From a virus: DNA of 41,751 nt. How positions within the stretch are numbered: the stretch's first letter is position 1; each line of letters starts with the position of its first letter. Made by a program: the position numbers and the translations under genes. The notes beneath the pieces are model-generated. The model made no database searches. It had not been told where the DNA came from and saw only the letters and a program-made list of their open reading frames with translations. Below are positions 1 through 41,751 of this stretch, piece after piece. Where the stretch lies: positions 1-41,751 of the IMG/VR virus record IMGVR_UViG_3300035670_000492; one strand, given 5' to 3'.

Positions 1-524
1 ACGACATCCAGTACAGCAATCACCAGCTCGTCGTGCTCGAGTGCGGGACGCGCTGGCGCGAGGCGCGCTCCATCCCGGTCGGCACGTTCAGCCGGAAGTG
101 CCGGTTCCTCCTCGGGGACGCGAAGTGTGGCGTCGATCTCACCGAGGGCGGCGACTACAACGTCTCGGGCACCGTGACCGGCGTGACGAGCCGCCGCAAA
201 TTCCTGGTGTCCCTTAGCGTTGGCGCGGGCGCGACGTTCACTGGCGGCGCCCTGAAATGGACGAGCGGGGCGAACAACGGGGACGCCTACGACGTCCGCG
301 AGTACAGCGACATCGGGGGGTCGAGCGTCACCCTGTGGCTCCCGACCGGCTACGACGTCGAGGTCGGCGACACGTTCTACATGCACTACGGCTGCGACAA
401 GAGCACGGGCGCCAACGGGTGCGCCGGCTTCAACAACCTCGAGCGATTCGGCGGCTTCCCCTACATCCCGGACGAGGACTTCGTCTTCGGCACCAACGTC
501 AACGACCCGCCGGAGGGTACGTGA
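1..524 (+). CDS. DUF2163/BR0599-like tail-tip protein, 5' truncated
   Basis: The reading frame is open from base 3 at the window edge to a TGA at 522-524, so only the C-terminal ~173 residues are present. The end of the protein carries the pattern I associate with the phage BR0599/DUF2163 family: a beta-rich body, a GCDKS...GCAGFNNLERFGG stretch, then FPYIPDEDF near the C-terminus. In this family the protein sits at the tail tip or baseplate of siphoviruses and gene transfer agents, next to the hub protein. Here the next gene starts inside its stop codon (TGATG) and is hub-like, which fits that order. Codon use is GC-rich like the surrounding tail genes. A GTG at 33 is an internal codon, not the start. 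Family assignment is fairly secure; exact position in the tail is inferred. Confidence 0.85.
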   Translation, partial: DIQYSNHQLVVLECGTRWREARSIPVGTFSRKCRFLLGDAKCGVDLTEGGDYNVSGTVTGVTSRRKFLVSLSVGAGATFTGGALKWTSGANNGDAYDVREYSDIGGSSVTLWLPTGYDVEVGDTFYMHYGCDKSTGANGCAGFNNLERFGGFPYIPDEDFVFGTNVNDPPEGT

Positions 525-2053
525 TGGCAGGCGAGTGGGACTGGTACGACAACCCGGACCCGAAGCTCCTCACCGACTACGTGCCGAGCGGCTACCGCGT
601 CGGCGCGCGCGGCGCGCGCTCGATCTTCACGGGCGACTACCTCAAGAGCTTCTACAACCGGGAGCGCATGACCTGGACGTCGCCGAAGGACGCGGCGCCG
701 GCCGGGCGCATCCTCGACTGGAAGTCGATCTCCTACCCCAACGCCATCGACCAGCCGATCCCCGTCGTGTACGGCGCCGGGCGCTTCGTCGGGCAGATCA
801 TGTGGGTCGGCGCGGCCGACGTCGACACCGAGTACCAGCTACTCGGATACTATTCCTCGGCAACCTTTTGGTATCTGTATGGGCCAATTGAGGGAAATAG
901 TGACGTTGACCCTGATGCAACGGCATACGAGCGCCGCTGGGGGCCGCTATCGGACGCAAACGCCAATTATTTAACAAGAGAAGAAATCGACGTATTTGTC
1001 TTCCCAGAAGACACATATTACAAGAGGTGGGCTGTCAACAGAACATACAGTGGAGAGTTCGCCGTTGCATTCTGCGAGTCTTTCACCGGTGCGCCGCTAT
1101 ACCTGATCAAGCTGTTCGCTGGTGACAAGGTTGTCTACGACGCAGAGACGGACACGACCCTCACTGGGTTCGAGTTCACCTACTACGACGGCACGCAGAC
1201 GGCGGCCGATCCGACGATCGCAGCGGCCGAGGACGGCGTCGACACGCCCTTCTTCAACGGGGTGGCCTACGTCGTCTTCACGGCGTTTGACCCGATGAAG
1301 TTCAACGGCGAGATCCCGGTCATCTCTGCCCACCTGTCGGAGAACCCTTGGGATGGAACCCAGACCTTCCCAGTGGAGGACACGCTCCTCGAGCTGGCCA
1401 AGGGGCTCAAGTACACAGAGGCGGCGATCGAGTTCGACGGCGACTTCAACAAGGTCCACTACGGCTGGTCGCTCCTGAACGACTCCGACTACCGGTCGGT
1501 CATCAGCCAGGTCTGCGACTTCTACAACATCATCCTGAACGATGCGGGCGAGTCCGTCCGCTTTGTTCGGACGGCCTTCGGCGTCGGCGCCACGACGGAT
1601 GCCGACCTGACTGACCCGACGATGATCGTCGAGCGCCAGCCAGGCAACCTGGTCCAGTCGTACCGGATCATGCCGACCGATCTCCCGCTCTCCTACGAGA
1701 TCACCTACCCGGATGTGGACCGCAAGTTCACGTCGTCGGTGGTCACGGCACAGCGCGCCTCCGGCTTCTATGCGACCACCCCGTCTCTCCAGAAGTGGAG
1801 CGGATCGGCGCCGTTCGCGCTGACGGAGACCCAGGCGCAGGAGCTCGCCGAGACGAACCTCTACATGGCCGCCGCGCGCAGCGAGACGCACCTCCTGACC
1901 GTGGGGCCGGCGCACCTCTACCTCGAGGTCGGGGACATCATCCTGGTCGTCGCCGGTGGCGTCACCCGGAAGTGCCAGATCGTCCAGACCACCCTCAACC
2001 CCGACTTCACCCTCGACATCGAGGCCGTGGAGTTCGCGACCGTGGACGAGTGA
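524..2053 (+). CDS. Tail-hub protein, short paralogue
   Basis: 509 residues, starting at the ATG that overlaps the previous stop (TGATG). The N-terminal third contains YPNAIDQPIPVVYGAGRF followed by a glycine/aromatic-rich beta region. The C-terminal half (about 260-509) carries conserved blocks including a FCESF/FAGD region, a YRSVISQVCDFYNIILNDAGE segment, an EITYPD block and a final LGPAHL-like VGPAHLYLEVGD motif. The C-terminal half resembles the hub region of large GTA-type tail proteins (rcc01698/Phage-tail_3-like); that is recalled, not searched. The next gene is its paralogue. Bases ~840-1130 are clearly poorer in G+C and use different codons, suggesting a swapped segment that may face the host receptor. 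Role: baseplate/central hub, probably host recognition or tail-tip assembly. Confidence 0.8.
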   Translation: MAGEWDWYDNPDPKLLTDYVPSGYRVGARGARSIFTGDYLKSFYNRERMTWTSPKDAAPAGRILDWKSISYPNAIDQPIPVVYGAGRFVGQIMWVGAADVDTEYQLLGYYSSATFWYLYGPIEGNSDVDPDATAYERRWGPLSDANANYLTREEIDVFVFPEDTYYKRWAVNRTYSGEFAVAFCESFTGAPLYLIKLFAGDKVVYDAETDTTLTGFEFTYYDGTQTAADPTIAAAEDGVDTPFFNGVAYVVFTAFDPMKFNGEIPVISAHLSENPWDGTQTFPVEDTLLELAKGLKYTEAAIEFDGDFNKVHYGWSLLNDSDYRSVISQVCDFYNIILNDAGESVRFVRTAFGVGATTDADLTDPTMIVERQPGNLVQSYRIMPTDLPLSYEITYPDVDRKFTSSVVTAQRASGFYATTPSLQKWSGSAPFALTETQAQELAETNLYMAAARSETHLLTVGPAHLYLEVGDIILVVAGGVTRKCQIVQTTLNPDFTLDIEAVEFATVDE

Positions 2054-5000
2054 TGGCCCGCCGCAGTCTCCAAGAGATCTACAACCGGGTCATCAACCGG
2101 TGGCCGGGGATCGACCTGTTCCGCAAGGCGGGCCAGCCGAAGTCGGAGCGGTATCGCGGCCTCTACGGTCAGGAGTACCTCGACTGGCGCGCGCGGCGGA
2201 GGGAGATGCGGGGCGGCAAGGTGCCCGAGCCGCCGGGCGAGAAGCCGCCGCAGACGCGCGTGAAGTGGGAAGACGTCGGCTACCCGAACGCGATCGGTCA
2301 GCCCATCCCCATCTTCCGGAACGCGGGCCGGTTCCTCGGACAGCTCATCTGGACAGCCCACGACACGATTGAGGAGCGCGAGCGTATCCTTGGGCAGTAC
2401 ACCGACCTCTACTGGACCGTCGACCCCTTGGCCCCGTACACGTTCACGGGTAAGGATCCCCGGCACCTTGAGTTTGGGGCCTGGTATGGGCGACCATTCT
2501 CTTTCGAGACACGGACGATGCGGACCGAGGAGTTCACCAGGAGCGACTCCCCAACGACGTACTACAGATACTACGGGAAAGTTCCCGGGCAGATAAATGA
2601 CACTAACCTTCAAATCATAGCGCCAAATGCTGTCTTCGCGGTTGCGTTTGCGGAGAACTACTTCCAAGAGGACGTGACACTCAGGAAACTGTGGGTTGGG
2701 GATCTTCTCGTATTCGATGCAGACGCCGGGTATATAGACCCCGCCAACGTCAGCTTCCGGTTCTATAGCGGCGTCAAGAACCCGATCGACATGACCATGT
2801 GGCTGTACCAGGGGGACGACTACGAGCACAGGTACGTCCGTACCGTTTATGTGGTCTTCGACTGGTTCAACATCCATGAGTTTAAGGGCACCGTCCCGCC
2901 GATCAGCGCGCTCATTGGTGAGGGGTCAAGCGCGGGTGTCTCTGCCTCTGACCTGGACTACGACGTCGATATCACAGAAAGCTATGGTCCAGGCGACGCA
3001 TCTCGGATGTTTTATCCCTGGGGTGCTGGTCTCTGGAGGTCTTTTAACGACGAGGATGACTACATTGTATCGACTAGCATAACCAGGGATGCGTATTTGG
3101 CCTATTGGGAGGGGGATCTTGTCACTGGATCTAACTTATATTTTATTGCAAACTTCAATGATCCGTACGGGTACAAGCTAAATCGCCCCAGCATAATGGA
3201 AGACCTTTATGGCTCAGGACAGGTCTATGGTCTTATCATGCGGGCCTTCACCGAGGATCCTCCGTACCCCGACTTTGATGGGCCAAACGTAGACGGCGTC
3301 TCCGGAACAGAACAAGAGGAGCTTCGTTATATAGAAGAACTGCCGACAGTATCTTGGGGTGTTTCTAACGACGATTATAATGATTGGGATTATTGGCCGC
3401 TATATCAGCTCGTCTGGTATATGCCGCCGTTTGATGATCTCCAGAATCTCATTGGGGATCCTCCAGAGAGCAACAACAGGAAGGTGGTTCTGTCCACGCA
3501 GATAAGTTCTTTTTACTATTCGGCAATGGCCGAGTATGAGCTTGTCGACCAGAGTGGTGACATTGAGGACACGCCAATCTTCATGACGAAGGCTCATGAT
3601 GGCGTGGAATACTACGTTCTGTTCACGAATCGCGGGCCTGAGCACATCAGCGCGTTCTGTTGGAAGCAGACATATACGGAATACTGGGGTGACGGGATCC
3701 CGGTCGGCGAGTTCGTCGATTGCATCGAGGGGACGCTGATCGACTACGGATCCCTGCCGGCCTACTACTACCTCGGTGGCATGACCCGCGGTCCGCTGAC
3801 CAGCACGGGCGGCGAGATGATGTTCTACCTGACCGGCGGCGAGACGGTCCGCACGCTCTCGTGGACGTGCGCCGATACCGGCGGGTGGGGGTGGACTCTC
3901 GGCACGTGGAAGGCCTTCGACGGCAGCGAGGTCACGGGCGTCTGGTACGACGAGACGAACGACTGGGTCGCGGTCTCGTTCGCCACGGGCGAGATCCGGA
4001 CCTACGAGTACGGCACCGAGACGCTGGTCGGGACTGTCACGCTGGCCGGCTACAAGGTCGTCTGCTACATCCCCCGCGACGACGAGGATCTCGGAGCGGC
4101 GACCCGCGCCTGGTACGGCATCAGGACGTCGCCGGGGTTCTGCCTCCTGGTCGATGAGACCGGGATGCAGTTCCGCTCGCTCAACATGGAGACGATGGAG
4201 ATCGAGGCCTTCGTCCGCCTGAATGATAAGTTCACCGATCGCTGGAAGACCGTCTACCTGCACCAGCCGATGATGAAGGCGATGCAGATCCACAAGACGT
4301 TCCCGACTGTCTTCCCGAGCGGGACCGAGTTTGCCGACACACCGCGGGTTCAGCCGATCATCTACTACGCGGGCGGCACCATGCCGGACGCGCAGCCGTT
4401 CACGGTCGAGGATCTCATCCGCTCCCTGTGCCTCAAGTTCGGCTACTCGGAGAGCGCGCTCGAGTTCGTCAACCTGGACGGCATCACCTGCCGCGGTTGG
4501 GCGGTGCTGAACCAGACCGACTTCCGGTCCATGATCGGGCAGATCTGCGAGTTCTTCGACATCATCGTGGCGGACACCGGGGAGTCGACCCGGTTCATCC
4601 GGCGGGTGGTGACCGCGGCAGCCGACATCAACGCGGCGCTGGTGGAGACGGACCTGGTCGACCGCGGCGGCGGGTACCTGGTCCGGACGGAGGAGATCGT
4701 GCCGGAGTTCGTTCCGACGGTGCTCGAGGTCAACTACCCGAACGCGGACCACGACTGGACCACCGGGACATACGAGGCGAAGCGGGCGTCGGCGGAGCTC
4801 CTGCCGGGGCGCAACTACCTCAAGACGACCATGTCCTCGCCGGTCGCGATGACCGAGGACGAGGCGGAGGCCTTCGCGAAGCGGAACCTCTACGTCCTGG
4901 GGGCCAGGCGCACGACGCACGCCTTCTCGCTGGGGCCGGCGCACCTGTTCCTCGAGGTGGGCGACGTCGTCACGATCCCGCTGGCCGGCGAGGAGCGCCG

Positions 5001-5079
5001 CGCGCAGATCGCCGAGATCACGATCCAGCCGGACTTCACGCTGGACGTGATCGCCGAGGAATATCTGCGGGACGAGTAA
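2053..5079 (+). CDS. Tail-hub protein, long paralogue with central insertion
   Basis: 1008 residues, ATG overlapping the previous stop (TGATG). Residues ~70-290 and ~760-1008 align block for block with the gene just upstream: YPNAIGQPIPIFRNAGRF, FAVAFAENYF, KFGYSESALEF, FRSMIGQICEFFDII, VNYPNAD, LGPAHLFLEVGD. Between them lies about 470 residues with no counterpart in the shorter protein. The first part of this insertion (bases ~2930-3690) is AT-richer with aromatic-rich coding. The second part (~3690-4335) returns to high GC and reads like repeated beta-strand units, possibly propeller-like. The protein is probably a hub or receptor-binding component; the insertion is the natural candidate for the host-specific domain. 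Family recalled; the paralogy is seen directly. Confidence 0.8.
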   Translation: MARRSLQEIYNRVINRWPGIDLFRKAGQPKSERYRGLYGQEYLDWRARRREMRGGKVPEPPGEKPPQTRVKWEDVGYPNAIGQPIPIFRNAGRFLGQLIWTAHDTIEERERILGQYTDLYWTVDPLAPYTFTGKDPRHLEFGAWYGRPFSFETRTMRTEEFTRSDSPTTYYRYYGKVPGQINDTNLQIIAPNAVFAVAFAENYFQEDVTLRKLWVGDLLVFDADAGYIDPANVSFRFYSGVKNPIDMTMWLYQGDDYEHRYVRTVYVVFDWFNIHEFKGTVPPISALIGEGSSAGVSASDLDYDVDITESYGPGDASRMFYPWGAGLWRSFNDEDDYIVSTSITRDAYLAYWEGDLVTGSNLYFIANFNDPYGYKLNRPSIMEDLYGSGQVYGLIMRAFTEDPPYPDFDGPNVDGVSGTEQEELRYIEELPTVSWGVSNDDYNDWDYWPLYQLVWYMPPFDDLQNLIGDPPESNNRKVVLSTQISSFYYSAMAEYELVDQSGDIEDTPIFMTKAHDGVEYYVLFTNRGPEHISAFCWKQTYTEYWGDGIPVGEFVDCIEGTLIDYGSLPAYYYLGGMTRGPLTSTGGEMMFYLTGGETVRTLSWTCADTGGWGWTLGTWKAFDGSEVTGVWYDETNDWVAVSFATGEIRTYEYGTETLVGTVTLAGYKVVCYIPRDDEDLGAATRAWYGIRTSPGFCLLVDETGMQFRSLNMETMEIEAFVRLNDKFTDRWKTVYLHQPMMKAMQIHKTFPTVFPSGTEFADTPRVQPIIYYAGGTMPDAQPFTVEDLIRSLCLKFGYSESALEFVNLDGITCRGWAVLNQTDFRSMIGQICEFFDIIVADTGESTRFIRRVVTAAADINAALVETDLVDRGGGYLVRTEEIVPEFVPTVLEVNYPNADHDWTTGTYEAKRASAELLPGRNYLKTTMSSPVAMTEDEAEAFAKRNLYVLGARRTTHAFSLGPAHLFLEVGDVVTIPLAGEERRAQIAEITIQPDFTLDVIAEEYLRDE

Positions 5080-5089
5080 GGAGCCTGAA

Positions 5090-5299
5090 ATGCACCTTGC
5101 ATCCAACTGGCGCGAAATCGCGCGCCGGTCGTGGAGCTTCTGGCTCATGGCCGTGGCCGCGATCCTGAGTGTCGCCGAGGCGGTCTTCCCGTTCTACTCC
5201 GACCTGTTCGACCGGACGACGGCCGCGCTCATCACGTTGGGGCTCGTCCTGTCCGCGATGATCGCGCGGCTGGTCTACCAGAAGGGGCTGTCGAAATGA
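5090..5299 (+). CDS. Holin-like small membrane protein
   Basis: 69 residues with two hydrophobic segments (about 17-36 and 45-62) separated by a short loop with acidic and basic residues (DLFDRTT), and a basic C-terminus ending KGLSK. An AAGGAG ribosome-binding site lies just upstream of the ATG. It is followed, with a 4-base ATGA overlap, by the endolysin gene. Two-segment small membrane proteins at this position are usually class II-like holins that trigger timed release or activation of the endolysin. Assignment rests on topology and context, not on sequence identity I recognise. Confidence 0.7.
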   Translation: MHLASNWREIARRSWSFWLMAVAAILSVAEAVFPFYSDLFDRTTAALITLGLVLSAMIARLVYQKGLSK

Positions 5300-5784
5300 G
5301 CCGGTTGGCCAGGTCCGCAACGGGGATCACCGCGGCGGTGGCGCTGATCGCGGCGGCCGAGGGGCTGCGCCAGACGGTCTACCTCGACCCGGTCGGGATC
5401 CCGACGGTGTGCTTCGGCTCCACCCGCGGGCTGGACCGGGAGATGGTCGGGAAGGTCAAGTTCACGGTCGAGGAGTGCAAGGCTCTCCTGACCAAGGAGG
5501 TGATCGAGCACGAGATGGGGATGCGTGGGTGCATGTTGGCGCCGGACAAGATCCCGGTCGGCACCTACGTCGCCTTCACGTCCTTCACCTTCAACGTCGG
5601 CGTCGGGGCCTTCTGCTCGAGCACGGCGCGGCGCCTCCTCGACCAGGCGCAGTACCACAAGGCCTGCGACGAGCTCCTGCGGTGGGTCTACGCCCGGAAG
5701 ATGGGCGTCCGGATCAAGCTGCCGGGTCTGGTCAACCGGCGGATCCAGGAACACCTCGTTTGCACGGAAGGGCTCCCCGTATGA
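5296..5784 (+). CDS. Endolysin, GH24 lysozyme
   Basis: 162 residues, ATG at 5296 overlapping the holin-like stop. The catalytic pattern of T4/P21-type lysozymes is visible: Glu22 (AAAEGLR), Asp31 (YLDPVG) and Thr37 (IPTVCFGST), with the normal E-8-D-5-T spacing. The enzyme cuts the MurNAc-GlcNAc bond of peptidoglycan at lysis. The first ~20 residues are Ala/Ile/Val/Leu-rich with basic residues before them, which could be a signal-anchor-release segment; if so, export would be Sec-dependent and activation would follow membrane release. Cysteines are frequent (39, 55, 69, 105, 124, 157), compatible with disulphide control as in SAR endolysins. Catalytic assignment is strong; SAR behaviour is inference. 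Confidence 0.9.
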   Translation: MSRLARSATGITAAVALIAAAEGLRQTVYLDPVGIPTVCFGSTRGLDREMVGKVKFTVEECKALLTKEVIEHEMGMRGCMLAPDKIPVGTYVAFTSFTFNVGVGAFCSSTARRLLDQAQYHKACDELLRWVYARKMGVRIKLPGLVNRRIQEHLVCTEGLPV

Positions 5785-6182
5785 CCCCCGGACTCTACCT
5801 CGCCGGGGGCATGGCCCTCGTAGCGGCGATTGCAGTGGCGTGGGGAGCCTTCGAGCGCGCCGGGCGCCTTGGCGCCGAGAAGGAGGTCGCCGTCGTTTCT
5901 GGTCAACTGGAATCGGCCGTGCAGGCCATCGGGACGCTGGAGTCCACCAACCGCCAGCTCAACCGGAACATCGACCGCCTCCTCGAGCAGCAGGTGGCGG
6001 ACCAGAAGCTCGCCGCCGACCTCGCGCGCCGGGTCGGGGACATCGCGGCAACCGTCGAGAGCGCGCGGGCCGACATCGAGGAGCTCAAGCTCAATGACCA
6101 GGAGTCTCGCGATTATCTTGGCGTCCGGGTTCCTGGCGGGGTGCGTCAACTCCTCAACAAGCCGGCACTCGGTCGCAACTGA
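5781..6182 (+). CDS. Rz-like inner-membrane spanin
   Basis: 133 residues; the ATG overlaps the endolysin stop by 4 bases. One N-terminal membrane helix (about 5-24) is followed by a long heptad-rich, Gln/Glu/Arg/Ala-rich region (about 35-110) expected to form a periplasmic coiled coil, then a short basic tail. This is the architecture of i-spanins, which join with an outer-membrane lipoprotein to fuse or disrupt the outer membrane in the last step of lysis. The matching lipoprotein gene starts inside this one in the +1 frame, as in the lambda Rz/Rz1 arrangement. Confidence 0.75.
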   Translation: MTPGLYLAGGMALVAAIAVAWGAFERAGRLGAEKEVAVVSGQLESAVQAIGTLESTNRQLNRNIDRLLEQQVADQKLAADLARRVGDIAATVESARADIEELKLNDQESRDYLGVRVPGGVRQLLNKPALGRN

Positions 6183-6417
6183 GACGGTGGTCCGCTACGT
6201 CGGGCCGCCGGACTCGATGCTGGTTGTCCCGCGGGATCCATACCGGCCGGTGGAGATCACGGGCGGGCTGGTCGACCAGCTCAACGCCTACAAGGGAGCC
6301 TACGGCGCGTGCGTCGCGTCGTTGGAGTCGATCGCGGAGTGGAAGCGATCGTTGGAGCCGCCGCTCCCACCGGAGCGGCCAGAGCTGGCCCAGACCGGTG
6401 GAGACGGCGATGGATGA
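6094..6417 (+). CDS. Rz1-like outer-membrane lipoprotein spanin
   Basis: 107 residues, starting at ATG 6094 inside the Rz-like gene in the +1 frame and running 235 bases beyond it. The N-terminus is a short basic signal peptide with a lipobox LAGC; Cys17 would be lipidated and anchored in the outer membrane. The mature part is Pro-rich (PPD, PRDPYRP, EPPLPPERP), typical of o-spanins, although it is longer than lambda Rz1. Partner: the coiled-coil spanin encoded by the overlapping gene. The start is fixed by the signal peptide; the same frame is open further upstream but that part is a shadow of Rz. Confidence 0.75.
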   Translation: MTRSLAIILASGFLAGCVNSSTSRHSVATETVVRYVGPPDSMLVVPRDPYRPVEITGGLVDQLNAYKGAYGACVASLESIAEWKRSLEPPLPPERPELAQTGGDGDG

Positions 6418-6667
6418 GGAAGACATCCGACGGATAGCGCATGAGGCGGCCGACATGGCGGCCCGGAAAGCGATCCGCGAAACGCTGGTCGCCCTGGGGG
6501 TCGACCCGGACCGCCCTTTCGAGTTCCAGGAGCGGATGAACTTCGTCCGTTCGCTCCAGAGCGCGGCATCGACGATCGGCAAGCAAACGCTGACCGCGGT
6601 GATCGGAACGGTGGTCCTGGGGATCCTTCTGGCGATCTGGTCGAAAGTGGGGAGTCCCCCGAGATGA
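6410..6667 (+). CDS. Small C-tail-anchored membrane protein
   Basis: 85 residues, ATG at 6410 overlapping the lipoprotein gene by 8 bases. The N-terminal ~60 residues are charged and alpha-helical in character (MDEEDIRRIAHEAADMAARKA...). The C-terminal ~20 (TLTAVIGTVVLGILLAIW) form one membrane segment with a basic end. Similar small proteins occur in phage lysis regions (DUF6127-like, from memory). An accessory holin or antiholin role is possible from position only. Confidence 0.55.
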   Translation: MDEEDIRRIAHEAADMAARKAIRETLVALGVDPDRPFEFQERMNFVRSLQSAASTIGKQTLTAVIGTVVLGILLAIWSKVGSPPR

Positions 6668-7173
6668 GCACGCACGTCGTCCGCCTCATCGCTGCGACCG
6701 GTGTCTGGTTCACCATGGCGCTGATCATGCTTGTCGGGTTCTCGACCTGGTACACGGTCACCGAGATTCGCAGGCCGCCCGATGAGCAGGCCTTCTACAT
6801 CGACAAGATCGAGGTCTTGAACCCGGTCGTCGGCCCCGGCAAGCCGGTCCTATTCCGCCTCACCGGCCGCAGGGACCATGCCTGTCCGTCGATCATCGCG
6901 TCGTTCTGGATGGACGACAGCGGCAAGCCGGTCACTCGGTTCCCGCCGATCACGGGCGGCTACACGCCGGTCGATACGGATGGCTACACGGTCGAGTTCC
7001 TGGTTCCGGCGCCAAGTGTGGAAACGCTGACGGGGCTCCCGGCCGCGCCCGGTGTCTACCACTACCGGGCCACCAACGCTCCGCTGTGCCCGAATCTCAT
7101 TCCGACGGAGATGCCGGACGTCACGATCTGTCTGGTCGTCCCCGGCCAACCCAAACCGGCGTGCGCCGGATGA
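6664..7173 (+). CDS. Membrane-anchored protein with periplasmic domain, unknown
   Basis: 169 residues, ATG overlapping the previous stop. One N-terminal membrane segment (about 7-30) precedes a ~135-residue, Pro- and Gly-rich region with beta character and four cysteines (in DHACPS, APLCPN, VTICLV and near the end), which could pair in the periplasm. I do not recognise the family. It is the last gene before a terminator, so it belongs to the late tail/lysis transcript; interference with superinfection or a lysis accessory role are only possibilities. Confidence 0.6.
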   Translation: MSTHVVRLIAATGVWFTMALIMLVGFSTWYTVTEIRRPPDEQAFYIDKIEVLNPVVGPGKPVLFRLTGRRDHACPSIIASFWMDDSGKPVTRFPPITGGYTPVDTDGYTVEFLVPAPSVETLTGLPAAPGVYHYRATNAPLCPNLIPTEMPDVTICLVVPGQPKPACAG

Positions 7174-7242
7174 GAGCTCGGCCGGGGCGGTCCATCCCCG
7201 GCCGGGGGCGAGGTCTCCTCGTCATGACGCCTCCCTGAACTT

Positions 7243-7275
7243 GCCCGGTGCCCGAGAGGGTGCCGGGCCTTTTTT
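7243..7275 (+). terminator. Intrinsic terminator of the tail/lysis transcript
   Basis: GCCCGG (7243-7248) pairs with CCGGGC (7263-7268); the stem is extended inward by TGCC/GGTG with two wobble pairs around a CGAGAG loop, and is followed by CTTTTTT. It lies just before the ribosome-binding site of the tail-spike gene. Confidence 0.8.
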
Positions 7276-7290
7276 GTTGAGGAGCACCAC

Positions 7291-8583
7291 ATGCCTATCC
7301 GCTGGATTGGAACACAGAAGCTCGGCAAGGGCGATGGCTCGAGCCCCGCAGACTGCACCCTCATCTCCGACCTCAACAACCAGATGAAGCTGGCCGGGCC
7401 CGGCGGCGATGTCCGCCTCCGCGCCGACATGGGAGAGTACGTCATCACCTCGACGATCCAAATCTCGAACGGCGGTGTCCAGGGCGCGGACGTCTGCGTC
7501 ACCGGGTGCCTGCCCGACGGGAAGTGGAAGCACGTCACCATCCGGTCGGACCGCCAGGATCCATGGCCGACCGATGCGCCAACCGCCGCGGTCAAGGTGG
7601 GCACCACCCTGTTCCGGCTGGCCTCCGGGGCCAACTGCACCGTCTGGCGCTGCCTGAATCTCGAGCGCGCCAAGTACACGATGATGATCGGTGCCAGCAT
7701 CACGCGGCTCGTCCTCGGCGCCGGGTCGCGCAAGGACACCAAGGTCGCCGCGCTTCTCCCGCTCCCGCCGCGGACGGACCCCGGCTACATGAAACGGGTG
7801 GAGGAGGTCTACGCGGCCGCGGCGCTCGGCAAGACGCCCGCGCTCGGCCCGGTGAACATGCGGAACGTCTACCGCGGAATCGAGATCCCCTCGAGCGTCG
7901 CGGTGAACGGGCTGGAGATCTTCGGCGGCACATGGCGCGGGACCGGCCGCGGCTTCCTCCGCTTCCGCGGCGCGTCGAAGGGGCTGTGGGTTCAGGACGT
8001 GGACGCCGACTGCGGGCGGATGCCGGCGGAGGACGGCTACTGGTCCACCGGGTTCGAGATCAACGACTCGGCCTCGGACGTCACCCTCCTCCGGGTGAAG
8101 TCGAACAACGCCTGGGATCCGAACAAGACCCGCGGCTACTCAAACGGCGACGGGTTCGCCGCCGAGCGGAACAACACCAACGTCGTGCTCATCCGCTGCG
8201 AGGCCAACAACAACAGCGACGGCGGCATCGACACCAAGGGCACCCGCGCCGCGCTCATCGGCTACAAGGCCTCCGGCAACCGGCGGAACCTGCGGTGCTG
8301 GGGGTGGGGCGACGCCCACTACGTCGATCTCCGCGATCCGACGATGGTGGGCCGCCGCGGCGGCAACGCCTGCCAGGTCTGGACGGACGCCAACACGGGC
8401 CTGTTCCGTGTCATGTCCGGATCGTGCTCGCAGACCAGCACGGACCCGATCGTCTTCATGGCCGAGGGGGATGATGCCCGCCTCGCCGTCTCAAAGGCGG
8501 TGACGATCACGCGGCCGGCCGGATCGAGGCTCACGGCGGGGCCTGTGTCGTTCTTCGACCCTGCCTCGCCGCCGATCACCTGA
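7291..8583 (+). CDS. Right-handed beta-helix tail-spike-like protein
   Basis: 430 residues; ATG preceded by GAGGAG. The sequence alternates short beta-strands with Asn/Gly/Asp-rich turns (ERNNTNVVLIRCEANNNS, DGGIDTKGTRAALIG, SDVTLLRVKSNNA), the pattern of pectate-lyase-like parallel beta-helices. The N-terminal ~60 residues (IGTQKLGKGDGSS...DLNNQMKLAGPGGDVRLRADMGEY) look like the usual entry into such a fold. Phage proteins of this type bind and often cut surface polysaccharide. No catalytic acid pair is certain by eye. Lying between two terminators, it is an independent unit that could be exchanged alone. Fold call is good; enzymatic activity is unproven. Confidence 0.75.
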   Translation: MPIRWIGTQKLGKGDGSSPADCTLISDLNNQMKLAGPGGDVRLRADMGEYVITSTIQISNGGVQGADVCVTGCLPDGKWKHVTIRSDRQDPWPTDAPTAAVKVGTTLFRLASGANCTVWRCLNLERAKYTMMIGASITRLVLGAGSRKDTKVAALLPLPPRTDPGYMKRVEEVYAAAALGKTPALGPVNMRNVYRGIEIPSSVAVNGLEIFGGTWRGTGRGFLRFRGASKGLWVQDVDADCGRMPAEDGYWSTGFEINDSASDVTLLRVKSNNAWDPNKTRGYSNGDGFAAERNNTNVVLIRCEANNNSDGGIDTKGTRAALIGYKASGNRRNLRCWGWGDAHYVDLRDPTMVGRRGGNACQVWTDANTGLFRVMSGSCSQTSTDPIVFMAEGDDARLAVSKAVTITRPAGSRLTAGPVSFFDPASPPIT

Positions 8584-8601
8584 CCGGTCCGTCGACACCT
8601 C

Positions 8602-8635
8602 CCCCCGTGGCCGGAATCCCGGCCGCGGGGGTTTT
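8602..8635 (+). terminator. Strong intrinsic terminator after the tail spike
   Basis: CCCCCGTGGCCGG (8602-8614) pairs with CCGGCCGCGGGGG (8619-8631) through 13 pairs with one wobble, loop AATC, followed by TTTT. It ends the plus-strand late transcript and faces the minus-strand integrase transcript. Confidence 0.85.
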
Positions 8636-8805
8636 ACAGGTTGCCATATGGTTCTGTGGGCGTTCGCGCCATGTACACGCTCCGCCTGTAAAACCCATAT
8701 CGTTGATTTTTAACAGAAAAAGCACCAAGTGTACAAAATGGCCGACTTCGTCCTCGACCATATAAATCAATCACTTGCTTGGTGGTTTCTGTAAAAGTTT
8801 TACAG
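8632..8805. repeat. CTGTAAAA/TTTTACAG repeats, candidate attP arm sites
   Basis: An AT-rich stretch between the tail-spike terminator and the integrase holds four copies of an 8-mer: TTTTACAG at 8632, CTGTAAAA at 8687, and a perfect inverted pair CTGTAAAA-G-TTTTACAG at 8789-8805, which overlaps the integrase C-terminal codons. Repeated short sites beside an integrase gene are typical of arm-type binding sites at attP; the core cannot be located without a bacterial junction. Confidence 0.5.
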
Positions 8806-9880
8806 GTCTCGTTCCGTTCTCGTTCCCCGCGGCGGCTTTCGCCAGGCGAACGACAGCGGCCTGCCCGGTCTTCTTCTTGTCGTCGAACCGGCAGTAGCGA
8901 GCGATCATCGGGGCCGACATGCCCACGATGCTCTCGATCTCGAGCGTCGAGCACCCGGCCCGACGCAGGCGGATCACCGCCGTCGCCCGCAGCCCGTGAA
9001 GGGTCACGCCGGCGAGTTCCGGGATACTCTCCCTCGCCTTGTCGAAGTGGATGCTGAACAGCTTCCTGGTGTAGGGGCGCCCCTTGGCGCGGCCGTCGGG
9101 CTGCTTCACGAAGGGGCCCGGCGCCTTCTCCCACGTCGCCATCTCGGCGGCCAGTTCGGGGACGATCGGGCACCAGACCTCGACGCCGGTCTTCTGCTGC
9201 TTGAGGGAGAAGCCCCCCTCGTCGATCATCGGCCAGCCCATCCGCACCATGTCGGAGCCGCGCTGCCCGGTGTAGAGCATCAGCATGACGCCCTTGCGGA
9301 TGTCTCCGGCGAGGCACCTGTGCGCGGCGGCAACCTGTTCATCCGTCCATGGCTTGTGGCCGCCGCCGGTTACCACCCGGTCTGATCCCGCGGTCAGCGG
9401 GACGGCGATCCAGTCCCGCGCCAGCGCCCACGTCGAGAAGGCGCGCATGGCGCTGAGGAAGTTGTTGGCGGCGCCCGGCGTCTCGGCGAGCGCGTCCATC
9501 ATCCCCTTCACATGGACCGGCCGGATGCCGGCGACCGGCAGGTTGCCCCAGGCCTTGCGCGCCTTGCGGAGCGCGCGGCGGTACTGGTCCCGCGTGCCTT
9601 CGGAGATGTCGCGTGTGAACGCCGGGGACGCCTCATAGGCGTCGATCGCGGCGTTGACCGTCGAGGACTCGTGGGCGTGGTCACCCTGGAGCTCGCGGAT
9701 CCTGACCCAGAACTCCGGGCCATGCGGGTCGTCCGGGAGGCGCACCGCCTTGAACGCGGCGCCCTCCTTCTTCCCGCGGTCGGGGTTCCAGTAGAAATAC
9801 TCCTTCCCCTTCGCGACGACGCGATGGACGCCCTTCGGTAGGTCAACGAGTCCGTGGCGGCGTGTCCTTTTCCGTGGCAT
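8771..9880 (-). CDS. int: Tyrosine-recombinase integrase
   Basis: 369 residues. Catalytic residues can be placed: Arg207 (YTGQRGSD), Lys230 (KQQKTG), His295 and Arg298 (LHGLRAT), Tyr329 (IARYCRF). The position usually held by the second His is Met321 (VGMSAP). The N-terminus has an arm-binding-like basic domain (1-60) and a core-binding helical domain (75-160). The enzyme would join phage and host DNA at att sites. The ATG at 9880 is chosen because AGGGAG precedes it; the frame is open for 51 more codons upstream without a good signal. It overlaps the excisionase-like gene by 38 bases, so both are probably cotranscribed from the early operon. Confidence 0.93.
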   Translation of the reverse strand: MPRKRTRRHGLVDLPKGVHRVVAKGKEYFYWNPDRGKKEGAAFKAVRLPDDPHGPEFWVRIRELQGDHAHESSTVNAAIDAYEASPAFTRDISEGTRDQYRRALRKARKAWGNLPVAGIRPVHVKGMMDALAETPGAANNFLSAMRAFSTWALARDWIAVPLTAGSDRVVTGGGHKPWTDEQVAAAHRCLAGDIRKGVMLMLYTGQRGSDMVRMGWPMIDEGGFSLKQQKTGVEVWCPIVPELAAEMATWEKAPGPFVKQPDGRAKGRPYTRKLFSIHFDKARESIPELAGVTLHGLRATAVIRLRRAGCSTLEIESIVGMSAPMIARYCRFDDKKKTGQAAVVRLAKAAAGNENGTRPVKLLQKPPSK

Positions 9881-10124
9881 CCCGGACTCCCTGCATGTAC
9901 GGGTCAGCGTGGCCAGCATCCGCGCCGGGCACCCTCGACGCAAGCGCCGCGTCGACCGTCTCCCATCGCCATCGGATGCAGCCCGGCGAGAGCCGGACCG
10001 GCTTCGGCAGCACACCGCGCCTGACCATGTCATCCACGGTGGACTCGCTGATCTCGAGCGCCTCGGCGAGGGTCTTCCTGCTCACGTAGGGAGGCGTGGA
10101 GAGGCGCTGGCGGCCGTCAGCCAT
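9843..10124 (-). CDS. Excisionase-like MerR/AlpA-type DNA-binding protein
   Basis: 93 residues with a winged-helix-like start: RKTLAEALEISESTVDDMVRRGVLPKPVRLSPGCIRWRWETVDAALASR. This is the AlpA/Xis-type layout of helix-turn-helix, a wing with PxPxxL, then an Arg-Trp strand. AAGGAGG precedes the ATG. Placed directly before int and overlapping it, it is most likely a recombination directionality factor. A purely regulatory role cannot be excluded. Confidence 0.75.
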   Translation of the reverse strand: MADGRQRLSTPPYVSRKTLAEALEISESTVDDMVRRGVLPKPVRLSPGCIRWRWETVDAALASRVPGADAGHADPYMQGVRDATEKDTPPRTR

Positions 10125-10374
10125 CCTCGGCCTCCTTGGCCTTCCGGCGCTCGCGCTCCAGTCGCGCCTTCTCTAGCCTGGCCTCGGTGAGCCCCGTCTG
10201 CCGGCGGATCTCGGCCTCGGCGCGCTCGTAGTGGTCGGCTACCTTCTGGCGGACTTCTTCCTCGGATGCCCCCGTGACGATCATCGAGGACTTCTCCCCG
10301 GCGGTCCAGAAGCGCGCCAGGAACCCGTCCCCGTCGACCCGGCGGTAGATCTCGATCGTGTGCTGGATGGTCAT
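10117..10374 (-). CDS. Small protein with basic coiled C-terminus, unknown
   Basis: 85 residues, ATG at 10374 after GGGGAGG; overlaps its neighbours by 4 and 8 bases. The first ~45 residues look like a beta-rich HicB-like fold (IEIYRRVDGDGFLARFW...SEEEVRQKVADHY). The last ~35 are an Arg/Lys/Glu helix. The family is not recognised with confidence. The longer open frame upstream is ignored because it lacks a ribosome-binding site and would overlap the next gene heavily. Confidence 0.65.
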   Translation of the reverse strand: MTIQHTIEIYRRVDGDGFLARFWTAGEKSSMIVTGASEEEVRQKVADHYERAEAEIRRQTGLTEARLEKARLERERRKAKEAEDG

Positions 10375-10565
10375 GACGGCCTCCCCAGCGCGATCTCCCG
10401 GGCCTTCATGCGGAGGTCGTAGACGCACCTGCGGACGTCGACCCCGAAGTGCGAGGTGGGCTTGCGCTTCTCGATGATCCTGGTGAGCTGGTCGGCGGCC
10501 TCGGTGAGACCGAGCTCGTAGCCGAGCCGCACCTCGTCGGAGAAGATCGTCTTGTGCTCGGTCAT
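10371..10565 (-). CDS. Small helical protein, unknown
   Basis: 64 residues, joined to both neighbours by 4-base ATGA-type overlaps, which is the best evidence that it is real. Mostly helical and charged, with a central RIIEKRKPTSHFG turn and a second helix RRCVYDLRMKAREIA. No recognised function. Confidence 0.65.
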   Translation of the reverse strand: MTEHKTIFSDEVRLGYELGLTEAADQLTRIIEKRKPTSHFGVDVRRCVYDLRMKAREIALGRPS

Positions 10566-10840
10566 CGCGCCGGCCTCCGCGCCCGATGTTCCTCCTGGTA
10601 GGCGAACAGGTCCGCCTTGCGCTTCTCGCGGTAGGCTTCGTCCAGCCGGTAGCGGACCGAGTCCTTGCTCTTGAGGCCGACGACCCTGGCGATCGCCGCG
10701 TAGGACAGGTCGGTGGTCATCGCGAGGTAGAAGATCTTCACCTCCGCCTCAATCGAGATCCTACGGTGCCGAATGCAGGACTCCGCGAAGGCGATCGCTC
10801 GGCGGCGCGCCTCTATCTGCTTCTCATCCAAGGCGTTCAT
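10562..10840 (-). CDS. Small helix-turn-helix-like protein
   Basis: 92 residues; GGAGG lies 4 bases before the ATG. The segment EVKIFYLAMTTDLSYAAIARVVGLKSKDSVRYRLDEAYREKR reads as a helix-turn-helix of the sigma-70 region 4/HTH_23 kind (SYAAIARVVGLKSKDSVRYRL). It is likely a DNA-binding early regulator. It overlaps the downstream gene by 4 bases. Confidence 0.65.
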   Translation of the reverse strand: MNALDEKQIEARRRAIAFAESCIRHRRISIEAEVKIFYLAMTTDLSYAAIARVVGLKSKDSVRYRLDEAYREKRKADLFAYQEEHRARRPAR

Positions 10841-10897
10841 CGGGCCTCCATGTCGATGATGTCCGCGGTCCCGCGGTAGACGCTCCAGGTGGATGGG

Positions 10898-11176
10898 TCA
10901 GCCTTCCAGCGCGGCGAGGATGGCGGCGCGCATTGAAAAGTCGTTGTCCTCGAAGGCGTAGATGGCCCGCGCTACCTGCTCGTCGGTGGTCGCTTGCTCG
11001 CGAACCTTCGCCCGTTCGTCGGCGCGGATGGCGGCCTCGTCGGCTTGCACAAGGGCAAGGATGGCGTCGGCTTTTGAGAAGGCGCTCTCTTGACCGGTCG
11101 GGAACGCCGCGTTGTTACCCTCAAAGCGGGCTGGTGCAATGATCCGCGCCACGCGCTCGCGGAGGTCATTCGGCAT
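10898..11176 (-). CDS. Small phage protein, unknown
   Basis: 92 residues from ATG 11176 (MPNDLRERVARIIAPARF...). Ala/Glu/Arg-rich and helical, with VQADEAAIRADERAKVREQ in the centre and a final FSMRAAILAALEG. The start overlaps the stop region of the upstream gene by 11 bases. Proteins with this RERVARIIAP...FADAILAL pattern are frequent accessory proteins of alphaproteobacterial phages, from memory; function unknown. The 57 bases before the next gene hold only its ribosome-binding site. Confidence 0.6.
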   Translation of the reverse strand: MPNDLRERVARIIAPARFEGNNAAFPTGQESAFSKADAILALVQADEAAIRADERAKVREQATTDEQVARAIYAFEDNDFSMRAAILAALEG

Positions 11177-11570
11177 CGGTAGGCTCCTTGTCGGCGAGGG
11201 CGATGATTGCATCGATGATGGTCTCGGCCATGGCCTCGCCTTCGATCGTCCAGTCGCCTTCGGCGAGGGCCTGCGGCGAGGCACATGCACCGGCGGCTGC
11301 AACAGCGTCTTCAAACGCCTTGCGTCGGATGGCGGCGGGGTCGTCGGAGTTTGATCCGACTTTGATAGTACCCTTCACAGCCAGCACGGCCTCCAGCGCG
11401 GCGATGTGGGGCGCAAGCCACTCGTCCACGCACGAAAGGCAGTCCTCGTAGTAATAGCGTCCGTGCGAGCACTGGCCGGGGCGATGGTCGCGAGGGTTCG
11501 GATAGTCCCCGCTGACGACGGCTTGCATCGCCTCCAGCGCGGCGCGGGCGGCGGTTTCGAGGTCAGTCAT
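11166..11570 (-). CDS. Small phage protein with duplicated N-terminus, unknown
   Basis: 134 residues from ATG 11570. It starts MTDLETAARAALEAM, the same as the next upstream gene, and the two share a 41-base identical stretch. The middle has a Cys/His cluster (GQCSHGRYYYEDCLSCVDEWL) that could bind a metal: C-H...C-x2-C. The rest is Ala/Glu-rich helix. It overlaps both neighbours by a few bases. Function unknown. Confidence 0.6.
   Translation of the reverse strand: MTDLETAARAALEAMQAVVSGDYPNPRDHRPGQCSHGRYYYEDCLSCVDEWLAPHIAALEAVLAVKGTIKVGSNSDDPAAIRRKAFEDAVAAAGACASPQALAEGDWTIEGEAMAETIIDAIIALADKEPTDAE
11525..11565. repeat. 41-bp direct repeat, copy 1
   Basis: Identical over 41 bases to 11715-11755. 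Both copies encode the ETAARAALEAM N-terminus of adjacent genes in the same frame, so this is a recent internal duplication or gene-conversion tract. Confidence 0.85.
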
Positions 11571-11760
11571 TGGTCTCTCCCGTGGGGGCGGTCTTGTTGG
11601 CAAGCGCCCGTCTGAGGTCGACGAAAGCGACGGTGACGCGGTCCAAGTCCTTGACTTTGATGCATGCGAAGGAGTGGGGCGGTTCCAGTCGGGCGCCCTC
11701 TGTCACGACGGGGCGCATCGCCTCCAGCGCGGCGCGGGCGGCGGTTTCGAGGTCACTCAT
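11563..11760 (-). CDS. Small phage protein, paralogous N-terminus
   Basis: 65 residues from ATG 11760: MSDLETAARAALEAM followed by RPVVTEGARLEPPHSFACIKVKDLDRVTVAFVDLRRAL. It shares only its N-terminus with the downstream gene. Overlaps the gene on each side by 8 bases. Function unknown. Confidence 0.6.
   Translation of the reverse strand: MSDLETAARAALEAMRPVVTEGARLEPPHSFACIKVKDLDRVTVAFVDLRRALANKTAPTGETND
11715..11755. repeat. 41-bp direct repeat, copy 2
   Basis: Second copy of the tract at 11525-11565, 190 bases away; it covers codons ~3-15 of the 65-residue gene. Confidence 0.85.
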
Positions 11761-11935
11761 CGTCACTCCTCCACACCAGGCTATTCAGGATCAGGAAGCC
11801 GACCGCCGCGTGCGCTAGCCCTACTGCAAACGCAAAGAACATGACCGGCCAACCAAGGATCGGCGCTACAGCCAGTGTCACGAGACCGCTCCGGTTCCAC
11901 CGAACCGCTCGTGCAAAGACTTCATCGTCGCTCAC
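11753..11935 (-). CDS. Small membrane protein, unknown
   Basis: 60 residues: a short charged start (MSDDEVFARAVRWNRSG) and a ~40-residue hydrophobic region that could form two closely packed membrane helices (about 18-33 and 34-52), ending RSDDE. It overlaps neighbours by 4-8 bases. A role in the host envelope is plausible but unsupported. Confidence 0.55.
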   Translation of the reverse strand: MSDDEVFARAVRWNRSGLVTLAVAPILGWPVMFFAFAVGLAHAAVGFLILNSLVWRSDDE

Positions 11936-12348
11936 GTCGTCCCCTCCTTGTCGGCAAGCAGCGCGTCGATGCGTTTGGCAAGGTCGAATGCTTGCCGGGT
12001 CTCATTGGTGTCGAGATAGCCGTCGTAATGCGCGGAGTAGAATAACGGCGCCGCCTCACGCAGCAGCGCGCGGGCTTCGTCCCGATCGGTGATCAGACGA
12101 AGCGCCCACTCACACGGCGCCTGTCCTTCGCGGCACAGGTCGAGGTCGTTGTAGCGGCGGCGTGCCTCGTCCCGCTGGCCGACCACAAGTGCAAAGGTGC
12201 GGTCGCGCTCGGCGATGACATGGCGAATGTCGGCCCGCGCAGCGTCCCGCTCGGCCACCAGCGCCTTGATGGCGTCGGCGGCTCTCGGGTGAAACCGGAC
12301 GCTGTTCGGGTCTCGCAGTTCGGCGATCAAGTCGTCGTGGTCGGTCAT
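11932..12348 (-). CDS. Coiled-coil phage protein, unknown
   Basis: 138 residues from ATG 12348. Alternating Arg/Glu/Asp/Ala helices (AAIKALVAERDAARADIRHVIAERDRTFALVVGQRDEARRRY) predict a coiled coil at about 25-70. A later segment has DLCREGQAPCEWALRLI. Four-base overlaps on both sides place it in the operon. No function recognised. Confidence 0.6.
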   Translation of the reverse strand: MTDHDDLIAELRDPNSVRFHPRAADAIKALVAERDAARADIRHVIAERDRTFALVVGQRDEARRRYNDLDLCREGQAPCEWALRLITDRDEARALLREAAPLFYSAHYDGYLDTNETRQAFDLAKRIDALLADKEGTT

Positions 12349-12536
12349 GGCGCGAGCCCTTTCAACGTCTCGACGATGGCGGCCATCGCCGCCATCTCTC
12401 GATTGGCCTGCGTCTGCGTCATCTTCCCCTCGGCCACCCGGCGCGGGTAAACGTTCCGCCGCATCCTTAACTCTCGCTCGGCGGCCTCGATCTGGACGTG
12501 CAGGGGGACGGCGCGGTCGTCGAACAGGTCGGTCAT
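12345..12536 (-). CDS. Small helical protein, unknown
   Basis: 63 residues, joined by 4-base overlaps on both sides. Amphipathic helices QIEAAERELRMRRNVYPRRVAEGKMTQTQANREMAAMAAIVETLK. This resembles short phage proteins of alphaproteobacteria with an R-x-R-x2-YP-x2-V-x2-GK(M/L)T motif (recalled). Function unknown. Confidence 0.65.
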   Translation of the reverse strand: MTDLFDDRAVPLHVQIEAAERELRMRRNVYPRRVAEGKMTQTQANREMAAMAAIVETLKGLAP

Positions 12537-13015
12537 GGCGCCTTCCCCTCCACCAGCCTTCCATCCATCACGCGCCGCGCGAGCTCGGCCTGGATGTCGG
12601 CCAGGGGGATCTCCGAGAGCGGTGGCGTCCGCTCGATCCGCTTCATCGTCTTCCCGATGAGCTCCGCGATCATGATGGCGGCATCGCCTTCGGAAATCGG
12701 CTCGCCGTCGTCCGGGTTGTCGCCGACGTACTTGCGCTGGGCGCCCTTGAAGTCGGTCGGCAGGAGCGGGTGCATGACCTCGAACCGCGGGCGCTTGGGG
12801 TTGTGCGCCAGCCGCATCGGCTTGACGTAGCCCCAGACGGCCAGTTTGTAGAGCACGTCCAGCACGGCCATCCTGTCCGTCGTGTGAGCGCCTCGCCCGA
12901 AGATCTCCTCGGCGGCGGAGTCCGGGTCGACCATCATCCCCGGCCGCACGGTGGAGCGCAGGTACTCGTAGATGGCCTGCGCCTTGGTCACGCTCGCAAC
13001 GTCTTCCATGGTCAT
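12533..13015 (-). CDS. Phage protein with winged-helix-like N-terminus, unknown
   Basis: 160 residues, ATG at 13015 behind a long purine-rich ribosome-binding site (GGGAGAGGAGA). Residues ~8-70 read like a winged helix: AQAIYEYLRSTVRPG...SAAEEIFG...RMAVLDVLYKLAVWGYVKPMR. The remainder includes MIAELIGKTMKRIERTPPLSEIPLADI. DNA binding is a reasonable guess. Confidence 0.6.
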   Translation of the reverse strand: MTMEDVASVTKAQAIYEYLRSTVRPGMMVDPDSAAEEIFGRGAHTTDRMAVLDVLYKLAVWGYVKPMRLAHNPKRPRFEVMHPLLPTDFKGAQRKYVGDNPDDGEPISEGDAAIMIAELIGKTMKRIERTPPLSEIPLADIQAELARRVMDGRLVEGKAP

Positions 13016-13028
13016 TCTCCTCTCCCGT

Positions 13029-13163
13029 TCATTTCGCGCGCTCGACCTGTTGCCCGAGGCCGCGCGCAAGATCCCCGTAGAACCTGTCGGTCCGGCTCGA
13101 GCACGAGACCAGGAACGACAGGATGAAGGCGAAGGCCGCGATGGTGGCCGCTATCCGGATCAT
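13029..13163 (-). CDS. Tiny lipoprotein-like peptide
   Basis: 44 residues: MIRIAATIAAFAFILSFLVSCSSRTDRFYG... It has a hydrophobic signal segment ending LVSC, an acceptable lipobox, and a 23-residue mature part. GGGAGGAG precedes the ATG, and its start overlaps the upstream gene by 4 bases. Small phage lipoproteins often act in superinfection exclusion; that is context only. Confidence 0.5.
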   Translation of the reverse strand: MIRIAATIAAFAFILSFLVSCSSRTDRFYGDLARGLGQQVERAK

Positions 13164-13435
13164 GTCTCCTCCCGTTGGAAGGCGGTGAAGAAGGCCGGGG
13201 TGGAGTCGCCCACGTAGGCGCCGAGCACGTTGAAGGACATCCATTCGTCTGCCTCGTCCGAGTCCATGCCGTCGCGCTCCATGAGGATGCGATGGCACTT
13301 CTCCGCGTCGTAGACGGCGAAGGTCTTGTTGAACTGGATGGCGACGCCGCAGAAGGCTTCGTCGAAGCCCTCCGCGAGGAGGGCGCTCTCGTCGGCGAAC
13401 GTCCTGATGAAGGCCTCGATCTCATCGCGGAGCAT
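13160..13435 (-). CDS. Small acidic protein, unknown
   Basis: 91 residues, acidic, rich in Phe/Ala/Glu: MLRDEIEAFIRTFADESALLAEGFDEAFCGVAIQFNK...EKCHRIL. It fits tightly between two small membrane-protein genes. I recognise a loose similarity to small phage proteins of unknown function that share the GFDEAFCGV...FNKTFAVYD core; no role can be assigned. Confidence 0.6.
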   Translation of the reverse strand: MLRDEIEAFIRTFADESALLAEGFDEAFCGVAIQFNKTFAVYDAEKCHRILMERDGMDSDEADEWMSFNVLGAYVGDSTPAFFTAFQREET

Positions 13436-13665
13436 CAGTTCCTCTCCGTGAAGTCGTGCGTGACGGTCGAGGTCTTGGCCGCCTTGCGCGGCGGCGACGG
13501 GTACGTCTTCTTGAGCGTTTCGTAGACGCCCGGCGGGCTCTCATCCATCTTGATCGCGGCGATGATGATGGCCGCCAGGAACAGCGCCACCGCGAGGATG
13601 GTGATGAAGGCGCCGATGGCGCCGGCCATGATCAGCGTGTCGAAGGGGACATCGGTCGTGGTCAT
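13435..13665 (-). CDS. Small single-pass membrane protein, unknown
   Basis: 76 residues from ATG 13665 (AAGGAGA upstream). A ~28-residue hydrophobic run (about 12-40: LIMAGAIGAFITILAVALFL...) is followed by a short basic, Pro/Ser/Thr-containing cytoplasmic or periplasmic tail. Stop and next start abut within one base. Unknown function. Confidence 0.55.
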   Translation of the reverse strand: MTTTDVPFDTLIMAGAIGAFITILAVALFLAAIIIAAIKMDESPPGVYETLKKTYPSPPRKAAKTSTVTHDFTERN

Positions 13666-14036
13666 TTCCGTCTCCTTTTTGGGAATGGCCGGGATGGCCA
13701 TGCCTTCTTCGCGGGGCGCTCCTCGCCCGGTTCCTTCGCAAGCAGGCGGGACCGGAACTCGGCTTCCGCCTTCTCCATGCGTTTCGTTTTGGCGATCTCG
13801 TGGATGTCGGAGCCGCGGGTGGTGGCCTTGGTCCCCGCGGTCTTGACCAGATGACAGGTCCGGTGGACGGCCCGGATGTTGTCGAGGGTATCGGTGCCGC
13901 CGCGGGCCAGGGCCGTCTCATGGTCCCAGTCCAGGTTCTCCACCGCCCCCAGCCGCTCGCCGCACAGCGGGCAGCGCGACTGCCGCGCCATGATCTCCAG
14001 CTTGTCCCGGAGGGTGAGGCGGCGGCGGTCGATCAC
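13662..14036 (-). CDS. HNH endonuclease
   Basis: 124 residues, starting at GTG 14036 in a 4-base GTGA overlap with the upstream gene. It shows a zinc-ribbon CPLCGERL and an HNH core: NLDWDHETALARGGTDTLDNIRAVHRTCHLVK, with the two Cys of CPLC and C-x-x-H of HRTCH arranged around the DH metal site. The C-terminal ~45 residues are strongly basic. HNH proteins of this free-standing kind nick or cut DNA; in phages they act as packaging accessories or homing endonucleases. Being in the early operon beside recombination genes, a recombination or homing role is more likely than packaging. The enzyme class is secure; the target is unknown. Confidence 0.85.
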   Translation of the reverse strand: MIDRRRLTLRDKLEIMARQSRCPLCGERLGAVENLDWDHETALARGGTDTLDNIRAVHRTCHLVKTAGTKATTRGSDIHEIAKTKRMEKAEAEFRSRLLAKEPGEERPAKKAWPSRPFPKRRRK

Positions 14037-14560
14037 AGGCGGGACGCCTTCCAGTACCCGCGGACGTCGTCCTCCGAGAGCACCTTCCCGACGGTCTGCT
14101 TCGGTCCGACGCGCTCGCGCATCCTCCCGACCCAACCCTCCATCTTGGAGAGGTCGGCGCCAGTGCAGTCGCGGAGGGGCTTGCCGTTGGGCATCTCAAG
14201 GTCGAGGAGGATCCGCTCGACCTTCTCATCGACCAGAAGCTCAACATGCTTATCGGCGGCGGTAATCGCCGCTTTAATCTTGGCTTCGGACTTGGCGGCC
14301 TTCTCGGCGCGGTTGACCGGAGGCCTCGGTGGGCACCTCGGCTTGTCGAGGAGACTGTTGAGGTTGTTGGAAAACCAATACTCGATCACGGACTTGAGGT
14401 AGTCGACGCCATCCTCCGAGAGGAGTTCGTCGACCAATTCAAAGTACCACTGACCCCTTGTCCCCTGCGGATTCGCTTCGACGATACGCACAAGCAAATC
14501 GCGCGGGTTCGCCCCCTTGAAAGACTGCCGCTTGTTGCCCTGGATGCCTGCTTCAATCAT
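14033..14560 (-). CDS. Phage protein of unknown function
   Basis: 175 residues starting MIEAGIQGNKRQSFKGANPRDLLVRIVEANPQGTRGQWYFELVDELLSEDGVDYLKSVIEYWFSNN. A helical first half is followed by a linker with PPRPPVNRAEKAAKSEAKIKA and a helical end with GPKQTVGKVLSEDDVRGYW. I do not recognise it. It lies between two nucleic-acid-related genes (HNH and zinc-finger proteins) and overlaps HNH by GTGA. Confidence 0.6.
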   Translation of the reverse strand: MIEAGIQGNKRQSFKGANPRDLLVRIVEANPQGTRGQWYFELVDELLSEDGVDYLKSVIEYWFSNNLNSLLDKPRCPPRPPVNRAEKAAKSEAKIKAAITAADKHVELLVDEKVERILLDLEMPNGKPLRDCTGADLSKMEGWVGRMRERVGPKQTVGKVLSEDDVRGYWKASRL

Positions 14561-14563
14561 GAG

Positions 14564-15199
14564 TTAGTCCTCCGTTGGTAGTGGGATGCCGAGGTGTTTG
14601 ACGATGGCAAGGGCGAGAGCCGCGCTTTGCCGTGCCGCCCGATGTTTCTCGGTTCGTCTCTCGCGGTATTTTGGGTCGGAGTGGTAACGCTCCCGCGCCC
14701 TCGTGAGTATTTTCTCGTGGTTCCGAGAGCGGTAATCCCGTTCGTATTCCCGCCGCTTCTCTGGATTATTTTTTGCCCATTCCTTGCCGCGTCTGTGATG
14801 AGCCTCTTTATTGTTTTCCCTATAGAGGCGTTGTCGTTCGGCATATTTGTCACGATGCTTTATGTAATCGCGCCGCTTCCACTCTTTAACGATTTCTTTG
14901 TTCTCAGTGCGCCACGCTCTTACCTTCGCCCGTTGGCACTCCGCCGAGCATGTTTTGGCGGTCGGCGCACGGTGACTAAGGTCGGCGCCGCATATGCAGC
15001 AAAGCCGCGCCGGGCCCTTCGCTGCCCGCTCTGCTCGTGCCCTTGCGCCTTTCGCCAGGATTTCTTCGCGGTTGCGGGCGTAGTGATCTCTTTTGAGGCG
15101 CTGATTCCGCTCCGCCTGGCATATGAAAGAGGCGCACACCCTCGCGTTCGGATGCCTGCCGGTGAGGATGCCGCACACCTCGCACCGCCGCTCGCTCAT
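14564..15199 (-). CDS. Two zinc fingers plus repetitive basic helix, endonuclease-associated type
   Basis: 211 residues from ATG 15199. Two Cys4 units are visible: CEVCG...VCASFIC (about 5-28) and CCICGADL...TCSAEC (about 70-90), each followed by a basic helix. The C-terminal ~110 residues are a run of imperfect Arg/Tyr/Asn/Glu repeats (AERQRLYRENNKE, AKNNPEKRREYERDYRSRNHEK, RYHSDPKYRERR), as seen in DNA-binding arms of phage homing endonucleases and related proteins. No HNH or GIY-YIG catalytic motif is evident, so it may be a DNA-binding remnant or partner of the nearby HNH protein. G+C of this gene is visibly lower than its neighbours, suggesting recent acquisition. Confidence 0.65.
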   Translation of the reverse strand: MSERRCEVCGILTGRHPNARVCASFICQAERNQRLKRDHYARNREEILAKGARARAERAAKGPARLCCICGADLSHRAPTAKTCSAECQRAKVRAWRTENKEIVKEWKRRDYIKHRDKYAERQRLYRENNKEAHHRRGKEWAKNNPEKRREYERDYRSRNHEKILTRARERYHSDPKYRERRTEKHRAARQSAALALAIVKHLGIPLPTED

Positions 15200-15489
15200 G
15201 GCTTCCGCGTCCCGTAGTGAACCAGGATCTCCGCGACCTCCTTCGACAGCACCTTGGCGACGGCGGCGTGCGCCGCGGTCTCCTTCGGGTAGCCGAGCTG
15301 GTAGGCGAGGTCGTAGGCCCAGGAGTGCCGAAGCTCTCGCTCCCACTCCGTCCGGCGGAGTTCTCGCTGCGCCAGCGGGATCTCGGGGCCGCGCTTCGGG
15401 GCCAGAGCCTCGAGTTCGTCGAAGGTGATCGAGATAGCCTTGGCGCCGACCTGTTTCGCCTCGGCGATGCGTTGCTCGATCGTGCTCAT
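15196..15489 (-). CDS. Small phage protein, unknown
   Basis: 97 residues from ATG 15489, overlapping both neighbours by 4 bases. MSTIEQRIAEAKQVGAKAISITFDELEALAPKRG then a charged helix and a segment AYQLGYPKETAAHAAVAKVLSKEVAEILV. Helical throughout; no recognised family. Confidence 0.6.
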   Translation of the reverse strand: MSTIEQRIAEAKQVGAKAISITFDELEALAPKRGPEIPLAQRELRRTEWERELRHSWAYDLAYQLGYPKETAAHAAVAKVLSKEVAEILVHYGTRKP

Positions 15490-15695
15490 CTGCCCACCTC
15501 CAGCACGCCGAACGCGATGAGCCAGCCGAGGATCGCGGCGGGGCCGAGGAGCATGAGATAGACGAAGCTGTTCCTGTGCTGTCCATCTGGAACCTTCGAA
15601 CTGTCGGCTAGAAACACCACGAGGTTCATCAGCGCGAACACGGTCACGAATGGGTTGATCGCGAAGATCACCAACTGAATGAGCGAGATGGTCAT
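15486..15695 (-). CDS. Small two-pass membrane protein, unknown
   Basis: 69 residues, ATG at 15695. Two hydrophobic segments (about 3-27 and 43-65) separated by a polar loop ADSSKVPDGQHRNS. It overlaps neighbours by 4 bases at each end. Function unknown. Confidence 0.55.
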   Translation of the reverse strand: MTISLIQLVIFAINPFVTVFALMNLVVFLADSSKVPDGQHRNSFVYLMLLGPAAILGWLIAFGVLEVGR

Positions 15696-16318
15696 GCCGC
15701 CTCCGTGTCGAAGTGCCCGCGGTCTCGCAGGGCGAAGTAGATGCGCTTGGCGAAGGTGAGGTCGTCCCATGCGTCATGGGTCGCGCGGTCTGGCGTCTCG
15801 CCGAGGACCGCCGCGATGGAGTCGTCCAGGGAGGGCCAGGCGTAGTCTTCCGCCCAGTCGTGCTTCGACGGCTTCTTCACCGCCTGCTGGCAGTGCGGGA
15901 CCATGAGGTCGACGAACTCGAGCCCGCGACGGATCCACCGGTTGACGTAGGTGCCCTTCGGCTTGCCGTAGCGGATCTCGAGCCGGAGCATGAGGCTCTC
16001 GACCATCATCCTGTCGAACGATCCGTAGGACACGCAGCGCCGCGCGTCGCCGGCCAGTTCGGCGAGGAGGTTGAGGACGGCGCCCTCGGAAACCCCGTGC
16101 CTGTCCGCGTCCTGCGGCGTGAACCCGTGGACGGCCAGCGCGCCCTCCTGGACCTTCCGGCCGCCGGACTTGATCAGGACGTCGAGCCTGTTCCAGCTCT
16201 TGCCGGTGTCGTCGGTATGGTCGACCGCGATCTTGATCGCCCACGGCTGGGCGGGGTCATCCAGCGGAATGGTCTTCTGGATGAGGCCGCTCGTCTCCAT
16301 GTCGATGAACATGAGCAT
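15692..16318 (-). CDS. DnaQ-like 3'-5' exonuclease
   Basis: 208 residues, ATG 16318 overlapping the upstream stop (TGATG). DEDDh motifs are in place: Asp6 and Glu8 in FIDMETSG (Exo I), an Asp in YGSFDRMMVESL (Exo II), and HDAWDD (His-x4-Asp, Exo III). This predicts a metal-dependent single-strand 3'-5' exonuclease (RNase T/DnaQ fold). In this operon, next to RecT and a RecE-like nuclease, it may trim ends during recombination or proofread for replication. A free-standing proofreading subunit for a host polymerase is possible but not shown. Confidence 0.85.
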   Translation of the reverse strand: MLMFIDMETSGLIQKTIPLDDPAQPWAIKIAVDHTDDTGKSWNRLDVLIKSGGRKVQEGALAVHGFTPQDADRHGVSEGAVLNLLAELAGDARRCVSYGSFDRMMVESLMLRLEIRYGKPKGTYVNRWIRRGLEFVDLMVPHCQQAVKKPSKHDWAEDYAWPSLDDSIAAVLGETPDRATHDAWDDLTFAKRIYFALRDRGHFDTEAA

Positions 16319-16590
16319 CAGACGGCCTCCTCGCAGAAGCCGGGGACGAGCTCGCTGACGATCCGGAGCGCGCGGCCGTAGAAGGCCTCCTCGTAGACGA
16401 GGATGACCCCGACCTTCTTGTAGACGCCGTGCCGCCGGTAGTCGGATTGGCGGAGCCCGATCATCGGGACGCCGTTCCGGTCCTTCGTCTCGATGAACGA
16501 GTCCCACTCGCGTGCGTCGAGCCAGTGCGGCAGGGCGTAGATCCCTCTCTGGTTCTTGATCGAGAATGCCCAGTCCCGGTCGATGGTCAT
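16318..16590 (-). CDS. Small phage protein, unknown
   Basis: 90 residues: MTIDRDWAFSIKNQRGIYALPHWLDAREWDSFIETKDRNGVPMIGLRQSDYRRHG... Aromatic and charged, with a beta-rich appearance. It is held between the exonuclease and recT by 1- and 4-base overlaps. Conservation of position suggests a recombination accessory; I cannot name the family. Confidence 0.6.
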   Translation of the reverse strand: MTIDRDWAFSIKNQRGIYALPHWLDAREWDSFIETKDRNGVPMIGLRQSDYRRHGVYKKVGVILVYEEAFYGRALRIVSELVPGFCEEAV

Positions 16591-17864
16591 CCGCCGAACT
16601 CCTCATCCAGGATGTCGATGACGTGGAGGCCGCAGTCCTCTGCGTTGATCTCGCCGTTGACCCGCATGAGGTGCGCCGCGTTGATCTTCTTCGCGACCTC
16701 CTGGTCCTTCGGGTGCGCCGGCCAGCCGCCGCGCTTCTTCCACCACGCCGCGGCGCCGGTCTTGACCGTGTCCTCCGAGGTGAAGCGGGACAGGGCGCGC
16801 GAGTAGTCGAGAAGGTCGGCGCGGTTCAGGGCCGGCTCAGAGGGGGATGCAGTGGTCGCAGAACCACTCTGGGGGGCGTCCGTCGGGGATGCGTCCGAAG
16901 GAGAGGGGGACGACTCGGAAGACTGGGTGCCCGCCTGTTCTTCCGCAGGCTGGGCATCGAGAGGGCGATCCGGGCGATCCTGTAAGTCAGAATCGGCGTC
17001 GAGCACCTCGCCGGTCTCCGGGTCCACCTCATCCACGATCGCCGTCTGCGGTCTCGCCAGCGCGACGTGCGCGCGGACGTGGCCGTGGTCGAACCCCTCG
17101 CTGCCCGATGGGGCGGTTCCCAACCGGTCCCGGAGCGACGGTCGCGGCTGCGGCGCCTCCCTCATCTCCCGGTAGTCGGCGTCATCCTCGATCTGGATGG
17201 CGTCGGCGAGCTCCGGGCTCATCGGCAGGCGCTTCGCCAGCCGGCGGATGACGGTCTTCTTCGCCATCTCGGACTCGTCGCTGGCCCAGGGTGTCGACTT
17301 GATCTTGCCGTCCTTGAAGGCGCGCCATCCGTCCGACCGATCGCGGATGCGATGGACGTCGGCGATGCTCATCACCTCGAAGTCGGAGGTGCCGTCGGCG
17401 AAGTGAACGACGGCGTAGTAGGCGTAAATCGGTCCACGATTGGCGCCGAAGTTCGGGGAGTGCTCGAGCGTCTTGTCGACGCCGAGCCGGACTGCAAAGT
17501 GGTCTAGATCGCAAACCTCGTGGGCATAGATGTTCCGGACGTCGCCAGACTGCTTGGCGAGCTTGACCATCCCCCGGTAGCCGAGCCGTAGCTGCGGCAC
17601 CGTCCCCTCGCGCGACCACCCGGTGATCAGGTAGGCCTCGCCAAGCTGCGGATCGAGGAGCAACCCCAGCGCCGCCGCCTTCGACACCTCGTAGAAGACG
17701 GCTTCCGGCTTGCAGTCGAGGAGCTTGGGATGCTGGTTCACGGCGATGACCAAGTTCCTCTCGAAACGCTCCGGCTTGACGTGCGCCGGCAGGGACGAGC
17801 GGAGCTGGTTGCGCCGCGCCGGCGGCAACACCTCTCCGACAAAAGTCGAGATCGCGTTGGACAT
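16587..17864 (-). CDS. recT: RecT-family single-strand annealing protein
   Basis: 425 residues from ATG 17864. The RecT core is recognisable at about 15-240: NLVIAVNQHPKLLDCKPEAVFYEVSKAAALGLLLDP, GEAYLITGW, LRLGYRGMVKLAKQSGDVRNIYAHEV, and ESEMAKKTVIRRLAKRLPMS. RecT proteins anneal complementary strands and pair them with a resected duplex. After the core comes a long low-complexity Ser/Pro/Asp/Glu-rich linker (about 300-350) and a C-terminal domain WWKKRGGWPAHPKDQEVAKKINAAHLMRVNG not found in the classical E. coli protein. The acidic linker plus tail could recruit SSB or the exonuclease. The RecE-like nuclease gene lies two genes upstream in the same operon. Confidence 0.9.
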   Translation of the reverse strand: MSNAISTFVGEVLPPARRNQLRSSLPAHVKPERFERNLVIAVNQHPKLLDCKPEAVFYEVSKAAALGLLLDPQLGEAYLITGWSREGTVPQLRLGYRGMVKLAKQSGDVRNIYAHEVCDLDHFAVRLGVDKTLEHSPNFGANRGPIYAYYAVVHFADGTSDFEVMSIADVHRIRDRSDGWRAFKDGKIKSTPWASDESEMAKKTVIRRLAKRLPMSPELADAIQIEDDADYREMREAPQPRPSLRDRLGTAPSGSEGFDHGHVRAHVALARPQTAIVDEVDPETGEVLDADSDLQDRPDRPLDAQPAEEQAGTQSSESSPSPSDASPTDAPQSGSATTASPSEPALNRADLLDYSRALSRFTSEDTVKTGAAAWWKKRGGWPAHPKDQEVAKKINAAHLMRVNGEINAEDCGLHVIDILDEEFGG

Positions 17865-18088
17865 CAGTGGCCGCTCCAATCGAGGAATCTGTTCCGGCAG
17901 GACGGGCAGAGCAGGACCACCGCTGGCGCCCCGTCCGGCCACAAGCCGCCGTACTCGCACCGCAGCAATGCCCACTCGTCGGGGAGGTTCGCGAAGTCGG
18001 CTGTGAGCCGCTCGGACGCCTTCATCTGGCCGCACTGGTCGCAGGTGAACTCGTCAACCGTCACGGCCCTGCGCGTGAAGATCGCCAT
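17864..18088 (-). CDS. Small zinc-ribbon protein
   Basis: 74 residues, ATG and stop overlapping both neighbours by one base (TGATG). Two CxxC pairs, FTCDQCGQ (Cys16, Cys19) and LLCPSCRNRF (Cys61, Cys64), form a likely structural zinc ribbon. Located between the RecE-like nuclease and recT, it is probably a nucleic-acid- or protein-binding accessory of recombination. Confidence 0.65.
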   Translation of the reverse strand: MAIFTRRAVTVDEFTCDQCGQMKASERLTADFANLPDEWALLRCEYGGLWPDGAPAVVLLCPSCRNRFLDWSGH

Positions 18089-19008
18089 CACCAGGCCCCT
18101 TCCTTCGGCAGCGCGCCGATCTCGTCTTCCCGCTCGAACTCCGTCTGGGCCCACCGCGGGATGTATGCGGTCTGCTCCGGCGGGTAGCCGGGCCACTCCC
18201 CGGTCTCGACGCATCTGGCGAACGTGTTGACCGCGCGCCGTAGCTGCCGGCGGCCCCAGTAGATCCAGTCCGGGTCCAGCGGGATCACCGATACGGGGTA
18301 GGGGGGTGATTTCTCGGCGACGACGAAGACGAAGTCCGTCACCTTCACGCCGAACAGCTTGTGCATCGCGATCGAGGTCATCGCCGCCTGGAGGTGGTAG
18401 CCGTGGTCGCGGATCGACCGCCCGAAGTCGGAGGGCTTCGCCGAGGCCATCACCTTGAGGTCGGCCACGACGCCATCGGCCGTCGGGATCACGTCCGGAC
18501 GAGACTTGAGCCAGACGCCCGTGGGATCCTTCCAGACCAGCGTCTTCTCGACGTGCCCGGTCAGGAGGTGCCCGGCGATGGGGTGGCACGCAATCTGGCG
18601 AGCGATCCCCTCGATGACCTCGAGGTCGTCCGGGACCAGCACGGCCTTCCCGGCCGCCACCTGCTCATCTCGCCAGGCCTTCGCCGCGTCGGTCCGCCAG
18701 TCCTTGAACGCCGCCGGGCGCACCGCGTACCGCTCCACGAACCCTGCCGAGCCGGTCGCTTCCCGCAGGTAGAGGTAGTGCGCGGCGCCCCCGAGATTGA
18801 AATGCGCCTTCTGCTCCTGCTCGGCCCTGTCCGGGTTCAGGTAGGACTCGGCGTAGTAGTGCGCCGGGGATCTGTTCTCGATCGTCCAGAGCCCGCTCCG
18901 ACTCACGGACGGGACGACGCACAGGTCGCCGTGATAGGCGTCCATCGGCACGCCGTCGTAGGCGCCATCGGCGGCGATCTTGCCGCCCGCGTATGGGATG
19001 AATTGCAT
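18088..19008 (-). CDS. RecE-like PD-(D/E)XK exonuclease
   Basis: 306 residues from ATG 19008. The nuclease core shows an early SGLWTIENRSPAHYYAESYL and LGGAAHYLYLRE region, then Asp172 (WLKSRPDVIP) and Asp183-Leu-Lys185 (VVADLKVM), followed by YHLQAAMT, the Q-Y-type helix of RecE/Cas4-like nucleases. The layout matches the phage PDDEXK family annotated as exodeoxyribonuclease VIII-like. It would degrade one strand of duplex ends and load the RecT protein encoded downstream. All residues expected for activity appear present. Confidence 0.85.
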   Translation of the reverse strand: MQFIPYAGGKIAADGAYDGVPMDAYHGDLCVVPSVSRSGLWTIENRSPAHYYAESYLNPDRAEQEQKAHFNLGGAAHYLYLREATGSAGFVERYAVRPAAFKDWRTDAAKAWRDEQVAAGKAVLVPDDLEVIEGIARQIACHPIAGHLLTGHVEKTLVWKDPTGVWLKSRPDVIPTADGVVADLKVMASAKPSDFGRSIRDHGYHLQAAMTSIAMHKLFGVKVTDFVFVVAEKSPPYPVSVIPLDPDWIYWGRRQLRRAVNTFARCVETGEWPGYPPEQTAYIPRWAQTEFEREDEIGALPKEGAW

Positions 19009-19016
19009 CGTCGACC

Positions 19017-19349
19017 TCAGATGGATCTGTGGAAAAGGTCGTTCTCCCACCCGCGGAGAACGTCGATCATGGCCGCCCATGACGCGGCGAACGTCTCATC
19101 GTCGCGCGTCATCCGAAGGCGGTAGTGGGCGAGAAGACGCTCCTGCGCGTCGATGGCGCCACGCAGGAACACCATGCGCTCGGTGAGCGTCTCCATGGGG
19201 ATGAGGGAGGCGAACAGCACCGCCAGGTGCTTGTTCAGCTTCGCGTTATCCACCGACGCGGGCAGCGCCCCGACGGGCGGCGCCGGCATCGAATAGGCAA
19301 CGTCGTACCGATCCGAAAGATCGGCTAAAGCACTGATTATGTCTGGCAT
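19017..19349 (-). CDS. First gene of the leftward early operon, unknown
   Basis: 110 residues, weak GGGGA before the ATG. Helical, with KLNKHLAVLFASLIPMETLTERMVFLRGAIDAQERLLAHYRLR forming a likely coiled segment. Being first after the operator region, it might be a regulator or an anti-host protein. I do not recognise it. Confidence 0.55.
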   Translation of the reverse strand: MPDIISALADLSDRYDVAYSMPAPPVGALPASVDNAKLNKHLAVLFASLIPMETLTERMVFLRGAIDAQERLLAHYRLRMTRDDETFAASWAAMIDVLRGWENDLFHRSI

Positions 19350-19388
19350 TCGTCCCCACGCCGCTATGGTCGCGGGCCATTTCGTCGC

Positions 19389-19401
19389 ACGCGAATCGCG
19401 T
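19389..19401. promoter_or_regulatory. Candidate left operator, 13-bp palindrome
   Basis: ACGCGAATCGCGT is a perfect 6-1-6 inverted repeat 40 bases before the first leftward early gene. The same palindrome (central base A/T) occurs at 20783-20795 before the Cro-like gene, as expected for an OL/OR pair of one repressor. It contains GAATC, a GANTC site. Related AACGCGAA half-sites lie at 19426-19433. A TTGACG hexamer on the minus strand just upstream could be the -35 of the leftward promoter; its -10 is poor. Confidence 0.55.
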
Positions 19402-19449
19402 CAGCGTCAAGAGTGTTTTAGCGTCAACGCGAAAAAAATGCGGGGAGCG

Positions 19450-19478
19450 TTGACGCGCGGTCGGGGTGGGGCGAGAAT
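19450..19478 (+). promoter_or_regulatory. Candidate plus-strand promoter
   Basis: TTGACG (19450-19455), 17-base spacer, GAGAAT (19473-19478). A transcript would start near 19485 and cross the hairpin-rich region. The -10 overlaps a GANTC site (GAATC, 19475-19479). Confidence 0.4.
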
Positions 19479-19483
19479 CAAAA

Positions 19484-19513
19484 AGCCCCCGAGACCGAAG
19501 TCTCGAGGGCTTT
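19484..19513 (-). terminator. Intrinsic terminator with TTCG loop (minus strand)
   Basis: Read on the minus strand: AGCCCTCGAGAC, loop TTCG, GTCTCGGGGGCT, then TTTTT. It would end leftward transcripts coming from the repressor or from the hairpin-rich region. On the plus strand only three T follow the stem, so it works less well in that direction and may instead be the 5' hairpin of a plus-strand RNA. Confidence 0.75.
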
Positions 19514-19899
19514 GTACCGGGAAACTGTTACCTGCCAGGCACATTTCCCGGTGCGGCTCGACCGCGAGGGCAATATGCCTTTTCCCCTCGCGAAACTCAA
19601 GAACGCTGTCACCGAACGCGCACGCGGTTGCATGTTCGGTCCCCCAGGGGGACAGCGGAGCGCGGGGGTCGAAAGTCCTACGGCGCGCCTGGGCGAACTG
19701 AGGACCAGTAGTCGAGAGGCTACTGCCCGGCTCTGCAACGGCTCGTCTCAAGGGTCATGCGAGTCCGGGGACCACCCACCTCCAAGGGCCTGACGTGCCC
19801 ATGGGGGGAGGGGGGGTCTTCCCGGATGCACGGCTGAACTCAGGGTCATGAAGCGAAAACTGGAACCTGGAGAAAGACTCCAACGGTTCCGGGTAGGCT
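19485..19899. ncRNA. Candidate structured RNA region, strand uncertain
   Basis: About 400 bases without a convincing reading frame but with a series of strong pairings. ACCGGGAAA 19516-19524 pairs with 19544-19552. CGCGAGGG 19563-19570 pairs with 19585-19592. A three-way junction closes with CGCTGTC 19604-19610/19651-19657 around ACCGAAC 19611-19617/19634-19640 and a CCC/GGG hairpin. CAGTAG 19706-19711 pairs with 19720-19725. TCCGGG 19764-19769/19821-19826 encloses a long purine-pyrimidine stem capped by GGGC/GCCC. GGAACCTGGAG 19862-19872 pairs with 19878-19890. On the plus strand it follows a candidate promoter; on the minus strand it lies between the repressor stop and a good terminator, so it could also be the repressor 3' UTR. 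I cannot match it to a known RNA family. Confidence 0.45.
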
Positions 19900-20649
19900 C
19901 TACCCCCTCTCCCCTGCCATGATAATCCGGTGTACGGAGACCAGGGAGTCTCTAGCGAACGAGATCTCTTTCGGTGGATTGAACTGCGAGACGACGAGCT
20001 CGTACTCGGTCAGCTTCACGAACCGCTTCACGTATGCCGCTGGCACGTCCGGTCCTTCGACGATGATCTGGATGACGACGTAATCGTTCTTCCGGATCGG
20101 CACGTGCGGATTGACGAAGACGACCTCGCCGGCCTCGTAGCGGGGCTCCATGGAATCCCCGACGATTGAGACCGCATAGGCGTCCTTGACCGTGTCCAGG
20201 GCGGCCGGCGCGATGACGTCGCCGATGTGCTGCCCGTTGAGGATGAATTGGCCGTCGAGCCCCCCGATTGCCTGGCCGTACAATGGGATTCTCCTGTGGA
20301 AATGGATCGCCCCCGACCCTTGGGGGATCATCGCATTAGCCGGCGCAGAAGGGAAAGTAGATTCCCTTAGGGAAGCATTAATATTTTTTTTATGCACGAA
20401 CGGCGCCGCTTGGCCCCTGTACCCGAGCGCGCGGACATCGTCCTCGGAGATCGGCGGGTTACCCTTCCCGACCAACGCCTGTCCGAACAACTGGATGATC
20501 CTCTCGTCGACCCAGTCTTGCCGATGTCTGGATTCAGTCTCGTACCGCTGGATTGAAGATGGACCGGAGAAGCCGGTCAGGTCGGCCATAGCCTGACGAG
20601 ACAGTCCGGCACGCTCGCGCAAGGCGCGAATACGTTCCGTTACGTGCAT
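19900..20649 (-). CDS. CI/LexA-type repressor with S24 peptidase domain
   Basis: 249 residues from ATG 20649, chosen because AGGAG lies 8 bases upstream; a GTG 9 bases earlier is possible. Residues 4-60 form an XRE-type helix-turn-helix (RIRALRERAGLSRQAMADLTGFSGPSSIQRYETE). Residues ~120-245 are the S24/LexA peptidase fold with Ser166 (GDSMEP) and Lys208 (AAYVKRF). This is the lysogeny repressor, expected to self-cleave when RecA is activated. No clear Ala-Gly scissile bond is visible; the IPLYGQAIGG stretch is where I would expect it. It is transcribed away from the Cro-like gene across a shared control region. Confidence 0.9.
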   Translation of the reverse strand: MHVTERIRALRERAGLSRQAMADLTGFSGPSSIQRYETESRHRQDWVDERIIQLFGQALVGKGNPPISEDDVRALGYRGQAAPFVHKKNINASLRESTFPSAPANAMIPQGSGAIHFHRRIPLYGQAIGGLDGQFILNGQHIGDVIAPAALDTVKDAYAVSIVGDSMEPRYEAGEVVFVNPHVPIRKNDYVVIQIIVEGPDVPAAYVKRFVKLTEYELVVSQFNPPKEISFARDSLVSVHRIIMAGERG

Positions 20650-20697
20650 ATTAAACACTCCTGTCGCGCGCGCATTTCGCGGCGCCCCTCATATTTA

Positions 20698-20728
20698 TTT
20701 ATATCGCACGATTCCTTTAAAATATCAA
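20698..20728 (-). promoter_or_regulatory. Candidate repressor promoter
   Basis: On the minus strand TTGATA (20723-20728) is followed by a 19-base spacer and TATAAA (20698-20703). The spacer is long but the AT-rich setting is unique in this area. A GATTC (GANTC) site lies in the spacer at 20710-20714. Confidence 0.45.
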
Positions 20729-20738
20729 TCGCATCCGG

Positions 20739-20795
20739 TTGACTGCTCGACGCAAAACGCGACATTCATGCGTGACGAGTTAACGCGATTCGCGT
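20739..20795 (+). promoter_or_regulatory. Rightward early promoter/operator region
   Basis: TTGACT at 20739-20744 is the best -35 for the Cro-like gene, with a weak -10 (GACATT) 16 bases on. The palindrome ACGCGATTCGCGT occupies 20783-20795, just before the start, matching the 19389-19401 copy. A further ACGCAAAACGCG element lies at 20750-20761. Binding of the repressor here would block rightward transcription. Confidence 0.5.
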
Positions 20796-20808
20796 GCAGA
20801 GGAATCGG

Positions 20809-21105
20809 ATGGACGAAACAGTCAGGAGCATCAAGGAGTTCGGCCTCGAGATGACGCAGGCGAAGCGCGTCATCGGCAAGTTCGGGGGGCCGTCGCGGAT
20901 GGCGCGGTCCCTGGAGGAGGTTTCCGGCGCCCGCGTGTTTCCGAGCGTGGTGTCGTCGTGGGCGCTGCGCGGCGGGTTCATCCCTGCCCAGTACCATGAG
21001 CTCGTCTTCGAGGCCGCCGAGCGGTCGAAGGTCCGCCTGACCATCGAGGACTTCTCCGCGTTCCCGGCCGGCCACCCGATCTTCAAGCGGCGGGCCAAGC
21101 CATGA
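20809..21105 (+). CDS. Cro-like DNA-binding protein
   Basis: 98 residues from ATG 20809 (AGAGG upstream). The centre, AKRVIGKFGGPSRMARSLEEVSGARVFPSVVSSWALRGGFIPAQYHELVFEAAE, matches the helix-turn-helix pattern of small phage Cro/YdaS-like proteins (the 'carph-isopro' group, from memory): FGG-x-SRMARSL, then xVxSWxxRGxIPAxYHxxVxEAA. It is divergent from the repressor gene across the operator region, and therefore is probably the lytic counterpart of the switch. A CII-like activator is the alternative. Confidence 0.75.
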   Translation: MDETVRSIKEFGLEMTQAKRVIGKFGGPSRMARSLEEVSGARVFPSVVSSWALRGGFIPAQYHELVFEAAERSKVRLTIEDFSAFPAGHPIFKRRAKP

Positions 21106-21275
21106 CCCGGGGCCCCTACGACTACAAGTACCCGCTGCATGTCCCACGCAAGGGCGACGGCGCCGACGCGCTCGAGCAGACGCGGGACGAGAAGGCGACA
21201 GAGAAGTTCCTCGCGCTCCTCGAGCAACACCACCGCTACGGCGCTGGCGAGCTTCGGATGAAGGACGCCGGGTGA
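21102..21275 (+). CDS. Very small protein, unknown
   Basis: 57 residues, ATG at 21102 in a 4-base overlap with the Cro-like gene and TGA at 21273-21275 overlapping the next ATG. Starts MTRGPYDYKYPLHVPRKGDGADALEQ and has a helical middle (TRDEKATEKFLALLEQHHR). Supported by tight gene packing only. Confidence 0.55.
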   Translation: MTRGPYDYKYPLHVPRKGDGADALEQTRDEKATEKFLALLEQHHRYGAGELRMKDAG

Positions 21276-21466
21276 TGTACGCCCGGCGCCACCTCGAGAC
21301 GCGAGCGATCATCAGGGAAATCGACGACCTGCGGAAGCAGTACGAGGCGATCCCGGACGGGAGGGCTCCGGAGGCCAGGAAGATCAAGCAGCGCATCGCG
21401 CGGCTTGAGAGCCTGGTCCGCCGGCTGACGTGGATCCCGTCTCCACCCCCGATCGTGAGGAAGTGA
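21275..21466 (+). CDS. Small basic helical protein, unknown
   Basis: 63 residues; ATG 21275 overlaps the preceding TGA, and its stop overlaps the next ATG. Highly basic helix (ARRHLETRAIIREIDDLRKQYEAI...KIKQRIARLESLVRRL) ending in a Pro-rich tail. A coiled-coil or nucleic-acid-binding peptide is plausible. Confidence 0.55.
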   Translation: MYARRHLETRAIIREIDDLRKQYEAIPDGRAPEARKIKQRIARLESLVRRLTWIPSPPPIVRK

Positions 21467-22068
21467 TGGCCCGCTCCGCGGTGAAGAAGGACGCGCACGT
21501 CTGGGACCGCGGCGAGCACGACTGGTACGTCGAGCCGACGGTCGCAACCGCGGCGCTGCTCACCGTCGAGCGGTTCCCCGGTCTCATCCTGGACCCGTGC
21601 TGCGGTGGCGGGAATATCGTCAAGACGTGTCTCCAGCACGGCTACAAGGCGATCGGCACCGACATCGTTCGCCGGACGGACGAGCCGTGGTTCCACGGGG
21701 AGAGGCCGTTCGAGGATCTTCCGGACCACGCGATCCCGAACATCATCTCCAACCCGCCCTTCTACGGGGCGAAGGGGACCGAGGCGTTCATCCGCCGCGG
21801 CGTGAAGGCGGCGACAGCCAAGCTCGCCGTCTTCGTCGACATCCGCTTCCTCGGCGGCAACGGCCGGACGACTGGCCTCTACGCCGAGATGCCCCCGAAC
21901 CGGGTCTGGATCATCACCCCGCGGGTCTCCTGCCCGCCGGGAACCTACCTCGCCGCCGGCAACAAGGCCGGGAACGGCTCCTCCGACTGGGCCTGGATGG
22001 TGTGGGACCTCACCTCACCACCGCCCCGCGCCAGCGAACTCCGCTGGCTCGACCGATCAAAACTCTGA
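21466..22068 (+). CDS. Adenine-specific DNA methyltransferase-like protein
   Basis: 200 residues, ATG overlapping the previous stop. SAM-binding motif I is DPCCGGGNI (43-51). The catalytic motif IV is SNPPF (95-99), the NPP(F/Y) form used by N6-adenine and some other amino-methyltransferases. The start VEPTVATAALL resembles motif X of gamma/delta classes. It is short for a restriction-modification enzyme and has no obvious target-recognition domain. It could be an orphan methylase protecting phage DNA or adjusting methylation-dependent promoters. It is notable beside a GcrA-like gene, because GcrA acts at methylated GANTC sites in alphaproteobacteria. A nucleic-acid-modifying role other than DNA is not excluded. 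Confidence 0.75.
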   Translation: MARSAVKKDAHVWDRGEHDWYVEPTVATAALLTVERFPGLILDPCCGGGNIVKTCLQHGYKAIGTDIVRRTDEPWFHGERPFEDLPDHAIPNIISNPPFYGAKGTEAFIRRGVKAATAKLAVFVDIRFLGGNGRTTGLYAEMPPNRVWIITPRVSCPPGTYLAAGNKAGNGSSDWAWMVWDLTSPPPRASELRWLDRSKL

Positions 22069-22086
22069 CCAACCAAGGAGAGCGTC

Positions 22087-22767
22087 ATGGCAGAGACCAA
22101 GCGCCGCGGCCGCCCGCCCGGCAGCAAGAACAAGGCGAAGGCGGAAGCGGCCACCGCCGCGCCGGGCCACAACTCGGAGGACCAGCGGAAGGTGCTGTTC
22201 TTCCACCACCTGAAACGGGCCCGCGACATCGCGACCGAGATGGCCGAACTCAAGAAGGAGTTCGACTTCGCGCTGAAAGAGGCCGAGGAGGACGGGATCC
22301 CGAAGGGCGATCTCCGGTGGGCGCTCAAAGCGGAGAAGCAGAACCAGGAGCGCGCGCTCGCCAAAGCCCGCCGCGAGATGGAAATGGCTCGCTGGCTCAA
22401 CCTGCCGATCGGCACCCAGCTCGACATCTTCGCCGTCGACCGCACGCCGGTCGCGGACCGGGCCTTCGAGGATGGGAAGACCGCCGGTCTCCAGGGCAAG
22501 ACGTGCATCTCCCCCTACGATCCGTCGACCGAGCAGTCCCAGAAATGGATCGAGGGCTGGCACGCGGGGCAGGCGGTCCACCGCGAGACCTTCCTCCAGC
22601 GCAACGGCGCCCAGCTCATCCCGCCGGAGCCGGCGCCCATGCCGGAGGACTCCTTCGACGATGCGGTGGCTGAGTCCGCGGCCAGCGATCCGCTCCCGCA
22701 GGAGATGGATGACGACATCCCGGCCTTCCTTCGTCGCGACGGCGACGGCCCGGCCGCCGCGGAGTGA
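22087..22767 (+). CDS. Phage protein with AT-hook-like start and RMF-like domain
   Basis: 226 residues, AAGGAGAG before the ATG. The N-terminus has an AT-hook-like KRRGRPPGSKNK. A coiled helical region (about 35-105) follows with the phrase LNLPIGTQLDIFAVDRTP. Then comes DRAFEDGKTAGLQGKTCISPYDPSTEQSQKWIEGWHAGQ (about 122-160). This pattern (G-x2-AG-x2-G...PY...W-x2-GW-x2-GQ) is that of ribosome modulation factor/CrpP-like domains. The C-terminal ~55 residues are acidic and Pro-rich. Such proteins are frequent in alphaproteobacterial phages. A ribosome-targeting or DNA-associated role is possible; neither is shown. Confidence 0.7.
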   Translation: MAETKRRGRPPGSKNKAKAEAATAAPGHNSEDQRKVLFFHHLKRARDIATEMAELKKEFDFALKEAEEDGIPKGDLRWALKAEKQNQERALAKARREMEMARWLNLPIGTQLDIFAVDRTPVADRAFEDGKTAGLQGKTCISPYDPSTEQSQKWIEGWHAGQAVHRETFLQRNGAQLIPPEPAPMPEDSFDDAVAESAASDPLPQEMDDDIPAFLRRDGDGPAAAE

Positions 22768-22772
22768 CCACC

Positions 22773-23417
22773 ATGATCGTCGCCGGTCTCGACCTCGCCA
22801 CGAAGTCAGGGCTTGCCGTGATCGACGGCGATCGCATCGTCACGACAACCTGGAAGGCGCCCAAGTCCGGGCGCCTCCTCGGCGACGCCAAGGACGGCTC
22901 CATCGACCCCATCCATTCCGGACAGATCGGCCGGGCGTTCGAGGACTTCCTCCGCGCCTGGCTGGTCGAGCACAAGGTCGAGCACGTCGCCGTCGAGATG
23001 CCGCTTCGCTCCAACGCGCAGCGCACGGTGACGACGGTCAAGGACCGCGGGTTCGCCGGGCAGTCGGTGGTGAAGGAGAAGCAGGCCCTCACCACCATGT
23101 CGACGATCTATCGCCTGTACGGCTTGAACTTTCTCGCGCTCGCTGTTTGCGCCCGGCTGAACATCCCCGCCGAACTGGTGAATCAGAGCGAGTGGCGGAA
23201 GGCCTTCCTCGGGTCCGGTTCCCCGAAGGACGCCAAGGACGCGGCCGTCGCCCAGTGCCGGCGGCTGAACATCGAGATCGCCAGCGTCGATGCGGCCGAG
23301 GCGGTCGGCATCGCGTGGTGGCTCCGCGGCCACCTCGTGCCGGCGAAATTCACCAAGGCGAACGACCTGTTCTCGCTCCCCCCGACAACCACCGAATCCA
23401 TCGCGAGCGCAACATGA
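22773..23417 (+). CDS. RuvC-like Holliday-junction resolvase
   Basis: 214 residues from ATG 22773 (GGAG upstream); a GTG at 22764 in a GTGA overlap with the previous gene is an alternative start. RNase H-fold motifs: GLDLATKSGLAVID at the N-terminus (catalytic Asp), VEHVAVEMPL (catalytic Glu), and the C-terminal DAAEAVGIAWW (catalytic Asp pair). It would cut branched DNA made during replication or recombination before packaging. The family is clear from the four acidic positions and spacing. Confidence 0.82.
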   Translation: MIVAGLDLATKSGLAVIDGDRIVTTTWKAPKSGRLLGDAKDGSIDPIHSGQIGRAFEDFLRAWLVEHKVEHVAVEMPLRSNAQRTVTTVKDRGFAGQSVVKEKQALTTMSTIYRLYGLNFLALAVCARLNIPAELVNQSEWRKAFLGSGSPKDAKDAAVAQCRRLNIEIASVDAAEAVGIAWWLRGHLVPAKFTKANDLFSLPPTTTESIASAT

Positions 23418-23941
23418 GCAAGATCGCCTGGGACCGCATGAGCAAGGCCGACCGCGAGGAGCGGTGCCGGGTCCATCGCGAGGAGGGGTACACGTACAGC
23501 CAGATCGCGGAGATGTACGGGACCAACAAGAACGTCATCGCCGGCCAGATAGCCAGAATGGCGCGCAAGCCAGACGCCCCAGTGAAGCCGAAATCGGTGG
23601 CGCCGCCGCCGCGTGTCGAACCGTCTCCGCCTCCGCCGCCACAGCCCGTTGCCCGTGTCGCCATCACGCCGCCGCGGCCGGCGAGATCCTTCGCGCGGAC
23701 GGTCCTGGTGAATGCGTCGGCGACGCAGTGCCGCTTCCCGCTGTGGGATCTGAAAGACCCGGTCCCGCCCTGGGATCTCCAGTACGTGTGCAGCGCGCCG
23801 ACCGACGGCGAGCGCGTCTACTGCGTCGAGCACGCGGCGAAGTGCCTCGTCTCCGCGGCGCGCCGGTCTCCTCCAGACGTGTCGCGTAGGCCAACCTCGG
23901 GGAAGCGGAGCGTCAGCGACGCGATCTTCGGAGGTTTCTGA
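23414..23941 (+). CDS. GcrA-family cell-cycle regulator homologue
   Basis: 175 residues, ATG overlapping the previous stop (ATGA). The N-terminus is a helix-turn-helix of the GcrA type: REERCRVHREEGYTYSQIAEMYGTNKNVIAGQIARMARK. A Pro-rich linker (about 55-95) leads to a C-terminal part CRFPLWDLKDPVPPWDLQYVCSAP...RVYCVEHAAKC, corresponding to the C-(R/W)-(F/W)-P-(I/L)...(F)-CG...YC-x2-H pattern of GcrA, the region that contacts sigma70 region 2 in the cellular protein. GcrA proteins are essentially restricted to alphaproteobacteria and their phages, so this gene is good evidence of host class. Likely function: steering host RNA polymerase to particular, possibly GANTC-methylated, promoters. Confidence 0.82.
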   Translation: MSKIAWDRMSKADREERCRVHREEGYTYSQIAEMYGTNKNVIAGQIARMARKPDAPVKPKSVAPPPRVEPSPPPPPQPVARVAITPPRPARSFARTVLVNASATQCRFPLWDLKDPVPPWDLQYVCSAPTDGERVYCVEHAAKCLVSAARRSPPDVSRRPTSGKRSVSDAIFGGF

Positions 23942-24324
23942 TGCCGACGATGTCGACGCTGGAGCGCGAGAACGCGCGCCTCCGCATGGAGGTGAGCCGG
24001 TTGAAGCTGATGGTCTACGACCTCAAGCAGCTCATCATGTCGGACTACACCTTCCCGACCGATTGGGGGCTCACCCCGCTCGAGGCGCGCTGCATCAACG
24101 TCCTCATGACCAAGGCGCTCGCGACGACGGAGGCGATCATCAACGGCTGCTACCACGACAGGGTTGCCGGCGCGCCGCTCACCGCGGACAACGCCGTCCG
24201 GGTCATGATGAACAGGCTCCGGAACAAGGTAGGACCGCGCGGCGTCGAGATTCAGACGGTCAGGGGGCATGGCTACAGGCTCACGGATTCGTCCAAGGAA
24301 CTCATCCGTCAGGCGTGCGGGTGA
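23941..24324 (+). CDS. CtrA/OmpR-type winged-helix DNA-binding protein
   Basis: 127 residues. An N-terminal heptad-containing helix (TLERENARLRMEVSRLKLMVYDLKQL) precedes a winged-helix DNA-binding domain: LTPLEARCINVLMTK...TADNAVRVMMNRLRNKVGPRGVEIQTVRGHGYRL, the standard end of OmpR/PhoB-type effector domains (RxLRxKLxxxxxxIxTVRGxGYxL). There is no receiver domain, so phosphorylation control is missing; the coiled helix may provide dimerisation instead. Its start overlaps the GcrA-like stop by one base. Together they form a phage-encoded pair mimicking two alphaproteobacterial cell-cycle regulators. Confidence 0.8.
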   Translation: MPTMSTLERENARLRMEVSRLKLMVYDLKQLIMSDYTFPTDWGLTPLEARCINVLMTKALATTEAIINGCYHDRVAGAPLTADNAVRVMMNRLRNKVGPRGVEIQTVRGHGYRLTDSSKELIRQACG

Positions 24325-24327
24325 CGC

Positions 24328-24564
24328 ATGGTCTCCCGGCACCACGAGATCGAGATCCTCCTCCGAGGGTTGGTGAAGCGATGCCGCAATCGCGACGGCA
24401 GCGTCTCGCCGGACACCTACGCCTGGATCAGCGCCGAGGAAGTGCAGGCGCTCATCGAGGCGATGCAGATGGTCACGGAGCACGAGTCCATGTCCATCGA
24501 CCAGAAGGCGCGCCGCGCCGCCTACAACGACAAGAACCGGTACGGGGGCGCGCCGAAAAAATGA
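24328..24564 (+). CDS. Small phage protein, unknown
   Basis: 78 residues, 3 bases after the winged-helix gene and overlapping the primase start by 4 bases. Sequence: MVSRHHEIEILLRGLVKRCRNRDGSVSPDTYAWISAEEVQALIEAMQMV... Helical, with no motif I can name. Position before the primase suggests a replication accessory. Confidence 0.6.
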   Translation: MVSRHHEIEILLRGLVKRCRNRDGSVSPDTYAWISAEEVQALIEAMQMVTEHESMSIDQKARRAAYNDKNRYGGAPKK

Positions 24565-25631
24565 GGGACGATGGCCAAGAGATCGGGGACGCCATCGCGG
24601 CCAGGATCGAGGACGTGCTGTCCGACCTGGCGCCGGGCTGGGCGCGGCGCGGGCAGAAGGCATACCTCACACCGAAGGGCCCGAAGGATCTCGGCAGCTT
24701 CACCGTGAACGTCGCCGGCCCGCACCGCGGGACGTGGTTCCGGTTCTCGCAGCGCATCGGCGGCGGCCCGCTCAAGCTCGTCGCCTACCTCCTGAACGGC
24801 AACGTCGAGCCGACCAAGGACGACTACCGGGCCGCGTTCGACTGGGCGAAGCGTTTCCTGGGCATTGGGCAGTCCGTGGAGGCCGAGGCAGATCGGGCGG
24901 CCCGCAAGGAGCGGGAGGAGGCGCAACGCCGTCAGCGACAACAGGATCGCCAGCGCGAGGCCGCCAAGGAGCGCGAGGTCAAGAAGCGCCGCGCAGCCAC
25001 GGCGGCCGGTATCTGGGCCGAGTGCGTTCCGATCGCCGGGACGCGGGCGGAGGCCTATCTGGTGGCGCGCGGGATTCCGCCCGTTTCGGACTGGCCATGG
25101 GGCCCGGACGGCACGCTCGGCTTCCACCCGGAGCTCGACCACCAGGACGGAGCGGCGTGGCCGGCGCTGGTGGCCCGCGTCGACAACCCCTTCGGCGAGA
25201 TGGTCGCCATCTGGCGGATCTATCTCGACCGCGAGCGCGCGAAGAAGGCGCCGGTCGACAACGCGAAGATGGGTCTGGGCCCGGCCATGGGCGGCGCGGT
25301 CCGCATCGGAGGCATCGCTTCCTACATCGGCATCGCCGAGGGACTGGAGACCGCGCTGTCGGCGTGGGCGATGGAGGGATTTCGCCTGCCGGTCTGGGCC
25401 GCCCTGTCGACGTCGTTCATGGCGGGATTCGAGCCGCCGATGGAGGTCGACCGGATCGCGATCTACCCTGACGGCGACTTCGCCAAGATGGCCCCCGATG
25501 GCCGCATCGCCGCGCCGCCGGGCATCGCCGCCGCCCGCGGGCTCGCGGCGCGGATGAAGACCGCGGGGATTCCGACCGTCATCAACCGGCCGGCACTGCA
25601 CGGCGACGCGAACGACATGATGGGGTGGTGA
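24561..25631 (+). CDS. Toprim-domain primase-like protein
   Basis: 356 residues. Residues ~1-100 form a substrate-binding region (GPHRGTWFRFSQRIGGGPLKLVAYLL) that replaces the usual CHC2 zinc finger. Residues ~108-150 are a very basic/acidic helix rich in Arg, Glu and Gln. Residues ~150-356 include the Toprim motifs: GIAEGLETALSAW with Glu260, and AIYPDGDFAKM with Asp304 and Asp306. This is the DUF7146/Toprim arrangement seen in alphaproteobacterial phage primases. It would make RNA primers at the phage origin. Its stop overlaps the helicase start (TGATG). Confidence 0.85.
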   Translation: MRDDGQEIGDAIAARIEDVLSDLAPGWARRGQKAYLTPKGPKDLGSFTVNVAGPHRGTWFRFSQRIGGGPLKLVAYLLNGNVEPTKDDYRAAFDWAKRFLGIGQSVEAEADRAARKEREEAQRRQRQQDRQREAAKEREVKKRRAATAAGIWAECVPIAGTRAEAYLVARGIPPVSDWPWGPDGTLGFHPELDHQDGAAWPALVARVDNPFGEMVAIWRIYLDRERAKKAPVDNAKMGLGPAMGGAVRIGGIASYIGIAEGLETALSAWAMEGFRLPVWAALSTSFMAGFEPPMEVDRIAIYPDGDFAKMAPDGRIAAPPGIAAARGLAARMKTAGIPTVINRPALHGDANDMMGW

Positions 25632-27004
25632 TGGCGAAGATCGAACCAGCCCAGAACCTCCCCGCCGAGCGGATGATCCTCGGCGCCCTGCTTCGGGCGG
25701 ACGCAGCCTACTGGAAGGTGGCCGACCTCCTCCGGCCCGAGCACTTCGCCCTGCCGATTCACGGGCGGGTCTACGCCGCCATCGCCGCGCTGGCGACGGA
25801 TGGGAAGCGCATCGGGCTCCAGGCGCTCGTGGCCCGGATCGGCGAGGAGTACGACGACGGCCAGTCGACCAGCTTCTTCCTCTCCGCGCTCCGGCGCGAC
25901 GCGGAGGATTCGGACGACGGCGGCGTCTGGCAGGACATGGTCGACCCCGTGGTCGACGCCTACCGGAAGCGACGGGCGAACGACTTGCTCGCATGGGCGA
26001 GGAGCGAGCTGGCCAAGCCGGATTCGCACGGCGACGACATCCTGGCCGACATGAAGGCGCGCCTCGATGAGATCGAGGAAGGGTCCAACGCGCTGCCGAT
26101 CAAGTGGATCGGCGAGATCGCCAAGCGGGCGGTGGCCAATTCCAAGACCGCGCGCGACACGAACACGTTGCAGGGTTGGGATACCGGGCTCGCCCACCTC
26201 GACGAGATCCTCGGGCGGATTCACCCGGGCGACCTCGGGTTCGTGCTCGCCGCGCCGGGCGACGGGAAGACCGTGCTCGGGTGCCAGTTCGCGCGCCGCG
26301 TGGCCATCCTCGGCGGCACGTCGATCATCTTCCAGCTCGAGATGCGAGATGAGGATTTGGCCCGGCGGGAATTGGCCGGAGAGAGCGGGTTGAGCGTCGC
26401 CGAGATTGAGGAGGGGGCCTACGACTTCGTGGCCTACGACGCGCTCATGGACGCGCAGGACAGGTTGACGAGGCGGCGCATCGCCATCGACGACCGGCCG
26501 AAGCTCCGCATCGAGCAGATCTATGACCGGTGCAAGCTCCTCAAGCGCACCCAGGGACTCAGCCTCGCCGTGGTGGATCACCTCCGGCTGGTGCGGACAT
26601 CCGCGCGAGTTCGCGACAAGTTCGAGCGGGCCGAATACGTGACCGGCGAAATGAAGGCGATGGCCAAGGATCTCGGGATCGCCGTCGTCTGCCTCTCGCA
26701 GGTGACGCGCTCGTCCCAGCGGCGCGACGACCCGACGCCCCAGCGGTCCGACGGCGACGGCGGCTCGTCCATCGAGCAGGACGCGGACTGGGCCATCGCC
26801 ATGCTGCGAAGGGATCGCTGGCTCAAGCCGCAGCGCCCGCACGACGAGGAGTCGAGCGCCTATGCGGAATGGCTGGCCAAGATGAACAAGGCGCGCGGGC
26901 GGATCGAGTTAACGATCCTGAAACGCAGGCGCGGCGAGGACGGCGAGAAGCGCGAGTTCATGTTCGACGGCAAGGCCGGGCTCATCCGGGAGATCGAGAA
27001 ATGA
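25631..27004 (+). CDS. Replicative DnaB-type helicase
   Basis: 457 residues, ATG 25631 overlapping the primase stop. The N-terminal domain (PAERMILGALLRADAAYWKVADLLRPEHFALPIHGRVYAAI) is typical of DnaB. The RecA-like core has Walker A APGDGKTVLG near residue 208, Walker B LAVVDHLRLV, VVCLSQVTRSSQRR and SSIEQDADWAIAM, ending with ELTILKRRRGEDGEK. It is slightly shorter than cellular DnaB in the linker. It is the ring helicase of the phage replisome, paired with the primase just upstream; a separate loader gene is not obvious. Confidence 0.92.
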   Translation: MAKIEPAQNLPAERMILGALLRADAAYWKVADLLRPEHFALPIHGRVYAAIAALATDGKRIGLQALVARIGEEYDDGQSTSFFLSALRRDAEDSDDGGVWQDMVDPVVDAYRKRRANDLLAWARSELAKPDSHGDDILADMKARLDEIEEGSNALPIKWIGEIAKRAVANSKTARDTNTLQGWDTGLAHLDEILGRIHPGDLGFVLAAPGDGKTVLGCQFARRVAILGGTSIIFQLEMRDEDLARRELAGESGLSVAEIEEGAYDFVAYDALMDAQDRLTRRRIAIDDRPKLRIEQIYDRCKLLKRTQGLSLAVVDHLRLVRTSARVRDKFERAEYVTGEMKAMAKDLGIAVVCLSQVTRSSQRRDDPTPQRSDGDGGSSIEQDADWAIAMLRRDRWLKPQRPHDEESSAYAEWLAKMNKARGRIELTILKRRRGEDGEKREFMFDGKAGLIREIEK

Positions 27005-27963
27005 CGACGCGGATCGCGGCGACCTTCTGCGTCAAGGTGTGGTGGATGCACGGCTGGCCCATCGGCCGCATCGCTTCCTGGAGCGGGTGGACGGCGGGAC
27101 AGGTCCGGGGCGTGGTCCACCGGGCGTTCGATTCCCCGCGCGATGGAATGACCATCGAGGAACGCCAAGCCATCCTCGACCACCTGAAAACACATCGACT
27201 GGACGATGGAGCGTTGAAGGACGACTGGTTCATCGCCCAGCCGCTCGCCCAGGCTCAGTCGGTAGACCGCGATCGGATGTTTCCTCGCGTCGAGAAACCG
27301 GCAGCCCCGGCGCCGCTGTCCAAGAAGCAGGCAGCGAAGGCGGCCGAAGCCAGCGCGCGCCGCGACGCCAAGGCGAAAATCGAGCGCGAGCGCGGGTTGG
27401 CGACGGCGCGGGGCGTCGACGGTGCGGCGTTCGAGTGGCTGAATGCTCGCCGCGTCCTTGTCGACCCCGAGTCCAGGTCGGTGCGCGGCGCGGATTCGGA
27501 CGGGTCCGGGACGAGGCGGCTCGCCGCCGGCCTCAAGCTCCGGTCATACTTCGATGGGTGCCGAGTTGGCGAGTTGTCGAGCGTTGACTTCGAGCGGTCC
27601 GGAGGCGGCGGCGACGGATCCGGCCAGAGCGTGACCGCCTACCGGCTGGAGTGCATCCACGCCATCGGGGCAATCCGTCGCGCGGTTGAGAGCGTGGAGA
27701 CCGGCGCCTTCCGTGTTGTCGAGGCGGTCGTGGACCGTGACGAGTTCGTCTTCCACAACGTCGGCGGCAAGGACCGGGCCGCCTGCTACGAGACGATCCG
27801 CATGGGGCTCGACGTGGTCGGGGTCTATATCGGGATGATGGATGTGCGGGCCTTCGCGCTCCGCTGGAACGCCCATCCGCACTTCGGCCCCACGGTGGAC
27901 CGCAGGACCGCAAGGACGGTCGCGGACGTGGCCCGCGACCTCCTCAAGTCGGCGAAGGTCTAG
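27001..27963 (+). CDS. Phage protein of unknown function after the helicase
   Basis: 320 residues, ATG overlapping the helicase stop. A short N-terminal helix-turn-helix-like region (WMHGWPIGRIASWSGWTAGQVRGVVHRAF) is followed by a basic coiled region (LSKKQAAKAAEASARRDAKAKIERERG) and a C-terminal ~150-residue domain containing ECIHAIGAIRRAVE...FHNVGGKDRAACYETIRMGLDVVGVY. I do not identify the family. The HTH plus its place behind helicase and primase suggest an origin-binding or helicase-loading protein, which is only inference. Its stop overlaps the convergent minus-strand gene within CTAG. Confidence 0.6.
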   Translation: MTTRIAATFCVKVWWMHGWPIGRIASWSGWTAGQVRGVVHRAFDSPRDGMTIEERQAILDHLKTHRLDDGALKDDWFIAQPLAQAQSVDRDRMFPRVEKPAAPAPLSKKQAAKAAEASARRDAKAKIERERGLATARGVDGAAFEWLNARRVLVDPESRSVRGADSDGSGTRRLAAGLKLRSYFDGCRVGELSSVDFERSGGGGDGSGQSVTAYRLECIHAIGAIRRAVESVETGAFRVVEAVVDRDEFVFHNVGGKDRAACYETIRMGLDVVGVYIGMMDVRAFALRWNAHPHFGPTVDRRTARTVADVARDLLKSAKV

Positions 27964-28250
27964 TAGTCGATGTACTCGCGGGAGGCGTCTCCGTCGGGGC
28001 GCCGCCGGCCGGTGCCCGGGTGACGGTGCCAGCCGACCGGCTCCGCCGTCCCATCCCAAGCATCGAACGCATCGTCCACGCCTTCGTTGGTGAAGCACCA
28101 GCGGTCGATGTATCCGACCTCGATCCCACCAACCGTCCCCTCGATGATCGCCGAGTGGTACATGAGGGGCATGATCGCCCCCCAGTTCCCGGTGGCCAGG
28201 ATCTTGGCGCGGCGGTAGCCGATCCCGGTGAGGTAGGCGACGGGGTCCAT
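27960..28250 (-). CDS. Last gene of the rightmost operon, unknown
   Basis: 96 residues from ATG 28250. DPVAYLTGIGYRRAKILATGNWGAIMPLMYHSAIIEGTVGGIEVGYIDRWCFTNE reads as a small alpha/beta domain with many aromatic residues. It ends tail-to-tail with the plus-strand replication operon in a 4-base overlap. Unknown function. Confidence 0.6.
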   Translation of the reverse strand: MDPVAYLTGIGYRRAKILATGNWGAIMPLMYHSAIIEGTVGGIEVGYIDRWCFTNEGVDDAFDAWDGTAEPVGWHRHPGTGRRRPDGDASREYIDY

Positions 28251-28726
28251 CAGCGCCCCCGCTCCGTCCGCATTGCGTTCCGGAAGTCGCGCATCATGTG
28301 CGGCGGGAGCCTGTCCCCGATATTCGTTTGCTGGATGCGCCGCCGCGCGGTCTCGACCGTCAGGTCGAACGCGCCGGGGAGGAGCAGTTCGCGCTCGCTC
28401 ATGGTGCCGACCCATGTGGCGAAACGCTTGCCCATCTCCTTCCCGTGGTAGTCCCCGACCTCCTTGGCGGCGTCCAAGGCCCGCTCATGCAGGAGCCACG
28501 GCGGCAGGTGGCCGCCGCGCCTGATGCACTCCTCGCTGTTCGCCCGGCGGAGGCGGACATACGCCTCCCGCAGGGACAATTCGTCCAGCGTTTGCTCGAC
28601 GGTCAGCCCGGCCCGCCGGCCATCCGCGATGAAGCTATGGAACTGCCCAGCCTCCGTCCGGTTGTACAGCCAGAGCAGGAATTTCATCAGCAGCAGGACG
28701 GCGGAGAAAGTGATGATCATGGTCAT
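28250..28726 (-). CDS. Membrane-anchored helical protein, unknown
   Basis: 158 residues. The first 20 residues (MTMIITFSAVLLLMKFLLWLY) are one membrane helix; the rest is charged and helical with no recognised motif (DELSLREAYVRLRRANSEEC...AKEVGDYHGKEMGKRFATWVG). Start and stop overlap neighbours. Possibly an inner-membrane exclusion protein, by topology only. Confidence 0.6.
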   Translation of the reverse strand: MTMIITFSAVLLLMKFLLWLYNRTEAGQFHSFIADGRRAGLTVEQTLDELSLREAYVRLRRANSEECIRRGGHLPPWLLHERALDAAKEVGDYHGKEMGKRFATWVGTMSERELLLPGAFDLTVETARRRIQQTNIGDRLPPHMMRDFRNAMRTERGR

Positions 28727-29079
28727 TCGGCGGCCACCTTCCGGTCCGCGACCTTTTCAAGCGCGTGACGGATAATTGCCACATCGGATTCATCGCGCCT
28801 GCTATCGGCTTCATACTCGCATGAGAACTGGATCTCGGCGGCCGTCTCCTCATCAAGACCATGCCTGAGAGCGTAGAGCCTCCCGGCGATCCCAACTCGG
28901 CAGGCGCGACGGTCCGACTGAGCCTTGTCGAACGGCTGGCTGTTGCCGACCCACCAAGCCCGGCGGCTCTCGTCCCACGTGTTGTAGTGCCATCCATGGA
29001 GGCGGTGGCCCATGAGGTGCGTAATATGGTGCTCCGCCTCGCGAAGCGCCTCGGTGATGCTGTAGCGATTGCCCATCAT
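28723..29079 (-). CDS. Small phage protein, unknown
   Basis: 118 residues from ATG 29079 (GGAGGGGAGGA upstream). Contains EAEHHITHLMGHRLHGWHYNTWDESRRAWWVG, a His/Trp-rich stretch, then a helical acidic end. ATGA overlap with the upstream gene. Function unknown; the His cluster could bind a metal. Confidence 0.6.
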   Translation of the reverse strand: MMGNRYSITEALREAEHHITHLMGHRLHGWHYNTWDESRRAWWVGNSQPFDKAQSDRRACRVGIAGRLYALRHGLDEETAAEIQFSCEYEADSRRDESDVAIIRHALEKVADRKVAAE

Positions 29080-29543
29080 TCGTCCTCCCCTCCGACGTTG
29101 GTGTGCTTCTCCGCGATCGCGATAGCCCATTCCTTGAGCGGCGGCTCCGCCCGGAACATCTCCATCCCCCACCACGCGGTGAAGGGCGGGTTGCGGAGTC
29201 CGCGGATCATCTCGAGCACGCGATCCTCCCGCGTCCCGAAGATCAGTCCCGTCTCCGTCGGAGTCATGTTCGCCTCGCGCATGGCGACGGCAAATTCATC
29301 GCCCGTCATGAACTCGCGACCCGTCGCCGTGTTGCGAGTGCGCGATGCGTTGAGCGCGTCGAACAGGACTCGCCGGGCGGCTCCCTCGGCGCTACTCGGC
29401 GTGTTGAAAGGCTGCGGCCGGTCCCCGTCCATGACCAGCGCCGGGATCATCCCCGGCGCGGCCCATTGCGCGTACCAGCATCGCCTGCCGTGGTCCTTGA
29501 TCGCCTTCGCGACATAGGACCGCGCGATCCCCAATTCGGCCAT
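29076..29543 (-). CDS. HTH-containing phage protein
   Basis: 155 residues behind AAAGGAGA. The C-terminal half contains MTGDEFAVAMREANMTPTETGLIFGTREDRVLEMIRGLRNPPFTAWWGMEM, an XRE-like helix-turn-helix (E-F-x2-A-M-x2-A-x-M-(T/S)-x2-E-(T/F)-x4-G...V-x2-(W/M)-x2-G-x2-(N/P)PP). The N-terminal half (GRRCWYAQWAAPGMIPALVMDGDRPQPF) is unknown. Likely a regulator. It is the most distal gene with the hairpin leader module upstream (29544-29575). Confidence 0.6.
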   Translation of the reverse strand: MAELGIARSYVAKAIKDHGRRCWYAQWAAPGMIPALVMDGDRPQPFNTPSSAEGAARRVLFDALNASRTRNTATGREFMTGDEFAVAMREANMTPTETGLIFGTREDRVLEMIRGLRNPPFTAWWGMEMFRAEPPLKEWAIAIAEKHTNVGGEDE

Positions 29544-29575
29544 CTGTTTCTCCTTTCTCGCCCAAGCGGGCGGTT
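29544..29575 (-). promoter_or_regulatory. Intergenic leader module: hairpin plus ribosome-binding site
   Basis: Minus strand: stem CGCCC/GGGCG around loop GCTT, then GAGAAAGGAGAAACAG and the ATG of the 155-residue gene. Shorter than the other copies: the TCAACC element is missing. Confidence 0.6.
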
Positions 29576-29617
29576 AGTCCGTCATAGTCGGCGCCATGGT
29601 AGAGCGCCAGCGGACGA

Positions 29618-30019
29618 TCAGGGCAGGTAGGTGAAGTGGTTGACGACCAGCGCGTCCTTGCCGATCTCCGCCGCGAAAGCCTCCGCCTCGATCCGATTGG
29701 TGTAGGACGAGACGTAGGGTCCGCGCTCGTCGGTGTAGAGAACCGACCACAGTTCGACCTCGCCACGCTTCGCCCCGTCGAATCCCGTGACCGTGGAGAT
29801 GCCCGGCGACGTGTCGGCTACCTCCGGGCCTCCCGGACCGTCCTCGGCTGCCAGCGACCCAGGATTCGAGCAGGAGCAGTCATCGAGACGCAGGGCCTCG
29901 ATCATCTCCGACAGGGCGCCGGCCAGAACTTCGGCCAGAGCGGGACTCGGGAGCGGTCGGCCGGCGTCGGCTTCGGCGCGGAGCCGGGCGCGAGCGGACA
30001 TGATGTTGAACGAGTCCAT
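29618..30019 (-). CDS. Small phage protein, unknown
   Basis: 133 residues from ATG 30019 (GGGAGGG upstream). Helical start (MSARARLRAEADAGRPLPSPALAEVLAGALSEMIEALRL), a Gly/Pro-rich middle with CSCSN, and a beta-rich end ELWSVLYTDERGPYVSSYTNRIEAEAFAAEIGKDALVV. That end looks like a small phage domain that recurs in host-takeover regions. Function unknown. Between it and the next gene only the leader module is seen. Confidence 0.6.
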   Translation of the reverse strand: MDSFNIMSARARLRAEADAGRPLPSPALAEVLAGALSEMIEALRLDDCSCSNPGSLAAEDGPGGPEVADTSPGISTVTGFDGAKRGEVELWSVLYTDERGPYVSSYTNRIEAEAFAAEIGKDALVVNHFTYLP

Positions 30020-30021
30020 GA

Positions 30022-30222
30022 TCAGCCCTCCCTCACAACGATGATCTTGAAGATGGCGCCGGGAACCATGAGCAGGACGTTGGACGGATTGCCCGGTTCG
30101 AGTGCCGGCCCCATCACGTCGTAGACGGCGCCCGTGTTGAAATCCTCGATCTCGTCGAGCAGGTCGAGCGCATCGCGGACTGCGGCAGCGATGACTTCGG
30201 TGGTTGGAACGATGACGGTCAT
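30022..30222 (-). CDS. Very small phage protein, unknown
   Basis: 66 residues from ATG 30222, preceded by a full leader module. TVIVPTTEVIAAAVRDALDLLDEIEDFNTGAVYDVMGPALEPGNPSNVLLMVPGAIFKIIV. A helix then hydrophobic beta-strands. Stop lies 2 bases before the next start, so the two are translated as a pair. Confidence 0.6.
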   Translation of the reverse strand: MTVIVPTTEVIAAAVRDALDLLDEIEDFNTGAVYDVMGPALEPGNPSNVLLMVPGAIFKIIVVREG

Positions 30223-30262
30223 GTGTGAAACTCCTTTCACGGTTGAGCCCAGGGTGGGCGGT
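30223..30262 (-). promoter_or_regulatory. Intergenic leader module
   Basis: Stem GCCC/GGGC, loop ACCCT, then TCAACC and GAAAGGAGTTTC before the ATG. The TGA of the preceding gene (30263-30265) directly abuts the 5' side of the hairpin. Confidence 0.65.
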
Positions 30263-30592
30263 TCAGGCGACAAGTTCTGTCCCGTCGTCCAGATGGATCC
30301 CGACGATCTGGAAACTGTCGACCAACTCCTCGTCGGACAGGTTGGCGACCAACTCCCGGACGTGTTCGCCGATCATGGCGCGGGTGATCGGCCCGGCGTA
30401 GACGCCCATCGTCACGAGAAAGGATCCCGTCGCGAGGATCCGGACGTTCAGGTCGTCCAGATTTGGCGTCACGAACCGCTCGGCATCGCCCCGCATGGCG
30501 AACTTGGCGACGATGCTCATGTCCGGATCCACGATGCAGTGCGGGCAGACGGTGTCACGCTCGGGGCGGTGAACGATCTGGTACGTGGTCAT
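30263..30592 (-). CDS. Small phage protein with CxxC, unknown
   Basis: 109 residues, MTTYQIVHRPERDTVCPHCIVDPDMSIVAKFAMRGDAERFV... A CPHC pair near the start suggests a metal or redox site, but there is no second pair. The rest is mixed alpha/beta (ILATGSFLVTMGVYAGPITRAMIGEHVRELVANLSDEELVDSFQIVGIHL). Unknown function. Preceded by a leader module. Confidence 0.6.
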   Translation of the reverse strand: MTTYQIVHRPERDTVCPHCIVDPDMSIVAKFAMRGDAERFVTPNLDDLNVRILATGSFLVTMGVYAGPITRAMIGEHVRELVANLSDEELVDSFQIVGIHLDDGTELVA

Positions 30593-30632
30593 GTGCGAAA
30601 CTCCTTCTCGGGATAGCCCAGGTGGGCGGGTT
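30593..30632 (-). promoter_or_regulatory. Intergenic leader module
   Basis: TAA of the previous gene overlaps the 5' edge; stem GCCC/GGGC, loop ACCT, then GAGAAGGAGTTTCGCAC and the ATG. Nearly identical to the copy at 31188-31226. Confidence 0.65.
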
Positions 30633-30828
30633 AGCGTTCACAGTGCGCGATCAGGAAGCGAGCCCGTTTCAAATTTCGCGCCCGGCGCCGGTCGTCCTTC
30701 GCCGTGTCAGAGGCGCCGTTCTCCTTGGCGTGTTGGGCGTCGGCCTCCGCCCATTCGATCAGCACGTTCACCTCCGCAAGTACGGAAGCGATCTTCGCGT
30801 TGGTGGTCTCGTAGGTGCGGGTGCCCAT
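30631..30828 (-). CDS. Very small helical protein, unknown
   Basis: 65 residues from ATG 30828: an alpha-helical protein with acidic first half (KIASVLAEVNVLIEWAEADAQHAKE) and basic second half (KDDRRRARNLKRARFLI). GGAGGGCTGACC precedes the start, and the upstream stop is 2 bases away, so it depends on coupled translation. Confidence 0.55.
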   Translation of the reverse strand: MGTRTYETTNAKIASVLAEVNVLIEWAEADAQHAKENGASDTAKDDRRRARNLKRARFLIAHCER

Positions 30829-30830
30829 GG

Positions 30831-31187
30831 TCAGCCCTCCGCCTTGGCGATGGCGGCCTTGGCGTTGTCCCACGCGATCCGCGCCGGAGAGCCGGGGGAG
30901 CCATGCGGGGCGAACTGCAACAGCCCCTTCACCGCGGCGACCAAGTCGGCGACCTGTTGCAGCTTCTCCGGGTCATCACTGAACTTCGCGGGAACCGGGA
31001 TCTCGTCGCCGCCTTCGTAAAGGACGCCAACCCACGACTCGCCCGGGACGCCGTCATCATAGTTCCCATCGTCTTCGTCGATAGCGATCCGGCACGCTTC
31101 CTCCGGGCTCGCGGCGCGAACTTCCATCAGGTTGTCCATGAGGAAGTTGCAGTAGAGGCGGACGCGGTAGTCCTTCATCTTCGCCAT
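30831..31187 (-). CDS. Small phage protein, paralogue A of a duplicated pair
   Basis: 118 residues from ATG 31187. The core EVRAASPEEACRIAIDEDDGNYDDGVPGESWVGVLY matches the gene at 31459-31842 (VEADTPEEACRKAIAEDDGEYEGGDLGAPWVENY), and both end KAEG. The pattern, a beta-strand then PEEACR helix and an acidic loop, is common in small phage proteins of unknown function. Preceded by a leader module. Confidence 0.65.
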   Translation of the reverse strand: MAKMKDYRVRLYCNFLMDNLMEVRAASPEEACRIAIDEDDGNYDDGVPGESWVGVLYEGGDEIPVPAKFSDDPEKLQQVADLVAAVKGLLQFAPHGSPGSPARIAWDNAKAAIAKAEG

Positions 31188-31226
31188 GTCAGAAACTCCT
31201 TCTCGGGATAGCCCAGGTGGGCGGGT
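31188..31226 (-). promoter_or_regulatory. Intergenic leader module
   Basis: Stem GCCC/GGGC, loop ACCT, then GAGAAGGAGTTTCTGAC and ATG. Only a few bases differ from the 30593 copy, mostly just before the start codon. Confidence 0.65.
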
Positions 31227-31231
31227 TGGTG

Positions 31232-31456
31232 TCACCACTCGATGCCGACGTAGACGACATGGGCGGGGTTGAAGAAAAGCTCGCTCGGATCCTGTGCCGG
31301 GGCGCATAGCCGGTATCCCCCGGTGGCTTCCTTATCCGACCGGACGTGGACCCCGACGAACCGGAAAGCTGTCGTCTGGATAGTGAGTGTGTATCCAGCG
31401 CCGCCATGGTCCGGATGGTCGGCGTACTTGATGGCCTCAAGGATCGGGTCGCGCAT
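31232..31456 (-). CDS. Small phage protein, unknown
   Basis: 74 residues: MRDPILEAIKYADHPDHGGAGYTLTIQTTAFRFVGVHVRSDKEATGG... A His-rich turn (DHPDHGGAG) then beta-strands. 2 bases after the upstream stop. Unknown. Confidence 0.55.
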   Translation of the reverse strand: MRDPILEAIKYADHPDHGGAGYTLTIQTTAFRFVGVHVRSDKEATGGYRLCAPAQDPSELFFNPAHVVYVGIEW

Positions 31457-31458
31457 GG

Positions 31459-31842
31459 TCAGCCCTCCGCCTTGGCGCGCACGTCGCGGCCGACCTCGGC
31501 GAGGAAGTCCCGGCCGTCCTCGATGATCGAGCCGTTGACGTTCCCGGGCTTCAACAGGTCGACCAGAATGTCCAGCGAACGGCTCAGGAGCTTGTCCCGG
31601 TCGGCCAAACGATCCTCAAGCGCGAACGGCGATTCGCTGAACTCTAACGGGGGCCCGTGCTCCTCAAGCTCGTCATCAATCTGGTAATTCTCAACCCACG
31701 GCGCGCCAAGGTCGCCTCCCTCATACTCGCCGTCGTCCTCAGCAATCGCCTTGCGGCACGCTTCCTCCGGGGTGTCGGCCTCGACGTGCATCCGGTTCCA
31801 TTCGAGCCGGTAGGCCATCAGCAGAACGTGGTACGTGGTCAT
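31459..31842 (-). CDS. Small phage protein, paralogue B of a duplicated pair
   Basis: 127 residues. Shares the TPEEACRKAIAEDDGEYEGGDLGAPWV core with the gene at 30831-31187, but has a different N-terminus (MTTYHVLLMAYRLEWNRMHVEA) and a longer helical end. An ancestral tandem duplication, with one unrelated small gene now between the copies. Preceded by a leader module. Confidence 0.65.
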   Translation of the reverse strand: MTTYHVLLMAYRLEWNRMHVEADTPEEACRKAIAEDDGEYEGGDLGAPWVENYQIDDELEEHGPPLEFSESPFALEDRLADRDKLLSRSLDILVDLLKPGNVNGSIIEDGRDFLAEVGRDVRAKAEG

Positions 31843-31882
31843 GTGGGAAACTCCTCTCCTGTTGAGCCCATGCGGGCGGGTT
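31843..31882 (-). promoter_or_regulatory. Intergenic leader module
   Basis: Stem GCCC/GGGC, loop GCAT, then TCAACAGGAGAGGAGTTTC and ATG. Confidence 0.65.
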
Positions 31883-31887
31883 GGTGT

Positions 31888-32142
31888 TCAGAAGCCCTTG
31901 GCGCGAGCCTTCGCGAGCAGGGCGGTCCCCGTGTCCGTCAGGCGGACCATGCCGGCCGCGTCGTGGTCGACTAGCCCATGCCGGAAGGCCGCCAAGGCCG
32001 CCGCGCCGCCGGGCAGCTTGCCGTTGGCGACCTTCATCAGCACGACGAGTCGCGCGCGCGTGACCCCCAACGACTTGGCGATGGATTCCTCCCGGCGCCG
32101 GGCGGCGACGGCGCGAGGGTTGATGGACTTGGCGCGGGCCAT
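31888..32142 (-). CDS. Small DNA-binding-like protein
   Basis: 84 residues, basic N-terminus with NPRAVAARRREESIAKSLGVTRARLVVLMKVANGKLPGGAAALAAFRHGLVDHDAAGMVRLTDTG. The middle can be read as a MarR/winged-helix fragment ending in a wing (RLTDTGTALL, like the LTxxG motif of MarR-type proteins). A small regulator is likely. Confidence 0.6.
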   Translation of the reverse strand: MARAKSINPRAVAARRREESIAKSLGVTRARLVVLMKVANGKLPGGAAALAAFRHGLVDHDAAGMVRLTDTGTALLAKARAKGF

Positions 32143-32145
32143 GGC

Positions 32146-32463
32146 TCAGCCCTCCCTCGCCGCTTTGGCCTTGAGCGCGGCGAGCATGGCCGCTTCGTCC
32201 TTGCCGTCCTCGGAATAGATCATCCGGACGACGGCCGGCACGAACTCCCAATCGTAGGGGATGAGCGACTGTTGCTCGCCGCTCGTCAGCCCGTCCCACA
32301 GGCGCAGGATCAGCGGCGCGTGGGCGATGGCTTCGTGGCGCAGCGCGACGGTGCCCTCCCGTCGCCACGACGCATCCAGCACGGGCAGCGCGTCGCGCAT
32401 TTCCAGCATGGCCTCCCACGCACACAGCGCGGCCTCCATGCGAAGGGATTCGGTGTGTTCCAT
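32146..32463 (-). CDS. Small phage protein, unknown
   Basis: 105 residues from ATG 32463: MEHTESLRMEAALCAWEAMLEMRDALPVLDASWRREGTVALRHEAIAHAPLILRLWDGLTSGEQQSLIPYDWEFVPAVVRMI. Helical, rich in Trp/Leu/Glu. Preceded by the leader copy with an altered stem. No known function. Confidence 0.6.
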   Translation of the reverse strand: MEHTESLRMEAALCAWEAMLEMRDALPVLDASWRREGTVALRHEAIAHAPLILRLWDGLTSGEQQSLIPYDWEFVPAVVRMIYSEDGKDEAAMLAALKAKAAREG

Positions 32464-32502
32464 TGTGGGAACTCCTTCCGTGGTTGAGCCTCCGGGGAGG
32501 CG
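32464..32502 (-). promoter_or_regulatory. Intergenic leader module with covarying stem
   Basis: Here the stem is GCCTC/GAGGC instead of GCCC/GGGC: both sides changed together so pairing is kept. TCAACC and GGAAGGAGTTCC follow before the ATG. This copy is the best evidence that the hairpin itself is selected. Confidence 0.7.
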
Positions 32503-32503
32503 G

Positions 32504-32848
32504 TCAGTGGATCCGGTCGGCGAAGCCAAGCGCGATGAAGCGTTCCGCCATGGGCGGGTTGGCCTTGGCGTCGATCATCGGGCGCGGGATGGAGGATCCC
32601 GGGGAGTGGTAGCAGTCCAGCATCTCCCGGAGCGCGCGGGCGTAGTCCTCATCGTCGGAACACGTTTCCAGCGTCTCGTCGCCTTCGCAGTAGGTGAAGA
32701 TCTCGCGAGTGGTCGGATTGGTCCAAATGCCGAAATAGCTGGCATCCTGATACGTATCGACCTGCGCCCAGCCGGCGGCGTAGGTGCGGCGGGCGTCGTG
32801 GCCGTAACGGTCCGCGAACAGGCGAAAGCCTCGGGTGATTGTCGACAT
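32504..32848 (-). CDS. Small phage protein, unknown
   Basis: 114 residues from ATG 32848: STITRGFRLFADRYGHDARRTYAAGWAQVDTYQDASYFGIWTNPTTREIFTYCEGDETLETCSDDEDYARALREMLDCYHS. Looks like a beta-sheet with acidic helices; similar proteins with DAxYYGxWxNPxxRxIxxYxEGD occur in many phages (from memory), without known function. Preceded by a full leader module. Confidence 0.65.
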   Translation of the reverse strand: MSTITRGFRLFADRYGHDARRTYAAGWAQVDTYQDASYFGIWTNPTTREIFTYCEGDETLETCSDDEDYARALREMLDCYHSPGSSIPRPMIDAKANPPMAERFIALGFADRIH

Positions 32849-32889
32849 GCTGGAAACTCCTTCCGTGGTTGAGCCCAAGCCGGGCGGGT
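32849..32889 (-). promoter_or_regulatory. Intergenic leader module
   Basis: Stem GCCC/GGGC, loop GGCTT, then TCAACC and GGAAGGAGTTTCC before the ATG; the upstream TAA stop (32889-32891) overlaps the 5' edge. Confidence 0.65.
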
Positions 32890-33725
32890 TAGACGGCCAA
32901 TGCAGCGGCGTTCAGAACGTCCGCGACGTAATAGTAGCTGGGAGCCGGCGGCATCTGCCCCGGCCGCACGAATGCGGGCGGCTGTTCGTCGCGGCGATTG
33001 TCCGTCTTGGTCCAAAGCAACTGTTCGACCAATTCGTTCTGTCGCCGGGCGATACGGTCCCACCGCGCCTTGTCGAAAGAGCCAGTGGCGTTCCACGTCT
33101 CGCGGTCATTGGGAGCCAGCCAGCACGCGGCTTCCTCGTGGCTGTCGAAACGGTAGATCGAGCGATTCCCACGCATGACGTAGGCGAAGCCGTCCACGCA
33201 AAAACGGATCTCGTACTTTGACCTGTCGGTGCGCTGCACCCACGGGCCGCACCACCGATCTTCGGCCATGACGGACAGGGGGATATCAAGCTGATTGGCG
33301 TACTGCGGCCACGCCCGGCGCGCGAGCGCCAGACCATCTAGAAACTCCGGGCCGCTTCCGTCCGTGGACACGTCATGCGTTTCCAGGATGGTCGCGAGGT
33401 AGCACAGGGCCGCGACGACAACGGCGTCGTATGGCTTGCGAGCGGTCTTGCAGAAGTCCCATCCGCGCCGCTTTTCCCAAGCCGCCTTGGGTGGGCGCTT
33501 GCGGTTGACCGTGAACGTCTCGTGCGAGTCGTCGCCAACGCCGTTGAACAGGATCCGGTCGCCGTCGATCTCGGGCTTGGTGCCTCGGTCGCCCATGCCA
33601 TCGGCGAGATAGATGCCCTCGGCATGGATTGCGTGCTTGAACAGGGCCGCGAAGTCGGCGGAGACCGTCGTCCATTCGTCCTTGGTGAAGTCGCGGCGCT
33701 GGGTCCAGTAATGTGTGTAGCCCAT
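32889..33725 (-). CDS. MGYTHYW-type phage protein, unknown
   Basis: 278 residues starting MGYTHYWTQRRDFTKDEW, a signature shared by a widespread uncharacterised family in phages and bacteria (from memory). It has a beta-rich middle (FNGVGDDSHETFTVNRK, RRGWDFCKTARKPYDAVVVAALCYL). The C-terminal ~110 residues (WVQRTDRSKYEIRFCVDGFAYVMRGNRSIYRFDSHEEAACWLAPND...) may be a separate added domain. Many conserved aromatic and Cys residues hint at an enzyme, but none is assigned. Located directly after the DnaN gene, with a leader module between. Confidence 0.65.
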   Translation of the reverse strand: MGYTHYWTQRRDFTKDEWTTVSADFAALFKHAIHAEGIYLADGMGDRGTKPEIDGDRILFNGVGDDSHETFTVNRKRPPKAAWEKRRGWDFCKTARKPYDAVVVAALCYLATILETHDVSTDGSGPEFLDGLALARRAWPQYANQLDIPLSVMAEDRWCGPWVQRTDRSKYEIRFCVDGFAYVMRGNRSIYRFDSHEEAACWLAPNDRETWNATGSFDKARWDRIARRQNELVEQLLWTKTDNRRDEQPPAFVRPGQMPPAPSYYYVADVLNAAALAV

Positions 33726-33762
33726 GGTTAACTCCTTCCGTGTTTGAGCCCGGAACGGGCGG
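33726..33762 (-). promoter_or_regulatory. Intergenic leader module
   Basis: Stem GCCCG/CGGGC, loop TTC, then TCAAACACGGAAGGAGTTAACC and ATG. Stem is one pair longer than in most copies. Confidence 0.65.
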
Positions 33763-33798
33763 GAGAGCGGGCGGCCGATTCAGCCGCCCGCATTGTCG

Positions 33799-34995
33799 TC
33801 AGGCCCGCATGGGCATCACGACCATGAGCAGGTCGGGATCCCCGCTGGACGTGAACAGGATCGGCGACCAGTGATCGAGCGTCGCAATCGTCACCGTCTC
33901 GCTGTCGAAGTTCTCCAGCGCCGCCGTGAGATACCCGGCATTCATGCCGAACTCCGGCCCCGGTTCGCCGGAGACGTTGTGCGCCGCCTGAAAGTCGAGA
34001 ACGGACGATCCGAGATCCGGGTTGACCACGGTCAGCCGCACATGGTCGGATTCGGGCGTCACCTTCACGGCGCGACCACGCTCCGAACTGATCGACGCGA
34101 CCTGCCTGACCGCGTCGGCGAACTCCGAACGCATCACCCGCATGACGTGGGAATTGTTCTGCGGGATCACTCGCGGGTAGTCCGGGAATGTCCCGTCCAC
34201 GAGTTTCGACGTCATGACCACGTCGCCGCACGTCAGCCGGCACCGCGTCTCCGATACTTCCAGCGTGGACGTCGCCGCGGCACCCTTCGCGCCCATGATC
34301 TTGATGAACTGGCCGACCGTCTTTGCCGGGATGATGATTCCTGGCATCCCCTTGGCCGGCAGACCGGCGGGCGTGGTGAACCGGGCGAGACGGTGCCCGT
34401 CTGTCGCAACGGCCGTCAGCGTGTCACCATCGGGCCGGGAGACGGTGTGCAGATACACGCCGTTGAGGTAGTAACGAGTTTCCTCGTTGGAAATGCAGCC
34501 GGCGACCTTCCGGAACAGCTTCGCGAACGCGGGGGAAGTGTCGCGGATTCGGTGCGTGAACTCGCCATGCGTGACTTGCGGGAAGTCGCCAACCGGGAGA
34601 CCGGAAAGACTGGTGCGGAACCCGTCAATGTCGACGACCACGCGATGCTCGCCGTTCTCACCGTCCGGCTTCACGTCGAGCAAGATCGACCGTGCGCCCT
34701 TGGCCTTCTTCAACAGGTCCGCAAACTGGTGCGCCGGAACCGTCGCATCAAAGCCAAGATCGACGGATGCATCCACGCGAACCGTTGTCCAGATATCGAG
34801 ATCGGTCCCGGTGATGGATACGAGACCGGGATGCTCACTGACGATACGGACATTCGCCAGAATTGGAATCGTGGTGCGCTTTTCCACGGCCCTCTTGACC
34901 ATGTCGAGAGCGCGGGAAAGCCGGTCGCGGTCAATGATGGCCGAAGCGGCGACGGCGGGCGAGTGCGAACGTGCGATGGATTCGACTGCTGACAT
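33799..34995 (-). CDS. dnaN: DNA polymerase III beta subunit (sliding clamp)
   Basis: 398 residues from ATG 34995. The three-domain clamp is recognisable: ALDMVKRAVEKRTTIPILANVRI and TGTDLDIW in domain 1, NGVYLHTVSRPDGDTLTAVATDGHRLARF and LVDGTFPDYPRVIP in domain 2, and an ending SGDPDLLMVVMPMRA (the common ending is ...y-x-VMPMR(L)). Length is close to cellular clamps. It would tether a polymerase to the template; because no phage DNA polymerase is seen in the window, it may load host Pol III onto phage DNA or replace the host clamp. It is the first gene after a candidate promoter at ~35.05 kb. Confidence 0.92.
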   Translation of the reverse strand: MSAVESIARSHSPAVAASAIIDRDRLSRALDMVKRAVEKRTTIPILANVRIVSEHPGLVSITGTDLDIWTTVRVDASVDLGFDATVPAHQFADLLKKAKGARSILLDVKPDGENGEHRVVVDIDGFRTSLSGLPVGDFPQVTHGEFTHRIRDTSPAFAKLFRKVAGCISNEETRYYLNGVYLHTVSRPDGDTLTAVATDGHRLARFTTPAGLPAKGMPGIIIPAKTVGQFIKIMGAKGAAATSTLEVSETRCRLTCGDVVMTSKLVDGTFPDYPRVIPQNNSHVMRVMRSEFADAVRQVASISSERGRAVKVTPESDHVRLTVVNPDLGSSVLDFQAAHNVSGEPGPEFGMNAGYLTAALENFDSETVTIATLDHWSPILFTSSGDPDLLMVVMPMRA

Positions 34996-35034
34996 TCTGG
35001 AAACTCCCTTTCGGTTTGAGCCCATGACGGGCGG
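34996..35034 (-). promoter_or_regulatory. Intergenic leader module (type copy)
   Basis: Minus strand: ACCCGCCC, loop, GGGCTCAAACCGAAAGGGAG, TTTCCAGA, ATG. The hairpin has stem GCCC/GGGC and loop GTCAT. Fifteen such modules precede starts between 29.5 and 40.6 kb; loops differ in sequence and length (3-5) while stem and ribosome-binding site are kept. Degenerate copies without a hairpin precede 35312, 35550, 35793 and 38009. Confidence 0.65.
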
Positions 35035-35054
35035 GTCGGTTGACGTGATTTGTG

Positions 35055-35078
35055 TAACGCGAAAAGTGTTAGCGTGTC
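35055..35078 (-). promoter_or_regulatory. Candidate promoter with near-palindromic operator
   Basis: TAACGC-GAAAA-GTGTTA (35055-35071) is a near inverted repeat very like the element at 40691-40709. On the minus strand TTGACA (35073-35078) is a perfect -35; the -10 about 17-18 bases on (TTACAC/TACACA) is weak and lies within the operator. It would drive dnaN and the genes to 28 kb. Confidence 0.5.
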
Positions 35079-35080
35079 AA

Positions 35081-35113
35081 GCGCGAGTTGGCGTTGAGCG
35101 CGAGTTGGCGTTG
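35081..35113. repeat. Iteron-like tandem repeats, cluster 1
   Basis: Two copies of GCGCGAGTTGGCGTTG at 35081-35096 and 35098-35113, 17 bases apart, between the promoter at 35.06 kb and a 64-residue gene. The last codons of that gene are close by but the repeats lie outside it. Confidence 0.7.
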
Positions 35114-35117
35114 GTGG

Positions 35118-35312
35118 TCATTTCCATTCGAGCGCGTAAAGCGTCTTGCCATACGTCGATTTGTGCTCGGAGCGGGTCACGACTCCCAAGTTCGGCGCCT
35201 TGCCGGGAAAGTTGGCCCAAACTGCCATGCCCTTGCTCGGTAGTGGCTCCTCGATTCCCCATAGCGCGAACGCGCGAAGCATTTGATCGGCGGTGTAGTA
35301 GTTCGTCGCCAT
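35118..35312 (-). CDS. Small phage protein, unknown
   Basis: 64 residues from ATG 35312 (AAAAGGAG upstream). MATNYYTADQMLRAFALWGIEEPLPSKGMAVWANFPGKAPNLGVVTRSEHKSTYGKTLYALEWK: a small helix plus beta-hairpin design, with no recognised family. It is flanked on both sides by the iteron-like repeats, which may mean that it binds them or that it interrupts an origin. Confidence 0.6.
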   Translation of the reverse strand: MATNYYTADQMLRAFALWGIEEPLPSKGMAVWANFPGKAPNLGVVTRSEHKSTYGKTLYALEWK

Positions 35313-35335
35313 TTGAAAACTCCTTTTCAGGTTGA

Positions 35336-35384
35336 GCGCGAGTTGGCGTTGCGCGAGTTGACGTTGAGCGCGATCAAGCGTTGA
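35336..35384. repeat. Iteron-like tandem repeats, cluster 2
   Basis: GCGCGAGTTGGCGTTG at 35336-35351, GCGCGAGTTGACGTTG at 35351-35366, and a degenerate copy from 35368. They replace the hairpin of the leader module at this gene junction and run into the stop region of the next gene. Confidence 0.65.
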
Positions 35385-35550
35385 CGGTGACGCGACCAGT
35401 CCGCCCGGCGAGCAAGCGCGCGAGACGGACGGCGGCCCGGCGCGAGCGGCAGGTGTCGAGTCGAACGGTGGCGGCGCCATCGGACGTCACGGCGGAAACC
35501 GTCCATACGGTGATGATGCGCCCGGCGGCGCGGTCGACCTGATAGATCAT
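35374..35550 (-). CDS. Very small basic protein, unknown
   Basis: 58 residues from ATG 35550, preceded by AGAAAAGGAGTCCC. MIYQVDRAAGRIITVWTVSAVTSDGAATVRLDTCRSRRAAVRLARLLAGRTGRVTVNA: beta-strands then an Arg-rich helix. Gene packing and ribosome-binding site support it. Confidence 0.55.
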   Translation of the reverse strand: MIYQVDRAAGRIITVWTVSAVTSDGAATVRLDTCRSRRAAVRLARLLAGRTGRVTVNA

Positions 35551-35577
35551 CGTCGGGACTCCTTTTCTGGTTGAGGG

Positions 35578-35793
35578 TTAATAGTCGGCGACTTCCACGC
35601 CGCAATCGGCCGGATCGAGCGACTGCGAGATCAGGATTTCAAAAAGAGCGCGATTGACCGTTGTGACGATTTCGCGGGCGTCGCTTTCCAACATGCCATT
35701 GCCGGCGGCGGCGCGGATCCCTTGTTCGATTACTTCGGCGTCAGTCAGGTCGGTCACGAAACGGACCGACAGGAAAAGGTCGCGGATTTCCAT
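35578..35793 (-). CDS. Small acidic protein, unknown
   Basis: 71 residues: MEIRDLFLSVRFVTDLTDAEVIEQGIRAAAGNGMLESDAREIVTTVNRALFEILISQSLDPADCGVEVADY. A simple alpha/beta pattern with a helical centre. A degenerate leader (AGAAAAGAAACTTCTCAC) precedes it. Unknown function. Confidence 0.6.
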   Translation of the reverse strand: MEIRDLFLSVRFVTDLTDAEVIEQGIRAAAGNGMLESDAREIVTTVNRALFEILISQSLDPADCGVEVADY

Positions 35794-35823
35794 GTGAGAA
35801 GTTTCTTTTCTGGTTGGCGGCGA

Positions 35824-36114
35824 TCAGCGGGCGGGCATGGGCGCGACCATGCGGGCGGCAACCGGACCGCACCATTCGGCACCCTCGACCCAGCGCACAG
35901 CGTCGGCGAGGGTCGCGAACCCGGGCGGGTCGCCCGCGCAGGCGTCGCGGTCGATCCGGTCGGCGACCCAGCGGAACGGGCGACGGCGGGTCGGTCGGGT
36001 CGGGAATACCAGTCCGACCAGATTGCCGCCGTCGACCAGTCGGAAGCCAACGGGCGCCCGCTGCCAATGGGCAGGGCGGTCGAGTGTCGGGCGTGGTCGA
36101 GTGTCGGGCGTCAT
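35824..36114 (-). CDS. Small phage protein, unknown
   Basis: 96 residues from ATG 36114 (AGGAGA upstream), Arg/Pro-rich start followed by GFRLVDGGNLVGLVFPTRPTRRRPFRWVADRIDRDACAGDPPGFATLADAVRWVE. The end resembles a short single-domain fold in which a variable strand leads to the FATLxxAxxWxE helix found in several small phage proteins. Codon use shifts from here rightwards. Confidence 0.6.
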   Translation of the reverse strand: MTPDTRPRPTLDRPAHWQRAPVGFRLVDGGNLVGLVFPTRPTRRRPFRWVADRIDRDACAGDPPGFATLADAVRWVEGAEWCGPVAARMVAPMPAR

Positions 36115-36149
36115 GCGGGATTCTCCTGTGTCGCCCATGCGGGCGGGTT
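36115..36149 (-). promoter_or_regulatory. Intergenic leader module
   Basis: Stem CGCCC/GGGCG, loop GCAT, then ACACAGGAGAATCCCGC and ATG. The TCAACC part is replaced by ACACA in this and the following copies. The ~105 bases between this hairpin and the 36256 gene are C/G-rich with no reading frame I can support. Confidence 0.6.
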
Positions 36150-36255
36150 GGTACGGTCGCCCAGCCGGGCAGGCAGCCCGGCGGGCGTTGGCAGGCAGGC
36201 GGCAGCCGGGCGCAAAGCGCGACCGATCCGCCTGGGCGATTTCCGACAGCCCGGG

Positions 36256-36399
36256 TTAAAGGGCGGCGGCGACCGCAGCGACAGCGGCGGCGGCGATGGC
36301 AGCCCGGTCGGGCGGGCGTCGGAACCGCAGCGGAACCGGCTGGGCGGCGAGGGCGGCGGCGTCAAGATGGCGGGTTATCAGTCTGGCAATGTCGGCCAT
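36256..36399 (-). CDS. Very small Ala-rich protein
   Basis: 47 residues from ATG 36399 after AGGAGAAACAGAC. MADIARLITRHLDAAALAAQPVPLRFRRPPDRAAIAAAAVAAVAAAL; low-complexity Ala-rich end. Kept because it has the standard leader module and ribosome-binding site; expression is uncertain. Confidence 0.45.
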   Translation of the reverse strand: MADIARLITRHLDAAALAAQPVPLRFRRPPDRAAIAAAAVAAVAAAL

Positions 36400-36437
36400 G
36401 TCTGTTTCTCCTGTGCTGTGTCGCCCATGACGGGCGG
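36400..36437 (-). promoter_or_regulatory. Intergenic leader module
   Basis: Stem GCCC/GGGC, loop GTCAT, then ACACAGCACAGGAGAAACAGAC and ATG. The ~90 bases between it and the VWA gene stop are C/G-rich spacer. Confidence 0.6.
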
Positions 36438-36530
36438 GCGCGACCGTCGCGCGGCGACCGGGCAGGCTGGGCAGCCCGGCGGCGACGCGGCGGCGGGTCG
36501 GCAGGCAGGGCGCCCGCCGACCCGACCGGA

Positions 36531-38009
36531 TCAATCTGTGATATGGACAACCTCGCCGAATCCAAGGCTGGTCGACAGGCGGTCGATATCCGATCCGCGC
36601 CCCCATGCCGCCCATAGGGTCGGCACGCCCGGATCGGTCGGGCGGTCGAAACATTCAAGATCGGTGAAGTAGACGACGGCGGCGGCGTCGGCGGCGTTTT
36701 CCTCGACCCAATCGAACACAGGGCGGAACTTTGTACCGCCGCCGCCGACCGGCTTAACCTCGACCGGGTCGCCGCGTCCAAATTCGGCAACCGACCGGAT
36801 CGCTGTGTCGCAGCACAGGATCGTGACACGGTCGACCATGCCCGACTCGACCAGCCCGGACAGTTCCGCCTGAAACGCCGCGAGCGGAGAATCTGCGATT
36901 GATCCGCTTGTGTCGATTGCGACCACAACATGCGACAGGGCGTCGGACCGCAGCCCGGGCAGATATAGACCGGCGGCGATATGGCGGCGGTTCGGGCGCA
37001 GCCATGAATAGTCGCGGCGGGCGGCGTCATCTATGAACCGCAACAGGGCGGCGCGCCAATCGACGGCGGGCGCCCGGTTCAAGTCATCACCCAGCCGGGC
37101 GATAAAACCCGGAACCGACCCAGCCCGCTTGCACGCGACCGCGACCGCCTGTCGGGTCGCAATTTCCCAATCCGTCGCAAGTTCCGATTCGCCCGCCGGG
37201 TCGATTTCCTCGACCGGGTCGAGAATGCCGCCGCAACCGCCCGGGTCGGCGGCGTCGGCGAACGGGTCGGGCTGCCCGCCCTGCGGTTGCCCAGCCTGCC
37301 CGCCGCCCTGCGGTTGCCCGGGCTGCGGCTGCCCGCCCGCGCCGCCCGGCTGCCCGGCGGATTGCCCGCCCTGCCCGCTGGGCTGCCCGCTGACGCCCGT
37401 TTCGCTGCCCGGCTGGTTGCTGGGTTGCCCAGCCTGCCCGCCGCCCTGTGCGCCATCCTGTGCGCCCTGTGCGCCAGCCTGCCCGGGCTGGTCGCCGGAC
37501 TGGTTGCCCGGCTGCGGCTGCCCGTCGGGCTGCGGCTGGTTTCCATCCTGCCCGTCGCCCTGCCCGCCCTGCGGCTGCGGCTGCGGCTGGTTTCCTGGGT
37601 CGCGCCCGTACAGTTCCGAGTAAATCCTTTCTGCCGACAGGTTCACGAATCGCCGATCCGACAGGGCGCCGCGTGGCAGGACATAACCCGCCGCGCGCAG
37701 CCCGGGATTGATTGCGTGGTCGGCGGCGACATTCCAACGGTCGATTGGGCGACCGTCGCGGCGGGCAAAATGCCCGTATGCACAGTGCATCACCTCATGT
37801 GCAAAAACGCCGATCAATTCCGGGTCGGACAACCCGGCGACAAACCCGGGATTGGCGAACAGGCGGCGCCCGTCAACCGCCATGGTCGGCACGCGGTCGG
37901 TTATGACAATCTCGATCCGCGTGGCCAGAACGGCGAAAAACGGCTCTAGGTCGATCAGGGCGAGGCGCGCCCGGATCAACCGATCAATGGTCGATTCGTT
38001 GCGGTTCAT
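36531..38009 (-). CDS. Metallopeptidase-like/VWA domain protein (DUF2201 type)
   Basis: 492 residues from ATG 38009. Residues 1-140 resemble the DUF2201 metallopeptidase-like domain, with a zinc motif HEVMH (71-75) and WNVAADHAIN. Residues ~141-249 are a low-complexity Gln/Pro/Gly linker (repeats of QPQ, GQAGQP). Residues ~285-492 are a VWA domain with the MIDAS sequence DTSGS (366-370) in VVVAIDTSGSIADS, followed by VTILCCDTAI and AAVVYFTDLECF. Proteins of this build usually work with a MoxR-type ATPase, which is encoded just upstream. The zinc site appears intact, so peptidase activity or metal-dependent binding is possible. It is transcribed after the ATPase, 16 bases apart. Confidence 0.85.
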   Translation of the reverse strand: MNRNESTIDRLIRARLALIDLEPFFAVLATRIEIVITDRVPTMAVDGRRLFANPGFVAGLSDPELIGVFAHEVMHCAYGHFARRDGRPIDRWNVAADHAINPGLRAAGYVLPRGALSDRRFVNLSAERIYSELYGRDPGNQPQPQPQGGQGDGQDGNQPQPDGQPQPGNQSGDQPGQAGAQGAQDGAQGGGQAGQPSNQPGSETGVSGQPSGQGGQSAGQPGGAGGQPQPGQPQGGGQAGQPQGGQPDPFADAADPGGCGGILDPVEEIDPAGESELATDWEIATRQAVAVACKRAGSVPGFIARLGDDLNRAPAVDWRAALLRFIDDAARRDYSWLRPNRRHIAAGLYLPGLRSDALSHVVVAIDTSGSIADSPLAAFQAELSGLVESGMVDRVTILCCDTAIRSVAEFGRGDPVEVKPVGGGGTKFRPVFDWVEENAADAAAVVYFTDLECFDRPTDPGVPTLWAAWGRGSDIDRLSTSLGFGEVVHITD

Positions 38010-38025
38010 GGCTGGTTTCTCCTGA

Positions 38026-39123
38026 TCAGGCGGCAACGGCGGCATGGCTCGCAGCCCAGCGGGCATAGGCTGCGGTTTCCTTCAAAGCCGGATTGCGGTC
38101 GGTCGCCTCGCGGACCGCGACCTGTGCAAATTCGGCGGGCATCCGGGCGGCATAGTCGACCAGCCCGCCCATGGTCGGGACGGTGACAACCCGGGCGAGG
38201 GCGGCGGCGAGAGCGTACATAACAGACAAGTCTGTCGGCACGGGCGCGCCCAGCGGGTCGGCGAGGCAGGTTGTCGGATTGGGCAGGCGGTCGCGGATCC
38301 GGGCGAACGCTTCAAATTCCGACGCGACGGCGGCGCCGACCAGCCCGGCGACCAGCGGATAACGGATATCGGCGGGCAGCCCGGCGACCTTGGCGACCTG
38401 TGCCCATGCTCGCGGCGTCGGGAACGCGACCGCGTCGGATTTCGGGTCGAATTGGTGAAGCATCCCGGGACGGGCGATCAGGAACGCCCGGACAACCGGA
38501 TCCAGTCCGTTCCGGTTCGCCCATGCCTGCCAATCGTCATGGTCGACCACAATCGACAGGTGGCACATGCGATTCGCGAGGGCGGTCGGCATCCGCTGGG
38601 CGCCCGCCCGGTCGGCGGTCCGGTTGCCCGCCGTCATGATTACCCAGCCCGGCGGCAACCGATAATCACCTATGAACCGGTCGAGAATCAGCCCGAAAAG
38701 GGCGGATTGGACGGCGGGCGCGGCGGTCGGCAATTCATCAATGAACAGGATCCCGACCGGACCGTCGCGGTCGACCATGGGCAGGAAATCCGGCGGCAGC
38801 CAACGGGTCCGGTCGCCCTCGACCTTCGGCAGCCCGCGCAGGTCGACCGGATCCAGAAGGTTGGCGCGTAAATCCTTCAACGGGATCCCGGCGGCGGTCG
38901 ACCATGTCGCGACCATGTCGCCTTTCGCGCCCAGCGACGCGGCGGCGTCGGCGAGGGCGACCGGGTCGGCGATCAGGTCGGCGGGCGCCATGGCGGCGGC
39001 GACCTGTCGGGCAATGTCGGATTTCCCGACGCCCGGCGGTCCGATCAGGTTGACGGCGGCGACGCCCGCCGCGAGGGCGGCGCGGGCGCAGGCAATGGCG
39101 CGGCTGGGTTTCACGTCAAGCAT
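38026..39123 (-). CDS. MoxR-like AAA+ ATPase
   Basis: 365 residues from ATG 39123 (AGGAGAG upstream). Walker A GPPGVGKS (28-35), Walker B ILFIDE (125-130), sensor 1 in VIMTAGNRT, and an arginine-containing QRMPTALANRM. The wider sequence (LRANLLDPVDLRGLPKVEGDRTRWLPPDFLP, then LPTAAPAVQSALFGLILDRFIGDYRLPPGW) is characteristic of MoxR/RavA-type ATPases that act as chaperones with VWA partners. Its substrate here is unknown; the adjacent VWA/metallopeptidase-like protein is the probable partner. Low-frequency codons relative to the left part of the window (TTG, GTT, GCA) mark this block as acquired. Confidence 0.88.
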   Translation of the reverse strand: MLDVKPSRAIACARAALAAGVAAVNLIGPPGVGKSDIARQVAAAMAPADLIADPVALADAAASLGAKGDMVATWSTAAGIPLKDLRANLLDPVDLRGLPKVEGDRTRWLPPDFLPMVDRDGPVGILFIDELPTAAPAVQSALFGLILDRFIGDYRLPPGWVIMTAGNRTADRAGAQRMPTALANRMCHLSIVVDHDDWQAWANRNGLDPVVRAFLIARPGMLHQFDPKSDAVAFPTPRAWAQVAKVAGLPADIRYPLVAGLVGAAVASEFEAFARIRDRLPNPTTCLADPLGAPVPTDLSVMYALAAALARVVTVPTMGGLVDYAARMPAEFAQVAVREATDRNPALKETAAYARWAASHAAVAA

Positions 39124-39156
39124 TGGACTCTCTCCTGTGTTCGCCCGGATCGGGCA
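39124..39156 (-). promoter_or_regulatory. Intergenic leader module
   Basis: Stem GCCCG/CGGGC, loop ATC, then AACACAGGAGAGAGTCC and ATG of the ATPase gene. Confidence 0.6.
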
Positions 39157-39174
39157 GGGTCGGCGACCCGTCAC

Positions 39175-39220
39175 GGCGGCAGGGTTGCGCCCTGCCGCCC
39201 GGGCTGATCGCCGATCAGCC
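39175..39220. promoter_or_regulatory. Two tandem perfect hairpins in the ATPase/DUF3150 gap
   Basis: GGCGGCAGGG (39175-39184) pairs perfectly with 39190-39199; immediately after, GGCTGATCG (39202-39210) pairs with CGATCAGCC (39212-39220). No T run follows on either strand, so these are more likely mRNA stability or attenuation structures than terminators. Confidence 0.55.
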
Positions 39221-40167
39221 TAGAACCATGCCGCCGCGTCGGCGGCGATTTGGTCGGCGGCGTCGGCGACCCGCCGCCGCAGGGTTTCGTCCGACCGCAG
39301 GTCGGCAGCCAACGGGTCGGGCTGGTCGCCGCCAACGATGGCGGGCGACAGGTCGAGGAGGGCGCCGACCCGGGCAGCCAAATCATCGAATCGCGGGTCG
39401 CCTGCCAGATTGAAAGCGGGCAGGACCGCCGCAAGGTCGCGCAGATTGCCAACCAGCGAATCCCGGAAGATGCCCGCCGCCGGCTGCCCGTCGCGGGCGG
39501 GCTGGTAATCCCGCAACCGGTCGGCGAGTGTCTTTACGGTCTCGACCAGCCGGGCGGCGGCGTCGCGCATAGCGTCGGCAACCGCAGCCTCGACCCGGGC
39601 GGCGAGATCCTGCCGCACAGCGTCGCCGACCTCGACCCGGAAGTCGGTCGATTGCGGCACGGGATAAACCGCGACGTCGAAACCGAACCGCCCGGCGATT
39701 TCCCGCGCGGTTGGGTAATCCGACTCGGCGAACAGGCTGCCCAGCGACGCCCGGGCGGCGTCCCTGTGCGCGTCATACGTCGCAACGAATGCCGACACCG
39801 CGCCGTCGAATTGATGCCGCAGCGACCGCATGTCGCGCAGATAGTCGGCATACAGGGCCGTCGGCAGGATCCGGGCGCCATCGTCGCCCCATGGCAGCGT
39901 CCGGGCATAGTGCAATGTCCGGGCGGCGCCCGCCGCCTGGGCGATTTCTGCCAGACTCGACCGGGCAACCAGCGTCTTGTGAAACCGCCCAGCGTCGGCG
40001 GCGGCGCCATGGTCGGCGAGGGTTTCGGCGGTCGCCCGCTTGTCTAACTTGCGAGCCGTCCAAACCCGAATCGTAGGGCGGGCGAGGACCGCCCGGGTTG
40101 CCAACATGCTTTCGGCTGCGCTGGGCGCGGCGGTCGCGGCGGCGATGGCTGCACTGATCATGTTCAT
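39220..40167 (-). CDS. DUF3150-like protein of the ATPase/VWA set
   Basis: 315 residues from ATG 40167 (AGGAGA upstream). It matches my memory of DUF3150 proteins: RPTIRVWTARKLDKRATAETLADHGAAADAGRFHKTLV, ARTLHYARTLPWGDDGARILPTALYADYLRDMRSLRHQF, FAESDYPTAREIAGRFGFDVAVYPVPQSTDFRV, then a helical Ala-rich end. DUF3150 genes commonly sit next to a MoxR-like ATPase and a VWA protein in phages and mobile elements, as here. The function of the family is not known to me; a substrate or scaffold handled by the ATPase is the simplest idea. Confidence 0.78.
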   Translation of the reverse strand: MNMISAAIAAATAAPSAAESMLATRAVLARPTIRVWTARKLDKRATAETLADHGAAADAGRFHKTLVARSSLAEIAQAAGAARTLHYARTLPWGDDGARILPTALYADYLRDMRSLRHQFDGAVSAFVATYDAHRDAARASLGSLFAESDYPTAREIAGRFGFDVAVYPVPQSTDFRVEVGDAVRQDLAARVEAAVADAMRDAAARLVETVKTLADRLRDYQPARDGQPAAGIFRDSLVGNLRDLAAVLPAFNLAGDPRFDDLAARVGALLDLSPAIVGGDQPDPLAADLRSDETLRRRVADAADQIAADAAAWF

Positions 40168-40203
40168 GGTCCTATCTCCTGTGCTGTGCCCATGGCGGGC
40201 GGG
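40168..40203 (-). promoter_or_regulatory. Intergenic leader module
   Basis: Stem GCCC/GGGC, loop GCCAT, then ACAGCACAGGAGATAGGACC and ATG of the DUF3150-like gene. Confidence 0.6.
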
Positions 40204-40223
40204 TTGCGCGAGGCTGCGCTGTC

Positions 40224-40325
40224 TCAGGCGAGGAACGCCCGCTTTTCGGCGATACGGGCGCGACGGGTCGCCCGGCGGATCCGGGTCGGCGAGTCGGCGC
40301 GACGGTCGGCGGCGTGCTTTGTCAT
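40224..40325 (-). CDS. Tiny Arg-rich peptide
   Basis: 33 residues from ATG 40325: MTKHAADRRADSPTRIRRATRRARIAEKRAFLA. About a third Arg/Lys. ACAGGAGAC upstream and a complete leader module support translation. It could bind nucleic acid, or be only a leader peptide for the DUF3150-like gene. Confidence 0.45.
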   Translation of the reverse strand: MTKHAADRRADSPTRIRRATRRARIAEKRAFLA

Positions 40326-40365
40326 GGGTCGGCGTCTCCTGTGGGTTGCGCCCGTCATGGGCGGG
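40326..40365 (-). promoter_or_regulatory. Intergenic leader module
   Basis: Stem GCCC/GGGC, loop ATGAC, then CAACCCACAGGAGACGCC and the ATG of the 33-codon gene. Confidence 0.6.
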
Positions 40366-40416
40366 TCGGTCGACAGACCGGGAGAACCGGCGGGCGCGCC
40401 CGCCGGCTCGCGCCTG

Positions 40417-40617
40417 TCAGCCGATCATGTCGAGATATCGCCGCGCCTTGCGGCTCGCGGCGATGGCGTCGCGGGCGGCGCGGATCGCGCGCGCCCGGGC
40501 ATCGTGGTTAACCCGGGCGAACCGTGCCAACGCCCGGGCGGTCCTCGCCCGGTCGGCGGCATAATCGGCATAGCTGGCGGCGAGTTTCGCGGCGACGGGA
40601 ACAAGGCTCGCGTGCAT
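40417..40617 (-). CDS. First gene of the right-end operon, small Ala/Arg-rich protein
   Basis: 66 residues behind AAGGAGACTTTGAG: MHASLVPVAAKLAASYADYAADRARTARALARFARVNHDARARAIRAARDAIAASRKARRYLDMIG. A single basic helical protein. First after the candidate promoter at 40.69 kb, and preceded by a leader module. No family recognised. Confidence 0.55.
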   Translation of the reverse strand: MHASLVPVAAKLAASYADYAADRARTARALARFARVNHDARARAIRAARDAIAASRKARRYLDMIG

Positions 40618-40653
40618 CTCAAAGTCTCCTTAGTTCGCCCATGCGGGCGGGTC
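40618..40653 (-). promoter_or_regulatory. Intergenic leader module, operon-proximal
   Basis: Stem CGCCC/GGGCG, loop GCAT, then AACTAAGGAGACTTTGAG and ATG. There is no upstream gene here, so this copy is a true 5' leader and not an intergenic spacer. Confidence 0.6.
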
Positions 40654-40673
40654 GGGCGGCGCCCGTGACTCAA

Positions 40674-40709
40674 GGTATACACAAATCGCATTGACGCGAA
40701 AAGCGTTAA
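40674..40709 (-). promoter_or_regulatory. Candidate promoter/operator of the right-end operon
   Basis: TTGACGC-GAAAA-GCGTTAA (40691-40709) is a near-perfect inverted repeat matching the 35055 element. On the minus strand a TGTGTATACC at 40674-40683 could be an extended -10. A GACTC (GANTC) site follows at 40667-40671. Confidence 0.5.
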
Positions 40710-41751
40710 AATTGGCACGCAGCATGCATTCGCGCGCGCCTGCCCGTGCCTGATTCCCGCGCGGGTCGCGGCTGCCTCGCGCCCGCCCTGCCCGCCGCCC
40801 TCGCCGCAGGCGGCGCCCAGCCCGACCCGCCCTCGCGGTCGCCCAGCCGACCCGACCCGGACCCGGTCGGATCGACCCGCCAAACCCGGACCGACCAGTC
40901 CGCCAATTCGACCCGATCCGGACCGCCGTTCTATTTTCCGGAACCCTTGTCAAAACTAATTAGCTTTTATTTCGCCATAGCTGCCCGCTGGCGGCGTTCG
41001 TGCTTTTTTGGACCGACGGTATCTCCTGTCCGCGCGAGGCCATTTTCACTGTTTGTTCCTCTAGAATAGATTTGCTCAAATCGCGTGGTCGTGAACCCGA
41101 AGCGATAGGTTCATTTCAAATAACCCGCCCTGCCCGGGACCGTATCCTACAATCTGAACATGGGTTCCGGGGTCCGGTTTTATTGGTCAAATCCGGGCCC
41201 GGGAACGTGGAATGAATATTCCGGCGGAACGGCGCCCGGGACGCTTCCCGACCGCCGTCGCGCCCGCCGGGCGTGTCTGAAATCGCCCTGGCGCCCATGC
41301 CCGCCCGCCGGGCGCCTGCCTGCCTCAACCATGCCGACCGTCGCCCAGCCGCAACCCGCCCGGGCAGGACCCGCCCGCCGGGTCGCCCTCAACCATGCCC
41401 GCCCGGGCAGGGCGTCGCCCTCGCCCTGTGCCCAGCCCGCCCGCCGCCCAGCGCACAGCCCGCCTGCCCGCCCGACCCGTCGCCCTGCCTGTCGTGCCAA
41501 CGGGTGCCCAGCGCACAGCATCGACCCTACCCAGCACAGGGCGCCCAGCGCACAGCCAACGCATGGGCAGGACAACGAACACGCAACGCATGGGCAGCAC
41601 AGCGCAGCCCAGCACAGGCAGGCAGGGCGCCGCCCGCCCGCCCGGCCCGGCCGCGCGACCAGCGCGCGCCAGCCGCCGCACGAGAGGCAGGCCGGCCGCC
41701 GGCCGGGGGCAGGGGGGGGTCGCGTTAAAAAATGGCCAGGCGGCGCGGGAC
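40710..41751. other. About 1.0 kb without a supported gene
   Basis: The plus strand is very C-rich, especially 41.2-41.65 kb. Several open frames exist on both strands but they are Pro/Arg/Ala-rich, mutually overlapping, lack ribosome-binding sites and look like by-products of composition. The part at 40930-41110 is AT-richer. A GCGTTAAAAAA element at 41722-41732 near the right edge resembles the operator half-sites, so another promoter may lie at the border. Confidence 0.6.
41446..41597. repeat. Direct repeats in the right-end non-coding region
   Basis: GCCCAGCGCACAGC occurs at 41446-41459, 41506-41519 and 41543-41556. AACGCATGGGCAG occurs at 41558-41570 and 41585-41597. Both repeats are direct and perfect. 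They could be binding sites for an origin or packaging protein, or simple-sequence expansion in C-rich DNA. Confidence 0.6.

Follow-up and report, generated by a model that had tools for sequence, protein, structure and literature searches.

Why do so many genes of a single phage operon begin with the same small hairpin, and what does the hairpin do there? The window (the whole 41,751-nt stretch analysed, positions 1–41,751 of IMG/VR virus record IMGVR_UViG_3300035670_000492) contains a minus-strand operon (29–41 kb) in which a hairpin precedes 15 of 23 gene starts (Table 1), with the form GCCC-loop-GGGC in 14 cases and GCCTC/GAGGC in one. All copies are on the minus strand, each 5′ of a Shine-Dalgarno (SD) sequence and an ATG: the hairpin lies 16–24 nt 5′ of the ATG and is followed by an A/C-rich spacer, the SD (AGGAG or AAGGAG, without flanking GGG..CCC) and the start codon. 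A previous sequence-only reading had described a module of about 15 copies in this operon, and all 15 were found. Its statement that most junctions carry the module holds for 15/23 starts, with eight lacking it; four of these are the second member of an overlapping gene pair (...GGGCTGAcc ATG). Besides the stem, the spacer and SD are common to the copies. The similar adjacent genes at 30831 and 31459 have the module in common. The array is not a product of base composition: GCCC-N3..6-GGGC occurs ≤50 nt 5′ of the ATG at 14 of the 23 operon starts, compared with a mean of 0.34 and a maximum of 3 matches when the same junctions were dinucleotide-shuffled (2000 shuffles), and at 0/46 of the remaining predicted starts of the window, in line with the reported absence of the module before the left-operon genes.

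Table 1 Start hairpins and named genes of the right-end operon (positions in the window).
Feature	Position	Strand	Stem-loop-stem	Following start or remark
Start hairpin	40637..40648	-	GCCC-GCAT-GGGC	19 nt before ATG 40617, operon's first gene
Start hairpin	40350..40362	-	GCCC-ATGAC-GGGC	ATG 40325
Start hairpin	40188..40200	-	GCCC-GCCAT-GGGC	ATG 40167, DUF3150-like gene
DUF3150-like protein gene	39220..40167	-		Weak Pfam match; kept in array-bearing phages
Start hairpin	39143..39155	-	GCCC-GATCC-GGGC	ATG 39123, MoxR-like AAA gene
MoxR-like AAA ATPase gene	38026..39123	-		
DUF2201 metallopeptidase/VWA-like protein gene	36531..38009	-		Start without hairpin
Start hairpin	36423..36435	-	GCCC-GTCAT-GGGC	ATG 36399
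Start hairpin	36133..36144	-	GCCC-GCAT-GGGC	ATG 36114
Start hairpin	35020..35032	-	GCCC-GTCAT-GGGC	ATG 34995, dnaN
DNA polymerase III beta clamp (DnaN) gene	33799..34995	-		
Start hairpin	33748..33760	-	GCCC-GTTCC-GGGC or GCCCG-TTC-CGGGC	ATG 33725
Start hairpin	32873..32885	-	GCCC-GGCTT-GGGC	ATG 32848
Variant start hairpin	32488..32501	-	GCCTC-CCCG-GAGGC	ATG 32463; one added U-A pair
Start hairpin	31866..31877	-	GCCC-GCAT-GGGC	ATG 31842
Start hairpin	31211..31222	-	GCCC-ACCT-GGGC	ATG 31187
Start hairpin	30616..30627	-	GCCC-ACCT-GGGC	ATG 30592
Start hairpin	30247..30259	-	GCCC-ACCCT-GGGC	ATG 30222
Start hairpin	29560..29571	-	GCCC-GCTT-GGGC	ATG 29543

Since the window holds a single variant stem and the other 14 are identical (0 two-sided changes counted), it yields no covariation statistic of its own. 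The GCCTC/GAGGC variant, previously taken to indicate selection on pairing, is a real paired change, best read as a single inserted U-A pair and as the sole pairing case in the window. The loops do vary, as had been noted, although within limits: they measure 4–5 nt (3 where the stem gains a fifth G-C pair) and C-H-T precedes the GGGC arm in 11/15. Searching 1.48 Mb with a covariance model of the 15 copies recovered those copies, two real gene starts of the relative L059 and little else.

Searches for the module by sequence were largely negative. INPHARED contained no close DNA relatives of the window phage, none were found for L053, the module compared with phages by short blastn returned chance-level matches only, the strict window-type pattern was absent from the genome contigs and the GGGCTCAAC..AAGGAGTTTC form from the viral contigs. 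The patterns CCCGCCC..GGGCTCAACC (20 matches) and ACCCGCCC..GGGC..CAGGAGA (21 matches) mostly hit isolated copies, before unrelated genes or within genes, with no arrays, and a regular-expression candidate in L013 was rejected as the match falls inside an ORF. Our detector found no hairpin array in phages 16-3, AmM-1, RR1-A, RHph_TM3 or Erwinia S6; 16-3 and RHph_TM3 have an unstructured CACCACA..AGAGGAGAC repeated before starts. No match for phage start hairpins appeared in the open-access literature searched, which is weak evidence.

A DnaN scan of IMG/VR with a single protein gave nothing; the alignment scan succeeded. Phages with the operon's MoxR, DUF3150, VWA/DUF2201 and DnaN genes carry arrays in the corresponding position, in many cases ahead of the same orthologues, and each lineage has its own hairpin type (AUNG or AUNA loops on freely covarying stems, GGGC/GCCC, TAAC/GTTA and others; at least 8 types). 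The group comprises phages and prophages, one of the latter in Rhizobium lusitanum, and is mostly alphaproteobacterial. At ~37–46% protein identity, orthologous dnaN, MoxR and DUF3150 starts mostly retain a hairpin of lineage-specific sequence, most of the relatives' DUF3150 orthologues among them. In an out-of-sample comparison, arrays were present at 15/33 new DUF3150 loci versus 2/73 control DnaN loci (Fisher 1.4e-7).

Compensatory change was abundant in the AUNG family (A3; 54 copies, 6 phages), with 91.8% of cells paired versus 59.2% after shuffling, 82 two-sided stem changes versus 26.5, and covariation of 0.75 versus ≤0.15 for slid partners. Its loop bases A, U, G and U are invariant and N is free, and AUNG starts number 59 in the clade, compared with 0–7 for 12 control loops. 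The relative L059 carries both stem polarities (GGGC/GCCC and GCCC/GGGC), with TAACC as the shared flank, and the copies of L059 and the window together are 99% paired versus 73% when shuffled (0 of 5000). Pairing in these start elements is thus supported chiefly by comparison with relatives, and the proposal that pairing in a repeated start module is under selection is upheld mainly by their covarying stems and by tight start phasing. The hairpin-to-ATG distance is narrow (IQR 17–20 nt) and the stop-to-hairpin distance loose (−11 to 148 nt in relatives), and the hairpins therefore appear to be start-phased RNA elements. Translational re-initiation as such, one of the roles suggested earlier, is weakened by this variable stop distance and by the hairpins at the operon's first gene and at dnaN, 85 nt past the preceding stop; protection of mRNA segments, another suggestion, found no specific support.

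The same observations bear on whether the repeats are recombination boundaries that let the phage shuffle gene cassettes, their ability to form hairpins being incidental. The window phage has genes for RecT-like and exonuclease VIII proteins, the modules sit at cassette edges and many small genes lack orthologues in relatives, all of which would suit such a role. Compensatory stem changes, however, are unneeded for recombination and lower homology, the phasing to the ATG is tight, and lineage-specific sequences would block exchange among relatives, so that we consider this explanation very unlikely.

Transcription elements, in the form of nut/boxB-like antitermination sites or operator/stoperator DNA sites, seem similarly improbable. 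Lambda-type nut antitermination joins boxA and boxB near a promoter to a cognate N protein; there are two such sites per genome, and they act on RNA polymerase. The lineage-specific hairpins resemble such cognate N/boxB pairs in being small and specific to a phage lineage, but boxB differs in copy number and is not phased to start codons, while here there is one copy per gene in start-codon phase. The arrays of L240, L209 and L231 are near-perfect palindromes, perfect in L240 (GTTTGTGACATGATGTCACAAAC) and L209 (GGTTCAGNCTGAACC), where DNA sites are possible; loops of 4 or 5 nt and their non-palindromic sequence in the window and AUNG phages argue against dimeric DNA sites. The hairpins are also not intrinsic terminators or attenuators, as 0 of 9 terminator-like matches in 29–41.75 kb fall on a start hairpin, and the sequence 3′ of the window hairpins is TCAACC, GACACA or TATCCC, not a T-run. 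Rfam (4227 covariance models) gave 0 matches in 29.0–41.75 kb at E up to 5, and 0 at the gathering cut-off in the window, L053, L059 and L060.

The interpretation we favour, with a confidence slightly above even, is that each hairpin is a cis-acting RNA element in the translation-initiation region, a shared tag probably read by an RNA-binding factor. The hairpin, which lies at the 5′ limit of the 30S footprint, would act in the mRNA at initiation and would place about 15 right-operon genes under one control. The factor, whether encoded by the phage or taken from the host, would most likely recognise the loop in AUNG/AUNA phages and the stem-loop in the window phage. It may promote 30S loading or set its timing, much as Mu Com acts on mom but across many genes. 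Under this proposal every copy has to fit a single factor, so the hairpins would change as a set when the lineage changes. Loop recognition as proposed for the relatives is countered in the window phage by its fixed stem and varying loop, a combination found there and in L059, whereas most relatives have a fixed loop and a free stem. Among the scanned protein families common to array phages, many of whose proteins are uncharacterised, none has an RNA-binding Pfam domain, and a candidate trans factor was not found: only the MoxR, DUF3150 and VWA genes are common to almost every array locus, in a locus set partly fetched using DUF3150.

A purely structural role would dispense with a dedicated factor: the hairpin would insulate the ribosome-binding site from upstream pairing or offer a standby or docking element, and copies within a phage would be alike because gene-start cassettes had duplicated and undergone gene conversion. 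Phasing at the 30S edge, the A/C-rich spacer and the interchangeability of hairpin types between lineages are consistent with this, as are the sharing of spacer and SD along with the stem among window copies and of a module between the similar neighbours (30831, 31459). Folding nevertheless showed no general gain in SD accessibility from the window hairpins (Wilcoxon p=0.40), with hairpin probability low (≤0.22) at 4/15 sites, and homogenisation or structure alone is inadequate for AUNG/AUNA loop bases that stay invariant while stems diverge; we regard insulation alone as unlikely. Extending the factor-read tag, we tentatively envisage, at somewhat less than even confidence, a translation "address" system not described before, in a large, mostly alphaproteobacterial phage group. 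Each phage would carry one hairpin type before many replication or early-operon genes, to be read by an RNA-binding factor, either specific to the phage or recruited, that diverges in specificity from lineage to lineage; sets would be replaced in concert while positions at orthologous genes are kept.

Among described elements, the nearest in kind are actinobacteriophage start-associated repeats, and the comparison with mycobacteriophages made in the sequence-only reading was apt. Start-associated sequences (SAS/ESAS) are described in cluster K mycobacteriophages (PMC3203893) and cluster EF Microbacterium phages (PMC7302621). Like these, which occur in 10–20 copies in one orientation at non-structural genes, adjoin the RBS of unrelated genes, differ in consensus among phage groups and have no known function, the window array has many copies in one orientation at non-structural gene starts (15, minus strand only). 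Sequence and hosts differ, however; SAS is itself the RBS (13-bp GGGATAGGAGCCC, a few bp before the start), and ESAS arms are 17 bp, with differences that do not support RNA pairing according to their authors, unlike the 4–5 bp stems here, whose pairing is supported by relatives. Microbacterium cluster EG has inverted repeats (GATCAACCNNGGTTGATC, 8–10 copies, 14–22 bp before the start), likened by the authors to cluster O mycobacteriophages (PMC7302621); these also are short inverted repeats at a near-equal distance to the start codon, in many copies in short intergenic gaps, but form a long near-perfect palindrome of fixed sequence with a 2-bp centre, in other hosts, in contrast to the covarying 4–6 bp stems and 3–5 nt loops described here. 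Citrobacter phage Mordin, a proteobacterial phage, likewise has start repeats, a 26-bp SAS-like sequence before 8 genes, with no hairpin reported (PMC4611695). In Mu, the RNA-binding protein Com recognises a small hairpin 5′ of the mom start and activates translation (PMC6483171), a similar placement, although restricted to one gene, and no Com-like protein was found here.

Actinobacteriophage start-associated repeats date in the literature from 2011; no function has been assigned to them, and for ESAS RNA pairing has been argued against. Judged from the comparative evidence, the start element described here is clearly an RNA hairpin, start-phased and placed before the same orthologues in diverged phages, and with at least 8 types this opens the old start-repeat question to direct tests in tractable rhizobial hosts. 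The array suggests that phages have a hitherto undescribed means of marking or controlling translation of a whole gene block, and the hairpin types could yield orthogonal translation-start modules.

The window, a whole IMG/VR virus record of 41,751 b, carries in its right part a minus-strand operon encoding DnaN, a MoxR-like AAA protein, a DUF2201/VWA protein, a DUF3150-like protein and many small genes. Inspection of the 75 nt upstream of each predicted start bore out the repeated gene-start module of about 15 copies described in the sequence-only reading, with 15 starts preceded by (A)CCC-GCCC-loop(4–5)-GGGC, then TCAACC, GACACA or TATCCC, then AGGAG/AAGGAG and ATG. GCCC-N3..6-GGGC lies within 50 nt upstream of 14 of the 23 operon starts, the 15th copy being the variant GCCTC-CCCG-GAGGC, and at 0/46 remaining window starts, in keeping with the reported absence before left-operon genes. 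Nor does GC-rich composition explain it, as dinucleotide-shuffled versions of the 23 junctions yielded a mean of 0.34 with the motif (maximum 3; 2000 shuffles). The further claim, selection on pairing, held only in part: one paired insertion supports it, but the 15-copy alignment otherwise lacks covariation, and because the nearly invariant stem hardly varies the inference is under-supported by this genome. Local folding gave hairpin probabilities of at least 0.48 at 11/15 window sites and at most 0.22 at the other four, with no overall gain in Shine-Dalgarno (SD) accessibility over letter-shuffled hairpins at the 15 sites (p = 0.40).

Relatives were gathered by a DnaN alignment scan of IMG/VR (80 loci) and screened with a neutral detector of hairpin cores or stems recurring in gene-start upstream regions beyond the dinucleotide-shuffle level. 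Copies in the positive loci also precede SD-ATG as in the window, with different sequences (see table), and the AUNG-loop array recurs in Rhizobium lusitanum NZ_WUEY01000006 and Rhizobiales genome UCIV01000023. Across AUNG copies the loop letters A, U, G and U never change while N is any of four letters, and the loop occurs at 59 starts versus 0–7 for twelve altered control loops in the same phages. The 54 copies analysed, which come from six phages, had 91.8% of their stem cells paired versus 59.2% with 3′ letters reshuffled, and two-sided changes numbered 82 versus 26.5, counts that are not probabilities because the copies are related; covariation was 0.75 versus at most 0.15 for slid-partner controls, which preserve relatedness. 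Both sides change in 4/5 pairs, the fifth going from A-U to G-U, and an apparently orthologous 56-aa gene has stem GGU/ACC in L053 and GGC/GCC in L062. The proposed covariance-model search with the 15 window copies covered 1.48 Mb and added two convincing sites, each at a true gene start of L059. This relative has 11 GGGC/GCCC-type copies (one with a mismatch) and these 2 GCCC/GGGC copies with identical flank, and therefore both stem polarities, with each of the four pairs swapped; window and L059 copies together are 99% paired versus 73% shuffled (0 of 5000).

MoxR, DUF3150 and a 320-aa protein of the window are common to the DnaN-fetched array loci and matched by no other DnaN locus. At orthologous starts (~37–46% protein identity) the hairpin is mostly retained in the lineage's own type, as for DUF3150 (window GCCC-GCCAU-GGGC, L053 CGCCA-AUAG-UGGC, L060 GCUGGA-AUUG-UCCGGC) and dnaN (window GCCC-GUCAU-GGGC, L059 GGGC-UCUU-GCCC, L062 GAUCA-AUUG-UGAUC), and is missing at some (L059 DUF3150, L053 MoxR).

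A DUF3150 alignment scan supplied 33 loci on previously unused contigs, and the unchanged detector was positive in 15 versus 2/73 control DnaN loci (Fisher 1.4e-7, a value that overstates the strength because some of the 33 share lineage); both positive controls themselves carry related hairpins. In the isolate record of Planktothrix phage Pra-JY27, GGTTCAGNCTGAACC precedes about a dozen genes. Records L209 (PP438419.1), OQ594354.1 and OL906435.1, whose listed hosts are Planktothricoides, Synechococcus and Planktothrix, share an identical length (65,014 b) and identical query matches; they are probably one phage, perhaps infecting a bacterium living with cyanobacteria.

Hairpin types and other features of the window and the fetched loci
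Locus	Position	Feature
Window	27001–27960 (+)	320-aa protein, shared with six array phages; no Pfam match
Window	30831–31187; 31459–31842	Paralogous-looking adjacent small genes, each with module; may be a module copying route
Window	35040–35120; 35313–35375	AACGCCAACTCGCGCTC as short direct repeats around small genes with CAACC+SD, without hairpin
Window	~40690–40710	Dyad TAACGC-TTTTC-GCGTYA upstream of right operon's first gene; possible shared operator with next
Window	~35060–35085	Same dyad upstream of dnaN; one arm TAACAC
L053, L062, L058, L091, L066 (DnaN-fetched, clearly positive)		NNCA-AUNG-UGN'N'
L060 (same)		NNGA-AUNG-UCN'N'
L078 (same)		CCCG-CGAUNNUG-CGGG
L059 (same)		GGGC-NCWN-GCCC-TAACC
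L059	3720–5470	Second hairpin (GGCAATCAYGCC) directly upstream of GGGC/GCCC hairpin at three starts, resembling two stacked element types
L219–L230 (DUF3150 scan)		AUNA loops, covarying stems
L231, L232, L242, L245, L246 (same)		TAAC/GTTA
L238 (same)		AGGG/CCCT
L227 (same)		Conserved CUUGCA loop, variable stems
L240 (same)	180–5978	Perfect 23-nt palindrome GTTTGTGACATGATGTCACAAAC, six identical copies preceding gene starts; could be DNA operators instead of RNA hairpins

The hairpin ends 16–24 nt before the start codon in the window and a median of 18.5 nt in AUNG phages (IQR 17–20; 66 copies); its distance from the upstream stop ranges from −11 to 148 nt, and the first gene of the window operon also has one. 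The element is tied to the start codon and not to the stop. Intrinsic terminators were rejected, the hairpin sites not being terminators; recombination boundaries or transcriptional sites are still rival explanations. At this distance from the start codon the hairpin falls on the upstream edge of the 30S initiation complex, given that complex's footprint.

Start-associated sequences (SAS/ESAS) of cluster K mycobacteriophages, whose authors argued against pairing of ESAS (PMC3203893), SAS-like motifs and inverted repeats of Microbacterium phages (PMC7302621) and the start repeat of Citrobacter phage Mordin (PMC4611695) are the same kind of phenomenon, but none is reported as a covarying RNA hairpin, unlike the present arrays. 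We file the start hairpins as a variant of start-associated repeats; no Rfam family matched them (window 29.0–41.75 kb; window, L053, L059, L060). Rhizobium phages 16-3 (L025) and RHph_TM3 (L028) carry, before many genes, an unstructured CACCACA-n-AGAGGAGAC that differs from the hairpin arrays, has a hairpin upstream at some sites and is not annotated as start-associated in their records.

A pure structural insulator remains a rival, but because loop letters are invariant over free stems, recognition by a factor is favoured over mere insulation. No candidate factor was found among proteins common to array loci; Mu Com, an RNA-binding protein activating mom translation (PMC6483171), is the best mechanistic precedent. 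Recognition in the window, if any, would have to differ from AUNG loop recognition, because there the stem is fixed, not the loop. These phages carry a start-phased RNA hairpin that is lineage-specific as a set and whose pairing is under selection in the relatives; it would probably act when translation of a group of genes is initiated.
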